In this document: positions 1 through 53,443 of the stretch, one piece after another
How the letters are laid out: each line of letters opens with the position of its first letter
Position numbering within the stretch: the first letter of the stretch is position 1
Assembly: GCA_022340485.1 (NCBI GenBank)
Contig: JAJDNX010000101.1
Coordinates: 1 to 53,443 of the forward strand
Reading direction: 5' to 3'
DNA length: 53,443 nucleotides
Source of the DNA: Gammaproteobacteria bacterium
GTDB taxonomy: Bacteria; Pseudomonadota; Gammaproteobacteria; UBA9214
Translations under genes and position numbers: made by a program
Notes under the pieces: model-generated
Databases searched by the model: none
What the model saw: only the letters and a program-made list of their open reading frames with translations
Told to the model about the DNA's origin: nothing

Positions 1-1188
1 GTTGTACTGCGCGAGGGGCCGGCCTTTTTTGATGCGGTGAAGGACCTGCTGCATTGCGATGCAGTGCAACTCGCCTGCATTCATTCACTGAGCACGGCAC
101 AGGCGGAACACATGCTCGCGCTGCTGCGCGGCCCACATGGCACCGAACTGATCCAGGTTGCACACACACTGGATGTCTTCTCTCGCTACGGAATCATCTT
201 CCTGCTGTTCATGGTCGGCCTGCGCACCAGCATAAGCGAAATGCGCCAGGTCGGCCCGGACTCCCTGCGCGTGGCAGTAATCGGTGTCATGGTGCCCTTC
301 CTGCTCGGGGTTGCATCATCGCGCCTGCTGATTCCCGACATTCCACTGCATACCAGCCTGTTTCTCGGTGCGGCACTTGGCGCCACCAGTGTCGGCATCA
401 CCGTCATGGTGCTGCAGGAACTGAAAATGGAGGGTACCAAAATTGCACGCATTATCGTCGGTGCCGCGGTCATTGATGACATTCTTGGCCTGGTACTGCT
501 CTCGATTGTCAGTGGCATCGTCGTCACCGGCGGCATCGAGACTGCACAGATACTGGTGGTGGTCATCATGACCGGCCTGTTCCTGACCGGTGCCATCGTG
601 CTGGGACCCTGGCTGTTGAAAATCACCATCTACCTGGTACGCCATCTCGATCTGATGGAAGCAAAGATGTTTATTTCCTTCCTGTTTGTCATGGTGCTGG
701 CGTGGATGGCAAACCTGGCGGGGCTGGCCACCATCGTCGGGGCGTTTACCGCGGGACTGATCATGCAGGATGCCTATTTCAGGCATTGGGGCCATGAGCA
801 CGAACATACCGTCTGTATCAAGGACCTGATCATGCCACTGGAGGTCATCCTGGTACCGATCTTCTTCGTGCTGATGGGCATAGAGGTAAAGCTGGAGATG
901 TTCCTCCACTGGAATATCGTATTCCTCGCAGCCGGCCTGCTGGTATCGGCAATCATCGGCAAACTGCTTGCCGGGCTCGGCGCGTCCCGCGATAGCAATC
1001 GCCTGGCGATCGGTATCGGCATGCTGCCACGCGGTGAGGTTGGCCTGATCTTCGCCGCAATCGGCAAGAGCCTTGGGGTGATCGATGACGCATTGTTCTC
1101 TGCCATCGTGCTGATGGTTATCCTGACAAGCCTGCTGGCACCACCATTGCTGAAACTGAGCCTGCAGCGAACCGCAAACCCCGCCTGA
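1..1188 (+). CDS. Cation:proton antiporter, CPA2/KefB-NapA-like (5' truncated by window edge)
   Basis: Frame open from base 1; multi-TM protein with GAALGATSVGITVMVLQEL, VGAAVIDDILGLVLL and GMLPRGEVGLIFA motifs typical of CPA2 exchangers. Confidence 0.85.
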   Translation, partial: VVLREGPAFFDAVKDLLHCDAVQLACIHSLSTAQAEHMLALLRGPHGTELIQVAHTLDVFSRYGIIFLLFMVGLRTSISEMRQVGPDSLRVAVIGVMVPFLLGVASSRLLIPDIPLHTSLFLGAALGATSVGITVMVLQELKMEGTKIARIIVGAAVIDDILGLVLLSIVSGIVVTGGIETAQILVVVIMTGLFLTGAIVLGPWLLKITIYLVRHLDLMEAKMFISFLFVMVLAWMANLAGLATIVGAFTAGLIMQDAYFRHWGHEHEHTVCIKDLIMPLEVILVPIFFVLMGIEVKLEMFLHWNIVFLAAGLLVSAIIGKLLAGLGASRDSNRLAIGIGMLPRGEVGLIFAAIGKSLGVIDDALFSAIVLMVILTSLLAPPLLKLSLQRTANPA

Positions 1189-1358
1189 GCAAGCCGGCAG
1201 AGCTGCTTTATGCAGTACACGCGTCATGGGATAATCTTTTTGCAAACATGCCGGTACCTGTGAACCGGCTGGCTGAATAGAACAGGCGGAACATCAACCA
1301 CCATGCGATCTTCATCACGACATCAGGATACGGCCGGCGAACGGCTGGCAGCGCACCC

Positions 1359-1844
1359 ATGGGCAAGTTGAGGCACGCAATCAATCTGGGGTTGTTTCTA
1401 TTCGCCCTGTGGCTGCTGTTGTCCGGTCATTACACTCCCCTGCTGCTGCTACTGGGGACTGTGTCGACACTGCTGGTGGTGCTGCTGACGACCCGTGCAG
1501 ACCTGATCGACCGGGAGATCCAGCCCGTACTGATCAAACCCTCGGTACTGCTCTACTGGGCCTGGCTGGGTCGGGAAATCGTCAAGTCAAATATTGACGT
1601 CAGCCGCCGCATCCTCAACCCCACTCTGCCCATCAGTCCGACGATTTTCACCCTCAGGGCTACACAGAAAACCGAACTGGGACGGGTCACCTATGCAAAC
1701 TCGATCACCCTGGTGCCGGGCACGGTCACCGTAGACGTCGAAGAGGACCTGTTCACGGTACATGCCCTGACGCAGGAAATCGCAGCAGACCTGAAGCGCG
1801 GTGAAATGAACCGCCGGGTTTGCGAGGTGGAGAAGGTTTTTTAA
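1359..1844 (+). CDS. mnhE: Mrp/Mnh-type Na+/H+ antiporter subunit E
   Basis: 161 aa; ANSITLVPGTVTVDVEEDLFTVHAL motif of MnhE; stop overlaps next start (TAATG). Confidence 0.88.
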   Translation: MGKLRHAINLGLFLFALWLLLSGHYTPLLLLLGTVSTLLVVLLTTRADLIDREIQPVLIKPSVLLYWAWLGREIVKSNIDVSRRILNPTLPISPTIFTLRATQKTELGRVTYANSITLVPGTVTVDVEEDLFTVHALTQEIAADLKRGEMNRRVCEVEKVF

Positions 1845-2131
1845 TGTTCATCGCCGTATCAAGCGTGATTCTGATTGCCATTGCCGTGGGCCTGGTGCGC
1901 GCCATCCGCGGGCCTAGCCTCTATGATCGCGTACTGGCCGCCAACATGATCGGAACACTGACCGTGCTGATGGTCGCCATCCTCGGTTTTATGACCGGAC
2001 GTCCCGAGTTCCTGGATATTGCCCTGGTGTACGTGCTGATCTCCTTCGTGAGCACCCTGGCCGTGCTGCGAGTACACAACCCCGGTGCTGGCACAACGGC
2101 CAGCAGTGTCAAAGGATCCGGGGAACAGTGA
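1844..2131 (+). CDS. mnhF: Mrp/Mnh-type antiporter subunit F
   Basis: RAIRGPSLYDRVLAANMIGT...PEFLDIALVYVLISFV typical MnhF; ATG at 1844 preferred over the 1820 ORF start. Confidence 0.87.
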   Translation: MFIAVSSVILIAIAVGLVRAIRGPSLYDRVLAANMIGTLTVLMVAILGFMTGRPEFLDIALVYVLISFVSTLAVLRVHNPGAGTTASSVKGSGEQ

Positions 2132-2448
2132 TGGACATGGTGCTTGCGGTACTGAGCTGGAGCTGCCTGCTGGGGGGCGCGATCTTCCTGCTGATTGGTG
2201 CACTTGGGGTGCTGCGGTTTCCCGACTTTTATACCCGCCTGCATGCCGTCAGCGTCTGCGACACCCTGGGCGCAGGACTGGTACTGGCGGGATTGATGCT
2301 GCAGGGCGGCTTTAGCCTGGTGACGGTAAAATTGCTGCTGATGTTCTATTTCATGATGTTCACCGGACCGACGGCCGTTCATGCACTGGCCCAGGCGGCC
2401 ATGCAGGGGAAGTTGCAAGCGGTTGTGGATGAGCACGAGCCTGAATAA
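2128..2448 (+). CDS. mnhG: Mrp/Mnh-type antiporter subunit G
   Basis: GAIFLLIGALGVLRFPDFYTRLHA...DTLGAGLVL motif of MnhG; start GTG 2128 or ATG 2131. Confidence 0.87.
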   Translation: MMDMVLAVLSWSCLLGGAIFLLIGALGVLRFPDFYTRLHAVSVCDTLGAGLVLAGLMLQGGFSLVTVKLLLMFYFMMFTGPTAVHALAQAAMQGKLQAVVDEHEPE

Positions 2449-3410
2449 TGGAGAACCTGATAAACGATGTACTGCTCGGGCTGCTGATGATTACCGGCTT
2501 TGCCATCGTGCGCATGAAAAGTCTGCTTGGGGTAACCATGCTGACCAGCATCTACAGCCTGCTATCGGCATCCTTGTTCGTAGTACTGGACGCCGTCGAC
2601 GTTGCCCTCACCGAGGCAGCCATTGGTGCGGGCATTGCAACCGTCCTGATGGTGGCAACGGTTGCCCTCACCACGGACGAGGAAAAAGTGCCGCGGCACA
2701 CCCCGCTACTGCCACTGCTCGTGGTCATGGCAACCGGTGCGGCCCTCATCTACGGCACCCTGGATATGCCACACCACGGCGATCCACTGGCACCCGCACA
2801 CCGCTATGTGGCAGACAGCTATCTGCACGATTCACCAGTGGAAATCGGCGTCCCGAATGTTGTCACCTCGGTGCTCGCGAGTTATCGCGGCTACGACACC
2901 CTCGGCGAGGTGACGGTGATTTTCACTGCCGCCGCCGGTGTACTCGCGTTGCTGGGTTATCGCACCCGCGGGCGAAATATCGAAGCGGCCGGCATCAGGA
3001 AACAGGTTGTGCTGCGTGTCATTGCCAAACTGTTCTTCCCGCTGATCTTGCTGTTTGCACTCTATGTGCAATTTCATGGTGACTATGGCCCCGGTGGCGG
3101 CTTCCAGGCAGGGGTAATCTTTGCCACCGGTTTCATTCTCTATGCCCTGGCCTTTGGACTGGGTACCGCACAACGGCTCATCCCAAGCCAGTTGCTGCGG
3201 ATCCTGGCGGCGGCCGGTGTGCTGATTTATGCGGCTGTCGGCCTCGAGAGCATGCTGCTGGGTGGAAAGTTCCTTGAGTATCGCGTGCTCGCCGATGACC
3301 CCATTGCCGGACAGCACCTCGGCATCCTGCTCATCGAACTGGGTGTCGGAATTACCGTTGCCTCGGTGATGCTGATTATCTATTACGGTTTTGTCAGCCG
3401 GCGGCACTAG
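2448..3410 (+). CDS. Fused DUF4040/MbhD-like + MnhB-like antiporter subunit
   Basis: N-term LTEAAIGAGIATVLMVATV (DUF4040/MbhD-like); middle RGYDTLGEVTVIFTAAAGV; C-term GDYGPGGGFQAGVIFATGFIL (MnhB). Confidence 0.85.
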   Translation: MENLINDVLLGLLMITGFAIVRMKSLLGVTMLTSIYSLLSASLFVVLDAVDVALTEAAIGAGIATVLMVATVALTTDEEKVPRHTPLLPLLVVMATGAALIYGTLDMPHHGDPLAPAHRYVADSYLHDSPVEIGVPNVVTSVLASYRGYDTLGEVTVIFTAAAGVLALLGYRTRGRNIEAAGIRKQVVLRVIAKLFFPLILLFALYVQFHGDYGPGGGFQAGVIFATGFILYALAFGLGTAQRLIPSQLLRILAAAGVLIYAAVGLESMLLGGKFLEYRVLADDPIAGQHLGILLIELGVGITVASVMLIIYYGFVSRRH

Positions 3411-3442
3411 CCTGATAACAACGGCCACAGAACCCGTTCATA

Positions 3443-3514
3443 GCCACGGAAGCACACGGAAAGAATGCTATTAACGAGTTCATCGTTCCATGTTCTTCCG
3501 TGTGCTTCCGTGGC
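3443..3514. repeat. Perfect 19-bp inverted repeat (intergenic palindromic element inside the Mrp operon)
   Basis: gccacggaagcacacggaa (3443-3461) and its exact reverse complement ttccgtgtgcttccgtggc (3496-3514), 34-nt loop. Confidence 0.9.
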
Positions 3515-3561
3515 AATATTTTTACGTTTTTTTAAGTTGCACCTGGATTGGAGAATAACGA

Positions 3562-3918
3562 ATGTCCGAGCTGTTGGGTCACTACAACTACTGGATCGTC
3601 ATCGTCCTGATGATGACCGGATTCTATATCGTTATTGCTCGACCCAACCTGATCAAGAAAGTCATTGGATTGTTTATCTTCCAGACCTCGGTGTTTATTT
3701 TTTTTATCAGCATAGCCAAGGTAGAGGGCGGCACGGCACCGATCATTGAGGAAGGCATCAGTGTCTACTCCAATCCGCTGCCACACGTGCTGATCCTCAC
3801 CGCCATCGTTGTCGGTCTTGCGACCACAGCCCTCGGGCTGGCGCTGGTGGTACGCATCAGGGAAGCCTACGGAACCATCAACGAAGACGACATCCACGTG
3901 CAGGACGAGGAAAGATGA
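3562..3918 (+). CDS. mnhC: Mrp/Mnh-type antiporter subunit C (NuoK-like)
   Basis: Three-TM NuoK-like protein; NPLPHVLILTAIVVGLATTALGLALVVRI motif. Confidence 0.87.
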   Translation: MSELLGHYNYWIVIVLMMTGFYIVIARPNLIKKVIGLFIFQTSVFIFFISIAKVEGGTAPIIEEGISVYSNPLPHVLILTAIVVGLATTALGLALVVRIREAYGTINEDDIHVQDEER

Positions 3919-3928
3919 GTTTCACACT

Positions 3929-5413
3929 GTGCTGAGCACACACCTTCCCGCCCTGCAGGTCGTGTTACCGCTGGCCTCCGCCCCGGTATGCCTGCTGTTG
4001 CGCCATCCGCGCCATGCATGGGCCTGTGCACTGACAATCAGCTGGCTGGTTCTTGCAATTGCGGTCATGCTGGTGCAGCAGGTCGCTGCCACGGGGACAA
4101 TTTCCTATGCCATCGGCGCCTGGGCAACCCCCTGGGGGATTGAGTACCGTATCGACATGGCCGGCGCCCTGATGATTCTTGTCGTCGCCACCATTGGTGC
4201 CGTGGTACTGCCGTTTGCCGGGCGCAGCATTCAGCAGGAGATTCGCAAAAAACACAGCGGCCTGTTCTATACCTGTTTTCTGTTATGCCTGGCTGGTCTG
4301 CTGGGTATTGTGGTCACCGGTGATGCCTTCAATCTGTTCGTATTTCTGGAAATCTCCTCGCTGTCATCCTATGTGCTGATCAGCCTCGGCTGCACGCGCC
4401 GCGCCCTCACCGCTGCCTTCCAGTACCTGGTGATGGGCACCATCGGCGCCACCTTTATCCTGATCGGTGTCGGCTTGCTGTACATGCTCACCGGTACCCT
4501 CAACATGGTGGATATTTCACAACGGCTGACTGAAGTGGCGGATACACGCACCATACGAGTCGCCTTTGCCTTCGTGACCGTGGGCGTCAGTATCAAGCTG
4601 GCGCTGTTCCCGCTGCACCTGTGGCTGCCAAATGCCTATACCTTTGCCCCGTCGGTGGTTTCGGCGTTCTTCGCGGCCACCGCGACCAAGGTCGGGATCT
4701 ACGTGTTGTTGCGGTTGTTCTTCACGGTGTTCGGTATCGGCTTTTCCTTTGTGGCCATGCATGTCGGCGAGATCATGATGCTGCTGGCAGCAGCGGCCAT
4801 GATGGTTGCCTCGCTGGTCGCCATTTTCCAGAACAATGTCAAGCGCATGCTGGCCTACTCGAGCGTGGCCCAGATCGGCTACATCATCCTCGGCATCAGC
4901 CTTGCCAGCCGCGATGGTGTCGCGGCAGGCATGATCCACCTGTTCAACCATGCGCTGATCAAGTGTGCACTGTTCCTCTCGCTTGGCTGTATTTTTCTGC
5001 GCCTGGGCTCGGTTGAACTCCAGGACATGCGCGGTCTTGCGAAGAGGATGCCCTGGACCATGGCCGCATTTGTAGCGGGCGGCCTGAGCCTGATCGGACT
5101 GCCACTTACGTCCGGGTTCATCAGCAAATGGTACCTGGTCGGCGCAGCTCTCACGGACGGCTACTGGCCGCTGGCCGTGCTGATCCTGCTGAGCTCACTG
5201 CTGGCACTGATCTACATCTGGCGCGTGGTGGAGACCGCTTACTTTCAGGTACCCGGTGCCGGAATGCCTTTGGTAAAGGAGGCGCCGGCCAGCATGCTGA
5301 TACCGGCCTGGCTGCTGATCGGCGCGAACTTCTACATAGGCGTTGATGCCAGCCTGGTCTCCGGAATTGCGCACCAGGCAGCGGGCATCCTGATCGAGCA
5401 GGGGGTCCGATGA
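3929..5413 (+). CDS. mnhD: Mrp/Mnh-type antiporter subunit D (proton-antiporter M domain), copy 1
   Basis: NLFVFLEISSLSSYVL, IKLALFPLHLWLPNAYTFAPSVVSAFFAATATKVGIY; GTG 3929 is the likely start rather than the 3809 ORF start. Confidence 0.87.
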   Translation: MLSTHLPALQVVLPLASAPVCLLLRHPRHAWACALTISWLVLAIAVMLVQQVAATGTISYAIGAWATPWGIEYRIDMAGALMILVVATIGAVVLPFAGRSIQQEIRKKHSGLFYTCFLLCLAGLLGIVVTGDAFNLFVFLEISSLSSYVLISLGCTRRALTAAFQYLVMGTIGATFILIGVGLLYMLTGTLNMVDISQRLTEVADTRTIRVAFAFVTVGVSIKLALFPLHLWLPNAYTFAPSVVSAFFAATATKVGIYVLLRLFFTVFGIGFSFVAMHVGEIMMLLAAAAMMVASLVAIFQNNVKRMLAYSSVAQIGYIILGISLASRDGVAAGMIHLFNHALIKCALFLSLGCIFLRLGSVELQDMRGLAKRMPWTMAAFVAGGLSLIGLPLTSGFISKWYLVGAALTDGYWPLAVLILLSSLLALIYIWRVVETAYFQVPGAGMPLVKEAPASMLIPAWLLIGANFYIGVDASLVSGIAHQAAGILIEQGVR

Positions 5414-5435
5414 AACCAGTGGCAGCCTCAACGGC

Positions 5436-6899
5436 ATGAGCCCGGAGATGACTGTGCTGGCCTGTATCGCGCTGCCGCTGCTGGCGCCGGTGCTAATCAC
5501 GGCAATGCGCCGCTGGCCAAATCCGCGGGAGGCCATCACCCTGCTGACCTCGGTAGGCCTATTGCTGCTGGTGTCTTCACTGCATGATGCAGTGTTGCAT
5601 GGCAGCCGGCCTGCCATTGACCTGCTGGAGCCCCTGCCCGGACTGAAAATTGGTTTTGAGGTCGAACCGCTGGGCCTGCTGTTTGCACTGCTGGCGAGCT
5701 TCCTCTGGGTAGTGACGTCGGTGTATTCCATCGGCTACCTGCGCAGCCTCAACGAATGGCACCAGACTTCCTTTTACTGTTTCTTTGCCATGGCACTCGG
5801 CAGTACCATGGGCATCGCATTTGCCGGCAACCTGTTCACACTGTTCATTTTCTATGAACTGCTGACCCTGTCGACCTATCCACTGGTCACCCATGCCGGC
5901 ACTGCTGCGGCTACCTTCGCCGGCCGCATGTACCTTGGTTACCTGCTGGGCACATCGGTCATCCTGCTACTGCTGGCGCTGATCTGGACCTGGACGCTGG
6001 CCGGCACCCTGGACTTCCGCAGCGGTGGCATACTCGAAGGTATCGTGACACCCGGTGTGGCGGGCATCCTGCTGATACTGTTCATTTTCGGCATCGGCAA
6101 GGCCGCCCTCATACCGTTCCACCTGTGGCTGCCCGCCGCCATGGTGGCGCCGACACCGGTGAGTGCCCTGCTGCACGCCGTCGCCGTGGTTAAGGCCGGT
6201 GTCTTTACCGTACTCAAGGTCGCCGTCTACCTGTTTGGTATCGATTTCCTGGCCGAGATCCCGGCCACCCAGTGGCTGATGTATGTAGCCGCCACCACCC
6301 TGCTACTCGCTGCACTGGTAGCCCTGCGCCAGGACAACCTGAAACTGCGGCTGGCGTGGTCAACCATCAGTCAGCTGTCCTACATCGTGCTGGGCGCACT
6401 GCTGGCGACACCGCTGGGTATTGTCGGCGGCGGCATGCACATCGTCACGCACGCCTTTGCCAAGATCACGCTGTTTTTCTGTGCCGGCGCGATCCTGGTT
6501 GCCACACAAAAGACCCGCATCAGTGAGATGCACGGTCTCGGGCGGCGCATGCCGATTACCATGGGGGCCTTCTTTATCGCCAGCCTCAGCATCATCGGAC
6601 TGCCACCACTGGGTGGATTCTGGAGCAAGTGGTTTCTTGCCCTCGGCACACTGGATACCCAGCAGTATCTCATGCTGGGGGTATTGCTTGCCGGTTCCAT
6701 GCTCAACGTCGCCTATTTGTTACCCATTCCGATGCGCGCCTTTTTCAGCCGCGAACCGGGAAATCCCGGGGACAGTGGCCTACAGGAAGCGCCATCGGCG
6801 TGTGTGGCGGCGCTACTGGTGACCACAGCGGCCTGCGTCGTGCTGTTTTTTTTCCCGGATCCCGTTTACCGTCTATTGCAACTGCTGGTGCAGGGGTAA
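5436..6899 (+). CDS. MrpD/NuoM-like antiporter subunit, copy 2
   Basis: LFTLFIFYELLTLSTYPLV, GKAALIPFHLWLPAAMVAPTPVSALLHAVAVVKAGVF. Confidence 0.87.
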   Translation: MSPEMTVLACIALPLLAPVLITAMRRWPNPREAITLLTSVGLLLLVSSLHDAVLHGSRPAIDLLEPLPGLKIGFEVEPLGLLFALLASFLWVVTSVYSIGYLRSLNEWHQTSFYCFFAMALGSTMGIAFAGNLFTLFIFYELLTLSTYPLVTHAGTAAATFAGRMYLGYLLGTSVILLLLALIWTWTLAGTLDFRSGGILEGIVTPGVAGILLILFIFGIGKAALIPFHLWLPAAMVAPTPVSALLHAVAVVKAGVFTVLKVAVYLFGIDFLAEIPATQWLMYVAATTLLLAALVALRQDNLKLRLAWSTISQLSYIVLGALLATPLGIVGGGMHIVTHAFAKITLFFCAGAILVATQKTRISEMHGLGRRMPITMGAFFIASLSIIGLPPLGGFWSKWFLALGTLDTQQYLMLGVLLAGSMLNVAYLLPIPMRAFFSREPGNPGDSGLQEAPSACVAALLVTTAACVVLFFFPDPVYRLLQLLVQG

Positions 6900-6903
6900 C
6901 TCA

Positions 6904-7152
6904 ATGTCACAGGAACGGCAGCATCTATTCGACAAGCCGGAAAATGTGAGGCGCCTGTTACGGGTACTGTACCTGGCCTGTGCGCTGTTGCTGGCGGCCG
7001 ACCTGTTCGTGCACCGTCATGTCGAGCATGACTGGGAATCACTGTGGGGGTTCTACGCCGGGTTTGGATTCGCGGCCTGTGTATCGCTGGTCCTGATAGC
7101 CAGACAGCTGCGCAAGCTGCTGAAGCGCCCGGAGGATTACTATGAGCGCTAG
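6904..7152 (+). CDS. Small two-TM protein of the Mrp operon (82 aa, function unknown)
   Basis: Begins 4 nt after upstream stop, overlaps downstream start by 11 nt; two hydrophobic segments. Confidence 0.7.
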   Translation: MSQERQHLFDKPENVRRLLRVLYLACALLLAADLFVHRHVEHDWESLWGFYAGFGFAACVSLVLIARQLRKLLKRPEDYYER

Positions 7153-8833
7153 CCTGCCACCGTTTGCAATCTTCTTCGCGGGTGCACTGCTGCTGGTGCT
7201 GCTGCACGGCAGGCTGCAGAAAACCCTGCTACTGCTGGTCCCGCTACTCAGCGTGGCCCTGCTGCTTGGCGTACCGGAGGGGCTGGTTGTCAAGGTACAG
7301 CTACTCGGCTACGAACTGGTGCCTTACCGTACCGATCGGCTGAGCCTGTTGTTCGCGTATGTATTCAACCTGGCAGCATTTATCGGGATAGTCTTTTCAC
7401 TGCATGTGCAGGATCGTATTCAGCACGTTGCCACACTGGTCTATGCCGGCAGTGCGCTTGGTGCCGTACTTGCCGGCGACCTGATCTCAGTGTTTGTCTA
7501 CTGGGAGCTGGCGGCGGTCTCCTCGGTGTTTCTGATCTGGGCACGGCGGTCACCCCGGGCAGTGGCCGCCGGCTGGCGCTACCTGGTGTTCCAGTTTTTA
7601 TCCGGCCTGTTGTTGCTGGCCGGCATACTCATGCGTTTCCACGAAACCGGTTCGCTCGCCTTTGATTATATCGGGCTCGATGACGTTTCGGGCTGGCTGC
7701 TGTTCACCGCCTTTGGTATCAAGTGCGCCTTTCCGTTGCTGCATAACTGGCTGACCGATGCCTATCCCGAGGCCACGCCGAGTGGTACGGTTTTTCTCAG
7801 CGCCTTCACCACCAAGGCCGCCGTTTACATGCTGGCGCGTGGTTTTCCCGGTACCGAGATACTGATTTACATCGGCGCCATCATGACCTGCTTCCCGATC
7901 TTTTATGCCGTCATCGAAAATGATCTGCGGCGGGTACTTGCCTACAGCATGATCAACCAGCTTGGATTCATGGTCTGTGGCATCGGGATAGGCACCAGTC
8001 TCGCAATCAATGGCGCCGTGGCACATGCCTTCAATGACGTGCTTTTCAAGGGTCTGCTGTTTATGTCCATGGGTGCCGTGTTGCACATGACCGGAAAGAT
8101 CAGGGCCACCGATCTTGGTGGGCTCTACAAAAGCATGCCGGTCACCACGGGTCTATGCATCATCGGCGCCTGCTCGATCTCCGCGTTTCCCCTCTTCAGT
8201 GGTTTCGTCAGCAAGTCCCTGGTGATGGCCGCCGCGCTGCAGGAAGGCCACCACTGGGTGTGGCTGGTATTACTGTTTGCCTCTGCCGGCGTATTTCATC
8301 ATGCCGGCATCAAGATCCCGTTCTTTGCCTTCTTTGCCCAGGACTCCGGCATCCGGACAACCGAACCGCCGTTGAACATGCTACTGGCGATGGCACTGGC
8401 GGCAGTATTGTGCGTAACGATCGGGCTCTGGCCCGCCATGCTCTACAACCTGTTACCCTTCCCCGTGGACTATTCTCCCTATACGGTCACACATGTTCTG
8501 GCACAGCTGCAATTGCTGTTCTTTTCAGCACTGGCATTTACCTGGCTCAAGTTGAGTGGTCTGTACCCGCCGGAGATCCGCTCAGTCAACATTGATGTGG
8601 AGTGGTTCTACCGCTGGCTGGGCCCGCGTGCTGTAGCCCGGATGACGCGGGCACTCGATCGCTGGCAGGTCTATACGCGCATCGGTTTTCTGCGCCATCT
8701 GGGGACATTGTTTGGCACGCTGTTTCTGTATCATGGACCCCAGGGCATCCTGGCACGCACCTGGGCCACCGGCAGCATGGTCCTGTGGGTTGTCATCCTT
8801 CTCGGGCTCTACCTGGTTGCCTATTATTATTGA
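7142..8833 (+). CDS. MrpD/NuoL-M-like antiporter subunit, copy 3
   Basis: LISVFVYWELAAVSSVFLIW, GIKCAFPLLHNWLTDAYPEATPSGTVFLSAFTTKAAVYML. Confidence 0.87.
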   Translation: MSASLPPFAIFFAGALLLVLLHGRLQKTLLLLVPLLSVALLLGVPEGLVVKVQLLGYELVPYRTDRLSLLFAYVFNLAAFIGIVFSLHVQDRIQHVATLVYAGSALGAVLAGDLISVFVYWELAAVSSVFLIWARRSPRAVAAGWRYLVFQFLSGLLLLAGILMRFHETGSLAFDYIGLDDVSGWLLFTAFGIKCAFPLLHNWLTDAYPEATPSGTVFLSAFTTKAAVYMLARGFPGTEILIYIGAIMTCFPIFYAVIENDLRRVLAYSMINQLGFMVCGIGIGTSLAINGAVAHAFNDVLFKGLLFMSMGAVLHMTGKIRATDLGGLYKSMPVTTGLCIIGACSISAFPLFSGFVSKSLVMAAALQEGHHWVWLVLLFASAGVFHHAGIKIPFFAFFAQDSGIRTTEPPLNMLLAMALAAVLCVTIGLWPAMLYNLLPFPVDYSPYTVTHVLAQLQLLFFSALAFTWLKLSGLYPPEIRSVNIDVEWFYRWLGPRAVARMTRALDRWQVYTRIGFLRHLGTLFGTLFLYHGPQGILARTWATGSMVLWVVILLGLYLVAYYY

Positions 8834-8909
8834 GTGGATACCCTGCTCGCCCTCCAAGACCTTGTCATCACGCTGTAAAGCCTCTAATTGACAGAAATCC
8901 CGGCATGAG

Positions 8910-8923
8910 TTGATCCACATCAA
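8910..8923. promoter_or_regulatory. FNR-binding site upstream of hemN
   Basis: TTGATCCACATCAA, perfect match to TTGAT-N4-ATCAA, 66 bp upstream of the hemN ATG (8989). Confidence 0.88.
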
Positions 8924-8979
8924 TTCATATTGCAGCCATCCGATGGAAAATCAGGTGCTGACAACGGTAACAATCTTGC

Positions 8980-10380
8980 GTGGACGAGATGGCCCAACCT
9001 ATTATTTTTAAAGCTGATCTGATCAGGCGCTATGACCAGACGGGGCCGCGCTATACCTCCTACCCGACCGCGGCCCAGTTTCACGAGGGAATCTCGGAGA
9101 CGGACTACCGCAAGTGGGCACAAAACAGTAACGAGGACCCGATCCCGCGGCCCTTATCCCTGTATTTCCACATCCCGTTCTGCGATACGGTGTGTTTTTA
9201 CTGTGCCTGCACCAAGGTGGTCACCAAAAACCACGAGCGCGCGACCACCTATCTCGATTACCTGTGCAGGGAAATCGCCATGCAGGGCGAACTGTTTGAC
9301 GCCGACCGTATGGTCGAGCAGCTGCACTGGGGAGGGGGTACCCCAACCTTTCTCGACAACGACCAGATCCGCAAGTTGATGGAGGCAACCGCGCGGCATT
9401 TCTCCCTGCGCAGCGATGACAGTGGTGAGTATTCGATCGAGATCGATCCGCGCTCGGTCGATAGAGAAAAGCTGCACGTGCTGCGCGAAGAGGGCTTCAA
9501 TCGCATCAGCCTCGGAGTGCAGGATGTCAATCCCGACGTACAAAAGGCCGTCAATCGCCTGCAAAGCGAACAGCAGACACGCAGCGTGGCCGAGCAGGCT
9601 CGCGAGCTGGGCTTCAAGTCCATCAACATGGACCTGATGTACGGGCTGCCATTTCAGTCCGTGGCCAGTTTCGAGCAGACCCTCAATGCCGTGATCGACA
9701 TGGACCCGGACCGGATTGCCGTCTACAACTATGCACACCTGCCGCAACGTTTCAAGCCACAGCGGCGCATTGACGAGGCTAGCCTGCCCTCGGCCGATGA
9801 AAAGCTGGCGCTGCTGCAACATACGATTGAACACCTCACAGGGGCCGGCTATGTCTATATCGGCATGGACCACTTCGCCAAACCGGATGATCAACTGGCA
9901 ATTGCACAGGAAAAGGGCACTCTGCAACGCAACTTTCAGGGTTACTCGACCCACGTGGAATGCGACCTTATCAGCATGGGTATGTCGGCGATTGGACACG
10001 TTTGCGACAATTACAGCCAGAACGTGCGCGAGCTGGAACGCTATTATGAACTGCTGGATGCCGGCAAGTTGCCACTGGACCGGGGTATTGAACTGGAACC
10101 CGATGACCTGCTGCGGCGTGACGTGATCACCCGGCTGATATGCGATTTCACGCTGGACATCAAGGCGCTGGAACAGAAATGGGACTTCAATTTCCACAGC
10201 CACTTTGCAGAAGAACTGCAAGACCTGAAGAAGATGCAGACACATGGCTTGTTACTGCTGGATGACGCGGCAGTGAGGGTGTTACCGGCCGGCCGCCTGC
10301 TGGTACGCAATATCTGTATGGTGTTCGATCGCTATTTGCGAAAAGGCGGTGACCAGTCCCGCTTCTCCAAGGTTATTTAA
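8980..10380 (+). CDS. hemN: Oxygen-independent coproporphyrinogen III oxidase (radical SAM)
   Basis: RYTSYPTAAQFHE; HIPFCDTVCFYCACTKVVTK radical-SAM CxxxCxxC; LHWGGGTPTFL; start GTG 8980 or ATG 8989. Confidence 0.95.
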   Translation: MDEMAQPIIFKADLIRRYDQTGPRYTSYPTAAQFHEGISETDYRKWAQNSNEDPIPRPLSLYFHIPFCDTVCFYCACTKVVTKNHERATTYLDYLCREIAMQGELFDADRMVEQLHWGGGTPTFLDNDQIRKLMEATARHFSLRSDDSGEYSIEIDPRSVDREKLHVLREEGFNRISLGVQDVNPDVQKAVNRLQSEQQTRSVAEQARELGFKSINMDLMYGLPFQSVASFEQTLNAVIDMDPDRIAVYNYAHLPQRFKPQRRIDEASLPSADEKLALLQHTIEHLTGAGYVYIGMDHFAKPDDQLAIAQEKGTLQRNFQGYSTHVECDLISMGMSAIGHVCDNYSQNVRELERYYELLDAGKLPLDRGIELEPDDLLRRDVITRLICDFTLDIKALEQKWDFNFHSHFAEELQDLKKMQTHGLLLLDDAAVRVLPAGRLLVRNICMVFDRYLRKGGDQSRFSKVI

Positions 10381-10409
10381 GCCCCGTCCAGAAAAGAGTC
10401 ATGCGGCAA

Positions 10410-10437
10410 CCGCGGTTTCTCCGCAATGGAGAACCGG
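10410..10437. terminator. Hairpin between convergent hemN and fnr (possible bidirectional terminator)
   Basis: CCGCGGTTTCTCC-GCAAT-GGAGAACCGG, near-perfect stem with bulge; no long T-tract. Confidence 0.4.
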
Positions 10438-10438
10438 C

Positions 10439-11185
10439 CTAGATCTCGTGTCCCATGCAGCCTTCCACCATCGCGCGCAACCGCCCGATACCCACCAGCT
10501 CGATCTGGCGGCGATTGACTGTCACCAGGCCATCCTTCTGGAAGTGTGCAAACAGGCGACTGACGGTTTCGATCGCGAGCCCAAGATAGTTGCCGATATC
10601 CTGACGCGACATCGGCAGGTTGAAGGCCGTCGCAGACAGACCCCGTGATTGGTAACGGGAGGACAGACTGAGTAAAAACGCTGCCAGCCGCTCCTCTGCT
10701 GTGCGCTTGCCGAGTAACAACAGCATGCGCTGATCAGTGGTAATCTCCTTGCTGACCACCCGCATCATCTGGCGGTTGAGGCCTGAAATGGAGTGACACA
10801 GTTCTTCCAGACGGTCATAGGGCAATTCGCAGATGCTGGCTGTCTCCAGCACGATCGAACTGCTTGCATATATTCCACTGTGCAAACCGTCCAGGCCAAC
10901 CAGTTCACCTGGCAGGGTAAAACCAAGCACTTGTTCATCGCCATCTTCCGTCGTGCAATAGGATTTCAGTGCACCTGAGCGGACCGCAAACAGGGCGTTG
11001 CAGGGATCGCCGGCGCGAAAGATGTGCTGCCTGGGCTGGTAGGGCTGCACGCGTTTGATGATCTGGTCGAGTGCATCGATGTCTGCAACCGCCATACCGT
11101 GCGGCAAGCACAGCTCCGACAGGCTGCAGCTGCCGCAGGAGGCCTGGATATCAGCGATTTTCAGTGTTTCGCTCTTGGCAGACAT
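10439..11185 (-). CDS. fnr: FNR/CRP-family oxygen-responsive transcriptional regulator
   Basis: N-terminal Cys cluster ASCGSCSLSELCLPHG, cyclic-nucleotide-binding-like core, HTH MSRQDIGNYLGLAIETVSRLFAHFQKDGLV. Confidence 0.93.
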   Translation of the reverse strand: MSAKSETLKIADIQASCGSCSLSELCLPHGMAVADIDALDQIIKRVQPYQPRQHIFRAGDPCNALFAVRSGALKSYCTTEDGDEQVLGFTLPGELVGLDGLHSGIYASSSIVLETASICELPYDRLEELCHSISGLNRQMMRVVSKEITTDQRMLLLLGKRTAEERLAAFLLSLSSRYQSRGLSATAFNLPMSRQDIGNYLGLAIETVSRLFAHFQKDGLVTVNRRQIELVGIGRLRAMVEGCMGHEI

Positions 11186-11213
11186 TCTGGATGACCGTGT
11201 TTGGCGGTGATTT

Positions 11214-11231
11214 TTGTAAAAATTTTTACAA
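11214..11231. promoter_or_regulatory. Perfect 18-bp palindrome upstream of fnr
   Basis: TTGTAAAAATTTTTACAA, self-complementary, 28 bp upstream of the fnr ATG. Confidence 0.6.
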
Positions 11232-11322
11232 CATTACAACAAGTTATAAACTATTACACTCTACAGTGTGCAGACACAGTATCATTCCGCACCTGTTAAC
11301 CACAAGCTAACCGGACATCCTA

Positions 11323-12900
11323 TTGTATTTACGAGCAAAAAAACGACTAGACGCACTTGTCGCCGCGGGCAACCCAGCAATTCTGAAAGATGGGCTGACC
11401 GGACTGGAGAAAGAGAGCCTGCGCGTCGCCCCGAATGGCAGTATTGCACAAACACCTCACCCCGCAGTCCTGGGCTCGGCGCTGACACATCCCTGGATCA
11501 CTACCGACTATTCAGAGGCCTTGCTGGAATTCATTACCCCGCCGATGAAAAGTGCATCGGCGGCACTGGACTACCTGCGTGATTTGCAGCATTTCGTCTA
11601 TCTGCGGCTTGACGGGGAACTGCTGTGGTCCTCCAGCATGCCCTGCGTGATTGCCGGCAGCGCCAGCATACCCATTGCACAATATGGCACCTCCAACAAC
11701 GGCCTGATGAAGACCGTCTACCGGCGCGGCCTTGGCCATCGCTATGGACGCGTCATGCAGGTCATTGCCGGTGTGCACTACAACTACTCCTTTTCTGAAG
11801 GATTCTGGCTGAGCTACCAGCAACTCGAAGGCGATGCACGGCCCCTGCAAACGTTTATTTCCGAGCACTACCTTGCCCTGATACGCAACCTGCAACGCTT
11901 TGGATGGCTGATCCCATACCTGTTCGGAGCCTCGCCGGCAGTCTGCAAGTCCTTTCTGGACGGCAAGCAAACGATGCTGCAGGAGTTCAACAGCACGACC
12001 TATTACGGCCCGCATGCCACCTCACTGCGCATGTGTGATATCGGTTACCAGAACAGCCTGGAAAACGAGGTCGGGTTCAAGGCCAACTACGACAGCCTCC
12101 AATCCTATGTTGCGAGCCTGAGCAAGGCCATCGAGACCCCATCGCCACACTTCGAGAAGATCGGGGTAAAGGTCGATGGCAGTTACCGCCAACTCAATGC
12201 CAACATGCTGCAAATCGAAAACGAGTACTACAGTTCCGTGCGCCCCAAACAGGTACCGGACAATAACGAGAAACCGAGCCTGGCATTACAGCGGCGCGGG
12301 GTACGCTATGTCGAGCTGCGTTCGCTCGATATCAACATTTTTGATCCACGCGGTATCAACGAGACACAATGCCACTTTATTGAAACGTTCATGACCTTTT
12401 GCCAGTTGCAGGCCAGTCCGGTCATCAGCGATCTGGAACGCAAGGAGATCGACTACAACCTGGATACCGTCGCTTACCGCGGTCGGGAACCCGGTTTGTT
12501 GTTGCAACGCAACGGCAACAAGGTACCACTGCAACAGTGGGCGGGTGAGCTGTGCGAGGCAATGCAGGCATTTGCCACGGTCCTCGACAAGGAGGTAGAG
12601 GGTACGCCCTACCGGCAGGCCCTGCAGGAACAACAGGCAGCCGTTTCTGACCCCGAGAAAACCCTGTCGGCACAGGTACTGGCAGGCATGCGTGAATACA
12701 ACGAGGGTTATTTCGACTTTGCACAACGCATGTCTCTGCAGCACCAGCAGTATTTTTTAAATCTTGATCATGACGCCGCCCGGTTTCAGGCCTTTGACGA
12801 AACCGTGAAGCAATCGCTGGAGAAACAGCGTGCCATGGAAGCTGCCAACCATGAGTCCTTCGATGACTTCCTGAAGAACTACTTCGCACAGACACTCTGA
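11323..12900 (+). CDS. gshA: Glutamate-cysteine ligase (proteobacterial GshA type)
   Basis: GLEKESLRVAPNGSIAQTPHPAVLGSALTHPWITTDYSEALLEFITPP; YVELRSLDINIFDPRGI; TTG start. Confidence 0.94.
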   Translation: MYLRAKKRLDALVAAGNPAILKDGLTGLEKESLRVAPNGSIAQTPHPAVLGSALTHPWITTDYSEALLEFITPPMKSASAALDYLRDLQHFVYLRLDGELLWSSSMPCVIAGSASIPIAQYGTSNNGLMKTVYRRGLGHRYGRVMQVIAGVHYNYSFSEGFWLSYQQLEGDARPLQTFISEHYLALIRNLQRFGWLIPYLFGASPAVCKSFLDGKQTMLQEFNSTTYYGPHATSLRMCDIGYQNSLENEVGFKANYDSLQSYVASLSKAIETPSPHFEKIGVKVDGSYRQLNANMLQIENEYYSSVRPKQVPDNNEKPSLALQRRGVRYVELRSLDINIFDPRGINETQCHFIETFMTFCQLQASPVISDLERKEIDYNLDTVAYRGREPGLLLQRNGNKVPLQQWAGELCEAMQAFATVLDKEVEGTPYRQALQEQQAAVSDPEKTLSAQVLAGMREYNEGYFDFAQRMSLQHQQYFLNLDHDAARFQAFDETVKQSLEKQRAMEAANHESFDDFLKNYFAQTL

Positions 12901-12946
12901 ACGAATGGAAAGTCCCGTTGCGGCAGGACGCGATCGCGCCACTTCA

Positions 12947-13567
12947 CTACCCCGCCAGCACGAAGGCAACCGCCGCAAGATAAAATCCGGCCGGGTAGTG
13001 CCAGTGAGGCGGTTTCCTGAGCAGGGCTTCCAGCAACACTGTCAGGATAACCCCCATCACCATGTACAGTGGTACCACCTGCACCGAGGTGTAATGACGC
13101 ATATCATCCGGCAGGTAGTAGAAATAGAAGGTCCCGTAGAACAGCAGGAAAAAACCGTTCGCAAGTATTTCCAGCAACGGGCCATCGATACCGGATAACA
13201 GGCCTTTCAGCCACTGCGGACGGATTGTAATGGCGTTTTGCTGCAGCACCTGCTGCAAGAAGTACAGGTAATAGCCGTACACCGGCCAGATAATGAAATT
13301 CAGCATCGAGGTGTAGCCATCGTGTATGGGCCACACCCGGTACTGCCACAACCGTTCCCCCGTCAGCAGAAAATACAGTTTCCCCAGGTAGACCTCGCAG
13401 ACGACAGCGACCAGGAAGGCAACCGCCATGGACAATACCAGCCGGTAGGTATCGATGCGTATCCACTGCCGCGTCAGGAGAGAGCCCAGCAGGTAGAACA
13501 GGACAACGCCAACCAGCGCCCCGGACAGCCCCTGCAGGATCAGCATGCCGGTGTGGGGCAGTAGCAT
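12947..13567 (-). CDS. Conserved polytopic membrane protein, function unknown
   Basis: 206 aa, about six hydrophobic segments; ATG immediately follows the upstream stop (TAG ATG). Confidence 0.7.
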   Translation of the reverse strand: MLLPHTGMLILQGLSGALVGVVLFYLLGSLLTRQWIRIDTYRLVLSMAVAFLVAVVCEVYLGKLYFLLTGERLWQYRVWPIHDGYTSMLNFIIWPVYGYYLYFLQQVLQQNAITIRPQWLKGLLSGIDGPLLEILANGFFLLFYGTFYFYYLPDDMRHYTSVQVVPLYMVMGVILTVLLEALLRKPPHWHYPAGFYLAAVAFVLAG

Positions 13568-13909
13568 CTAGATATGCGAGACCAGCTTTGCCTCCGGCAC
13601 ATGCTCCTGGATGGCACTGGCGATTTCAAAACGGATCCCGTTGATGGACCGGATAGACACCCAAAGCAGGTTCAGCTTCAGGTTGAATTCTGCAAACACT
13701 ACCGCCTCCCGGAAATGAGTCAGCACGATATGCACATCCTGAATCGTCCGCTCGACGAGGTGCTTCGGTTTGTCGCGCAGGCCGGGGATCAGCATCATGA
13801 AGTCACTCAGCGGCCTGCCATTCTCGTCGTGTACTGGTGCACGTTTACGCAACGGTTCTGCACTGGTATCGAATTGCACGGAGAGTCTTGGCAGTGTCAT
13901 GGTCGTCAC
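13568..13909 (-). CDS. Conserved hypothetical cytoplasmic protein (113 aa)
   Basis: Intact ORF abutting 12947-13567 without a gap; no recognisable domain. Confidence 0.6.
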   Translation of the reverse strand: MTTMTLPRLSVQFDTSAEPLRKRAPVHDENGRPLSDFMMLIPGLRDKPKHLVERTIQDVHIVLTHFREAVVFAEFNLKLNLLWVSIRSINGIRFEIASAIQEHVPEAKLVSHI

Positions 13910-14040
13910 GGTCTCACTGGCACTGGCGAATGATAGCCGAAATCCACCCTAGCTACATGCACGGTATAACCCTCCTGACCATTCCGCAAAGGCAGCCAGA
14001 TGGGTGACTACGGGCCCCGGTTCGGGCTAACAAAGACAGC

Positions 14041-14135
14041 GAACATGGCCACAGGAACCACGGGAGAACGCAAAAGGATGAATACCGGACAAGTAATTTT
14101 TCCGTGTCCTTGCGTGTATTCCGTGGCTATTTATT
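14041..14135. repeat. Second, degenerate copy of the ttccgtg...ttccgtggc palindromic element
   Basis: Right arm ttccgtgtccttgcgtgtattccgtggc (14100-14127) resembles 3496-3514; left part ggccacaggaaccacggg is imperfectly complementary. Confidence 0.5.
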
Positions 14136-14161
14136 CTGTGCTGGCTGTAAGCCTGATCACA

Positions 14162-14551
14162 TCAGCCCTGCAGTGCATCCCGGACGCGCTCCAGCCGCCC
14201 GCGCACCTCCCCGGCAAGTTTGGCAATACCCTCTTTATTCACCAGCCCCAGCACCGCCGCGGGATCCATAAAGGCAACGGTGACGGCACCATCCTCCTCT
14301 TCACGCAGCACCACGTTGCAGGGCAATAGCAGGCCGATATCCGGATCGGCATTCAATGCCTGGTTGGCCAGCGCCGGGTTACAGGCACCCAGAATCAGGT
14401 AGGGCTTGCGATCAACGCCGATTTTCTTCTTCAGCGTCGCGGCCACATCGATTTCAGTCAGCACACCAAAGCCCTCATCCTGCAAGGCCTCTGCTACCCT
14501 GCTTCTGACGGCTTCCATGCTGTCGTTTATGCAAGTACTGAATCCATACAT
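14162..14551 (-). CDS. DUF302 family protein
   Basis: EALQDEGFGVLTEIDVAATLKKKIG...YLILGACNPALANQAL...GLLLPCNVVL is typical DUF302. Confidence 0.88.
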   Translation of the reverse strand: MYGFSTCINDSMEAVRSRVAEALQDEGFGVLTEIDVAATLKKKIGVDRKPYLILGACNPALANQALNADPDIGLLLPCNVVLREEEDGAVTVAFMDPAAVLGLVNKEGIAKLAGEVRGRLERVRDALQG

Positions 14552-15450
14552 CAGCTGTTCTCCTCTATCTCGGTTAGGCGCCGCTGTGCCTCACGGTATT
14601 TCTCAGCCGTCTGTTCAATCACACCGGCAGGTAATGCCGGTCCGGGGGATGTCTTGTCCCAATCGAGCGTCTCTAGGTAATCGCGTACAAACTGCTTGTC
14701 GAAGCTGGGCGGATTGGTTCCCGGGACATAACTGTCGGCCGGCCAGAAGCGCGAAGAATCCGGTGTCAGAATCTCATCAATCAAAACCAGTTGCCTGTCC
14801 GCATCTAGGCCGAATTCAAACTTGGTATCTGCGATAATAATGCCACGTTTCAGCGCATATCCGGCACAGCTTGTATAGATTTCCAGGCTGACGTCGCGGA
14901 CCTGTTTAGCAAGCCCTGTGCCAAGAATGGCACAGGTCTTATCGAAGTCAATGTTTTCATCATGCACACCGGCACCGGCCTTGGTTGAGGGTGTAAAGAT
15001 GGGGGCCGGCAATTTTTCGGCGAGCCGCAGGCCGGACAGCAGGGGTATACCGCACACCCGCCCGGTTTGCTGGTAATCCTTCCAGCCGGAGCCGATCAGA
15101 TAACCGCGCACAATCGCCTCTACCGGCAACGCCTTGAGCTTTTTGACAACAATGGCACGTCCCTCGACCTGGGCCCGCTCGTCTGCATCCGGCAGCACAT
15201 CGGCCAGTGACAGTTCACTCAGATGGTTGGGAATAATGCTGCGGGTCCGTGCAAACCAGAAATTGGACACCGCTGTCAGCACCGCACCCTTGCCGGGTAT
15301 CGGGTCCGGCAGGACCACGTCAAATGCAGACAGCCGGTCTGTGGTAACGATCAACAGGTGTTCGTCATCGACAGCATAAACATCACGCACCTTGCCACGC
15401 AGCACGAGTGGCAGGCTCTTGATTGAGGACTCATACAGGGTATGCAGCAT
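14551..15450 (-). CDS. purC: Phosphoribosylaminoimidazole-succinocarboxamide synthase
   Basis: [74 protein letters not shown]; internal ATG 15450 preferred. Confidence 0.94.
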
Positions 15451-15633
15451 CGTCTTGCTCCGCAAAAAAACGCATTGTACAGGAATCATTTTATACCGGA
15501 TGGCGGCAACCGTGTCAGCCGGGCCCACGCCGTGTACCGCGGTGCAAAACACCTTGTTAGCCGTGGTGAAGAATAGCAAAAAGACAGAATGGTGATAGAA
15601 TAGTAAGCTTTCGTCTAGACAACAGCGGATGGC

Positions 15634-16134
15634 ATGATGAGCGAGGTACCTCGCATTGGCCTGGTAATGGGCAGCAACAGTGATTGGGGCGTGATGCAAC
15701 ATGCGGCGGACATGCTGGAGAAGTTTGGCATCGCCTTTGAAGCCCGGGTCGTCTCGGCCCACCGCACTCCCGATCTCCTGTTTGACTACGCCGGCACAGC
15801 CCGTGCGCGCGGTCTTGCCTGCATCATCGCCGGGGCCGGTGGCGCCGCACACCTGCCTGGCATGCTGGCCGCCAAATGTACCGTACCGGTACTCGGTGTA
15901 CCGGTACCGTCCCGCTATCTGAAGGGCATGGACTCACTGCTGTCGATTGTGCAGATGCCGAAAGGCGTGCCGGTTGCGACCTTCGCCATCGGTGAAGCGG
16001 GTGCAGCCAACGCTGCACTCCATGCAGTCAGCATCCTCGCCAATAGCGACGACACCCTGGCCACCAGACTCGAGCAATTCCGGGAGGAGCAGCAACAGAT
16101 GGTACTTGATATGGAGCTCCCAGCACGGCCATGA
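15634..16134 (+). CDS. purE: N5-carboxyaminoimidazole ribonucleotide mutase
   Basis: [44 protein letters not shown]. Confidence 0.95.
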
Positions 16135-17258
16135 TTCTTCCCAACGCCACATTGGGTGTGCTGGGCGGCGGACAGCTGGGTCGCATGTTCACGCTGGCCG
16201 CCTACAGCATGGGTTACCGGGTGGTGGTCCTCGACCCGGACCCCCATAGCCCGGCCGGGCTCATCGCAGACCAGCACATCAAGGCCGACTACCGCGACCA
16301 TGCCGCGTTACAGATGCTTGGCGACGAATGTGCAGCGATTACTACCGAGTTCGAAAACGTCCCTGCCGAAAGCATGGAACACCTTGAAAAATTCTGCGCG
16401 GTACGTCCCAGTGCCCGTGCCGTGCACATTGCACAGGATCGCATCCGTGAAAAGACCTTCGTGCAGGAGCAAGGCCTGGCGACTGCAGCATTTGTTGCCA
16501 TCTATGAAGACGCGGATATCGTCGCTGCCCTCGAGAGCCTGGATGCGCCGCTGCTGATGAAAACAGCCTCCATGGGCTACGATGGCAAGGGTCAGGTACC
16601 GGTCAATACCCTGGCTGATGCACGCAGCGCCTTTGAGCAACTGGGCAATGCCCCCTGCGTGCTGGAGGAAATGATCGACCTGGAGTGCGAGGTCTCCGTC
16701 ATTCTGGCACGCAGCATCGACGGCCGGATGGCGACCTACCCGATCGGTGAGAATCGCCATGTAAACGGGGTTCTGGATACCACCATCGTCCCGGCCACCC
16801 TTGATCCGGGCATTGGCGAAATGGCCATCGACATGGCGACCCGGCTGGCCGATTGCATGAATTACTGCGGGGTACTGGCTGTGGAGTTCTTCTATACCCG
16901 GCAGGGCAAGTTGCTCATCAATGAAATCGCCACGCGACCCCACAACAGTGGCCACTACACCGTTGATGCCTGCGCTACCTCGCAGTTTGAACAGCAGGTG
17001 CGCATGATGTGCGGCCTGCCGCCAGGTGACACGCAGATACTCTCACCGGTCGTCATGACCAACCTGCTGGGAGATATCTGGAAGAACGGCGAGCCGAAAT
17101 GGCAGCATGTGCTGAATGAATCACAGGCTCACCTGCACCTGTACGGCAAAAAAACTGCACGCCCGGGCCGCAAGATGGGCCATATCAATTGTCTGGCCGG
17201 TAATATAGAACAGGCACTGGCAACCACGGCAAAAATTCGCAACGCCTTGTCGATCTGA
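16131..17258 (+). CDS. purK: 5-(carboxyamino)imidazole ribonucleotide synthase
   Basis: [33 protein letters not shown]-grasp; [27 protein letters not shown]; 4-nt overlap with purE. Confidence 0.95.
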
Positions 17259-17468
17259 GAGAGTCTTGCCAGCAGATGCCACTGTCTGGCAACCTCGGCC
17301 AGCAGGACAGACTTGGATCGGTTCGGCAAGACTGCCGTTTACAGTCATACCCATGCCTCGCAAGGTTACGATCCCCGAACCAGAAACCGTTACAGGCAGA
17401 ACGATCTGCATCGACAGGGCATCGGAGAAACGAGAATACCCATGATAAATCGTGCGAGGAGATAAGAG

Positions 17469-18035
17469 ATGGGTGCTGGTGTAATTCCCTTTACCGTGAC
17501 CGGCAGCAAAGTCTCTTTTTTGTTTCAAACCACATTCAGCGGTAGAAAAGTTGGCTATCTCATCGACTTTGGTGGCGGCCTGGGAGCTGGCGAAGACTTC
17601 AAGGAAACCGCCATACGCGAGTTTGTCGAGGAAACCGAGACCATGTATTTCGCAGATGACTTGCAGCAGGCTTACCGCAGTGAAGAAAGGGTGAAACGTC
17701 AAATTCCAATCGTGGAGAACCTGTTTACCGAGACCCTCTCGGCTCACCCGCACTGGTGGTGCAAAAGGGCACCTGGAAACCCGGCCAACCCGAAGATCTG
17801 GAGAACGTTCTTTATCGAGTTCCCGTACCGCGATATTGAAGAACTGAACCGCGAATGGGTGACCGACAAAAGCGGTCGATTCAAGAAAAGGCGTGAATTA
17901 ATCTGGGTGGCGGGGAATGAGCTGCTCGACCTCTATGACCATGCCCCAGACAAGTTGTGGAAACGTGTCCGACAACTTGAAAACGCCAGAGAGACGATTC
18001 GGTCGATTCTGCAGAGCAAGGGGGACGCCCGCTAA
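17469..18035 (+). CDS. NUDIX-domain hydrolase-like protein
   Basis: GGLGAGEDFKETAIREFVEETET, near match to the Nudix box. Confidence 0.72.
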   Translation: MGAGVIPFTVTGSKVSFLFQTTFSGRKVGYLIDFGGGLGAGEDFKETAIREFVEETETMYFADDLQQAYRSEERVKRQIPIVENLFTETLSAHPHWWCKRAPGNPANPKIWRTFFIEFPYRDIEELNREWVTDKSGRFKKRRELIWVAGNELLDLYDHAPDKLWKRVRQLENARETIRSILQSKGDAR

Positions 18036-18256
18036 GAAAGCGCCCGATCGACAGTTGCCTGTCGCTACAATGCAACTTCGAGCAATCCACATACCCCGAT
18101 AGCGGGTATTCAGTGTTGAGAAATCGCCATCAGCACCCTTTCTGTCACAGCCAGCCACCTGAAACCGCTACCAGGGTGTAACTCACGCGCAACTATGTCA
18201 CTATGCTCAACAGGACATGCCAAGCTTCTGGGTATGTCGCGCCTTGCAGGGTCGCC

Positions 18257-19114
18257 ATGTTGCAATACCTCGAGACACACGCCAGCATCCTCTATGCGGT
18301 CGCCTTTACCAGCACGATGCTGGGTGTCGTTTTCTGGGAGGGGCAGGCTCCTCTTCGGCAACCGGTTTTTTCACACCGGGTTCGCTGGCTTAGCAACTTC
18401 GGTATTTATGTCCTGAACACCCTACTTCTCTACCTGCTGTTGCCACTGAGCGCGGTTGCACTTGCGGCCATCCTGGCCGAGCGGGGCTGGGGCCTGTTCA
18501 ACAACCTTTCTGCACCGTTGTCGGTTGCGATGGCCACCTCGATCCTGGCACTGGATGGCTCGCATTACCTCAAGCACGTTGTGCTGCACAAGATCCCGCT
18601 GTTGTGGCGTTTCCATCGTGTGCATCACACCGACCTGGATTACGACTTCACCACCGGTATTCGTTTTCATCCCTTCGAATCAATCGTGAATGCCGTGATA
18701 ACCATGACCGTCATTGCGCTACTTGGTACACCGACCGCTGCCGTTGTCATTTTCGAGACGTCACTGGTGCTGGTGACCTTCATCGTGCATGCGAATATCA
18801 GGTATCCCGCAGCCCTCGACAAGGTATTGCGAACCCTTCTGGTGACGCCCGACATGCATCGCATCCACCACTCGGCAAGCCCCCTGGAAACCGACAGCAA
18901 CTACGGAGTGATCTTTTCCTGGTGGGACCGGCTCTTCGATACCCATGTCGCACAACCGCGCAACGGGCATGTTGGCATGAATCTTGGCCTGTTGGAATTT
19001 CGCGAAAGCAAGCACCAGACATTACCCTGGATGCTGGCTTGCCCATTTCTGGATATCGCAAGGAACCAGGCGCATAGTGGGCAGCAAGAGGCAACACTGA
19101 AGGTGCAGGAGTAA
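18257..19114 (+). CDS. Sterol desaturase / fatty acid hydroxylase family protein
   Basis: His-rich motifs LDGSHYLKHVVLHKIPLLWRFHRVHHTD and DMHRIHHSA in a multi-TM context; ATG 18257 likely. Confidence 0.86.
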   Translation: MLQYLETHASILYAVAFTSTMLGVVFWEGQAPLRQPVFSHRVRWLSNFGIYVLNTLLLYLLLPLSAVALAAILAERGWGLFNNLSAPLSVAMATSILALDGSHYLKHVVLHKIPLLWRFHRVHHTDLDYDFTTGIRFHPFESIVNAVITMTVIALLGTPTAAVVIFETSLVLVTFIVHANIRYPAALDKVLRTLLVTPDMHRIHHSASPLETDSNYGVIFSWWDRLFDTHVAQPRNGHVGMNLGLLEFRESKHQTLPWMLACPFLDIARNQAHSGQQEATLKVQE

Positions 19115-19272
19115 ACGATATACCCGAGGTCCCCCGCCGTGGTACCGGGATGACGGACATCTGCAGACATAACTTGTTGGCGGCACCTGCGGAGATTCCG
19201 GAGTACCGTGACTCGATTGATCACGAGCGGGGCGGAGGGTTTAGAAAAGCGACCAGAAGGCCGCTGCCTTGG

Positions 19273-19410
19273 TTATTTGAAAAGATCGATTCCTGTAACG
19301 TATTCGCACTCGGGTTCTTCGTCTCCAGTATCGGAACCCTGTCCTGCGAAGGTGGTGTTGGCAAGTACCAGCATAAATAAAAACAATAAAGAAAGTTTTA
19401 CAGTATCCAT
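19273..19410 (-). CDS. Small predicted secreted peptide (45 aa)
   Basis: Not in ORF track; MDTVKLSLLFLFMLVLANTTFAGQGSDTGDEEPECEYVTGIDLFK with signal peptide-like N-terminus; same strand just downstream of 19443-19967; alternative ATG at 19431. Confidence 0.5.
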   Translation of the reverse strand: MDTVKLSLLFLFMLVLANTTFAGQGSDTGDEEPECEYVTGIDLFK

Positions 19411-19442
19411 TGTTCCCGACCTTTTCCTCATGAAAAAAACGA

Positions 19443-19967
19443 TTACTGGAGATGTGCTGTATCGAGGGAACCAACCTGGCTCATGAGGCTGGCAAGCTTT
19501 GGATTGTCTGCAACCACAAAGGCAAAGTTATCCCATTGCTCATCCGTGAAGGTGGTCATGACAATTTCCCTGCAGGAGAGTTTTATCTTCAATAGCTGAC
19601 GCTGTAACTCCTGGATTTCTTCCTGGAACGCAAGCAGTTGCTCACCGCTGATGTCTGGCGATAGGGATTCAACCCGAAACTCAACCATCTTCTCGATGAT
19701 TTCGTTCATGACATTGACCATGTGCGTATAGTTGTCCTTTCCCCAAGCACGAAATGCAGTGACCTGTTCATCGGTAAGACCGATCGTGTCCTGATTTCTC
19801 AAGATAACCGGTAGCAAGGTTGGCATGAGGCCGGCGCCTTCAAGCAGGACGACTTTATCCATCACCGCCTTCCAGTCAACGCCAGCCAGAGGATCGTCAC
19901 CCTCCTGTTTTGCCAGTGCAACGCTACAAATAATGAATAACGCAAGGAAAGGTCCCAGATATTTCAT
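19443..19967 (-). CDS. Predicted periplasmic helical protein (possibly Spy/CpxP-like), function unknown
   Basis: Signal peptide MKYLGPFLALFIICSVALA; helical mature part with LTDEQVTAFRAWG and FTDEQWDNF; ATG 19967 preferred. Confidence 0.65.
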   Translation of the reverse strand: MKYLGPFLALFIICSVALAKQEGDDPLAGVDWKAVMDKVVLLEGAGLMPTLLPVILRNQDTIGLTDEQVTAFRAWGKDNYTHMVNVMNEIIEKMVEFRVESLSPDISGEQLLAFQEEIQELQRQLLKIKLSCREIVMTTFTDEQWDNFAFVVADNPKLASLMSQVGSLDTAHLQ

Positions 19968-20277
19968 GTTCCTGTACCCCTGTATCAGGTCCCGGAATCT
20001 GAACCAATGTGGGTGTTGAATTATAGTTGTTCTTGAGAGACGAACCATTGTGGAAAACACGTATAGGAATTTGCAGTCAGACGGTTCATATGAATTTTGT
20101 ATAGGCAGTTCATCTCACGTAGCCGCAAGCACTATGCCACCAACCGTAAGACACTAAGTTAATGTATCAAGGATCGATTATCTATGCGGCCCAACAAGCA
20201 TCAGCACTATGCTGGTGCTAAAGGCCACTCTATGCACTTTATCAACGCATTGATTGTTGTGGGCACCGCTGCGACTG

Positions 20278-20559
20278 TTAGACCTCACGGGTAGGCTGCC
20301 TGTTCAGGATTACGAGCGCGATGCCTCCGAGAATCGCTACCGAGGCCAGTGCCGACAGCCAGTTGCCGCCGATACCCTGCCTGCCAGGCCTCATCCACAC
20401 CACCAGCGAAAGCATCACTGCTCCGGAAAGCAAGCGAATGGTAGTGAAGCTGGCAGCATCAATGCCGGTATGCTTGAGGGCAACTCTACAGAGAAGCAAA
20501 TTACCGGCAAACGCAGTCATCGCCAGCGCTGTCAGGGCAATGATGCGGACGTACGACAT
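20278..20559 (-). pseudogene. EamA/DMT-family transporter remnant with internal in-frame deletion
   Basis: N-term EamA start (MTAFAGNLLLCRVALKHTGIDAASFTTIRLLSGAVMLSLVVW...GGNWLSAL) runs directly into an EamA-like C-terminus (ASVAILGGIALVILNRQ); 93 aa versus about 290 expected. Confidence 0.72.
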
Positions 20560-20572
20560 TCCATGTTCCGGC

Positions 20573-21484
20573 TTACACCGCCGCTGCTTCCAGGATGCGT
20601 GCCGATTCCTCCTTGACAAAATTCTGAAATGCCTGCGCCACCAGTGACAACCGCTTGCCACTGCGGTAGACAATATACCAGTAACGCATGATCGGGAAAT
20701 TCACCACATCCAGAATCACCAGGTGCTTCAGTGCAAGCTCCATCCCCAGGGTATGCAGTGAAACAATACCCAGCCCCAGTCCCGCGGCTACCCCTTGCTT
20801 GATCGCCTCATTACTGCTCATTTCCATCGCCGTGGACAGTGCCAACTGGTTCGCGGCAAAAAACCGCTCCACGGCGGAGCGGGTACCGGAGCCCTGCTCG
20901 CGAACCAGAAAGGTTTCTTCATGCAGGCGTTCCAGGGGAATCTTGCTGGCTGTGACCAGTGGATGATCGGGCGGCGCAATCACCACCAGCGGGTTTTCCA
21001 TAAAGCGCTCGGCAACCAGGTCCATCTCCTCCGGTGGCTGGCCCATGATCACCAGGTCAGTGCGGTTCTCGACCAGTCCTTTCAATAACTGCTCGCGATT
21101 GGTCACGTCCAGACTTACTGTGACCTCACCATGTTGCTGGCAGAACATGGCCAGCAGACGTGGTGCAAAATAGTTGGCAGTACTGGCCACCGCGATGGTC
21201 AAGCGACCGCGTTGTAGCCCTTTCATCTCGTTTACGACCTGCTCGAGTTCCTCGAGTTGTGCGGTGATCGCCTTGGCATAGCGGCTGAATTCCTGTCCGG
21301 CATCGGTCAGGAAGACCTTTTTCCCAAGCTGTTCGAACAGTGGCAATCCCACTGACTGCTCCAGTTGCTTGATTTGCATGGACACGGCAGGCTGAGTCAG
21401 GTGCAGGGCTTCCGAGGCACGTGTGTAACTCAGGTATCGCGCCACCGCTTCAAAGATCTGCAATTGTCGGAAGGTGATGTTCAT
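20573..21484 (-). CDS. cbbR: LysR-family regulator, CbbR-type
   Basis: LRQ-type HTH; RLTIAVASTANYFAPRLLAMFC, DLVIMGQPPEEMDLVAERFMENPLVVIAPPDHPL, EMSSNEAIKQGVAAGLGLGIVSLHTL are CbbR signatures. Confidence 0.85.
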   Translation of the reverse strand: MNITFRQLQIFEAVARYLSYTRASEALHLTQPAVSMQIKQLEQSVGLPLFEQLGKKVFLTDAGQEFSRYAKAITAQLEELEQVVNEMKGLQRGRLTIAVASTANYFAPRLLAMFCQQHGEVTVSLDVTNREQLLKGLVENRTDLVIMGQPPEEMDLVAERFMENPLVVIAPPDHPLVTASKIPLERLHEETFLVREQGSGTRSAVERFFAANQLALSTAMEMSSNEAIKQGVAAGLGLGIVSLHTLGMELALKHLVILDVVNFPIMRYWYIVYRSGKRLSLVAQAFQNFVKEESARILEAAAV

Positions 21485-21498
21485 GGGAAGAATATAGA

Positions 21499-21517
21499 TA
21501 TATTCTTATAGAATATA
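21499..21517. promoter_or_regulatory. Candidate LysR-type operator in the divergent promoter region
   Basis: TATATTC-TTATA-GAATATA, 7-bp inverted repeat, 14 nt upstream of the cbbR start. Confidence 0.5.
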
Positions 21518-21786
21518 AAGAAAACATCTAAAATACTTATGGTGTTTGCCACGGGCGTGCATGGCAGATGCCTTACAAAGCAGCAAGCGTTTATTGCTAC
21601 ACTAGCGTCGGCCCGTAAAGCCAGCAAATTCTATCAGCATGGCGTATAGACGCCATGGGTCGATTGATAAAATGATTGCTAACAATAGGTTATTAATTTG
21701 CGATGATTGTTCCGTGGCAAAAACGTTTCTACCTGGTGAAACGGCACAAGCTCGCAACCAATCACATCGGCAACAAGGATCAAGCA

Positions 21787-22029
21787 ATGGAACGAAAGGG
21801 GGATATGCCGCTGTGGGTTTTTCTAGGCCTGCTCAATATCGAGACCCGTAAAGGAGCACGGTTGCTGTTCTGGTCGAGTCTGGCCTTCGCGCTGTTGTGC
21901 ATTCCATTGTCCTGGTATCTCAATGACTGGTGGTGGTTCGGCATCATGCTGCCCATCGTGATCTGGTATGGACTATCGATCAGGTGGGTGGACAGCCATT
22001 CCTTGTGGGACGAAAGCAAGCCGGATTGA
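21787..22029 (+). CDS. Small two-TM protein
   Basis: MERKGDMPLWVFLGLLNIETRKGARLLFWSSLAFALLCIPLSWYLNDWWWFGIMLPIVIWYGLSIRWVD; ends just before the HPP gene. Confidence 0.72.
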   Translation: MERKGDMPLWVFLGLLNIETRKGARLLFWSSLAFALLCIPLSWYLNDWWWFGIMLPIVIWYGLSIRWVDSHSLWDESKPD

Positions 22030-22037
22030 CGATTGTG

Positions 22038-22997
22038 ATGGCAACCCTTTTCAAATACCTCGGCATTGAATTCACCCCGGTGAGCCATACCGAGCGGCTG
22101 GTATCGGCCCTTGGCAGCACCCTGGTCATTGCCTGCATCTTTCTCATCAGCCGCGCATCACTCGGCCCGACCGCGTCCCTGTTGATCGTGCCCTCCATGG
22201 GCGCCTCTGCGGTATTACTGTTTGCGGTACCCCACGGAGCGTTGTCACAACCCTGGAATGTCTTCGGCGGCCACATACTCTCTGCCCTGGTCGGCGTGAG
22301 CTGCTCCATGAGCATCGCGAATGAAACTGCTGCCGCCAGTATTGCGGTTGGGGGTGCCGTCGGAGTCATGTATTACCTGCGCTGTATCCACCCGCCGGGC
22401 GGCGCCACGGCACTCGCCGCCGTCATCGGTGGTGAGGCTACGCACGCACTCGGGTACCAGTTTGTGATTACACCCGTCCTGGTCAATGTGCTGGTGATGC
22501 TGGCGATCGGGGTCGCCTTCAATTTCATCTTTCCGTGGCGACGCTACCCCGCGTGGCTGGTCAACAAGGAAAAGCAAGCGCCTGCCGAAACCACCTGGGT
22601 CTCAGAGCGGCCTATCGAACATGCCGATCTGGTTGCGGCACTGAGCCAGATAGATTCCTTCATTGATGTCTCTGAAAATGACCTGCTGCGCATCTATCAG
22701 CTCGCCACCGGCGAAGCCCACCAGCGCCACCTGCATCCCGGACAAATTTTGCTCGGCCATTATTATGCAAACGGCGAAGCCGGTGAAGACTGGTCACTTC
22801 GACAGATAGTCGACGAGTCTCCCAACAGCAACCCGGAGCAGGACATGGTTGTCTACAAGGTCGTCGCCGGTGTCGACCTGAGATCATCCGGCATAGAATC
22901 ACGCACCGACTTTGCCCGCTGGGCCAATCACGAAGTCGTGCGCGAGAATGAACACTGGAAACGCGTAGCCCCTGAGATGCAAGGAAAACCGCCATGA
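22038..22997 (+). CDS. HPP family membrane protein
   Basis: PSMGASAVLLFAVPHGALSQPWNVFGGHILSALVGV...YLRCIHPPGGATALAAVIGG; ATG 22038 preferred. Confidence 0.9.
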   Translation: MATLFKYLGIEFTPVSHTERLVSALGSTLVIACIFLISRASLGPTASLLIVPSMGASAVLLFAVPHGALSQPWNVFGGHILSALVGVSCSMSIANETAAASIAVGGAVGVMYYLRCIHPPGGATALAAVIGGEATHALGYQFVITPVLVNVLVMLAIGVAFNFIFPWRRYPAWLVNKEKQAPAETTWVSERPIEHADLVAALSQIDSFIDVSENDLLRIYQLATGEAHQRHLHPGQILLGHYYANGEAGEDWSLRQIVDESPNSNPEQDMVVYKVVAGVDLRSSGIESRTDFARWANHEVVRENEHWKRVAPEMQGKPP

Positions 22998-24370
22998 AAA
23001 CTGCAGAAAAAGGATCGTCAGAAAACGATCAAGGCATCTACCACGCCCCTTGGGAAAAGGCTTTTGACCGGGTCTTAACCCCCTTCGAGGAATTTATACA
23101 TCGCCAGACCACCAGTGGCCTGCTGTTGATGTCGACCGCCATACTTGCACTGCTGCTTGCCAATGGCCCCCTGGAATATTTTTACCAGCAGCTGCAGCAT
23201 CTCGAGGTCGGCCTCAGCATCGGCAGCTGGTCGCTGGAAAACGACCTGCACCACTGGATCAATGATGGCCTGATGGCCTTGTTCTTTTTCGTAGTCGGAC
23301 TGGAACTCAAGCGAGAAATCATGGTGGGTGAACTGGCAAACCCGCGCCAGGCGGCACTGCCCATCATTGCCGCGATCGGCGGCATGGTGGTACCCGCGTT
23401 GATCTACTTCGCGATCAACCCGCACGGCGATGCCGCCCGCGGCTGGGGCATCCCGATGGCGACGGACATTGCTTTTGCCCTTGGAGCCATTGCGCTGCTT
23501 GCCGGCCGCGTCCCCAAGGCATTGATCACCTTTCTGGTGGCGCTCGCCATCGTGGATGATCTCGGGGCAGTCATCGTGATTGCTGCTTTCTATACCGAGA
23601 CCCTCTCCATGGGCTGGTTGACTACCGCGGCTATCCTGTTTGGATTCCTGCTGATGCTCAATTTTGCCGGCATCCGCAAAATAACACCGTACTTCATCAT
23701 CGCCGTGTTTCTCTGGTACGCCTTGTTCGAGTCCGGCGTGCATGCCACCCTCGCTGGTGTGCTCGGTGCCTTCTCGATACCGGCACGTCCAAAATATGAT
23801 CCGTGCCGCTTCAGTGCGCAGGTCAAGGAATCCATCGCGCAATTCGATGCCAGCCATGTACCCGGGCAAAGTATTATGACCAATGACAAGCTGCGCGGCA
23901 TTGTACACTCTCTGGAGAGTGGTGCGCTGCAGGTCCAGGCACCGCTGCAGCGTCTTGAGCATGCCTGGCACCTGCCGGTCGCCTATCTGGTAATTCCTGT
24001 GTTCGCCCTGTTCAACGCCGGCATTCCGCTGGACTTCTCCAGTATCGGTACAACCCTGACACACCCGGTCACCCTCGGGGTATCCACGGGCCTGATCCTC
24101 GGCAAGGTACTCGGGATCTCGGTTTCCAGCTGGCTGGCAATCAAGGCAGGGATCGGACGCTTGCCGGCAGGCACCCGCTTTAACCAGATTGTCGGGGTCT
24201 CGTTGCTGGGTGGCATTGGCTTTACCATGTCCATCTTCATTGCCGAGCTGGGGTTTGCACACCAGCCGGAAATGCTGCTGATGGCCAAGACCGGCATCCT
24301 GTTTGCCTCGCTGTTTGCAGGTATTGCCGGTTTTATCTGGTTGTTCCTTGCCGGCAGCCGGGGGGACTGA
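22994..24370 (+). CDS. nhaA: Na+/H+ antiporter NhaA
   Basis: HWINDGLMALFFFVVGLELKREIMVGEL; GWGIPMATDIAFALG; VALAIVDDLGAVIVIA; GGIGFTMSIFIAELGF; ATGA overlap with HPP gene. Confidence 0.95.
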   Translation: MKTAEKGSSENDQGIYHAPWEKAFDRVLTPFEEFIHRQTTSGLLLMSTAILALLLANGPLEYFYQQLQHLEVGLSIGSWSLENDLHHWINDGLMALFFFVVGLELKREIMVGELANPRQAALPIIAAIGGMVVPALIYFAINPHGDAARGWGIPMATDIAFALGAIALLAGRVPKALITFLVALAIVDDLGAVIVIAAFYTETLSMGWLTTAAILFGFLLMLNFAGIRKITPYFIIAVFLWYALFESGVHATLAGVLGAFSIPARPKYDPCRFSAQVKESIAQFDASHVPGQSIMTNDKLRGIVHSLESGALQVQAPLQRLEHAWHLPVAYLVIPVFALFNAGIPLDFSSIGTTLTHPVTLGVSTGLILGKVLGISVSSWLAIKAGIGRLPAGTRFNQIVGVSLLGGIGFTMSIFIAELGFAHQPEMLLMAKTGILFASLFAGIAGFIWLFLAGSRGD

Positions 24371-24402
24371 CATCCGCATCACAGTAAGGCGCTTCAATCC
24401 TT

Positions 24403-25095
24403 GTGTCTGAACGATATCGCATTGGCCTGCCATTGCTGGCACTGGTGCTGGCGAATCTTGTGCCACTGTTCGGGGTACTGTTGCTGGACTGGAACGTCGG
24501 CGCGATTGTGATGCTCTACTGGACAGAAAATCTGGTGATCGGTCTCTACACCCTGCTAAAGATGCTGCTTACCGGTGGCAGCGCTGCCCTCGGTATGATG
24601 CTGTTCTTCTGCCTGCACTATGGGGGCTTTTGTGCGATCCACGGTATGGTCGTGCTGGAACTGACAAGATTTGCCGGGGAAATTTCGACGCAGCTGCCTG
24701 CAGCCAGCTGGCCCGGACCACTGGTCCTGGTACAGAAGGCCCTCTACTTCGGGCAGCAAATACTTGACGCCGCGCCCCGAGAGTTTGCCTGGGCAAGCAT
24801 TGCCCTGTTGCTCAGCCATGGCGTTTCATTCCTGTTGCTGTTCATCGGGCAGCAGGAATACCGCCGCACCACCATCGACACCCTCATGACGGCGCCCTAC
24901 AAGCGCATCGCGGTATTACACATTGCGGTCATTATCGGCGGTTTCCTGACGGTCGAACTGGGCCAGCCGCTGGGCCTGCTACTGGCGCTGGTTGCGCTCA
25001 AGATCGGGATGGATATTATGCTGCATAATCGCTCACACCGTGCCATCGTTGCAACCAGGGGAGCGCTGCCAGGAAACGACCGCGCCAAACCATGA
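24403..25095 (+). CDS. DUF6498-like integral membrane protein
   Basis: LLDWNVGAIVMLYWTENLVIGLYTLLKML...FCLHYGGFCAIHGMVV; GTG start. Confidence 0.72.
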   Translation: MSERYRIGLPLLALVLANLVPLFGVLLLDWNVGAIVMLYWTENLVIGLYTLLKMLLTGGSAALGMMLFFCLHYGGFCAIHGMVVLELTRFAGEISTQLPAASWPGPLVLVQKALYFGQQILDAAPREFAWASIALLLSHGVSFLLLFIGQQEYRRTTIDTLMTAPYKRIAVLHIAVIIGGFLTVELGQPLGLLLALVALKIGMDIMLHNRSHRAIVATRGALPGNDRAKP

Positions 25096-25574
25096 CAGAA
25101 AACAGCAGCCGGGATGACCGACATGGTCCGAATGTGCGGGTACACCCGCCCATTATCTATGCCATCAGCATCCTCTCGGGTGTCGGACTGAACAACCTGT
25201 GGCCATTGCCGATGCCGTTCGGTCTCCATGATCGGCTCTATGGAAGCATTATTATTGCCCTTTCAGTCGGTATCGCAGCCTGGGCGCTGCTGCACTTTCA
25301 CAGGAACGATACCGATGTGCGCCCGGATAAACCGGACCGCACGCTGATCACCTCCGGGCCCTACCGTTTTACCCGCAACCCGCTCTATATCGTCCTGACG
25401 CTGGTACAAATTACAGTCGCTATCTGGCTGGATAACCTGTGGATCTTGTTGCTGGTGGTAGCGTCTGTCATTGTAATTACACGTTATGCCATCAGCCGGG
25501 AGGAACGCTATCTGGAACAACTGTTCGGTCATGAATACCTCAAGTACAAACAACGCGTACGGCGCTGGTTCTAG
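25092..25574 (+). CDS. Isoprenylcysteine carboxyl methyltransferase (ICMT)-family protein
   Basis: LITSGPYRFTRNPLYIVLTLVQ and EERYLEQLFGHEYLKYKQRVRRWF; ATGA overlap with previous CDS. Confidence 0.86.
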   Translation: MTENSSRDDRHGPNVRVHPPIIYAISILSGVGLNNLWPLPMPFGLHDRLYGSIIIALSVGIAAWALLHFHRNDTDVRPDKPDRTLITSGPYRFTRNPLYIVLTLVQITVAIWLDNLWILLLVVASVIVITRYAISREERYLEQLFGHEYLKYKQRVRRWF

Positions 25575-25577
25575 ACG

Positions 25578-26003
25578 ATGGGTTTTTTCGACACGCTGTT
25601 CGGCAACCGACCCCGCCAGCCCTCGCCCGTCGAGGAGGTCACCAGGATCCTTGAGCGTTTTGCAACAGCCACCAGCATGGGTGTTGACCGCGAGGACCTT
25701 GCACGCTATCCCGCCAAACAGCGCCAGGTAATGGCCTTCCACTTTGGTGCCATTGAACACCTTGCCCGTGAATTTCAGCTCGACGAAACCCAAATTCTGG
25801 GGGTGTTTGTCGTGTTTCTCGATCGCTATTTCATTATGCCCATTACCGAGACCGGCAGTATCAGCGAGCGCGTACAGGGTTTTTACGACAAACCCGAAGA
25901 ATGCAAATTTCTCAAGGCGGGCTCCGATGTCTGCCGCCGCTGGCATGATCTGAATGAACGCCGTGCACCGCTGGAACTGGGTGAACTGCTGAAGGCCTCT
26001 TGA
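25578..26003 (+). CDS. Conserved hypothetical protein (141 aa)
   Basis: Intact ORF in a tight operon; overlaps next start. Confidence 0.65.
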   Translation: MGFFDTLFGNRPRQPSPVEEVTRILERFATATSMGVDREDLARYPAKQRQVMAFHFGAIEHLAREFQLDETQILGVFVVFLDRYFIMPITETGSISERVQGFYDKPEECKFLKAGSDVCRRWHDLNERRAPLELGELLKAS

Positions 26004-26584
26004 AACGCTCGTCTCTCGATACCCTGCTGCGCGAGGTCCGCGCCTGCCGGCTGTGCGAGGCGGAGTTGCCGCTCGGCCCCAACCCGGTACTGCGTGCAAG
26101 CAGCAGCGCACGGCTGCTGATCATCGGACAGGCTCCGGGAACGCGGGTACACGCAACCGGCATTCCCTGGAATGATCCCAGCGGTGACCGCTTGCGGGGC
26201 TGGATGCAGATCGACCGCGAATGTTTCTATGACGAGCAAGCCATTGCCATTGTGCCGATGGGGTTCTGTTATCCAGGGAAGGGAAAATCGGGTGATCTCG
26301 CCCCCAGGCCGGAATGTGCCACACACTGGCATGAAAAACTGCTGGCGGGGATGCCGGCGATCGAGCTTGTCCTGCTGGTCGGCAAATATGCACAAAACCA
26401 TTATCTCGGCAGCCACCGCCAGTCCCTGGCCGAAACGGTGCGTCACTGGGCGGACTATGCACCCTTATTTTTTCCGCTGCCACACCCCTCGCCTCGCAAC
26501 CTGCGCTGGTTTCGCGATCATCCCTGGTTCGAGCAAGAGGTCCTGCCGGCCTTGCGCACTCGCCTGGCGTCAATTCTGCAATAA
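26000..26584 (+). CDS. Uracil-DNA glycosylase-family protein (COG1573-like)
   Basis: VRACRLCEAELPLG...LLIIGQAPGTRVHATGIPWNDPSGDRLRGWM; LLVGKYAQNHYLG; PLPHPSPRNLRW. Confidence 0.85.
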   Translation: MKRSSLDTLLREVRACRLCEAELPLGPNPVLRASSSARLLIIGQAPGTRVHATGIPWNDPSGDRLRGWMQIDRECFYDEQAIAIVPMGFCYPGKGKSGDLAPRPECATHWHEKLLAGMPAIELVLLVGKYAQNHYLGSHRQSLAETVRHWADYAPLFFPLPHPSPRNLRWFRDHPWFEQEVLPALRTRLASILQ

Positions 26585-26590
26585 GAATCA

Positions 26591-26652
26591 TTCGCGCCTG
26601 CAGGGCCCGCTTGCCGGTTCATGCCGCAACGAATACCCAAGGCAGGCGCGAA
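26591..26652. other. Hairpin with perfect 11-bp terminal stem upstream of dxs
   Basis: ttcgcgcctgc (26591-26601) and gcaggcgcgaa (26642-26652) are exact reverse complements. Confidence 0.6.
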
Positions 26653-26736
26653 ATCTGTGGTATATCCCTGCTATGATGGCTACTAGACTGTGCAACAGAG
26701 GCACTGGCGGTTCGAGTCTGTTAACATCCTGCTCGG

Positions 26737-28656
26737 TTGATACCTATGCCCAATTCACATTATCCATTACTCATGCGTATCGATTCTCCCGCTGACCTGC
26801 GCAGCCTGGGGGAAGGCGAGCTCCAGCAGCTGGCCGATGAATTACGTGAATTCCTGATCGAATCGGTCTCCAGTACCGGCGGTCACCTGTCGGCCGGGCT
26901 GGGTGTGGTTGAGTTGACCATCGCACTGCACAAGGTGTTCAACACACCTTATGACCGACTGGTCTGGGATATCGGGCACCAGGCCTATCCACACAAGATC
27001 CTCACCGGCCGCCGTGATGCCATGGGCAGTCTGCGGCGCCGCGGTGGACTGAGTGGTTTTCTCAGCCGCGAGGAAAGTGAATACGACGCCTTCGGTGCAG
27101 GCCACTCCAGCACCTCCATCAGTGCCGCACTGGGCATGGCCGTGGTTGCCACGCTACAGCACTCGCCCCGGCAAACCGTGGCCATTATCGGTGATGGTGC
27201 AATGACTGCCGGGATGGCCTACGAGGCACTCAACAATGCCGGCGATCTCGACAGCGACCTGCTGGTGATCCTGAACGATAACGAGATGTCCATTTCCCGA
27301 AATCGCGGAGCGATGTCCAACTATCTGGCGCGCATCCTCTCGGGCAGTATCTACACCGGTGTCCGCGAACACAGTAAAAGCATCCTCAGTCACCTGCCGG
27401 GCACCTCGAGATTCATGCGCCGCTGGGAAGAACACGTCAAGGGCATGTTTATGCCCGGGACCCTGTTCGAGGAGCTGGGCTTCAACTACATCGGACCGAT
27501 TGACGGGCACGACATTCACACCTTGCTGAAAACCCTGCGTAACCTGCAGGGCCTCAAGGGACGCCGCTTCCTGCACGTGGTCACGCAAAAAGGCAAGGGC
27601 TATAACCACGCAGAGCAGGACCCCTGCAACTTCCACGGCGTCAGCCCCTTTGACCGGGAAACCGGTCAGCAAAAGAAGACAGCAGCCGTCATGACCTATA
27701 CAAGGGTATTCGGCGACTGGCTGTGCGACATGGCCCGAAGCGACAACAGGCTCGCAGGTATCACCCCGGCAATGCGTGAGGGTTCAGGTCTGGTGGAATT
27801 CTCGGAAGAGTTTCCGGAACGCTATTTTGATGTTGGCATCGCCGAACAGCATGCGCTGACCTTCGCCGCCGGCATGGCCTGTGAAGGCATGAAGCCGGTT
27901 GTCGCCATTTACTCCACTTTTCTGCAGCGTGCCTATGACCAGTTGATTCACGATATTGCGTTGCAGAATCTGGATGTCACCTTTGCTATAGACCGTGCCG
28001 GTCTGGTAGGGGCCGACGGTGCAACACACGCCGGTGTGTTTGACCTGAGTTTCCTGCGCTGCATCCCCAACATGGTGGTGATGGCCCCCGCCGATGAAAA
28101 GGAATGCCGCCAGATGCTGACTACGGCCTATCAGTACGAGGGACCAGCAGCCGTGCGTTACCCGAGGGGTACCGGACCCGGTGTAGCCCCGGACAGCTCA
28201 CTGTCCGCCTTGCCGATCGGCAAGGCGGACATTTGTCGCCACGGTTCGCAGATCGCGATCCTTGCCTTCGGCAGTCGCGTCGCGGCAGCACTGGCAGCGG
28301 CCGATGAACTCGATGCAACCGTCGTCAATATGCGTTTCGTAAAGCCACTGGATATCGACACCATCACCGCCATGGCCGCCAGCCATCGTTTGCTCGTGAC
28401 CGTTGAGGAAAACACCCTGCAGGGCGGCGCTGGCTCTGCGGTCAACGAGGTACTGCTGGCACAAGGAGCCGACAACAGGATCCTGAACCTGGCAATCCCG
28501 GACCATTTTATCAGTCATGGTGACCACCAGCAGCAACTGGCCGAATGCGGCCTCGATAGCGCCGGATTGATTGCCGCCATTACGCGTGCTGCCAAACAGG
28601 ACCTCTCGATAGCGGCTGGCTCCGTCGTCCAGCAGGGCAAACTGTTGAATGGCTAG
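26737..28656 (+). CDS. dxs: 1-deoxy-D-xylulose-5-phosphate synthase
   Basis: [73 protein letters not shown]; start 26737 or ATG 26746. Confidence 0.96.
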
Positions 28657-28708
28657 TCTGCAGCGCTGTGTGGGCCGCGAAGGGGTCCAGGCATAATGCA
28701 GGTGCCTG

Positions 28709-29158
28709 ATGGCCAGTTCCTCTGAGACTTTTTTCCGCCGCGAGGAGCGGGCCCGTGAACAGGTCTCGCTTCCTGCCCCGATGTTTAATCGCTGCCAGCT
28801 GCTACTGAACCACGCTGCGACGGCCCATGTGTTTGTGCCGGTCCGCACGATGCAATTCCAGGCCGTAATCGATGCCGATGAGGTCATCTTTGTTGACAGC
28901 CTCGGTTATGCCGTCGAGAACGGCCATGGCGGCCGCTTGATCGTGCTGGCATGGCAGTTCACAGCCCACGAACCGCGTGATTCTCTAACCGCGCCGGTAC
29001 CCATAGAAGTTGTTTATTATGGACAGGAACGACATGAAACCCACCGCCGTCTGATGAGTGAATTCCCGAAATCACTGGACAGCTATGAAGAGAGGCTCAG
29101 GGAAGGCCTCCGCGAAAATAGGGCGGCGACGGTTTTGCCATTTACGCGGCAGAAATAG
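28709..29158 (+). CDS. Conserved hypothetical protein (149 aa)
   Basis: Intact ORF between dxs and the MFS gene; no recognised domain. Confidence 0.6.
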   Translation: MASSSETFFRREERAREQVSLPAPMFNRCQLLLNHAATAHVFVPVRTMQFQAVIDADEVIFVDSLGYAVENGHGGRLIVLAWQFTAHEPRDSLTAPVPIEVVYYGQERHETHRRLMSEFPKSLDSYEERLREGLRENRAATVLPFTRQK

Positions 29159-29232
29159 TATGGGCAGCTGCCTGCAAACTGCCGACATGGGCAAACCCTG
29201 ACCTCCACTCGCAGACAGGACACAACCGCATC

Positions 29233-30693
29233 ATGCCTGAACAGGTACCAGACGATCCCGGTGCGTTCGCGGCAGGACACGCCGCCGCTGCAGGCATCAC
29301 CGAACTCCCACCACTCCCCTACAAGAACCGCTCCTTCCTGAGCTTCCTCGGAACCCAGGCACTGGGAGCATTCAACGACAATGTCTTCAAGCAGCTGGTG
29401 CTGCTGCTTGGTGTGGGCTTTCTAATGGCAGGCGTGGAATACCAGGCCATCGTGCAGTTCCTGTTCGCGCTGCCGTTTCTGCTTTTTTCTGGACTTGCGG
29501 GGGATCTTTCGGACCGCATCAGCAAGGGCCGCCTGATGGTACTGTGCAAGATCGCCGAGATCGTTATAGCCCTGCTCGGTGTCGGTGCTTTTTACCTCCT
29601 ATCCAGTATGGCCGCAGATGAAAGCAGTGTCCGGGTGTCTCTCTGGCTACTGGCCGGCGTGGTCTTTCTGCTGGGCACACAGAGCGCATTTTTCGGGCCG
29701 CCGAAGTACGGTGGACTGCCGGAGCTGGTACGCCCCGCTGACCTCACCTCGGCCACGGGTCTGACCCAGATGACGACCTTTCTCGCCATCATATTCGGGG
29801 TGGCACTGGCGGGGTTGCTGGCCGACGTGTTTGCCGGGCGCCTTTACCTGGCCGGACTGGTAACCGTGTCCATCGCCGTGTTGGGCACCCTGACCTCGCT
29901 GGGAATCGCAAGAAATCCACCGACCGATCCGCTGCGACCGATCTCGGTCAGCTCGTTTAGCAGCAATTTACGGACACTGTCGTCAATCTGGCGTACTGAT
30001 GCCCTGATGATGCGTATCATGCTGATCTATTCCTGGTTCTGGTTTGTTGGCGGTGTGACACTGACCGCCGTTAACGCCTACGGACGTTTCCAGCTGGGAT
30101 TGAATAATTTTGAAACCAGCCTGCTGGTGGCGACAACCTCACTGGGTATTGCCTGCGGCAGTGTCCTGGTGGCGCGACTGTCGCACGGCAAGGTACGCAT
30201 GGGACTGGTGGTACCGGCACTGGTTGCCCTGGCCATGTGCCTTTTCATGTTTGCGCTGCTACCCGTGCATCGCCCCACTCCGGAAGACAGCCAACTCTTC
30301 AACCAGCTGAGACAGTCTCCCGAACTACTGGAAAGTGCGCGCATCATCCCGCTGGCAGCCTATACCACCCGCGTGAGTGCCTACCTCCTGTGTTTTCTGC
30401 TGGGCATTACCGCAGGGTTTTATTCGGTACCGCTGTTGACCTTCCTGCAGGCGCGCCCCCAGGCCAGTGAAAAGGGCCGGGTATTCGCCGCGGTCAACTG
30501 GTTGAACTGGGTGTTCATCCTGGCGGCAGCGATTGGCTACGGTGCCGGCATGAGCCTACTGGCGAGCCGCGCCAACCTGCTGCTGGCGGCACTCGGACTG
30601 TTGACCCTTCTCCTGGGACTGGCCTTGTTACCGGGCATTTTTCGCCGCCTGCTACAGCAGCGACCGGCATTTGTTTATTTCAGGGGAGAATAG
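29233..30693 (+). CDS. MFS transporter, LplT-like (lysophospholipid transporter family)
   Basis: FLSFLGTQALGAFNDNVFKQLVLLL; SGLAGDLSDRISKGRLMVLCKIAEI; FFGPPKYGGLPELV. Confidence 0.87.
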   Translation: MPEQVPDDPGAFAAGHAAAAGITELPPLPYKNRSFLSFLGTQALGAFNDNVFKQLVLLLGVGFLMAGVEYQAIVQFLFALPFLLFSGLAGDLSDRISKGRLMVLCKIAEIVIALLGVGAFYLLSSMAADESSVRVSLWLLAGVVFLLGTQSAFFGPPKYGGLPELVRPADLTSATGLTQMTTFLAIIFGVALAGLLADVFAGRLYLAGLVTVSIAVLGTLTSLGIARNPPTDPLRPISVSSFSSNLRTLSSIWRTDALMMRIMLIYSWFWFVGGVTLTAVNAYGRFQLGLNNFETSLLVATTSLGIACGSVLVARLSHGKVRMGLVVPALVALAMCLFMFALLPVHRPTPEDSQLFNQLRQSPELLESARIIPLAAYTTRVSAYLLCFLLGITAGFYSVPLLTFLQARPQASEKGRVFAAVNWLNWVFILAAAIGYGAGMSLLASRANLLLAALGLLTLLLGLALLPGIFRRLLQQRPAFVYFRGE

Positions 30694-31055
30694 TCAATGG
30701 CTGCAGACACTGCAGCTACACACGCATACCGCATTCGCTGGGTAGGCAGCGATCACCTGGAATCAGTGACATGACGCTTACCCTTCCCTGCTGCTGGAAT
30801 CGCGGGATCCAAGCGTAGTCATCGCGAACCAGATTATGTAACATGGCCGCGCCATGCAAAAAGGCATGATCACGTTCTCCCCGCAAGCGTCTGCCTCGAG
30901 CGGAAACCGCGCAGTTTTGCCGGGTAAAGTTACCCCGGTGAGGTAGGCGGCGTTTGGCCGAACAGGCGAGCTGGGCTGTGTTCCGCCGCCAGACAGCATA
31001 CGTAACGAAATCAGGCAGCCTCGGCTGCCATAACAGCCACAATTTTGGAGGTCGT

Positions 31056-32096
31056 ATGGATACCATGGTGACGCTCGTAGTGATAGCGGTCATCGTTGTG
31101 TTGATTTTCGATTACACCAACGGTTTCCATGACGCCTCCAATATCATCGCCACGGTCATTGCCTCGCGTGCGATGACGCCTATACAGGCCGTTATCATTG
31201 TTGCCACTTTTGAATTCCTCGGCCCGTTGCTCGGTGGCACGGCGGTCGCCAACACCATCGGCAAGTTTGTTGATATCGGATCACTGCAATCACTGGACGC
31301 CGTGGCAATCATCCTTTGCGGCATCGTTGGGGCCATCACCTGGAACCTGGGGACCTGGTGGTTTGGCATACCGTCCTCATCGTCGCATGCACTGGTGGGT
31401 GGTCTGGTGGGTGCCGTGGTGGTATCTGCCGGTATCGACCATGTGGTGTGGGGCTTTGCCGAGCTTGCCCAGGGCCATTTCACCGGGGTTACCAAGGTAC
31501 TCATTGCACTGGTGGTCTCGCCGATTATCGGTTTCTGGGCCGGGTTCATGATCCACCGCTTGATGAAGTTCCTGTTGCGGGCGGCAACCCCTGCCGCCAA
31601 CAAGCACCTGCGCCGCGTGCAGTTTTTCACCTCGGCCGGTCTTGCCTTCTCGCATGGTGCCAATGATGCCCAGAAAAGCATGGGGATCATCACACTGGTG
31701 CTGCTGATGGGCGGCTTTATCACGGAGTTCGAGGTGCCGTTCTGGGTGATTCTTGCCTGTGCCAGTGCCATTACCCTGGGCATCATGTCCGGTGGCTGGC
31801 GCATCGTCCGCACCGTGGGCTTTGGGATATACAAGGTACGCCCGCTGCATGCATTCGATGCGCAACTCACCTCGGCGTCCGTGATCTTCGCCGCCTCGAT
31901 GGTCGGTGCCCCGGTGTCAACCACCCACGTGGTAAGCTCGTCCATCATGGGGATTGGCGCATCGGAGCGGCCCAAGGCGGTTCGCTGGGGGAAGGCACGT
32001 GACATCCTGAAGACCTGGATCATCACCATTCCCGGTGCCGCCACGGTGGCAATACTCAGTTATTACGTGATGCACCTGCTTACGGGTGTGGCCTAG
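31056..32096 (+). CDS. PiT-family inorganic phosphate transporter
   Basis: DYTNGFHDASNIIATVIASRAMTP; SSSHALVGGLVGA; SHGANDAQKSMGIITL; VSTTHVVSSSIMG; ATG 31056 with GGAGG RBS. Confidence 0.93.
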   Translation: MDTMVTLVVIAVIVVLIFDYTNGFHDASNIIATVIASRAMTPIQAVIIVATFEFLGPLLGGTAVANTIGKFVDIGSLQSLDAVAIILCGIVGAITWNLGTWWFGIPSSSSHALVGGLVGAVVVSAGIDHVVWGFAELAQGHFTGVTKVLIALVVSPIIGFWAGFMIHRLMKFLLRAATPAANKHLRRVQFFTSAGLAFSHGANDAQKSMGIITLVLLMGGFITEFEVPFWVILACASAITLGIMSGGWRIVRTVGFGIYKVRPLHAFDAQLTSASVIFAASMVGAPVSTTHVVSSSIMGIGASERPKAVRWGKARDILKTWIITIPGAATVAILSYYVMHLLTGVA

Positions 32097-32179
32097 TACA
32101 CCTGCAAGGCGTACTAACCCGGGTTTGCATTTATCAATCGACTGGCTGCAGGACAGCCATTATTGGATGGAGAACACAA

Positions 32180-32878
32180 ATGAGCGCTAACAAAGACTCG
32201 CTGTTGACCCGCATGATCGACAGGGTATTCCCGCGCATGCCAGATTTCTATTCCCTGCTCAATGAACAGTGTGACCTTGCCGTCGAGGCGATGGAGGTCT
32301 TTGTGCAGTTTATGGAAAATGGCGACAAGGCGCTCGCCCGGCAGGTGCGTGCGCTGGAAAAACGTGGCGACGAACTCAAGGCAAGGAATACCGACATCCT
32401 CAGCAAGTCGTTTTCCACTCCCATGGATCGTGAGGATATCTATCGCGCCATCGCCACCATCGATCACATTGTCAATTACGCCAAGACAACCACACGGGAA
32501 ATTGAAGTGCTCAAGGTGGAACCTGACAAGTACATGCTGGAGCTTGCGACCTTGCTGAAAGAAGGCGCCTACGCACTGCAACGGGGATATCAGAAGCTCT
32601 CGACCAATCCGAACCAGGCAGACGAGGATGCCCAGGCGGCACGCAAGGCGGAGCGCAGCTCCGAGAAGGTCTACCGCCGGGCGCTGGGTGAATTATTCCG
32701 CGAAGAAAGCTACATCAGCATGCTGTCGAATCAGGATACCGATACCAAGGTGACCGCCATCAATCTGGTGATCGACATCTTCAAGCACCGGGAAGTGTAC
32801 CGCCACTTGTCCAATGCATCCGACCGCCTGGCTCGTGCCGGTGAAGTGTTGCATGACATCGTTGTCAAGATTTCCTGA
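32180..32878 (+). CDS. DUF47 (PhoU-like) family protein
   Basis: DRVFPRMPDFYSLLNEQCDLAVEAME; ITLVIDIFKHREVYRHLSNASDRLARAGEVLHDIVVKIS; follows PiT. Confidence 0.9.
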   Translation: MSANKDSLLTRMIDRVFPRMPDFYSLLNEQCDLAVEAMEVFVQFMENGDKALARQVRALEKRGDELKARNTDILSKSFSTPMDREDIYRAIATIDHIVNYAKTTTREIEVLKVEPDKYMLELATLLKEGAYALQRGYQKLSTNPNQADEDAQAARKAERSSEKVYRRALGELFREESYISMLSNQDTDTKVTAINLVIDIFKHREVYRHLSNASDRLARAGEVLHDIVVKIS

Positions 32879-32953
32879 CCACAAGGGATGCCTGCTTCAG
32901 GGCACAGCCCGTTGCGAGGCTTTTGGGGTTGCGGCTGCCGGATAACCGGGCTG

Positions 32954-34309
32954 TTACGCCTTGCTAAAAAAATCGAAGAACAGCCAGAAAACTACCGATG
33001 AGGTAACCAGGGTAAGAATCATGGCAGGGGTACCCTTTCTGAACCACAGCCCGGGGGTTATTGCCAGACTCGGATCATTGGCGTCCTTGGCGATCCGCTC
33101 TGAAAGGGTAACGATAAAGACATTTGCGGTAGATCCAAGGTGGGTACCATTGCCTCCCATGCCGACACCAATGGCCAGTCCCCACCACAGCGGCGTCACA
33201 TTGATACCCTGCTGTTCCATACCCAGAATGATCGGCACCATCGCTGCGGTAAACGGGATATTGTCAATCATGGCCGACAGGATTGCCGCGACCCACATCA
33301 GGAGAAGGGTTGCAAGCAGTAAATCCTGCTCTACAAATGGCCGGATGAACTGACCCAGGTACTCAAGAAAGTGACTGTTTTCAACGCCTCCAACAACGAC
33401 AAACAACGACATAAAAAACATCAACAGTGTCATCTCCACGGACTGGAACGACTCATCCATATCGACGTCGTAGCCGAGAAACACCAGCAGCGCCAGGCCG
33501 GATGCCGCGACAAACCAGGCATCCCAGTGCAGTGCATGGTGGAATATGAACAGCACCACCATGAGTCCCAAAACAATCAGGGCACTGTTCCAGGTACGCG
33601 GATCCTTGATCGTTTCCTGGTCAGCGAAGGACGTCTGTGTCGGCTTGACGGCAAGGTCCTTGCGAAAGAGGAGCTTCAGGGCAATCAGGATGGCGACCCA
33701 GGCAACGAATACCACTCCGGCCATGTGCACAAAGAAATCGTTGAAACTGATATTTGCAGCGGAACCAATCATCAGGTTGGGGGGATCACCAACCAGGGTG
33801 GCGACACCGCCGGTATCCGATAACAGCGCAGCCGCCAGCAAATAGGGAATGGGGTTGACCTTCAGCGCCTGGCAGATCAACACGATCAATGGACCAAATA
33901 TGACGACTGTCGTAACGTTATCCAGCAGCAGTGAGATGACGGTCACCGCTGTGCCAATCATTGCCATCAGCATAAACAGACGGCCGCGGCTCATATCGGC
34001 GAGTCGGTACGCGATAACCTGAAAACCACCGGTCGGAATCATGATGGCAACAATCGTCATCATGGCACCCAGTAGCAGAATCACATTCCAGTCGACCGCT
34101 TGCAGGGCCAGTTGTGGATTGTAGAAGCCGTAGTACTGGCCAACGACAATCATGATCCCGGCACCACCCATGGCGAATTTTGCGCGGTGGAAACCGTGCA
34201 CCCCTTCTGTAAATATGCCGATGAACGTCAGTATCAGGATGATTGCGGAGACCATCATGGGTGTGGTCCAGACCAGGGGTTCGGTCAGGGGCTCGGTCAG
34301 TGCTTCCAT
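32954..34309 (-). CDS. ArsB/NhaD-family ion transporter
   Basis: LLLDNVTTVVIFGPLIVLICQAL; AAALLSDTGGVATLVGDPPNLMIGSAA; IDNIPFTAAMVPI; GNGTHLGSTANVF. Confidence 0.87.
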   Translation of the reverse strand: MEALTEPLTEPLVWTTPMMVSAIILILTFIGIFTEGVHGFHRAKFAMGGAGIMIVVGQYYGFYNPQLALQAVDWNVILLLGAMMTIVAIMIPTGGFQVIAYRLADMSRGRLFMLMAMIGTAVTVISLLLDNVTTVVIFGPLIVLICQALKVNPIPYLLAAALLSDTGGVATLVGDPPNLMIGSAANISFNDFFVHMAGVVFVAWVAILIALKLLFRKDLAVKPTQTSFADQETIKDPRTWNSALIVLGLMVVLFIFHHALHWDAWFVAASGLALLVFLGYDVDMDESFQSVEMTLLMFFMSLFVVVGGVENSHFLEYLGQFIRPFVEQDLLLATLLLMWVAAILSAMIDNIPFTAAMVPIILGMEQQGINVTPLWWGLAIGVGMGGNGTHLGSTANVFIVTLSERIAKDANDPSLAITPGLWFRKGTPAMILTLVTSSVVFWLFFDFFSKA

Positions 34310-34345
34310 ATCGATCTCTGCATCACAGGTTGGTGAAAAACGTTA

Positions 34346-36316
34346 CTAGAAAACCAGGTTCATCATGAGCATCATGACAATCAGGAACAGTACTGTCATG
34401 ATGCCGCCGGCACGCATGAAATCCGGGACACGGTAACCGCCAGGCCCCATCAGCAGGGCATTGACCTGGTGGGTCGGGATCATAAAGGAGTTGGAGGTCG
34501 CGATGGCCACGGTCAGGGCGAACACTGCCGGGTTGGCGCCGGTTGCAATTGCGAGGTTAACCGCCAGTGGTACCAGCAGTACTGTGGCCCCGACATTCGA
34601 CATTACCAGGGTAAAGAAGGTTGCCAGCACCGCCAGTGCGCTTTGCAATACCCAGGGGGACACATCGCCCAGCAGGGTGAGCGTCTGCTGTGCAATCCAT
34701 GCGGCAGTACCGGTATTTTCGACGGCCATGCCCAGTGGTATCAGGCTGGCGAGCAGGAACACGGTTTTCCAGCTTACCGCATCGTAGGCCTCCTCTATGC
34801 TCAACACGCCGGCGAGCACCATGCCGAGTGCGCCGGTCAGCAGTGAGACCGACAGGCGCATGTCGGAAAACAGCACCAGGCCGAGCGCCACAAGAAAAAA
34901 GAACAGGGCGTGTCCAACTTTTTGTGGACGCATCTCTTCACGCGGGTATTCCGTGGTGACCACAACAAAGTCACGGTTTGATTCCAGGCGTGCAAGGGCA
35001 TCCCAGGTAGTGTGTACCACCAGCGTATCACCGGCCGCCAGCGGCAGGTTGCGAATGTCGTCGCCCTCGCGCAGTGTTTTACCTCCACGGTGCAGGCCCA
35101 CCATGGCGAGACCATAGGTCTTGCGCATCCACACATCACGGGCACTCTTGCCGATCAGCTGTGAACCGGGCGGGATAACCACCTCGGCAACACCGGAACG
35201 GGTCGATGACAGCACTTCACCAAAATTTTCCAGATCGGCGTGTTTCTTCAGACCGTATTTGGCGACAAAGCGGTCGACATCATGGGGCCCCGCAAGGATT
35301 GCCAGGACCATGCCTGCCTCAATCCCAAGGTCGCGCGCCAGTGCCCCGGGTCCGATACGTAGGTCCTGGTCCTTGCGATGCGTGGCAATGACCCGGATAT
35401 GCGAGTCGCCCTCCACATCGTCCAGCATCAGCCCCACCAGCGGGCTGTCGGTTGGCACATCCATCTCGAACAGGGCATAGTCGATCCCGTAGATGTCCTG
35501 GAAATAGCTCATGGTATTCGAGCCAACGGTGCTGCTCTGGGACTTGGTGACCGGCAATACGAATTTGCCGAACAGCACAAAATACAGAATGCCGGTGATG
35601 AGCAGTGCGATACCGACTGGCGTGACATCAAAGAGATGGAAAGTGCTCATCTTCTGTGCCGGCGGCAATGCCTGGTTGGAGGTCAAGATCAGGTCATTGA
35701 GCAAAATCAGGGGGCTGGAACCGACCATGGTGATGGTGCCACCAAGGATGGCACAGAAACCCATCGGCATCAGCAGGCGTGACAGCGGCAGGCCACTACG
35801 TGCCGAGATACGGCTGACTACCGGCAGGAACAGGGCCGCGGCACCAACGTTTTGCATAAAGCTGGAGATAACGCCAACGGTCCCGGAGATCAGCGGAATG
35901 ACACGCTTCTCGGTGCGGCCGCCGTACTTGAGGATGACACCGGCTACCCGTCCCATGACGCCGGTTTTGTCCAGCCCCTTGCCAATAATCATCACTGCGA
36001 TAATCGACATCACCGCGTTACTGGAAAAACCGTCAAACAAGTGTTGTGTCGAGACAAAGGGCTGTTCAATACCGAACAGCGGACCGATCAGGGACATCAG
36101 TCCCAGTAACACCATGATACAGATCGCGGCAACATCGACTTCAACGATCTCGAAGACAAACAGGTAAATCGTCAACAACAGGATCGCAGAAACCCAGGCA
36201 ATCTCGATGCTGGGTACGATGCCGCTTAGTTCAACGCCGATACTGACAAATAACAGGGCGCCAACCAGTCGTTTGATCAGTGTGCTTCTTGACTGTTTAC
36301 TCACGTGTGACTCCAT
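34346..36316 (-). CDS. SLC13-family permease with central RCK_C (TrkA-C) domains
   Basis: Two permease halves (ISSFMQNVGAAALFLPV; VMSNVGATVLLVPLAVNLA) flanking TrkA-C-like EVVIPPGSQLIGKSARDV...GDTLVVHTTWDAL. Confidence 0.88.
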   Translation of the reverse strand: MESHVSKQSRSTLIKRLVGALLFVSIGVELSGIVPSIEIAWVSAILLLTIYLFVFEIVEVDVAAICIMVLLGLMSLIGPLFGIEQPFVSTQHLFDGFSSNAVMSIIAVMIIGKGLDKTGVMGRVAGVILKYGGRTEKRVIPLISGTVGVISSFMQNVGAAALFLPVVSRISARSGLPLSRLLMPMGFCAILGGTITMVGSSPLILLNDLILTSNQALPPAQKMSTFHLFDVTPVGIALLITGILYFVLFGKFVLPVTKSQSSTVGSNTMSYFQDIYGIDYALFEMDVPTDSPLVGLMLDDVEGDSHIRVIATHRKDQDLRIGPGALARDLGIEAGMVLAILAGPHDVDRFVAKYGLKKHADLENFGEVLSSTRSGVAEVVIPPGSQLIGKSARDVWMRKTYGLAMVGLHRGGKTLREGDDIRNLPLAAGDTLVVHTTWDALARLESNRDFVVVTTEYPREEMRPQKVGHALFFFLVALGLVLFSDMRLSVSLLTGALGMVLAGVLSIEEAYDAVSWKTVFLLASLIPLGMAVENTGTAAWIAQQTLTLLGDVSPWVLQSALAVLATFFTLVMSNVGATVLLVPLAVNLAIATGANPAVFALTVAIATSNSFMIPTHQVNALLMGPGGYRVPDFMRAGGIMTVLFLIVMMLMMNLVF

Positions 36317-36578
36317 GAAAATATTATTTTAACGGCAATACAGCAATCGAGCCCCGAGCTGCGCAAGCCCATCATTGTGTATGGTTCTTTAGCCACTACT
36401 TGCATTGAATCTGGAGAATGGTTCTTGTTCTAACGGATTCATAATTAAGGAAAATTTAATTTTAGAATATAACGAATTAGTAAAACCTTGTCAAAACCAC
36501 CACCCGTCCCTGTCATTACGGAACGGTCACTTGGCCAGCACTCGACCCCGCATACCCGGGCCTGCCTTCTGCAACAGG

Positions 36579-37538
36579 CTAGAGATCTTGCGGCAGAAAC
36601 AGCATGTGGTGATAGCTGTCATCCTGTTGCCAGGTCAGGACCAGCTTGCCATTCAGAAAACCGAACCGGGCCACGCCCTGCAGCGCCTGCAGGTAACGGC
36701 CCTCCAGTTCTATCGCCTCTGGTGAGCAAGCCATCCGGGTACTGCCGAGTTTTGACAGCCTAATCTCCCCAGGGCCGCCAGTTTCCGTGACCGAGCCAAA
36801 ATAGCGGTTACAGGCACTGTGACCAGAGACGCGGCCATTGCTGAACACCAGGGTCACCTGCAGCCCGTCGGGCAGCGGTTCATCACGTTGTATCCCCTCA
36901 AGCAGCCATTTCTGCCCTTCTACGTCCGTCAGTGATAACCTGCCCGTGTCCTGTTGGGCACCTTCCTGCAGTCCATCCGCCCCCAGCTCCCAGACCCGGG
37001 TAACCGTCTCCGCAGGGCAACAGGCGGCATCATTCGGTCCCTGCTGAACCAGGTCCAGTTCAATCCGACCGTCCTGGAGACGTCCCGCGCGCAATTGCAC
37101 GCGATCACCGATCAGGGCTGTCCCGATGTTGACCGGACTGCCATCGCGCCGGGTGACTACGGCCACATAGGTGTTGTTGCCAGTACCACCACTGGTTTCC
37201 CAGAGGATGACGACCGCTTCATTGGTGCCATCGCCATTCAGGTCACCATGCAGGTAAAAGTCTGTTACCAGCCCAACGACCGGACGGGATGCCGCACCCT
37301 CCATATCGGGTTCCCCCTCCCAGCGGCCATTCGTGAGCGTGACACTCTCTCCATAGATGCCCGAATAGCTGAGGCTGACGAGTTCGTCCATGGTCGGCGC
37401 ACCGATACGCGGCGCACCAGGGGACTGTCCGTTCCCTGACGCATCCTGACCACCTTGCGGAGAACATGCGAACAACAAAGGAACCGCGAAGAGGCTGCTG
37501 ATAAGCAGGCGGTTCATCTGTCTTGCCAAGCGTTTCAT
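36579..37538 (-). CDS. META-domain lipoprotein
   Basis: Lipobox LLFAC; C-terminal GRVSGHSACNRYFGSV...LSKLGSTRMACSPEAIELEGRYLQAL is META/HslJ-like. Confidence 0.85.
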   Translation of the reverse strand: MKRLARQMNRLLISSLFAVPLLFACSPQGGQDASGNGQSPGAPRIGAPTMDELVSLSYSGIYGESVTLTNGRWEGEPDMEGAASRPVVGLVTDFYLHGDLNGDGTNEAVVILWETSGGTGNNTYVAVVTRRDGSPVNIGTALIGDRVQLRAGRLQDGRIELDLVQQGPNDAACCPAETVTRVWELGADGLQEGAQQDTGRLSLTDVEGQKWLLEGIQRDEPLPDGLQVTLVFSNGRVSGHSACNRYFGSVTETGGPGEIRLSKLGSTRMACSPEAIELEGRYLQALQGVARFGFLNGKLVLTWQQDDSYHHMLFLPQDL

Positions 37539-37694
37539 CTTTTTCACTCCCTGGAAACGATTAATTCTATCGCATGATCGAATGACTTGCGACGGCGAGC
37601 GCGACCGGATGTGCACCGAAGGCCAGCAGTAAAATCGGGTAACATGGCTACAGCGGGGCTGATTCCAGACCTGCATCCGCGGGAGAGCGAAACC

Positions 37695-39134
37695 ATGGAC
37701 ACTGGCCATCATGAAAGCATGTCATTGCGTGAAGGTATTGACCGCATGGTCGACCGTGCAGCCCTGGCCATCGGTCTCAACCCCGAAACGGCCAATGTGA
37801 TCCAGTCCTGCAACGCCGTCATCCAGCTCAAGTTCCCGGTGTGCATTGACAGCAAGGTAGAGGTCTTTACCGGCTGGTGGGCAATACACAGTGCGCACCG
37901 CCTGCCTGCCAAGGGCGGACTGCGCTTTGCACCAGTAGTAAGCCAGGATGAAACCGAGGGACTGGCGGCCCTGATGAGCTACAAATGTGCCATTGCCGAT
38001 GTTCCCTTTGGCGGCGCAAAAGGTGGCCTGCTGATCAACCCTGGAAACTACACAGAAGAGCAGCTACGTGAGATCGTGCGCCAGTTCACCATCGAACTCG
38101 CGCGCCGGGATTTCATCAATCCCGCCACCAATGTCCCTGCACCCGACCTCGGCACCTCGGCACGCGAAATGGCATGGATAGCCGATACCTACAAGACGCT
38201 TTTCCCCGACGACCTCAACCGCGACGCCTGCGTGACCGGCAAGCCGCTGGAACGCGGTGGCGTGGCGGGCCGCACCGAGGCGACTGGCAAGGGGGTACAG
38301 TATGCATTGCAGGAGTTCTTCCGCCACGCCGACCTGGTTGCAGGCGCCGGACTCCGCGACGGACTGGCATCCCAGCGCATTGTAATCCAGGGGCTCGGCA
38401 ATGTCGGTTACCACACCGCCAAGTATCTTGCCGAGGAGGACGGCTGCAGCATCGTCGCCATCATCGAACACGATGGGGTCGTGGTGAATGACAACGGCCT
38501 CAACGTGCATGATGTCCGGCAATACCTGGCGGAAACCGGTGGCCTGAAGGGTTTTACCGGCGGCGGCTACAGCACCCAGGGAGAACTGGCGCTGGAGATG
38601 GAGTGCGATATCCTGATCCCGGCCGCACTTGAGTCCCAGATACACGCAGGTAACGCCATGCGTATCCAGACAAAGCTGATTGTTGAGGCTGCCAACGGGC
38701 CGATCACCTACCAGGCCGATGAAATCCTGCGGGAACGGGGCATTACCATACTCCCCGACATCTACGTCAATGCCGGCGGTGTGACCGTTTCCTATTTTGA
38801 ATGGACGCGCAACCTCTCCCACATGCGCTTCGGTCGCCTGCAGCGCCGTCTTGATGAACTGCGCGGGTCCAATTACCTGAGCGCACTGGAGACGCTAACC
38901 GAGAAAGAGGTCCCGGACAAACTGCGCCGGGAAATCATGCGTGGCGCCAACGAACTCGACCTGATCCGCTCCGGCCTGGATGACACCATGCGCATGGCGT
39001 TTCGCGATATCCTGGACATGCTGCGGAATAATGCGCACATCAACGACTATCGCACCGCGGCCTACGCCATAGCCATCAACAAACTGGCGCAGTCCTACTA
39101 CGAACTGGGGCTGGCAGTCCGGAAAGACTCCTAG
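37695..39134 (+). CDS. Glu/Leu/Phe/Val dehydrogenase (glutamate dehydrogenase)
   Basis: HRLPAKGGLRFAPVVSQDETEGLAALMSYKCAIADVPFGGAKGGL; GGVAGRTEATGKGV; ATG 37695 likely. Confidence 0.93.
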   Translation: MDTGHHESMSLREGIDRMVDRAALAIGLNPETANVIQSCNAVIQLKFPVCIDSKVEVFTGWWAIHSAHRLPAKGGLRFAPVVSQDETEGLAALMSYKCAIADVPFGGAKGGLLINPGNYTEEQLREIVRQFTIELARRDFINPATNVPAPDLGTSAREMAWIADTYKTLFPDDLNRDACVTGKPLERGGVAGRTEATGKGVQYALQEFFRHADLVAGAGLRDGLASQRIVIQGLGNVGYHTAKYLAEEDGCSIVAIIEHDGVVVNDNGLNVHDVRQYLAETGGLKGFTGGGYSTQGELALEMECDILIPAALESQIHAGNAMRIQTKLIVEAANGPITYQADEILRERGITILPDIYVNAGGVTVSYFEWTRNLSHMRFGRLQRRLDELRGSNYLSALETLTEKEVPDKLRREIMRGANELDLIRSGLDDTMRMAFRDILDMLRNNAHINDYRTAAYAIAINKLAQSYYELGLAVRKDS

Positions 39135-39173
39135 ACATTAATGCACTCAACGGCAGACGCCGCCCAGTGCCTG

Positions 39174-41336
39174 TCAACGGTGTTCAAACACGACTACACT
39201 GCGGGGCTGCACCGTGCAGGTGGGAGCTGACTGCAACGGCTGATCAGCGGGCCTGAGTATATCCCGCGGGCATGCCCTGGCGGTATCAATGGCCAGGTAC
39301 CAGTTGCCCTCGGCAACCGGTGGCAAGGGCATGACCAGCTGTTTCGGCTGCATATTCATAATCACGAACAGGTCTTCCTCCCAGGACTCAACCGCACCCA
39401 GCGTACAGGACAGCACCCGCAGATTGTGATCTTCCCATGATGGCTGGTTGAAGCGTTCACCATGCCAGGTGATATCCGGGAACAAGTGGCCTTCGCGTTC
39501 CAGCCCGTTCAGAAAGCGCGTATGCATGAGACAGGCATGACGCTTGCGAAAGGCAATCATGCGCTGTGTAAAACGCAGCATGTCCCTGTTTTTCTCCAGC
39601 AGTGTCCAGTCAAACCAGCCGAGCTCATTGTCCTGGCACCAGACATTGTTATTGCCATGCTGGGTTCGCAGCACCTCGTCACCGGCATTGATCATGGGTA
39701 CTCCCTGGCTGAGCAACAGGATCGCCATGAAATTCTTGGCCTGCCTGCGACGCAACTCAACGATATCGCGTTCCCCGGTTTCGCCCTCGGCGCCACAGTT
39801 CCAACTGAGGTTGTGGTTGTTGCCATCGCGATTCTGCTCGCCGTTGCCCTCATTGTGCTTTTCGTTATAGCTCACCAGGTCAAGCAGGGTGAAACCATCA
39901 TGGCAACTGATGAAGTTGATGCTGTTGAGCGGTAGCCGGTCATCATCCTGGTAGAGATCACTGCTGCCACTGAAACGCCGTGCCAGTTCGCTGTGCATGC
40001 CCTTGTCGCCGCGCACAAAGCTGCGCACCACATCCCGGTAGCGCCCGTTCCATTCAGCCCAGCGAAACCCGGGAAAATCACCGACCTGGTAAAGGCCTGC
40101 CGCATCCCAGGCCTCGGCAATGATGCGGGTTTCACTGAGCACATTGGAAAATTCGATATTCCACAGCACCGGTGCATGGTACAGCGGCTGGCCATTCTCG
40201 CCGCGTGACAGCACGCTCGCCAGGTCAAAGCGGAAACCATCGACATGCATCTCGCGCACCCAGTACTCGAGACACTCCAGTATAAACCTTGCCACCAGCG
40301 GATGATTACAGTTGAAGGTGTTGCCACAACCGGTGTAATCACGGTAGATGGCGCGATCCTGTGGATCCAGGTGGTAGAAGGTTTCGTTGCCGATGCCCTT
40401 GAAATTGATGACCGGCCCACCGGCCCCGCCCTCGGCCGTATGATTGAAGACCACGTCGAGAATGACACCGATGCCAGCCTGATGCAGTGCCTTCACCATG
40501 TCCCGGAACTCGTGGACATGGGCACCGGCATGTGGCGAGACACAATACCCGGGGTGTGGGCTGAAATAACTGTGGGTGCTGTAGCCCCAGTAATTGTGAA
40601 GACCCAGCTCCGCCACCCCCGCGGGTACATCCTGTTCATCAAAGGCCATGACCGGCAGCAACTCGACATGTGTCACGCCCAGCTCCATCAGGTAGGGAAT
40701 CTTCTCGATGACGCCGAGGAAGGTCCCCGGCCGGCGGGCACCGGAACTCGGATGCCGGGTAAAGCCACCGACATGCATTTCGTAGATGATCGTTTTCTCC
40801 GGGCGGATACAACCGAGTGGTTCATCCTCTTCCCAGTCATACTCAGCGGATTCCACCACAGCACGCATGGAAGTCGCCATGTTGCTGCCAGGTGCCTCTG
40901 CAGCGGCGCGTTGCCACAGCGTATCGGTCACCCCCCGCGCCCAGGGATCCAGCAGCACCTTCTCGCGATCGAAACGGAACCCGGACTGATGCACATCTTC
41001 CGGTCCGTCGATGCGCCACGCATAGTGGACACCTGCCGGCAGGTCGACCACCAGCACACTCCAGAAAAAAAACATCCGCTGCAGCCGCGAATCCAGGGGA
41101 ATAATCTGAAAGGGCGCGACGCTATCCGCCGCCGCAAACAGCAGCAACTCCACATGCGCGGCATGCCGGCTGTAGATAGAGAAATTGACACCACCGTCTA
41201 CCACGGTGGCGCCCGCCGGATAGCGGTTGCCGGGACGGGTCTGGTAACTCCTGGTGGCGTTGTCAGTCAATGGTACGGTTCCGCGGCGATAATTCCGGTG
41301 TTGTCGCAGCAGAAAGGTCGCTGAAAAGATCGGCAC
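39174..41336 (-). CDS. glgX: Glycogen debranching enzyme GlgX-type (GH13)
   Basis: RPGNRYPAGATVVDGGVNFSIYSRHA; LGVTHVELLPVMAFDE; VHEFRDMVKALHQAGIGVILDVVFNHTAEG; HVDGFRFDLASVL; likely start TTG 41270. Confidence 0.93.
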   Translation of the reverse strand: MPIFSATFLLRQHRNYRRGTVPLTDNATRSYQTRPGNRYPAGATVVDGGVNFSIYSRHAAHVELLLFAAADSVAPFQIIPLDSRLQRMFFFWSVLVVDLPAGVHYAWRIDGPEDVHQSGFRFDREKVLLDPWARGVTDTLWQRAAAEAPGSNMATSMRAVVESAEYDWEEDEPLGCIRPEKTIIYEMHVGGFTRHPSSGARRPGTFLGVIEKIPYLMELGVTHVELLPVMAFDEQDVPAGVAELGLHNYWGYSTHSYFSPHPGYCVSPHAGAHVHEFRDMVKALHQAGIGVILDVVFNHTAEGGAGGPVINFKGIGNETFYHLDPQDRAIYRDYTGCGNTFNCNHPLVARFILECLEYWVREMHVDGFRFDLASVLSRGENGQPLYHAPVLWNIEFSNVLSETRIIAEAWDAAGLYQVGDFPGFRWAEWNGRYRDVVRSFVRGDKGMHSELARRFSGSSDLYQDDDRLPLNSINFISCHDGFTLLDLVSYNEKHNEGNGEQNRDGNNHNLSWNCGAEGETGERDIVELRRRQAKNFMAILLLSQGVPMINAGDEVLRTQHGNNNVWCQDNELGWFDWTLLEKNRDMLRFTQRMIAFRKRHACLMHTRFLNGLEREGHLFPDITWHGERFNQPSWEDHNLRVLSCTLGAVESWEEDLFVIMNMQPKQLVMPLPPVAEGNWYLAIDTARACPRDILRPADQPLQSAPTCTVQPRSVVVFEHR

Positions 41337-41555
41337 TCCCCGCTGGCTGCAGTGGTCTCCTGGTCAAGGGACTTGCCTGCTGTTCGATTACAAGCCACAG
41401 TTTATCAAAGCCCCCGCTAAAAAGTCCCACACCCTCTATGTGCCGCCCGCTTGCCCCATCACGGTGCAGTCCATGCCCCCCCGATGGCAGGGTAATAAAA
41501 ACGTCACATTTACCTACTTTTACTTGAACAGGCAGCAGAGTAAACTTGCGCCGCA

Positions 41556-42068
41556 ATGTTGTCTCCATCGACAAACCTGCCCCTGCAATTCCTCAACCTC
41601 TGGTTGACGCTGCTGCTGATCTGGCTGATTGCCAACGGCACACTGGCCACCGACACCGTACTCGTCGGGGTTTTGGTCACCGCAGCCATCGCGCTGGCAT
41701 TCGCCGCCTTTGCGCGTGTCTACAGCGTGATCCGCTGGTCGCCACGGGTGATCTACAATTACCTGCTCTACCTGGGCGTATTTCTCCACGAACTGGTGAA
41801 GGCCAATCTCAACGTAATGGGCTACGTGTTCAGCAGGCACATCGATATTCACCCCGGCATCGTCGAGATCAAGACCCACCTGCAGTCGCCCATCGGCCGC
41901 CTCGCCCTGGCCAATTCCATCACCCTGACACCGGGTACCCTGGTTGTGGACATGCAGGGCGATTCGCTGTTCATCCACTGGATCAACGTTACCGAGACGG
42001 ATCCGGTTGCGGCCACGCAGGTGATTGCCGGACGCTTCGAGAAATACCTGAAGGTGATCTATGGCTGA
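41556..42068 (+). CDS. MnhE/MbhA-like subunit of complex I-like membrane complex
   Basis: LALANSITLTPGTLVVDMQGDSLFIHWI; first gene of second Mrp-type operon. Confidence 0.87.
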   Translation: MLSPSTNLPLQFLNLWLTLLLIWLIANGTLATDTVLVGVLVTAAIALAFAAFARVYSVIRWSPRVIYNYLLYLGVFLHELVKANLNVMGYVFSRHIDIHPGIVEIKTHLQSPIGRLALANSITLTPGTLVVDMQGDSLFIHWINVTETDPVAATQVIAGRFEKYLKVIYG

Positions 42069-42321
42069 GATTGCACTGACCACTGCCCTGGTGCTGATCT
42101 TCTTCAGCATCGTGTTCGGCATCATCCGACTGGTCATCGGACCCGACACGGTCGACCGCGTGGTCGCCATCGACCTGCTGACCATTGTCGCCATCGCGGT
42201 AATCGCGCTGCTGGCACATATTGGCAACCGTTATATCTACCTCGACGTGGCCCTGGTCTACGGCCTGCTGAGTTTCCTCGGTGTGCTCGCCGTTGCCCGT
42301 TTTCTTGAAAAAGGCATCTAG
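42061..42321 (+). CDS. MnhF/MbhB-like subunit
   Basis: RLVIGPDTVDRVVAIDLLTIVAIAVIALL...IYLDVALVYGLLSFLG. Confidence 0.87.
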   Translation: MAEIALTTALVLIFFSIVFGIIRLVIGPDTVDRVVAIDLLTIVAIAVIALLAHIGNRYIYLDVALVYGLLSFLGVLAVARFLEKGI

Positions 42322-42342
42322 TCGCAAGGTAATCCACTACTT

Positions 42343-42582
42343 ATGATTGCACTACTGACACTGCTGCTATGTGGCGGCATCCTTATCAGCGGCCTGCTCG
42401 CCGTGCTGCTCGACAACCTGGTCAGCGCCGTGATCAGCGCCGGTCTCGCCAGCCTGTTCGCGGCCGTGGTCTATGTGGTGCTGGCGGCACCCGACGTCGC
42501 CATGACCGAGGCCTCGATCGGCTCGGGTCTGTCGACCATGATTTTCCTGTATGCCATTCGCAAGACACGCGGCAAGGACTGA
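42343..42582 (+). CDS. DUF4040/MbhD-like subunit
   Basis: LLDNLVSAVISAGLASLFAAVVYVVLAAPDVAMTEASIGSGLSTMIFL. Confidence 0.87.
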   Translation: MIALLTLLLCGGILISGLLAVLLDNLVSAVISAGLASLFAAVVYVVLAAPDVAMTEASIGSGLSTMIFLYAIRKTRGKD

Positions 42583-42585
42583 GCC

Positions 42586-42930
42586 ATGGGTGAGTTGATC
42601 GGCAGTCTGTTCCTGCTGGGTGGTGCGATCTTTCTGTTCTCGGCCGGCCTTGGTGTACTGCGCATGCCGGACACCTATAACCGTATCCAGACCGGGACCA
42701 AGGCGACTACCCTGGGCACCATCCTGATCCTGGTCGGGCTGGCCTTCCTGCACCCGGCCTGGGCCCTCAAACTGATTATTCTGATCTTCTTCGTGATGCT
42801 TACCAACCCGGTGTCCTCCCACGCACTGGCACGCGCTGCCCATGCGATTGGCACGGCGGAGACCGAGTCCACCGTGATCGACCAGCTGGAAACACCCGCG
42901 AACGAGGATACCCGGGAGCAAGTGGAATGA
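42586..42930 (+). CDS. MnhG/MbhC-like subunit
   Basis: GGAIFLFSAGLGVLRMPDTYNRIQTGTKATTLGTILILVG. Confidence 0.88.
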   Translation: MGELIGSLFLLGGAIFLFSAGLGVLRMPDTYNRIQTGTKATTLGTILILVGLAFLHPAWALKLIILIFFVMLTNPVSSHALARAAHAIGTAETESTVIDQLETPANEDTREQVE

Positions 42931-42961
42931 ACCGCGCAACACGGCAGGCCCTGCCAGGGAA

Positions 42962-43711
42962 ATGGGCCATATGATCAAGCGCATTGTCATCCTGCTGGTG
43001 CTGCTCATGCTGGCCTTCATCTTTGTCAACCTCGCTGCCAGCTACAGCGAGCAGACATCGCTGTCGGCACTGGGCCACTACTACGTCGAGCAGGGGCCGT
43101 CGGAACTTGGCGCTGCCAACCTGGTGACGGCTGTGGTAGTTACCTACCGTGGCCTGGATACCCTCGGCGAGGTCACGGTACTGTTCATCTCCGCCGCCGG
43201 TGTCGGTCTGCTGTTGCGCCGCACCCGGCGCAAGGATGACCACGAGGACCTCGAACAGGGAGACCGCGCAGAGGAAACGGCCATCGCACGCAAGCCCGCC
43301 AGTGAAATTGTCGAGACAGCGACCGAACTGCTGCTACCGATGGTCATCCTGTTTGGTATCTATGTGTTCCTGAACGGCCACCTGTCCCCCGGTGGCGGCT
43401 TCCAGGGCGGTGCCATTATCGCCTCCGGCACCATGTTCCTGTTGCTGGCCCTGCCCGAGTCACACATCAGCCGCCTGATGATCGCCATCACCGAATCACT
43501 CTCCGGCTTCAGCTATGTCGTCATCGGCGTGCTCGGCGTGATCCTGGCCGGCGGCTTCCTCGACAACCGCATCATCGGCCTCGGCACCTATGGCCATCTC
43601 TTCAGCGCCGGTGCCATACCGCTGATTTATGTGTTTGTCGGCCTCAAGGTAGGTTTTGAGCTCAGCGCAGTACTCGACCGCTTCCGCAAGGAGGACAGCG
43701 GACCGCTATGA
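42962..43711 (+). CDS. MnhB/MbhE-F-like subunit
   Basis: TYRGLDTLGEVTVLFISAAGVGLLL (MbhE-like) plus NGHLSPGGGFQGGAIIASGTMFLLLA (MnhB/MbhF). Confidence 0.87.
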   Translation: MGHMIKRIVILLVLLMLAFIFVNLAASYSEQTSLSALGHYYVEQGPSELGAANLVTAVVVTYRGLDTLGEVTVLFISAAGVGLLLRRTRRKDDHEDLEQGDRAEETAIARKPASEIVETATELLLPMVILFGIYVFLNGHLSPGGGFQGGAIIASGTMFLLLALPESHISRLMIAITESLSGFSYVVIGVLGVILAGGFLDNRIIGLGTYGHLFSAGAIPLIYVFVGLKVGFELSAVLDRFRKEDSGPL

Positions 43712-44088
43712 GTTTCTTTGGCGACCTGCAGATTTCAATGATCGTACTGTGCAGCGGCCTCGGGCTGGTCCTGATCGGCCTGTGGGGCATACTGACACAG
43801 CGCAATCTCATTCGCATGATCATCGGCTTTTCGCTTCTGGATACCGGGATTCACATGGTGATGGTCTCGATTGGTTATGTAACCGGCGGCACCGCACCGA
43901 TCATCAATGACGACGTGCCCATGGCCACAGCGGTTAGCCGCGTCGTTGACCCGGTGCCGTCCGCGCTGGTACTGACCGCAATCGTCATCGGCCTCGGCGT
44001 TACTGCCGTGATGCTGTCTTTCGCGGTACGCATTTTCCGGGCACGCAGGACACTGATGATCGATGAATGCACGGAGTCGAAATGGTAG
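43708..44088 (+). CDS. MnhC/MbhG-like (NuoK-like) subunit
   Basis: DPVPSALVLTAIVIGLGVTAVMLSFAVRI; ATGA overlap. Confidence 0.88.
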   Translation: MSFFGDLQISMIVLCSGLGLVLIGLWGILTQRNLIRMIIGFSLLDTGIHMVMVSIGYVTGGTAPIINDDVPMATAVSRVVDPVPSALVLTAIVIGLGVTAVMLSFAVRIFRARRTLMIDECTESKW

Positions 44089-47000
44089 AAGGCTTCATCA
44101 CCCAGGTACTGCTGCAGCCGCTGGGCATCTATGTTGTCGCGCTGGGTGCAGGCTTCCTGGTTCCACTGTTCGACCGCGCGCACCGCAGCTCGGCCATCCT
44201 GCTGTTCTTCCTGGCCCTTGCCGGCATGGTTGCGATTGCCGGCATCAACCTGCTAGCAATCCTGAACGGCGCCGCCCCGATCCAGATCGAAACTGCAGGT
44301 ATTGCGCCGCCATTTGCCATCAACCTGCGCTTTGGACTGTACGAAGGCGGCTTCGTACTCGCGGTCAACAGCATCGCGCTGCTGGGCGCTCTGCACTGGC
44401 TGCCGTCACTGCGGCAACATGCCTCCGCGCTGTTGCTGTACCTGATCATGGTGATGGGCATCAACGGGATGGTGATGACCCGCGACCTGTTCAACCTGTT
44501 TATCTTTATCGAAATCACCTCGATCGCCACCTATGCCCTGATCGGCATGGAACGCACCGGCTCCGTACTCGCTGCCGGCTTCAAGTACATTATCGCGACC
44601 TCGGTGGCCTCGGCATTCTTCCTGCTGGGGACGATCTTCCTGTATTACCTTACCGGTACACTGAATATCGATGGCATGGTGGCACAACGCGAGCTGATCA
44701 GCGGCCCGATTGGTTTTATCGCGACGCTGTTTTTGCTGACCAGCCTGCTGATCGAACTGAAGCCCTATCCCGCTAATGGCTGGGGACTGGACGTATACGA
44801 AACCGCGCCCGGCGGCATTGCAGCACTGATCTCCGTCGGCGTCTCCGCCGGCGTGTTTTTCGCATTGTTGAAGACGCTGCCGCTGCTGGACAATTACCTG
44901 AGCAGCATCGCCGTGGTCGGCGGTGCCACCTTCCTGCTCTCCAACCTGATTGGCCTGAAACAGGACAATGCCAGACGCCTGCTTGGCTATTCCTCCATTG
45001 GCCAGATGGGGCTGCTGACACTGGCGCTGGCGGCGACGGTACAGCTTGGCATCGAGGCACAATTACCGCTGGTCGCGGGCGGTCTGTTCATCAACCACCT
45101 GCTGGCCAAGGCAGGACTGTTCTGGCTGGCGGATCTGGTCAACCGCAACTCCACCAGGGACTGGTCGGTGCTTGCCGGACGGCCAGGGCGGTTACTGTTG
45201 TTCGGCATCCTGCTGAGCGCACTGGTTGGCCTGCCGCCCTTCCCCGGCTTCTGGGCAAAGTGGGTACTGGTGACGGAACTCGCCGCCGGCGGCCTGTATC
45301 CCTGGATCACCGTGGTGCTGCTGGGCTCGCTGCTGGAGGCCGCCTACCTGTTCCGCTGGTTTACGCAGGCCCTGCAGACGCGGGAATCCGATACACCCGA
45401 CACCATCCGCCTCGAGAGTCTGCTGCCAGTCGCCCTCGCCGCCCTGCTGCTGTTTGCCACCGGCTATGGCATGGCCGTGCAACTCGAGAGTGACACCCTG
45501 ATCATGTTCCTGCCACTGCTGGCCGGTACCGCACTGTGGCTGCTGGACGGCCTGCCGGGCCTTCTCAAGAGCCTGCTGATGCTGGTCGTGGTCGCTGCCG
45601 GCGGTGCCTGGCTGACGCTCGACCTGGAAGGCCTGAACCGCATCTTCGGTTTCATTCTCGTCGGCGGTGGTGTGCTGCTCAGCCTGGCAACCCAGTACCG
45701 CAGCGACGTCCGCAAGGGCTTCTACCCTTTGCTTGGCATCCTGCTGCTATCGCTGGCGACGCTGTTGCGCGCGCATACCAGCCTGGAGTTCTTCTTTAGC
45801 TGGGAGCTCATGACGCTGAGTTCCTACCTGCTGGTGACACTTGGCCGTGGCGGTGCGAAACCGGCGCTGACCTACCTGCTGTTCTCGCTCGCTGCGGCCT
45901 ACTTCATCCTTGCCGGATTCGCCCTGGCCTATGCGGCCAGCGGTAGCCTCGAGCTGGCGGCACTTGGGGATACGGGTAGCTCCATGGGCCTGGTGTTCAG
46001 CCTGCTGGCTGCCGGCTTCGTTATCAAGACCGGTGGCCTCGGCGTGCACATCTGGGTACCGGGTACATACGGGGAGGCAGACGACGACTTCACTGCAGTG
46101 CTCTCCGCCGTGGTCAGCAAGGCCGCCATCTTTGGCCTGCTGCTGGTCGCCGCACAGCTCGGCATACGTTCCGACATCGGCCTCGACCCGGCCTACGTGC
46201 TTGGCTGGATCGGCATGCTCACCGCGACCTTCGGCGCATTGATGGCAGTATTCCAGGAAGACATCAAGAAACTGCTCGCCTACTCCAGCATGGGCCAGCT
46301 CGGCTACATCGTCACCGGAATCGCACTGATGAGCCATCTCGGCTGGGTGGCCGCGCTCTACCTGACGGTAAATCATTTCCTCTTCAAGGGCATCCTGTTC
46401 CTTGCCGTCGCCGGCGTGGTGCTGCGCACCAGCGAGCGCCTGATGTACAAGATGGGCGGGCTGATCAAGAACATGCCGTTCACCTTCGTCGCCACCATGA
46501 TCGCCATCATTGCCATGTCCGGCGTACCCCCACTGACCGGCTTTGGCGGCAAGTGGCTGCTGTTCAATGCCATGATGGAGAAGGGCTGGTACTGGCTGGC
46601 GGCACTGGCCTTCTTCTCCAGCGCGGTGGCCTTCCTTTACATGTACCGGCTGCTGCATACCGTGTTTCTGGGACAGCGCAAGCTGGAACATGCGCAATTG
46701 CGAGAGGCCCCCGCCATTCTGCTGGTACCCCAGTTCCTGCTGATCGGCATCATTATGGTGTTTTCCGCCTATCCAAAACTGCTGCTGGAGCCGCTGTCGA
46801 GCGCAATCAGCCCGTGGCTGGCCGGCAACCTGGTATGGGACGGTCTGTCGCTGCACACCCACCTCGGTTACTGGAATGCCCCCATGATCATGGGTGTTGT
46901 CGCGGGGGTGTGGATGATACCGCTGCTGTTCCTGCTACTGATGTCGCTGACCCTGAAGATCCAGAAGGTCGGGCAGTTCAATATCGTGTTTGCCGCAGAA

Positions 47001-47240
47001 CGCCCGCACCGTCCGGAAGACACGCATTTTGCCTATAACTTTTTCGCGCACTACGACCGCGCCCTCGGCTTCCTGGTGAAGCCGCGAGCGACTGCCTTCT
47101 GGAACAGCATCGTCGAGTGGAGCCATACCCTGGCCGCGTCCTTGCGAATTTTCTATAACGGCAACGGCCAGACCTATGCATTGTTCATCGTGATGTATCT
47201 GGTGGTGTTGTTCCTGGTGAATGGAGGGCTGCAGCTGTGA
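44067..47240 (+). CDS. Tandem fusion of two MrpD/NuoL-M-N-like antiporter subunits (1057 aa)
   Basis: Two antiporter-M modules: NLFIFIEITSIATYALIG/IELKPYPANGWGLDVYETAPGG and FFFSWELMTLSSYLLVTLG/IKTGGLGVHIWVPGTYGEADDDFTAVLSAVVSKAAIF; start 44067 or ATG 44082. Confidence 0.9.
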   Translation: MHGVEMVEGFITQVLLQPLGIYVVALGAGFLVPLFDRAHRSSAILLFFLALAGMVAIAGINLLAILNGAAPIQIETAGIAPPFAINLRFGLYEGGFVLAVNSIALLGALHWLPSLRQHASALLLYLIMVMGINGMVMTRDLFNLFIFIEITSIATYALIGMERTGSVLAAGFKYIIATSVASAFFLLGTIFLYYLTGTLNIDGMVAQRELISGPIGFIATLFLLTSLLIELKPYPANGWGLDVYETAPGGIAALISVGVSAGVFFALLKTLPLLDNYLSSIAVVGGATFLLSNLIGLKQDNARRLLGYSSIGQMGLLTLALAATVQLGIEAQLPLVAGGLFINHLLAKAGLFWLADLVNRNSTRDWSVLAGRPGRLLLFGILLSALVGLPPFPGFWAKWVLVTELAAGGLYPWITVVLLGSLLEAAYLFRWFTQALQTRESDTPDTIRLESLLPVALAALLLFATGYGMAVQLESDTLIMFLPLLAGTALWLLDGLPGLLKSLLMLVVVAAGGAWLTLDLEGLNRIFGFILVGGGVLLSLATQYRSDVRKGFYPLLGILLLSLATLLRAHTSLEFFFSWELMTLSSYLLVTLGRGGAKPALTYLLFSLAAAYFILAGFALAYAASGSLELAALGDTGSSMGLVFSLLAAGFVIKTGGLGVHIWVPGTYGEADDDFTAVLSAVVSKAAIFGLLLVAAQLGIRSDIGLDPAYVLGWIGMLTATFGALMAVFQEDIKKLLAYSSMGQLGYIVTGIALMSHLGWVAALYLTVNHFLFKGILFLAVAGVVLRTSERLMYKMGGLIKNMPFTFVATMIAIIAMSGVPPLTGFGGKWLLFNAMMEKGWYWLAALAFFSSAVAFLYMYRLLHTVFLGQRKLEHAQLREAPAILLVPQFLLIGIIMVFSAYPKLLLEPLSSAISPWLAGNLVWDGLSLHTHLGYWNAPMIMGVVAGVWMIPLLFLLLMSLTLKIQKVGQFNIVFAAERPHRPEDTHFAYNFFAHYDRALGFLVKPRATAFWNSIVEWSHTLAASLRIFYNGNGQTYALFIVMYLVVLFLVNGGLQL

Positions 47241-48163
47241 TTGCGGAATGGTTTGGCAGGGCCGGTAATTTCAGCCTGACGCTGCTGATCGTGACAGTCT
47301 ACGGCCTGCTCGTGGGTGCTTTCATCGAACGCACCATCGCGAAAGTACAGGGTCGCATCGGCATCCCCTACCGGCAGCCATTTATCAACATCCTGAAAAC
47401 CCTGGTCAAGCGCACCGCCGTCAGCCACGGCATCATGTTCTACCTCGGACCGGTATTCCGCATCGCCGGCGGCATTGGCACACTGGCCTTCATCCCGGTG
47501 ATCTACGGCAGCGAAACCTTTGCGAATTTCAGCTACGCCGGCGACCTGTTCCTGGTGATCTACTTTATGTTCTTCGGCCAGCTGGGCATGGCGCTGGGTG
47601 CAGGAGAAAGCGGCCATCCCTACAGTGCCATCGGCATCGCCCGCGGCCTGTCGCAGATGACGGCCTACGAGGTACCATTCGCGCTGGCCGTGATCTCCAT
47701 CGTGATCCAGTACGACACCCTGTCGATCACCGAGATCGTAGCCGCGCAGCAGGGCGGCTGGCAGCACTGGACACTGTTCACCAACTGGGTGGCAACACTG
47801 GCTGCCATGCTCGCCTTCCTCGGCATGACGGGCTATTCGCCGTTTGACATCTTCCTGGCTCCTCAGGAGATCCCGATTGGCCCGCCGACCGAGTTCCACA
47901 GCGCTTACCTGTCACTGCTGCAGACCAACCGTGCCCTGTTCGGAGCAACCAAGCTGGTGTTGTTCATGAACCTGTTTTTCGGCGGTGCCACCGGCTGGAT
48001 CGAATTGATGATCAAGACCCTGGCAATCTACATGGTGGCGGTGGTCGTCGGCGTGGCCTTTCCGCGCTTCCGCGTCGACCAGTCGATCCGTTTCTTCTTC
48101 AAGATCCCGACGCTGATCGGGATAATTTCCATAATTTATGTGCAGATGATGTTCACGTCCTGA
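47237..48163 (+). CDS. NuoH/MbhM-like membrane subunit
   Basis: GAFIERTIAKVQGRIGIPYRQPFINILKTLVKR; AYEVPFALAVISI; PFDIFLAPQEIPIGPPTEFHSAY. Confidence 0.88.
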   Translation: MIAEWFGRAGNFSLTLLIVTVYGLLVGAFIERTIAKVQGRIGIPYRQPFINILKTLVKRTAVSHGIMFYLGPVFRIAGGIGTLAFIPVIYGSETFANFSYAGDLFLVIYFMFFGQLGMALGAGESGHPYSAIGIARGLSQMTAYEVPFALAVISIVIQYDTLSITEIVAAQQGGWQHWTLFTNWVATLAAMLAFLGMTGYSPFDIFLAPQEIPIGPPTEFHSAYLSLLQTNRALFGATKLVLFMNLFFGGATGWIELMIKTLAIYMVAVVVGVAFPRFRVDQSIRFFFKIPTLIGIISIIYVQMMFTS

Positions 48164-48206
48164 GCAGTACAATCAGACTGTCAAGCCGTAGTGTGAGGCA
48201 CTTACG

Positions 48207-48839
48207 ATGAAAAAGACTCCGAGCACCCTTAGCACGCTGGAAAATGCGGGACTCTCGGCCGAGGATCAGCTGCTGTTCTCCAATGCGCGGCCCAGGCCCT
48301 ACGAGCCCTATCCGATCAAGGCGATAGAGGATTTCGCCAACTGGGCACGCGCCAACTCGCTGTGGATCCTGGCCTTTGGCACCGGCTGCTGTTCGATCGA
48401 GCTGCGCCCGCTGATGACGGCGCGTTTCGACGCCAGCCGCTTTGGCGTCGCCGGCCGGCCTACCCCGCGGCAGTCATCGGTATTCATCATTGGCGGCTAC
48501 GTCTCGGTCAAAACACTGAAGCGCATTGTGCGCAGCTATGAGCAGATGCAAGGGCCGAAATTCATTATCGCGCTCGGCAGCTGCCCGGCGAATGGCGGCA
48601 TGTACTTCGACAGCTACAACACCATCAACCAGTTCGATCTGTACCTGCCGGTGGACCTGTACGTCACCGGTTGCATGCCGCGGCCGGAGGCACTGCTCGG
48701 TGCGATCCTGGAACTGCAGGATGACATCAAGGCGGGCAAGTGTGACGGCGCCAACCGCTATATCGAACACTTCGACGAGTACAAGGCCAACCAGAAGAAG
48801 GTCATCAAGGACTGGAACATGCCGGACTACAACTGGTAA
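48207..48839 (+). CDS. NuoB/MbhJ-like subunit with four N2-cluster Cys (tandem CC)
   Basis: FGTGCCSIELRPLMTARFDASRFGVAGRPTPRQSSVFIIGG; ALGSCPANGG; VTGCMPRPEALL. Confidence 0.92.
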   Translation: MKKTPSTLSTLENAGLSAEDQLLFSNARPRPYEPYPIKAIEDFANWARANSLWILAFGTGCCSIELRPLMTARFDASRFGVAGRPTPRQSSVFIIGGYVSVKTLKRIVRSYEQMQGPKFIIALGSCPANGGMYFDSYNTINQFDLYLPVDLYVTGCMPRPEALLGAILELQDDIKAGKCDGANRYIEHFDEYKANQKKVIKDWNMPDYNW

Positions 48840-48872
48840 CCCCATGACAGACGATCGAACCAAGGAAATAGA

Positions 48873-49418
48873 ATGATGAGTGAACTGCTGGACAGACTGG
48901 TGCGTGATTTCGGTGTCACGGACATCACCGAGCGCCCTCCGGCAATCACCACCCTGAAAGTGAGCAAGGAAAACGGCGAGCGGCTGATCCGCGAACTGCG
49001 CGACCGCGAGGGCTTCACCCACCTCAACTTCATCGCCTGCACCGACTGGATCGAGGATGGTATTTTCAGGCTGATCTATATGCTGCACAACTACGACAGC
49101 AAACAGAACCTCGGCGTACACATCGATATCAAGCGCGACCATGCCGAGATGACCTCCATCCATACGCTGTGGGCGCAAGCCTGGACCTACCAGCGTGAGT
49201 TGCGCGAGATGTATGGCATCCACTTTCCCGGAAGTCCGCGGCTCGAGGAGGATTTCTGCCTCGAAGGCTGGGACGCCATGCCGCCAATGCGGCGTGATTT
49301 CGATACTGCGAAATACAGCGCGGAACGCTTTGGCCACCGCGAGGGCCGCGTCAGCCTGGTGCCGCGCGATCACATGAAGGTACAGCTCTACCCGAACCGC
49401 GGAGGGGATGAATCATGA
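48873..49418 (+). CDS. NuoC/MbhK-like subunit
   Basis: LNFIACTDWIEDGIFRLIYMLHNY; SIHTLWAQAWTYQRELREMYGIHFPGSP. Confidence 0.88.
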   Translation: MMSELLDRLVRDFGVTDITERPPAITTLKVSKENGERLIRELRDREGFTHLNFIACTDWIEDGIFRLIYMLHNYDSKQNLGVHIDIKRDHAEMTSIHTLWAQAWTYQRELREMYGIHFPGSPRLEEDFCLEGWDAMPPMRRDFDTAKYSAERFGHREGRVSLVPRDHMKVQLYPNRGGDES

Positions 49419-50584
49419 CCTTGGTAACGGGACACTCCGCCGCGCTGGACTTCGCCCAGCCCGACCCGGTCGACCTGTCGTCGGGTAAATACGTCAAGCT
49501 GTGGCAGGGACCGCAACACCCCGGTATCACCGGCAACATGTCATTGGAACTGGTACTCGACGGTGACACCATCATCGAGTGCAAGACCCATGTCGGGTAC
49601 CTGCACCGCGGCTTCGAGAAACTCATGGAGCAGCGCACCTTCATCCAGAACTTCACCGTGGTGTGCCGCATCGCGGTACCCGAGCCGGCCTTCAACGAAT
49701 ACCTGTACGCGGCCGCAATCGAGGCCATCAGCGGCGTTCAGTCACCGCCGCGCGCGCAGTGGCTGCGCACGCTGAACCTGGAAATGATGCGCCTCGCCAG
49801 CTTCCTGATGTGGATCGGCGGCCAGGGCGGCGCGTTCGGCCAGTATACCGTAGCCAACTGGAGCCTCACCTACCGCGACTACGTGCTCGACCTGTTCGAG
49901 GAAATGACAGGGGCGCGCATCTACCATATGTACATGGTGCCCGGCGGTGTGCGCGCCGGCCTACCGGCTGGATTTGAGAAGCGCATTCTCAAGCTGATGG
50001 ATGACACCGACAAGCTGCTCGACCAGATCGAACGCGTGATGTACAACAACGTGGTATTCAAGGCACGTGCCAAGGGGCTCGGCGTCATTACCCGGGAAAT
50101 GGTGGACCCGTACGGCGTGGTCGGCCCGAATGCACGCGCCAGCGGTTTCCGACGCGACCTGCGCAAGGACGAACCCTATCTGGTGTATGACCAGCTCGAT
50201 TTCAATGTCATCAGCGGCAGTGCCGGTGATGCCTACGAACGCGCGTATCTGCGCTTGCAGGAAACCCGCCAGAGCGTCAACCTGATTCGCCAGGTCATCG
50301 CCGGTGCACCGTCGGATGGCCCGTTCCAGGCCGACATGCCGAACCTGCTGCACTGGAAGGTGCCGGCCGGTGAAACCTATGTGAAAGCAGAGTGCACCCG
50401 TGGCGAGTATGGCTACTACATGGTCACCGACGGCACCGAGATCGTGCGCCGCGTGCACGTGCGCGGTCCGAGCTACACCCATGCCATCGCACTGATGGAA
50501 CGCCTTGCGGTCGGCACCAATATCGCGGACATCGCCGGACTGATGGTATCACTGCACACCTATCCGCCCGAGATCGAGCGCTAA
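49415..50584 (+). CDS. NuoD/MbhL-like subunit without NiFe-site cysteines
   Basis: WQGPQHPGITGNMSLELVLDGD; VGYLHRGFEKLMEQRTFIQNF; PPRAQWLRTLNLEMMRLASFLMWIG; CTRGEYGYYMVTDGT; ATGA overlap with previous CDS. Confidence 0.92.
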   Translation: MTLVTGHSAALDFAQPDPVDLSSGKYVKLWQGPQHPGITGNMSLELVLDGDTIIECKTHVGYLHRGFEKLMEQRTFIQNFTVVCRIAVPEPAFNEYLYAAAIEAISGVQSPPRAQWLRTLNLEMMRLASFLMWIGGQGGAFGQYTVANWSLTYRDYVLDLFEEMTGARIYHMYMVPGGVRAGLPAGFEKRILKLMDDTDKLLDQIERVMYNNVVFKARAKGLGVITREMVDPYGVVGPNARASGFRRDLRKDEPYLVYDQLDFNVISGSAGDAYERAYLRLQETRQSVNLIRQVIAGAPSDGPFQADMPNLLHWKVPAGETYVKAECTRGEYGYYMVTDGTEIVRRVHVRGPSYTHAIALMERLAVGTNIADIAGLMVSLHTYPPEIER

Positions 50585-50596
50585 GCAGGAAAGATC

Positions 50597-52405
50597 ATGA
50601 ACCTGAAAGACTTGCTATCACCGTTCTACGTCTGGCAACGCGCCTTCGAGAAGCCCTATACCTCCATACGGCCCATACAGGAGCGACCCGGTGCCGCCGC
50701 CTATCGTGGCTTTCATATCAATATCAGCGAGGAATGCATCGGTTGCGGCACCTGCCACAAGATCTGCCAGAACGACGCCATCGACATGGTAAGAGTCGAG
50801 ACCTATGAAGGTCGCAGTGGTGACAGCGGCTTGCGCCCGCGCTTCGACTACGGCCGCTGCTGCTGGTGCGCCCTGTGCGTGGACATGTGTCCCGCCGGTT
50901 CGCTGCGCATGAGCAACGAGTACACCTGGATTACCAGCGACCCGACGGAGTTTCACTTCACCGCGGGCGTCGAGCACACCACCTGGCAGGACAATCCTCT
51001 GGGATACCACCGCGCGGAAGGCTACCACCTGTACCCGCCGAAGCGCATAGAAATGGAAATGCTACCCCCGGAGGTGAGCGTACAGTCGTTTGATGAAGTC
51101 GTCGCGGGTTACAGCGAACCACAGGCGCTGCTGGAGGCCGACCGCTGCATCGAATGCGGCATCTGCGTTGCCACCTGCCCGGCCCACATGGACGTTCCCG
51201 ACTACATCCGCAGTATCCGTGACCGCGATTACGAGAAGGGCCTGCAACTGATGTACCGCACCAACCCCTTCCCCGCCACCTGCGGGCGTATCTGCACGCG
51301 CCGTTGCGAGTCGGTATGCCCGGTCGGCATCCAGGGAGAAGCGATCGCCATTCGCTGGCTGAAACGCTTCATCGTCGACCAGATCCAGCCGCAGGACTAC
51401 GCCCGCATTCTGGCCGACCAGACCGGAAACAGTGGCCACCGCGTCGCCATCATCGGTGCCGGTCCCGGTGGCCTGAGTGCGGCCTATTACCTGCGCAAGC
51501 AAGGCCACGCGGTGACCGTATTCGAGGCGCAGGCAAGTGCCGGCGGCATGCTGCGCTACGGCGTGCCCAGCTATCGCCTGCCGGATGCAGACCTCGACAA
51601 GGACATCAATTACATCGTGTCACTCGGCGTGGACATTCGCTACAACACGCGCATCGGCAAGGACATTCGCTTCGAACAACTGCTGCAGGACTTCGATGCG
51701 CTGTTCCTGTCCACCGGCCTGTCGGTACCCTCCAGCATGCGCATCCACGGCGAGGAGCACCCGCGCGTGCTGTCCGGCCTGCAGGTGCTTGCCGATGTCG
51801 CCAGTGGTCGCGACCCGGGCGTCGGTCAAAAGGTCGCCGTCATCGGTGGCGGCAACGTTGCCATGGACGCGGCGCGGGTCTCGCGGCGTCTTGGCGCCGA
51901 GGTCACCATCCTTTACCGTCGGCGGATCGCAGACATGCCGGCGGATACCGAGGAAATACATGAATCACAGGAAGAAGGCTGCCACATCGTCACCCAGGCG
52001 ATCCCGGTAGAAATCATTGCGGCTAGCAGCCCGCAACAGGTTTCGATCAAGTGGGGTGAGGCCGAAATGGTACAGGACCCCAAGGGCGGTCGGCCACGCC
52101 CGGTGCTACAGGAAGACCGGATGCATGTGGAGACCTACGACTGCATCATTTCGGCCATCGGCCAGGGCAGCGACCTCGAGTTCCTGTCAAAGGAGATACA
52201 GGATCAGCTGGCCATCGAGTGGGGCAAATTCGCGCCGGGTGAATACCAGCACACCTCGCTGCAAAAGGTCTTCGTCGGCGGTGACGTTGCCAATCGCACC
52301 GCCGATGCCATCAGCGCCATCGAGGACGGCCATCACGCCGCGCGCGGCATCGACCGGTTCCTGAACCCGGACGCCCGGACGCATACAGACCAGGAGGTGA
52401 ACTGA
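50597..52405 (+). CDS. NuoI/MbhN-like 2[4Fe-4S] ferredoxin fused to GltD/NfnL-like NAD(P)H FAD oxidoreductase
   Basis: CIGCGTCHKIC and CCWCALCVDMCPAG; then CIECGICVATCPAHMDVPDYI...CGRICTRRCESVCPVG, FAD fold VAIIGAGPGGLSAAYYL, NAD(P) fold VAVIGGGNVAMDAARVSRRLGAEVTILYRRR. Confidence 0.93.
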   Translation: MNLKDLLSPFYVWQRAFEKPYTSIRPIQERPGAAAYRGFHINISEECIGCGTCHKICQNDAIDMVRVETYEGRSGDSGLRPRFDYGRCCWCALCVDMCPAGSLRMSNEYTWITSDPTEFHFTAGVEHTTWQDNPLGYHRAEGYHLYPPKRIEMEMLPPEVSVQSFDEVVAGYSEPQALLEADRCIECGICVATCPAHMDVPDYIRSIRDRDYEKGLQLMYRTNPFPATCGRICTRRCESVCPVGIQGEAIAIRWLKRFIVDQIQPQDYARILADQTGNSGHRVAIIGAGPGGLSAAYYLRKQGHAVTVFEAQASAGGMLRYGVPSYRLPDADLDKDINYIVSLGVDIRYNTRIGKDIRFEQLLQDFDALFLSTGLSVPSSMRIHGEEHPRVLSGLQVLADVASGRDPGVGQKVAVIGGGNVAMDAARVSRRLGAEVTILYRRRIADMPADTEEIHESQEEGCHIVTQAIPVEIIAASSPQQVSIKWGEAEMVQDPKGGRPRPVLQEDRMHVETYDCIISAIGQGSDLEFLSKEIQDQLAIEWGKFAPGEYQHTSLQKVFVGGDVANRTADAISAIEDGHHAARGIDRFLNPDARTHTDQEVN

Positions 52406-52406
52406 C

Positions 52407-52853
52407 ATGAATAGCGTGGATGAAATACTCGACTATGCCATTGACCAGGAACAGCAGGCCGCGGACTTCTACGCAGACCTGGCCGGCCGTGCCGAAAAGG
52501 CCGGCATGAAGGAAATCCTGCTGGATTTCGCCGCCGAGGAACAAAGCCACAAGCAACGGCTGCTGGCGGTAAAAGCCGGTGACCACAAGCTGACACCGGA
52601 ACAGCAGGTGCTGGACCTGAAGATCTCCGACTACCTCGTTGAGGTCGGTGCCAGCGCCAACATCTCTTATCAGGATGCACTGATCGTTGCCATGAAGCGG
52701 GAGCGTGCCGCCTTCCAGCTGTACAGCGACATGGCGGCAAAGGTGCCGGAAGGACATTTGAAGGAGGTCCTGCAGGGTCTCGCCAAGGAAGAGGCCAAAC
52801 ACAAGCTGTTCTTCGAATCGGAGTACGACGACCGCGTACTGCGGGATAACTAA
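52407..52853 (+). CDS. Ferritin-like / rubrerythrin-related di-iron protein
   Basis: EQQAADFYADLAGRAEKAGMKEILLDFAAEEQSHKQRL and RERAAFQLYSDMAAKVPEGHLKEVLQGLAKEEAKHKLFFE with two ExxH motifs; 1 nt after previous stop. Confidence 0.85.
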   Translation: MNSVDEILDYAIDQEQQAADFYADLAGRAEKAGMKEILLDFAAEEQSHKQRLLAVKAGDHKLTPEQQVLDLKISDYLVEVGASANISYQDALIVAMKRERAAFQLYSDMAAKVPEGHLKEVLQGLAKEEAKHKLFFESEYDDRVLRDN

Positions 52854-53101
52854 CCGTTATACTTACCGGATCGATCGACCATTTGCACCAGCACAACACC
52901 CTTGTCCTCAGGAAAGGGTTGGGGATAGCGGATCGAAGAGGGCAACAACCGCGTGTCGTCCCCCGGTTCCTGTGCTGCTCCCGGAGCACCCAGAGAACGG
53001 GCAGAAAGGAGAAGGAACTCTTCTTTTTGGCTAGTATTGCGAATTAACTGAATATTGTTTGCATACCTAAGGATGCGCCGCCTAAAGTCGGGGGGAAACC
53101 A

Positions 53102-53443
53102 ATGCAGTCCTTCAAGTACATACGCCGTTTTCGTGATCTTGGCATCGACGATGTGCCGCTGGTCGGCGGCAAGAATGCCTCACTGGGGGAGATGTACCAG
53201 GCCCTTTCCGGCGAAGGCGTAAGGATACCCAACGGCTTTGCCACCACGGCACAGGCCTATCGCGACTATCTGGCACACAACCACCTGGAGGCGCCCATTC
53301 AGGAGGCGCTGGCACAGCTGGATGTCGATAATGTCGAGGCACTGGCCAAAACCGGGGCACAGATACGCGGCTGGATCGTCGACGCGGAACTCCCGCCACA
53401 GCTGGTCAGCGAGATCACGGCCGCCTATGCGGAGATGACCGCA
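53102..53443 (+). CDS. ppsA: Phosphoenolpyruvate synthase (3' truncated by window edge)
   Basis: VPLVGGKNASLGEMYQALSGEGVRIPNGFATTAQAYRDYL; absent from ORF track because no stop is reached. Confidence 0.92.
   Translation, partial: MQSFKYIRRFRDLGIDDVPLVGGKNASLGEMYQALSGEGVRIPNGFATTAQAYRDYLAHNHLEAPIQEALAQLDVDNVEALAKTGAQIRGWIVDAELPPQLVSEITAAYAEMTA

Follow-up and report, generated by a model that had tools for sequence, protein, structure and literature searches.

What can a NuoD-like subunit do when it carries neither the cysteines that bind a NiFe center nor the residues that complex I uses for quinone? The question is raised by one gene in the stretch of DNA analyzed here, a 53,443-nucleotide contig from a gammaproteobacterium of the UBA9214 lineage that is referred to below as the window. 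A preliminary description, made from the sequence alone, considered the pocket of the encoded protein unusual and its substrate unknown. The absence of both a NiFe site and a canonical quinone site holds, but a characterized family, the MBS sulfane-sulfur reductases, has the same pocket. The emptied pocket is a family trait and is explained already by published work on MBS. What the description overlooked is the partner subunit, NuoB, which has C61-C62 where MbsJ has C28-G29, a difference that bears on the MBS mechanism.

An emptied pocket shared across a family

The gene lies in an MBX/MBS-type (sulfane-sulfur reductase) operon at positions 41556-52405 and encodes its L subunit; the operon is complete, with the full subunit set present (Table 1). 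The genes are arranged in the order MnhE, MnhF, MbhD, MnhG, MbhE/MnhB, MnhC, fused double antiporter, NuoH, NuoB, NuoC, NuoD, and NuoI-GltD. The features that mark the MBS/MBX family are largely evident, in that L lies outside complex I and nearest to MbsL, the quinone His and Tyr are absent, and an Mrp arm is accompanied by M, J, K, L, and N subunits. The two antiporter subunits are fused in the window-type clade and separate in the Thiodiazotropha, Rectinema, and L082 loci. Apart from this operon, the window also carries a second, stand-alone Mrp-type antiporter set (MnhE, MbhD/E-MnhB fusion, and MnhD) at 1359-5413.

Table 1. Positions in the window of the operon genes, the gene that follows them, and the residues discussed in the text
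Feature	Position	Strand	Basis or equivalence
MnhE-like subunit, first gene of the operon	41556..42068	+	PF01899
MnhF-like subunit	42061..42321	+	PF04066
MbhD-like subunit	42343..42582	+	PF13244, E 5e-19
MnhG-like subunit	42586..42930	+	PF03334
MbhE-MnhB-like subunit	42962..43711	+	PF04039, PF20501
MnhC-like subunit	43708..44088	+	PF00420
Fused double antiporter subunit (MbsH-MbsH' equivalent), 1057 aa	44067..47240	+	two PF00361 stretches
Membrane anchor (NuoH/MbsM-like)	47237..48163	+	PF00146
B subunit (NuoB/MbsJ-like), 210 aa, proximal [4Fe-4S] cluster	48207..48839	+	PF01058; best PDB match 6u8y_J, E 1.2e-58
Vicinal C61-C62 (TGC TGT) of B	48387..48392	+	alignment with relatives and complex I
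C subunit (NuoC/MbsK-like)	48873..49418	+	PF00329
L subunit (NuoD/MbsL-like), 389 aa, gene under study	49415..50584	+	PF00346, E 2e-67; best PDB match 6u8y_L, E 1.9e-92
T39 of L	49529..49531	+	position of Nqo4 H38 (sequence alignment)
A87-V88-P89-E90 of L	49673..49684	+	A87 = MbsL C85, V88 = Nqo4 Y87 (alignment)
A140 of L	49832..49834	+	position of Nqo4 D139
Y383 of L	50561..50563	+	position of MbsL C385
Electron-input subunit, NuoI-like ferredoxin domain plus GltD/NfnL-like FAD-NAD(P)H module, 602 aa	50597..52405	+	PF14691, PF07992, Fer4
Ferritin/rubrerythrin-like protein, 148 aa, after the operon	52407..52853	+	PF02915

Comparisons of the L subunit with known proteins place it with MBS. In a PDB search, MbsL (1.9e-92) scored ahead of Nqo4 (2.8e-66) and MbhL (8.8e-35), and MbsL was again the best match in a family-profile search (5.7e-138 versus 4e-98). 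A tree of 77 L rows splits the family that includes MbsL from complex I with support of 100/100. The predicted fold (pLDDT 86.9) superposes on both 6u8y_L and complex I over approximately 360 residues, and in the structure list the complex I chains (Z ~46, identity 31-34%) rank just above 6u8y_L (Z 45.3, identity 39%), a near tie (46.3 versus 45.3), so the predicted fold alone does not settle the family.

Residue equivalences were obtained by aligning the window L subunit with the actual Nqo4 and MbsL sequences from the PDB search. They rest on sequence alignment because superposition returns ranges rather than residue pairs and because loop 34-40 is of low confidence in the model. In the translated open reading frame, residues 32-40 are GPQHPGITG and residues 78-96 are QNFTVVCRIAVPEPAFNEY. 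The preliminary description had put Thr39 at the second His of the complex I motif GPQHPxxHG and, by a hand alignment that proves correct, Val88 at the quinone-binding Tyr; in the proper alignment both placements are exact. Its assignment of Ala87 and Glu90 to the hydrogenase Cys positions is borne out as well, with E90 (codon 49682-49684), at the second N-terminal NiFe-Cys position, matching MbsL E88. The interval that it gave, 49529-49684, is bounded precisely by the T39 and E90 codons, and the DPCxxC that it reported missing is indeed absent from a C-terminus that reads HTYPPEIER. Thus, none of the four NiFe cysteines is present (A87, E90, Y383, and no DPCxxC). One further loss had gone unmentioned, which is that A140 replaces the Asp of Nqo4 D139, the residue that pairs with His38 in complex I.

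The preliminary description had also proposed looking at conservation among orthologs, and this was done with 82 family L subunits. V88 is invariant (82/82), while residue 39 is T in 51, E in 28, H in two, and V in one. Residue 87 is C in 56, A in 23, S in two, and N in one, and residue 383 is C in 43, Y in 38, and V in one. The residual NiFe cysteines are kept in only part of the family, as fits their being dispensable. No Cys, His, or Tyr from elsewhere in the chain that could replace the lost positions was found in the alignment or among the 82 relatives, and the His/Tyr pair or Cys ligands that had been named as speaking against an empty site did not come to lie there. Y170 is invariant and H171 and Y173 are common in the family, but these residues are shared with MbsL, and the same segment has His/Tyr in complex I too. 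Quinone chemistry by L through a substitute His or Tyr was rejected on these grounds, and conservation in the 82 relatives together with the codon data led to the rejection of chance or of a sequence or assembly error as the source of the substitutions.

Some relatives depart from the common pattern. L080 and L083 have His at the complex I H38 position (GMHGN), with Val88 and residual cysteines that are MBS-like, and a Thiodiazotropha-type clade has Glu at this position. A Celaenobacter locus (L082:9992-17117) carries two NuoD-like operons in tandem; in its first L, both residual cysteines are missing and residue 39 is Val, and its second L is only ~32% identical to the window L.

The MBS of P. 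furiosus (PDB 6u8y; earlier called MBX) reduces polysulfide or organic trisulfide, and its MbsL is reported to lack counterparts of Nqo4 H38 and Y87 and to face a hydrophobic chamber (PMC7684303). With C85A/C385A in MbsL, activity is comparable to that of the wild type. The site of polysulfide reduction is the proximal [4Fe-4S] cluster in MbsJ, via an iron without a Cys ligand, and treatment of this open cluster with ferricyanide causes loss of iron and of 98% of activity (PMC7684303). The window complex resembles this enzyme in its subunit set, RIxVPEP motif, and J-type cluster subunit, and in an L subunit without either the Nqo4 H38/Y87 counterparts or a NiFe site. It differs in that NuoI is fused to a GltD-like NAD(P)H module, whereas MBS has a separate MbsN fed by ferredoxin. 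Furthermore, H and H' are fused, the counterparts of C85, C385, and J C25 are lost, and C62 is gained.

Bacterial MBX or Mrp-Mbx complexes (Thermotoga, Endoriftia) and Ehr are likewise hydrogenase-related, Mrp-type, and without NiFe ligands, but the corresponding reports (PMC9431562, PMC11636981, PMC6349859) describe neither a Cys-Cys B subunit nor an L subunit that has lost all of its residual cysteines. Complex I (NuoBCD-HI) shares the fold of L and a vicinal Cys pair in B, whereas the window has no H38/Y87/D139 counterparts, no NuoEFG, and an Mrp-type antiporter arm. Group 4 NiFe hydrogenases (MBH, FHL) have a common ancestry with the window complex and an Mrp-type membrane arm, but the CxxC pairs at both ends of their large subunit are absent from the window L, and together with the far lower MbhL score this led to the rejection of a NiFe hydrogenase. 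Published work likewise uses the absence of NiFe cysteine pairs to separate MbxL and NuoD from hydrogenases (PMC6085437).

Vicinal cysteines at the proximal cluster

By sequence, the B subunit departs from the three-Cys proximal cluster (Cys-Gly in J) that is a feature of the family. Among 74 B subunits, 69 have Gly at residue 62 and five have Cys (the window, L004, L011, L012, and L013), while C61, C126, and C156 are invariant (74/74). The window instead has the complex I arrangement of a vicinal Cys pair and two further Cys in NuoB. In the alignment, C61, C62, C126, and C156 correspond to the four complex I ligands of N2, and the tandem Cys pair of NDUFS7 and NdhK falls exactly at residues 61-62 with no indel. 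In the tree built from L, a different gene, the five Cys-Cys rows group together as a single clade (95/90) within the Cys-Gly rows, which implies that the pair was regained and not kept from a complex I-like ancestor.

The Cys-Cys sample is small and comprises three lineages, two of which (L011 and L013) are binned in one MAG. The B genes compared have diverged strongly at synonymous sites (dS of 0.56 for the window and L004 and 1.8 for the window and L011), with dN/dS of ~0.05-0.07, and even for C62 both TGC and TGT are used in the clade. Compared with its sisters, the clade has 12 fixed positions in ~1,690 residues of five subunits, of which seven are in B, three in L, two in N, and none in C or H. 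Four of the fixed B sites (62, 63, 125, and 128) are no more than three residues away from a ligand Cys (hypergeometric p 0.003, or 0.014 without site 62, values that are descriptive only, as the clade was picked after the motif was seen), and one fixed L change, T92A, is located in the VPEP loop.

No new Cys-Cys lineage was found among the B matches examined, and a search of 369 gammaproteobacterial genomes gave only four strong matches. No description of the variant was found in a literature search that mostly covered sources outside subscription journals, and the Cys-Cys B subunit and its NAD(P)H-linked context look new. In the genus of the window organism (G000-G012), MBX is patchy (five of 13 genomes), and both the Cys-Cys and the Cys-Gly types of B occur but in different parts of the tree, a scatter that suggests horizontal transfer.

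The added cysteine may close, or make labile, the open iron needed by the MBS mechanism. If C62 is a ligand of the fourth iron, the published mechanism, which uses a Cys-free iron, cannot run unless that ligand is labile. We infer that C62 is a labile or protective fourth ligand and does not signal a change of substrate. This view is preferred because it has been proposed, though it is debated, that the adjacent cysteines of complex I come off the cluster one after the other upon reduction (quoted in PMC7684303), and because the open MBS cluster is ferricyanide-sensitive. It can be suggested, tentatively, that one gammaproteobacterial MBS/MBX lineage has re-evolved complex I-type vicinal-Cys ligation, with matching changes around it and with the quinone-protonating residues still absent.

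Electron supply and gene neighborhood

Among PDB entries, the NuoI-GltD fusion matches NfnL-type proteins and MbsN, and it directly follows L in all family loci that cover the region. Its electron donor is probably NAD(P)H, with NADPH the most likely form; NADPH is probably to be favored over NADH on the basis of NfnL homology and the neighboring genes. No assayed member of this fusion type is reported in the literature found. Genes for glycogen or pentose-phosphate metabolism (glycogen phosphorylase, GlgX, phosphoglucomutase, G6PDH, or 6PGDH) flank the operon, in several arrangements, in 11 of the 15 gammaproteobacterial loci with flanking sequence versus one of 48 other loci (Fisher 2e-8, which overstates independence in that the gammaproteobacterial loci share ancestry). 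No direct report of a link between glycogen and sulfur was found in the literature. At two loci (L010:15690-18082 and L019:14648-16827), NuoEF-fusion and NuoG-like (diaphorase-like) genes adjoin the operon beside phosphoglucomutase. Also, orthologs of the ferritin/rubrerythrin-like gene are kept directly after the operon in gammaproteobacterial loci, and the NCBIfam entry PRK12775, a protein joining GltD and ferritin domains, hints at a functional link with this gene. With regard to sulfur, S0 induces mbxA in T. maritima (PMC9431562), and a putative Mrp-Mbx complex has been noted in the sulfur-oxidizing symbiont Endoriftia (PMC11636981).

A probable role in sulfur reduction and its rivals

The L subunit probably serves an ion-translocating MBX/MBS-type complex that takes in NAD(P)H and passes electrons from the proximal NuoB cluster to sulfane sulfur, with L only lining the chamber and C62 being labile or protective. 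The likely role is that of an ion-pumping NADPH:polysulfide oxidoreductase in a sulfur-oxidizing autotroph, a reading also favored by the dsrA, soxB, and RuBisCO pieces and the separate canonical complex I NuoD in the genome. Family identity, operon, residues, clade structure, and neighborhood were obtained directly, and beyond these we infer donor, substrate, direction, and the role of C62. The fused N subunit would oxidize NAD(P)H, most likely NADPH, at its GltD-like flavin and relay the electrons through its 4Fe-4S clusters to the proximal cluster in NuoB. From there they would reach a sulfane-sulfur substrate (polysulfide or persulfide) in a hydrophobic chamber bounded by B, L, and the membrane anchor, and the energy released would drive the Mrp-type antiporter arm. 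With T39, V88, and A140, the chamber would stay free of the side chains through which complex I protonates quinone, and L would have shed its two remaining NiFe-legacy cysteines because they are not needed. In the window lineage, the proximal cluster would have been rebuilt with C62 as a second vicinal cysteine. In the simplest story, stored glycogen would supply NADPH, whose electrons would pass to sulfane sulfur, either stored or external, while ions are pumped.

Among the points against this explanation are that C62 could fill the ligand-free iron site that the MBS mechanism needs and that in an autotroph the complex could run in reverse, from sulfide to NADP+. For C62 itself, a neutral Gly-to-Cys change of the single-base type, with no effect on ligation or chemistry, is rather doubtful. 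One base change is enough (GGC/GGT to TGC/TGT), and the spare cysteine of MbsJ, C25, is not a cluster ligand (PMC7684303), but C62 has been kept in three lineages at dS of 0.56 to >1.7 with dN/dS of ~0.05 and is accompanied by fixed changes at B63, B125, B128, and L92. Alternatively, the Cys-Cys lineage might have become, or be becoming, a quinone reductase, in which a fully Cys-ligated N2-type cluster would transfer electrons by an outer-sphere route to quinone in the same chamber. The complete set of N2 ligands in a loop without indels, the concentration of the clade's fixed changes around the cluster, and the fact that the only other Cys-Cys sequences in this analysis are those of complex I/NDH all fit such a conversion. 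It is nevertheless quite improbable, given that none of the H38, Y87, and D139 counterparts has been regained, with V88 still Val, that the genome has a separate canonical complex I NuoD, and that no change has become fixed in the NuoH- and NuoC-like subunits of the clade.

Reverse running, in which an ion gradient would drive electrons from sulfide or persulfide to NADP+ for CO2 fixation, is a serious alternative, though an unlikely one in view of the gammaproteobacterial neighbors, which are NADPH-producing glycogen and pentose-phosphate enzymes, and of the closest other clades, which are Cloacimonadota, Bacteroidota, and Delongbacteria MAGs, many of them expected to be fermentative and not sulfide-oxidizing. 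On its side are the dsrA, soxB, and RuBisCO pieces in the genome of the window, the many family relatives that are sulfur-oxidizing autotrophs or symbionts, and the expression neighbors that the Endoriftia Mrp-Mbx has in common with the reductive TCA cycle (PMC11636981). Both directions may belong to one reversible enzyme, in which case this alternative overlaps with the sulfane-sulfur reductase reading.

The role of the tandem N2 cysteines in complex I is debated, and at the equivalent position MBS is proposed to require an open iron. The exchange of Cys-Gly for Cys-Cys in an otherwise MBS-type enzyme, beside close sisters that have not made it, constitutes a minimal natural comparison. If complex I-type ligation was indeed re-evolved, the lineage would be a natural intermediate whose cluster, closed or switchable, serves sulfur or some other acceptor, and this would affect the mechanisms put forward for MBS as well as for complex I. 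For the organisms themselves, NADPH-type input and glycogen and pentose-phosphate neighbors suggest anoxic energy conservation from stored glycogen and sulfur in sulfur oxidizers.

Follow-up and report, generated by a model that had tools for sequence, protein, structure and literature searches.

The window (the whole stretch of DNA analysed, 53,443 nucleotides long) contains a conserved operon, at positions 41556-52853, which comprises Mrp subunits, a double antiporter, NuoH-, NuoB-, NuoC- and NuoD-like subunits, a fusion protein and, in last position, a ferritin-like diiron protein (Table 1); the fusion is the sole gene of the operon whose product binds NAD(P)H. The ORF of the fusion is a single intact frame of 602 aa which begins with the ATG at 50597 and whose stop ends at 52405, and the initial annotation, which had described it as uninterrupted and as endowed with several clusters and folds, proved exact as to coordinates, frame and length. 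The ferredoxin half displays two NuoI-type motifs (C47-C50-C53-C57 and C88-C91-C94-C98), the GltD-type domain two further sets of cysteines (C184-C187-C190-C194 and C229-C233-C237-C241), and these are accompanied by the FAD motif GAGPGG and by a nucleotide fold, GGGNVAM, followed by Y440-R441-R442-R443. The corresponding Pfam domains are Fer4_7 (residues 47-101), Fer4_20 (163-264) and Pyr_redox_2 (282-578), and among the 21 homologues aligned the cysteines of the cofactor motifs are almost all invariant. Beyond the ferredoxin half, the closest solved structures are those of NfnB/NfnL, NfnABC and StnC; with the predicted model of the fusion (AlphaFold, from a 21-row alignment), in which the ferredoxin half has a pLDDT <50 and is thus not resolved, Foldseek ranked P. 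furiosus NfnL at the top.

The search for the same architecture across genomes, which had been suggested along with the initial description, yielded full-length homologues in ~24 genomes, with the gene in the same operon position wherever the contig extends far enough. The occurrence of the intact fusion in all these genomes rules out an assembly or frameshift artefact, the objection that had been foreseen for the single ORF.

As to the other products of the operon, the MbhD-like family between the F and G subunits is found also in 12 related loci, and in the ferritin-like protein all six diiron ligands (E15, E45, H48, E99, E129 and H132) are invariant. The residues of the double antiporter E149, E230, E580, K654, K685 and K829 correspond to pump residues of MBS; the residues so named in MBS are mostly kept, the exceptions being one lysine of the first half, which is a central-axis residue, and one histidine position of the second half.

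Table 1. Features of the operon and of its fusion gene (window coordinates)
Feature	Position	Strand	Basis or remark
MrpE-like subunit	41556..42068	+	Pfam MNHE 1.9e-35; syntenic in relatives
MrpF-like subunit	42061..42321	+	NCBIfam antiporter subunit F models
MbhD-like small membrane protein, 79 aa	42343..42582	+	ORF
MrpG-like subunit	42586..42930	+	over NCBIfam cut-off for MnhG/PhaG
MbhE/MrpB-like fused subunit	42962..43711	+	Pfam MbhE + MnhB
MrpC/NuoK-like subunit	43708..44088	+	Pfam Oxidored_q2
Two antiporter-like subunits in one 1057-aa protein, MbsH-like then MbsH'-like	44067..47240	+	two Proton_antipo_M stretches
NuoH/MbsM-like membrane anchor	47237..48163	+	6u8y_M best solved match
NuoB/MbsJ-like subunit, proximal [4Fe-4S] cluster	48207..48839	+	6u8y_J best solved match
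Tandem C61-C62 codons (GTGCCSIE), proximal cluster	48387..48392	+	most relatives GTGCG or CTGCG
NuoC-like subunit	48873..49418	+	Pfam Complex1_30kDa
NuoD/MbsL-like subunit lacking both quinone His/Tyr and NiFe cysteines	49415..50584	+	6u8y_L best match; motifs
Fusion of NuoI/MbsN ferredoxin and StnC/NfnB-type FAD-NAD(P)H dehydrogenase, 602 aa	50597..52405	+	
Ferredoxin (NuoI/MbsN) half, residues 1-110	50597..50926	+	best solved match 6u8y_N
K256 codon, StnC K170-type lysine by FAD-proximal cluster	51362..51364	+	K in 23/23 fusions
YRRR codons, Y440-R443, predicted NADP 2'-phosphate site	51914..51925	+	only in clade A1
Diiron ferritin-like/rubrerythrin-like protein, no rubredoxin domain	52407..52853	+	Pfam Rubrerythrin

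Relationship to MBS, complex I and hydrogenases

The closest solved relative of the NuoH-, NuoB- and NuoD-like subunits, of both antiporter halves (chains 6u8y_H and 6u8y_X) and of the ferredoxin domain is, by a clear margin, MBS (6u8y). The NuoD-like subunit scores 313 bits with 6u8y_L and 227 with complex I, and the NuoB-like subunit 201 bits with 6u8y_J and 137 with the best-scoring complex I type; for the NuoH-like subunit the scores are 146 bits with 6u8y_M, 63 with MBH and 57 with the best-scoring NDH chain. The whole MBS/MBX subunit set, i.e., Mrp, two antiporter and NuoH/B/C/D-like subunits, is present in the one operon. Furthermore, the quinone-head residues of complex I (H38 and Y87 of Nqo4) are replaced by T39 and V88 in the NuoD-like subunit, and MBS likewise lacks the quinone-site His and Tyr (PMC7684303). 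No NuoEFG genes were found within the operon, and a separate nuo operon with NuoEFG is located on contig C117 of the same genome. The MBS-closest partners and the missing quinone residues thus identify, with near certainty, a complex I-related, Mrp-containing complex of the MBX/MBS type beside an ordinary, NuoEFG-containing complex I; the fusion is the predicted electron-input subunit of the former.

These data modify the picture in which the fusion takes the place of NuoEFG and wires NAD(P)H directly to the peripheral arm. The replacement of NuoEFG finds no support, MBS being devoid of NuoEFG and the genome retaining its own nuo operon, nor does the quinone-reducing complex I implied by that picture, in view of T39 and V88; the wiring to a peripheral arm survives insofar as the fusion would be an input and its ferredoxin half matches MbsN/NuoI, but the arm is that of an MBX/MBS pump and not that of complex I.

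Two other identities were considered for the complex. That of complex I is rejected by reason of the missing quinone-site residues and the closer MBS relatives, that of a group 4 [NiFe] hydrogenase (MBH) by the large subunit: no NiFe-binding CxxC pairs are found in the NuoD-like subunit, which reads RIAVPEP and ends with YPPEIER.

Lineages of the fusion and their distinguishing residues

Three clades were set from NuoD/NuoB and from the N-terminal half of the fusion, ahead of the test on its C-terminal half: A1 (the window, L051 and others), A2 (L042 and L078-L081) and B (L043-L050). The tree of NuoD plus NuoB and that of the N half (residues 1-270) agree in placing A1 as sister of A2 with B apart, the latter tree supporting A1+A2 against B at 100/100. 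The C-terminal half (residues 371-595), on the other hand, conflicts with this order in that A2 is placed among B; on this half, both a monophyletic B (AU p=0.00014) and the keeping together of A2 (AU p=0.0006) are rejected. In L042, moreover, a switch from A1-like to B-like (L049-like) sequence occurs inside residues 270-370. The tree conflict and this switch indicate an exchange of the dehydrogenase half between lineages, this half having an ancestry different from that of the rest of the complex. The wider tree is close to a trichotomy of A1, B+A2 and the Nfn/Stn group, so that the recipient of the foreign half may have been either A1 or A2.

In every A1 member the nucleotide fold is followed by LYRRR, whereas A2 and B have TALE (or TAME, CALE) at the YRRR position, with a six-residue insert; the curated core of PRK13984, as represented by L078, is also TALE-type. 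The solved NADP-dependent relatives (NfnB/NfnL/StnC/NfnABC) have a YRR that aligns with the YRRR of the window. Since YRR is common to these relatives, NADPH is the likely electron donor of the window complex, and the earlier suggestion that the Arg-rich stretch favors NADPH fits both these relatives and the absence of the motif in the sister lineages. An acidic residue at this position commonly binds the 2'-OH, and its presence in the TALE-type motif suggests that the A2 and B fusions probably use NADH.

The proximal cluster of the NuoB-like subunit is a second site of variation. Clade B reads CTGCG, exactly as MBS does, and most A1 and A2 members read GTGCG, which results in three cysteines; the GTGCC tandem pair, as in complex I, is found in the window, L017, L021 and L023/L024. 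Catalysis by MBS has been ascribed to an iron without a Cys ligand (PMC7684303); if C61 and C62 were both ligands, the open iron proposed for this catalysis would be gone, and this possibility is the chief ground for doubt about the acceptor. The lineage of the window might be pictured as an MBX that received an exchanged NADP-type half, its donor changing from NADH to NADPH, and in whose proximal cluster the tandem cysteines of complex I reappeared independently; we put this forward only tentatively and deem it rather doubtful but, if true, the complex would represent a natural intermediate linking MBS with complex I and having an acceptor chemistry not yet described. In any event, the set of loci offers a natural comparison of one pump whose input is either of the YRRR (NADP-type) or of the TALE (predicted NAD-type) kind and whose catalytic cluster has three or four candidate cysteines, which makes two questions testable: does NAD(P)H suffice as the donor of an MBX, and what is the role of the complex I tandem cysteines at the proximal cluster?

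Relatives of the fusion were found in 13 of the 274 genomes of the class and 6 of the 399 of the phylum (the genome of the window being counted in both and a few matches being partial), as well as in several gammaproteobacterial MAGs. The antiporter pair is encoded by a single gene in A1 and A2 and by separate genes in most clade B loci, and nearly every locus of A1, A2 and B has a ferritin-like diiron gene after the fusion. One MAG, MAG_Ve_Sed_41, has two different MBX operons (L021 and L024), the second of which is nearly identical to L023 of another MAG, so that cross-binning is possible. In the chromosome CP070738.1 (bin397; L026:10001-12000) the fusion is represented by no more than a fragment, which covers query 89-590 in two frames, and a ferritin-like gene is present but no NuoB/C/D nearby; this may be a decayed copy or an assembly error.

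Proposed electron flow and alternative readings

The host MAG (2.77 Mb in 161 contigs) has a DsrA over the cut-off and a RuBisCO split across two contig ends; pyruvate:ferredoxin oxidoreductase, glycogen phosphorylase and a Hox-type hydrogenase were recognized by eye, the operon is flanked by GlgX and a PPDK gene, and further glycogen genes are located on contig C5. DsrA, RuBisCO and the glycogen/PPDK genes suggest that the host is probably a sulfur-oxidising autotroph which, when oxygen is short, would ferment glycogen, the MBX passing the electrons of NADPH to stored sulfur. A gene for a PRK12771-type NAD(P)-binding protein (L068:6992-8611; 774 bits, over the cut-off) is also located on C5, adjoining pyruvate:ferredoxin oxidoreductase and glycogen genes. 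Besides the MBX, the window is rich in antiporter loci (37-1188, 2448-8833, 22994-24370 and 32957-34309), namely a CPA-type exchanger, a second Mrp-like operon, NhaA and a CitMHS/ArsB-type carrier.

If NADPH is the donor, what could be the acceptor? The overall explanation that we favor, with a probability of about 0.6, is an NADPH-fed pump of the MBX/MBS type that reduces sulfane sulfur. NADPH would bind to the GltD/StnC-like half and transfer a hydride to FAD, from which electrons would travel singly, by way of the two [4Fe-4S] clusters of GltD type and of the pair of ferredoxin clusters present in the same polypeptide, until they reach the proximal [4Fe-4S] cluster in the NuoB-like subunit; at this last cluster a sulfane-sulfur compound (polysulfide or persulfide) would be reduced, while the antiporter-like subunits would move H+, and Na+ would pass through the Mrp part, the setting being the anoxic use of stored glycogen and sulfur by a sulfur-oxidising autotroph. 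The assembly into one complex, the donor, the acceptor, the direction and the ion coupling are all points that we infer. Taken by itself, the reduction of sulfane sulfur has somewhat less than an even chance. In T. maritima the mbx genes (mbxA) rise with S0 and no S0 reductase activity was found in the membranes (PMC9431562), and the Mrp-Mbx of the gammaproteobacterial Riftia symbiont has been assigned, by analogy, to S0 reduction (PMC11636981). The non-conserved central-axis lysine of the first antiporter half speaks against the proposed pump. The potential of NADPH is only ~50-100 mV below that of polysulfide, so that the coupling would be weak compared with that of the ferredoxin-driven MBS.

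This small gap also makes the NADPH/polysulfide reaction nearly reversible, and this favors the opposite direction, in which the ion gradient would drive the reduction of NADP+ from sulfide or persulfides to provide NADPH for CO2 fixation. A host with DsrA and RuBisCO, probably a sulfur-oxidising autotroph, would need such NADPH, and the several other Na+/H+ antiporters of the window could maintain the ion gradients. Nevertheless, we consider this reversal, although a serious alternative, rather unlikely, since the expression of the T. maritima MBX rises with S0 (PMC9431562), the Riftia symbiont Mrp-Mbx groups with rTCA and not with sulfur-oxidation/CBB genes (PMC11636981) and the genes flanking the operon fit fermentation. 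A quinone-reducing variant of complex I with an NADPH input would account for the NuoB/C/D/H-like subunits and for the tandem Cys pair at the proximal cluster, yet the loss of the quinone His and Tyr, the closeness of all tested partners to MBS and the complex I already present in the genome render it quite improbable.

The least credible alternative is a bifurcating enzyme, the FAD of which would send part of the electrons of NADPH to the peripheral arm and the others to a second acceptor, which might be the adjacent diiron protein. Indeed, R327 of the fusion is conserved and corresponds to Arg187 of T. maritima NfnB, which contacts N5 of the FAD (PMC6405883), and the ferritin-like gene co-occurs with the fusion. 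However, the equivalent Arg is present also in StnC, without the N5 contact, and the FAD of StnC is non-bifurcating and just relays the electrons of NADPH (PMC10482914). Furthermore, the ligand of the FAD-proximal cluster is a glutamate in NfnB and K170 in StnC (PMC10482914), the motif at this cluster being LERF in NfnB/NfnL and LKRF in the NfnABC chains; K256 of the fusion lies within an LKRF motif, at the position of K170 according to the aligned ranges and the NfnABC alignments. Finally, no NfnA/NfnS-like partner was found among the genes conserved in related loci. With bifurcation of the Nfn type disfavored by K256 and by the absent NfnA-like neighbor, a simple electron-input module appears to be the better reading.

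Comparison with known systems

The architecture of the fusion is already catalogued as PRK13984 (NCBIfam NF010590, 'putative oxidoreductase'), a family including T. maritima, which carries the fusion; its members also join a NuoI-like ferredoxin to a GltD-like flavoprotein, and the relatives end MBX-type operons. The model spans the fusion end to end (residues 2-591 against 7-608 of 611), but the window protein scores 680 bits, below the curated cut-off of 946, which among the relatives scored is passed only by L078 and T. maritima. The C-terminal domain alone is nearer to PRK12771 (329 bits) than to PRK13984 (285 bits), and the window has YRRR where the curated PRK13984 member L078 has TALE. 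By these scores, the fusion is a divergent relative of PRK13984 and not a curated member. New relative to this catalogued architecture are the YRRR of the clade of the window, the exchanged dehydrogenase half, the tandem Cys and the invariant lysine arguing against bifurcation. In the open-access literature, which was the part searched, neither a description of the fusion nor biochemistry of a fusion-bearing MBX was found, a negative which, being confined to open-access papers, weighs little. In this literature, bacterial MBX that include an NAD(P)H dehydrogenase of their own seem to be uncharacterised.

StnC of the Sporomusa ovata StnABC (8oh5) and NfnABC (9bov, 9n5u) resemble the window protein in that a GltD-like NADPH/FAD module is joined to Fe-S domains of the complex I type and in the LKRF lysine by the FAD-proximal cluster; however, the domain of StnC is NuoG-like and what it supplies is a soluble bifurcating module, whereas the domain of the window protein is NuoI-like and would feed a membrane pump. 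NfnB/NfnL (4ylf, 5jca) come closest in fold to the C-terminal half of the model and share with it YRR and R327, but they are bifurcating, with a glutamate-ligated cluster (LERF) and an NfnA partner, in place of which the fusion has the lysine and, at related loci, no such partner.

Finally, the P. furiosus MBS/MBX (6u8y) has the same Mrp-type small subunits, two antiporter-like subunits and NuoH/B/C/D-like subunits and also lacks the quinone His/Tyr. Its electron source is ferredoxin (PMC7684303), received via MbsN alone, whereas the MbsN of the window continues into an NAD(P)H dehydrogenase; furthermore, the two antiporters of the window form a single protein, the vestigial Cys (C85/C385) have disappeared and the tandem Cys are gained, in a family of complexes of which MBS has been presented as the link between hydrogenases and complex I (PMC7684303).
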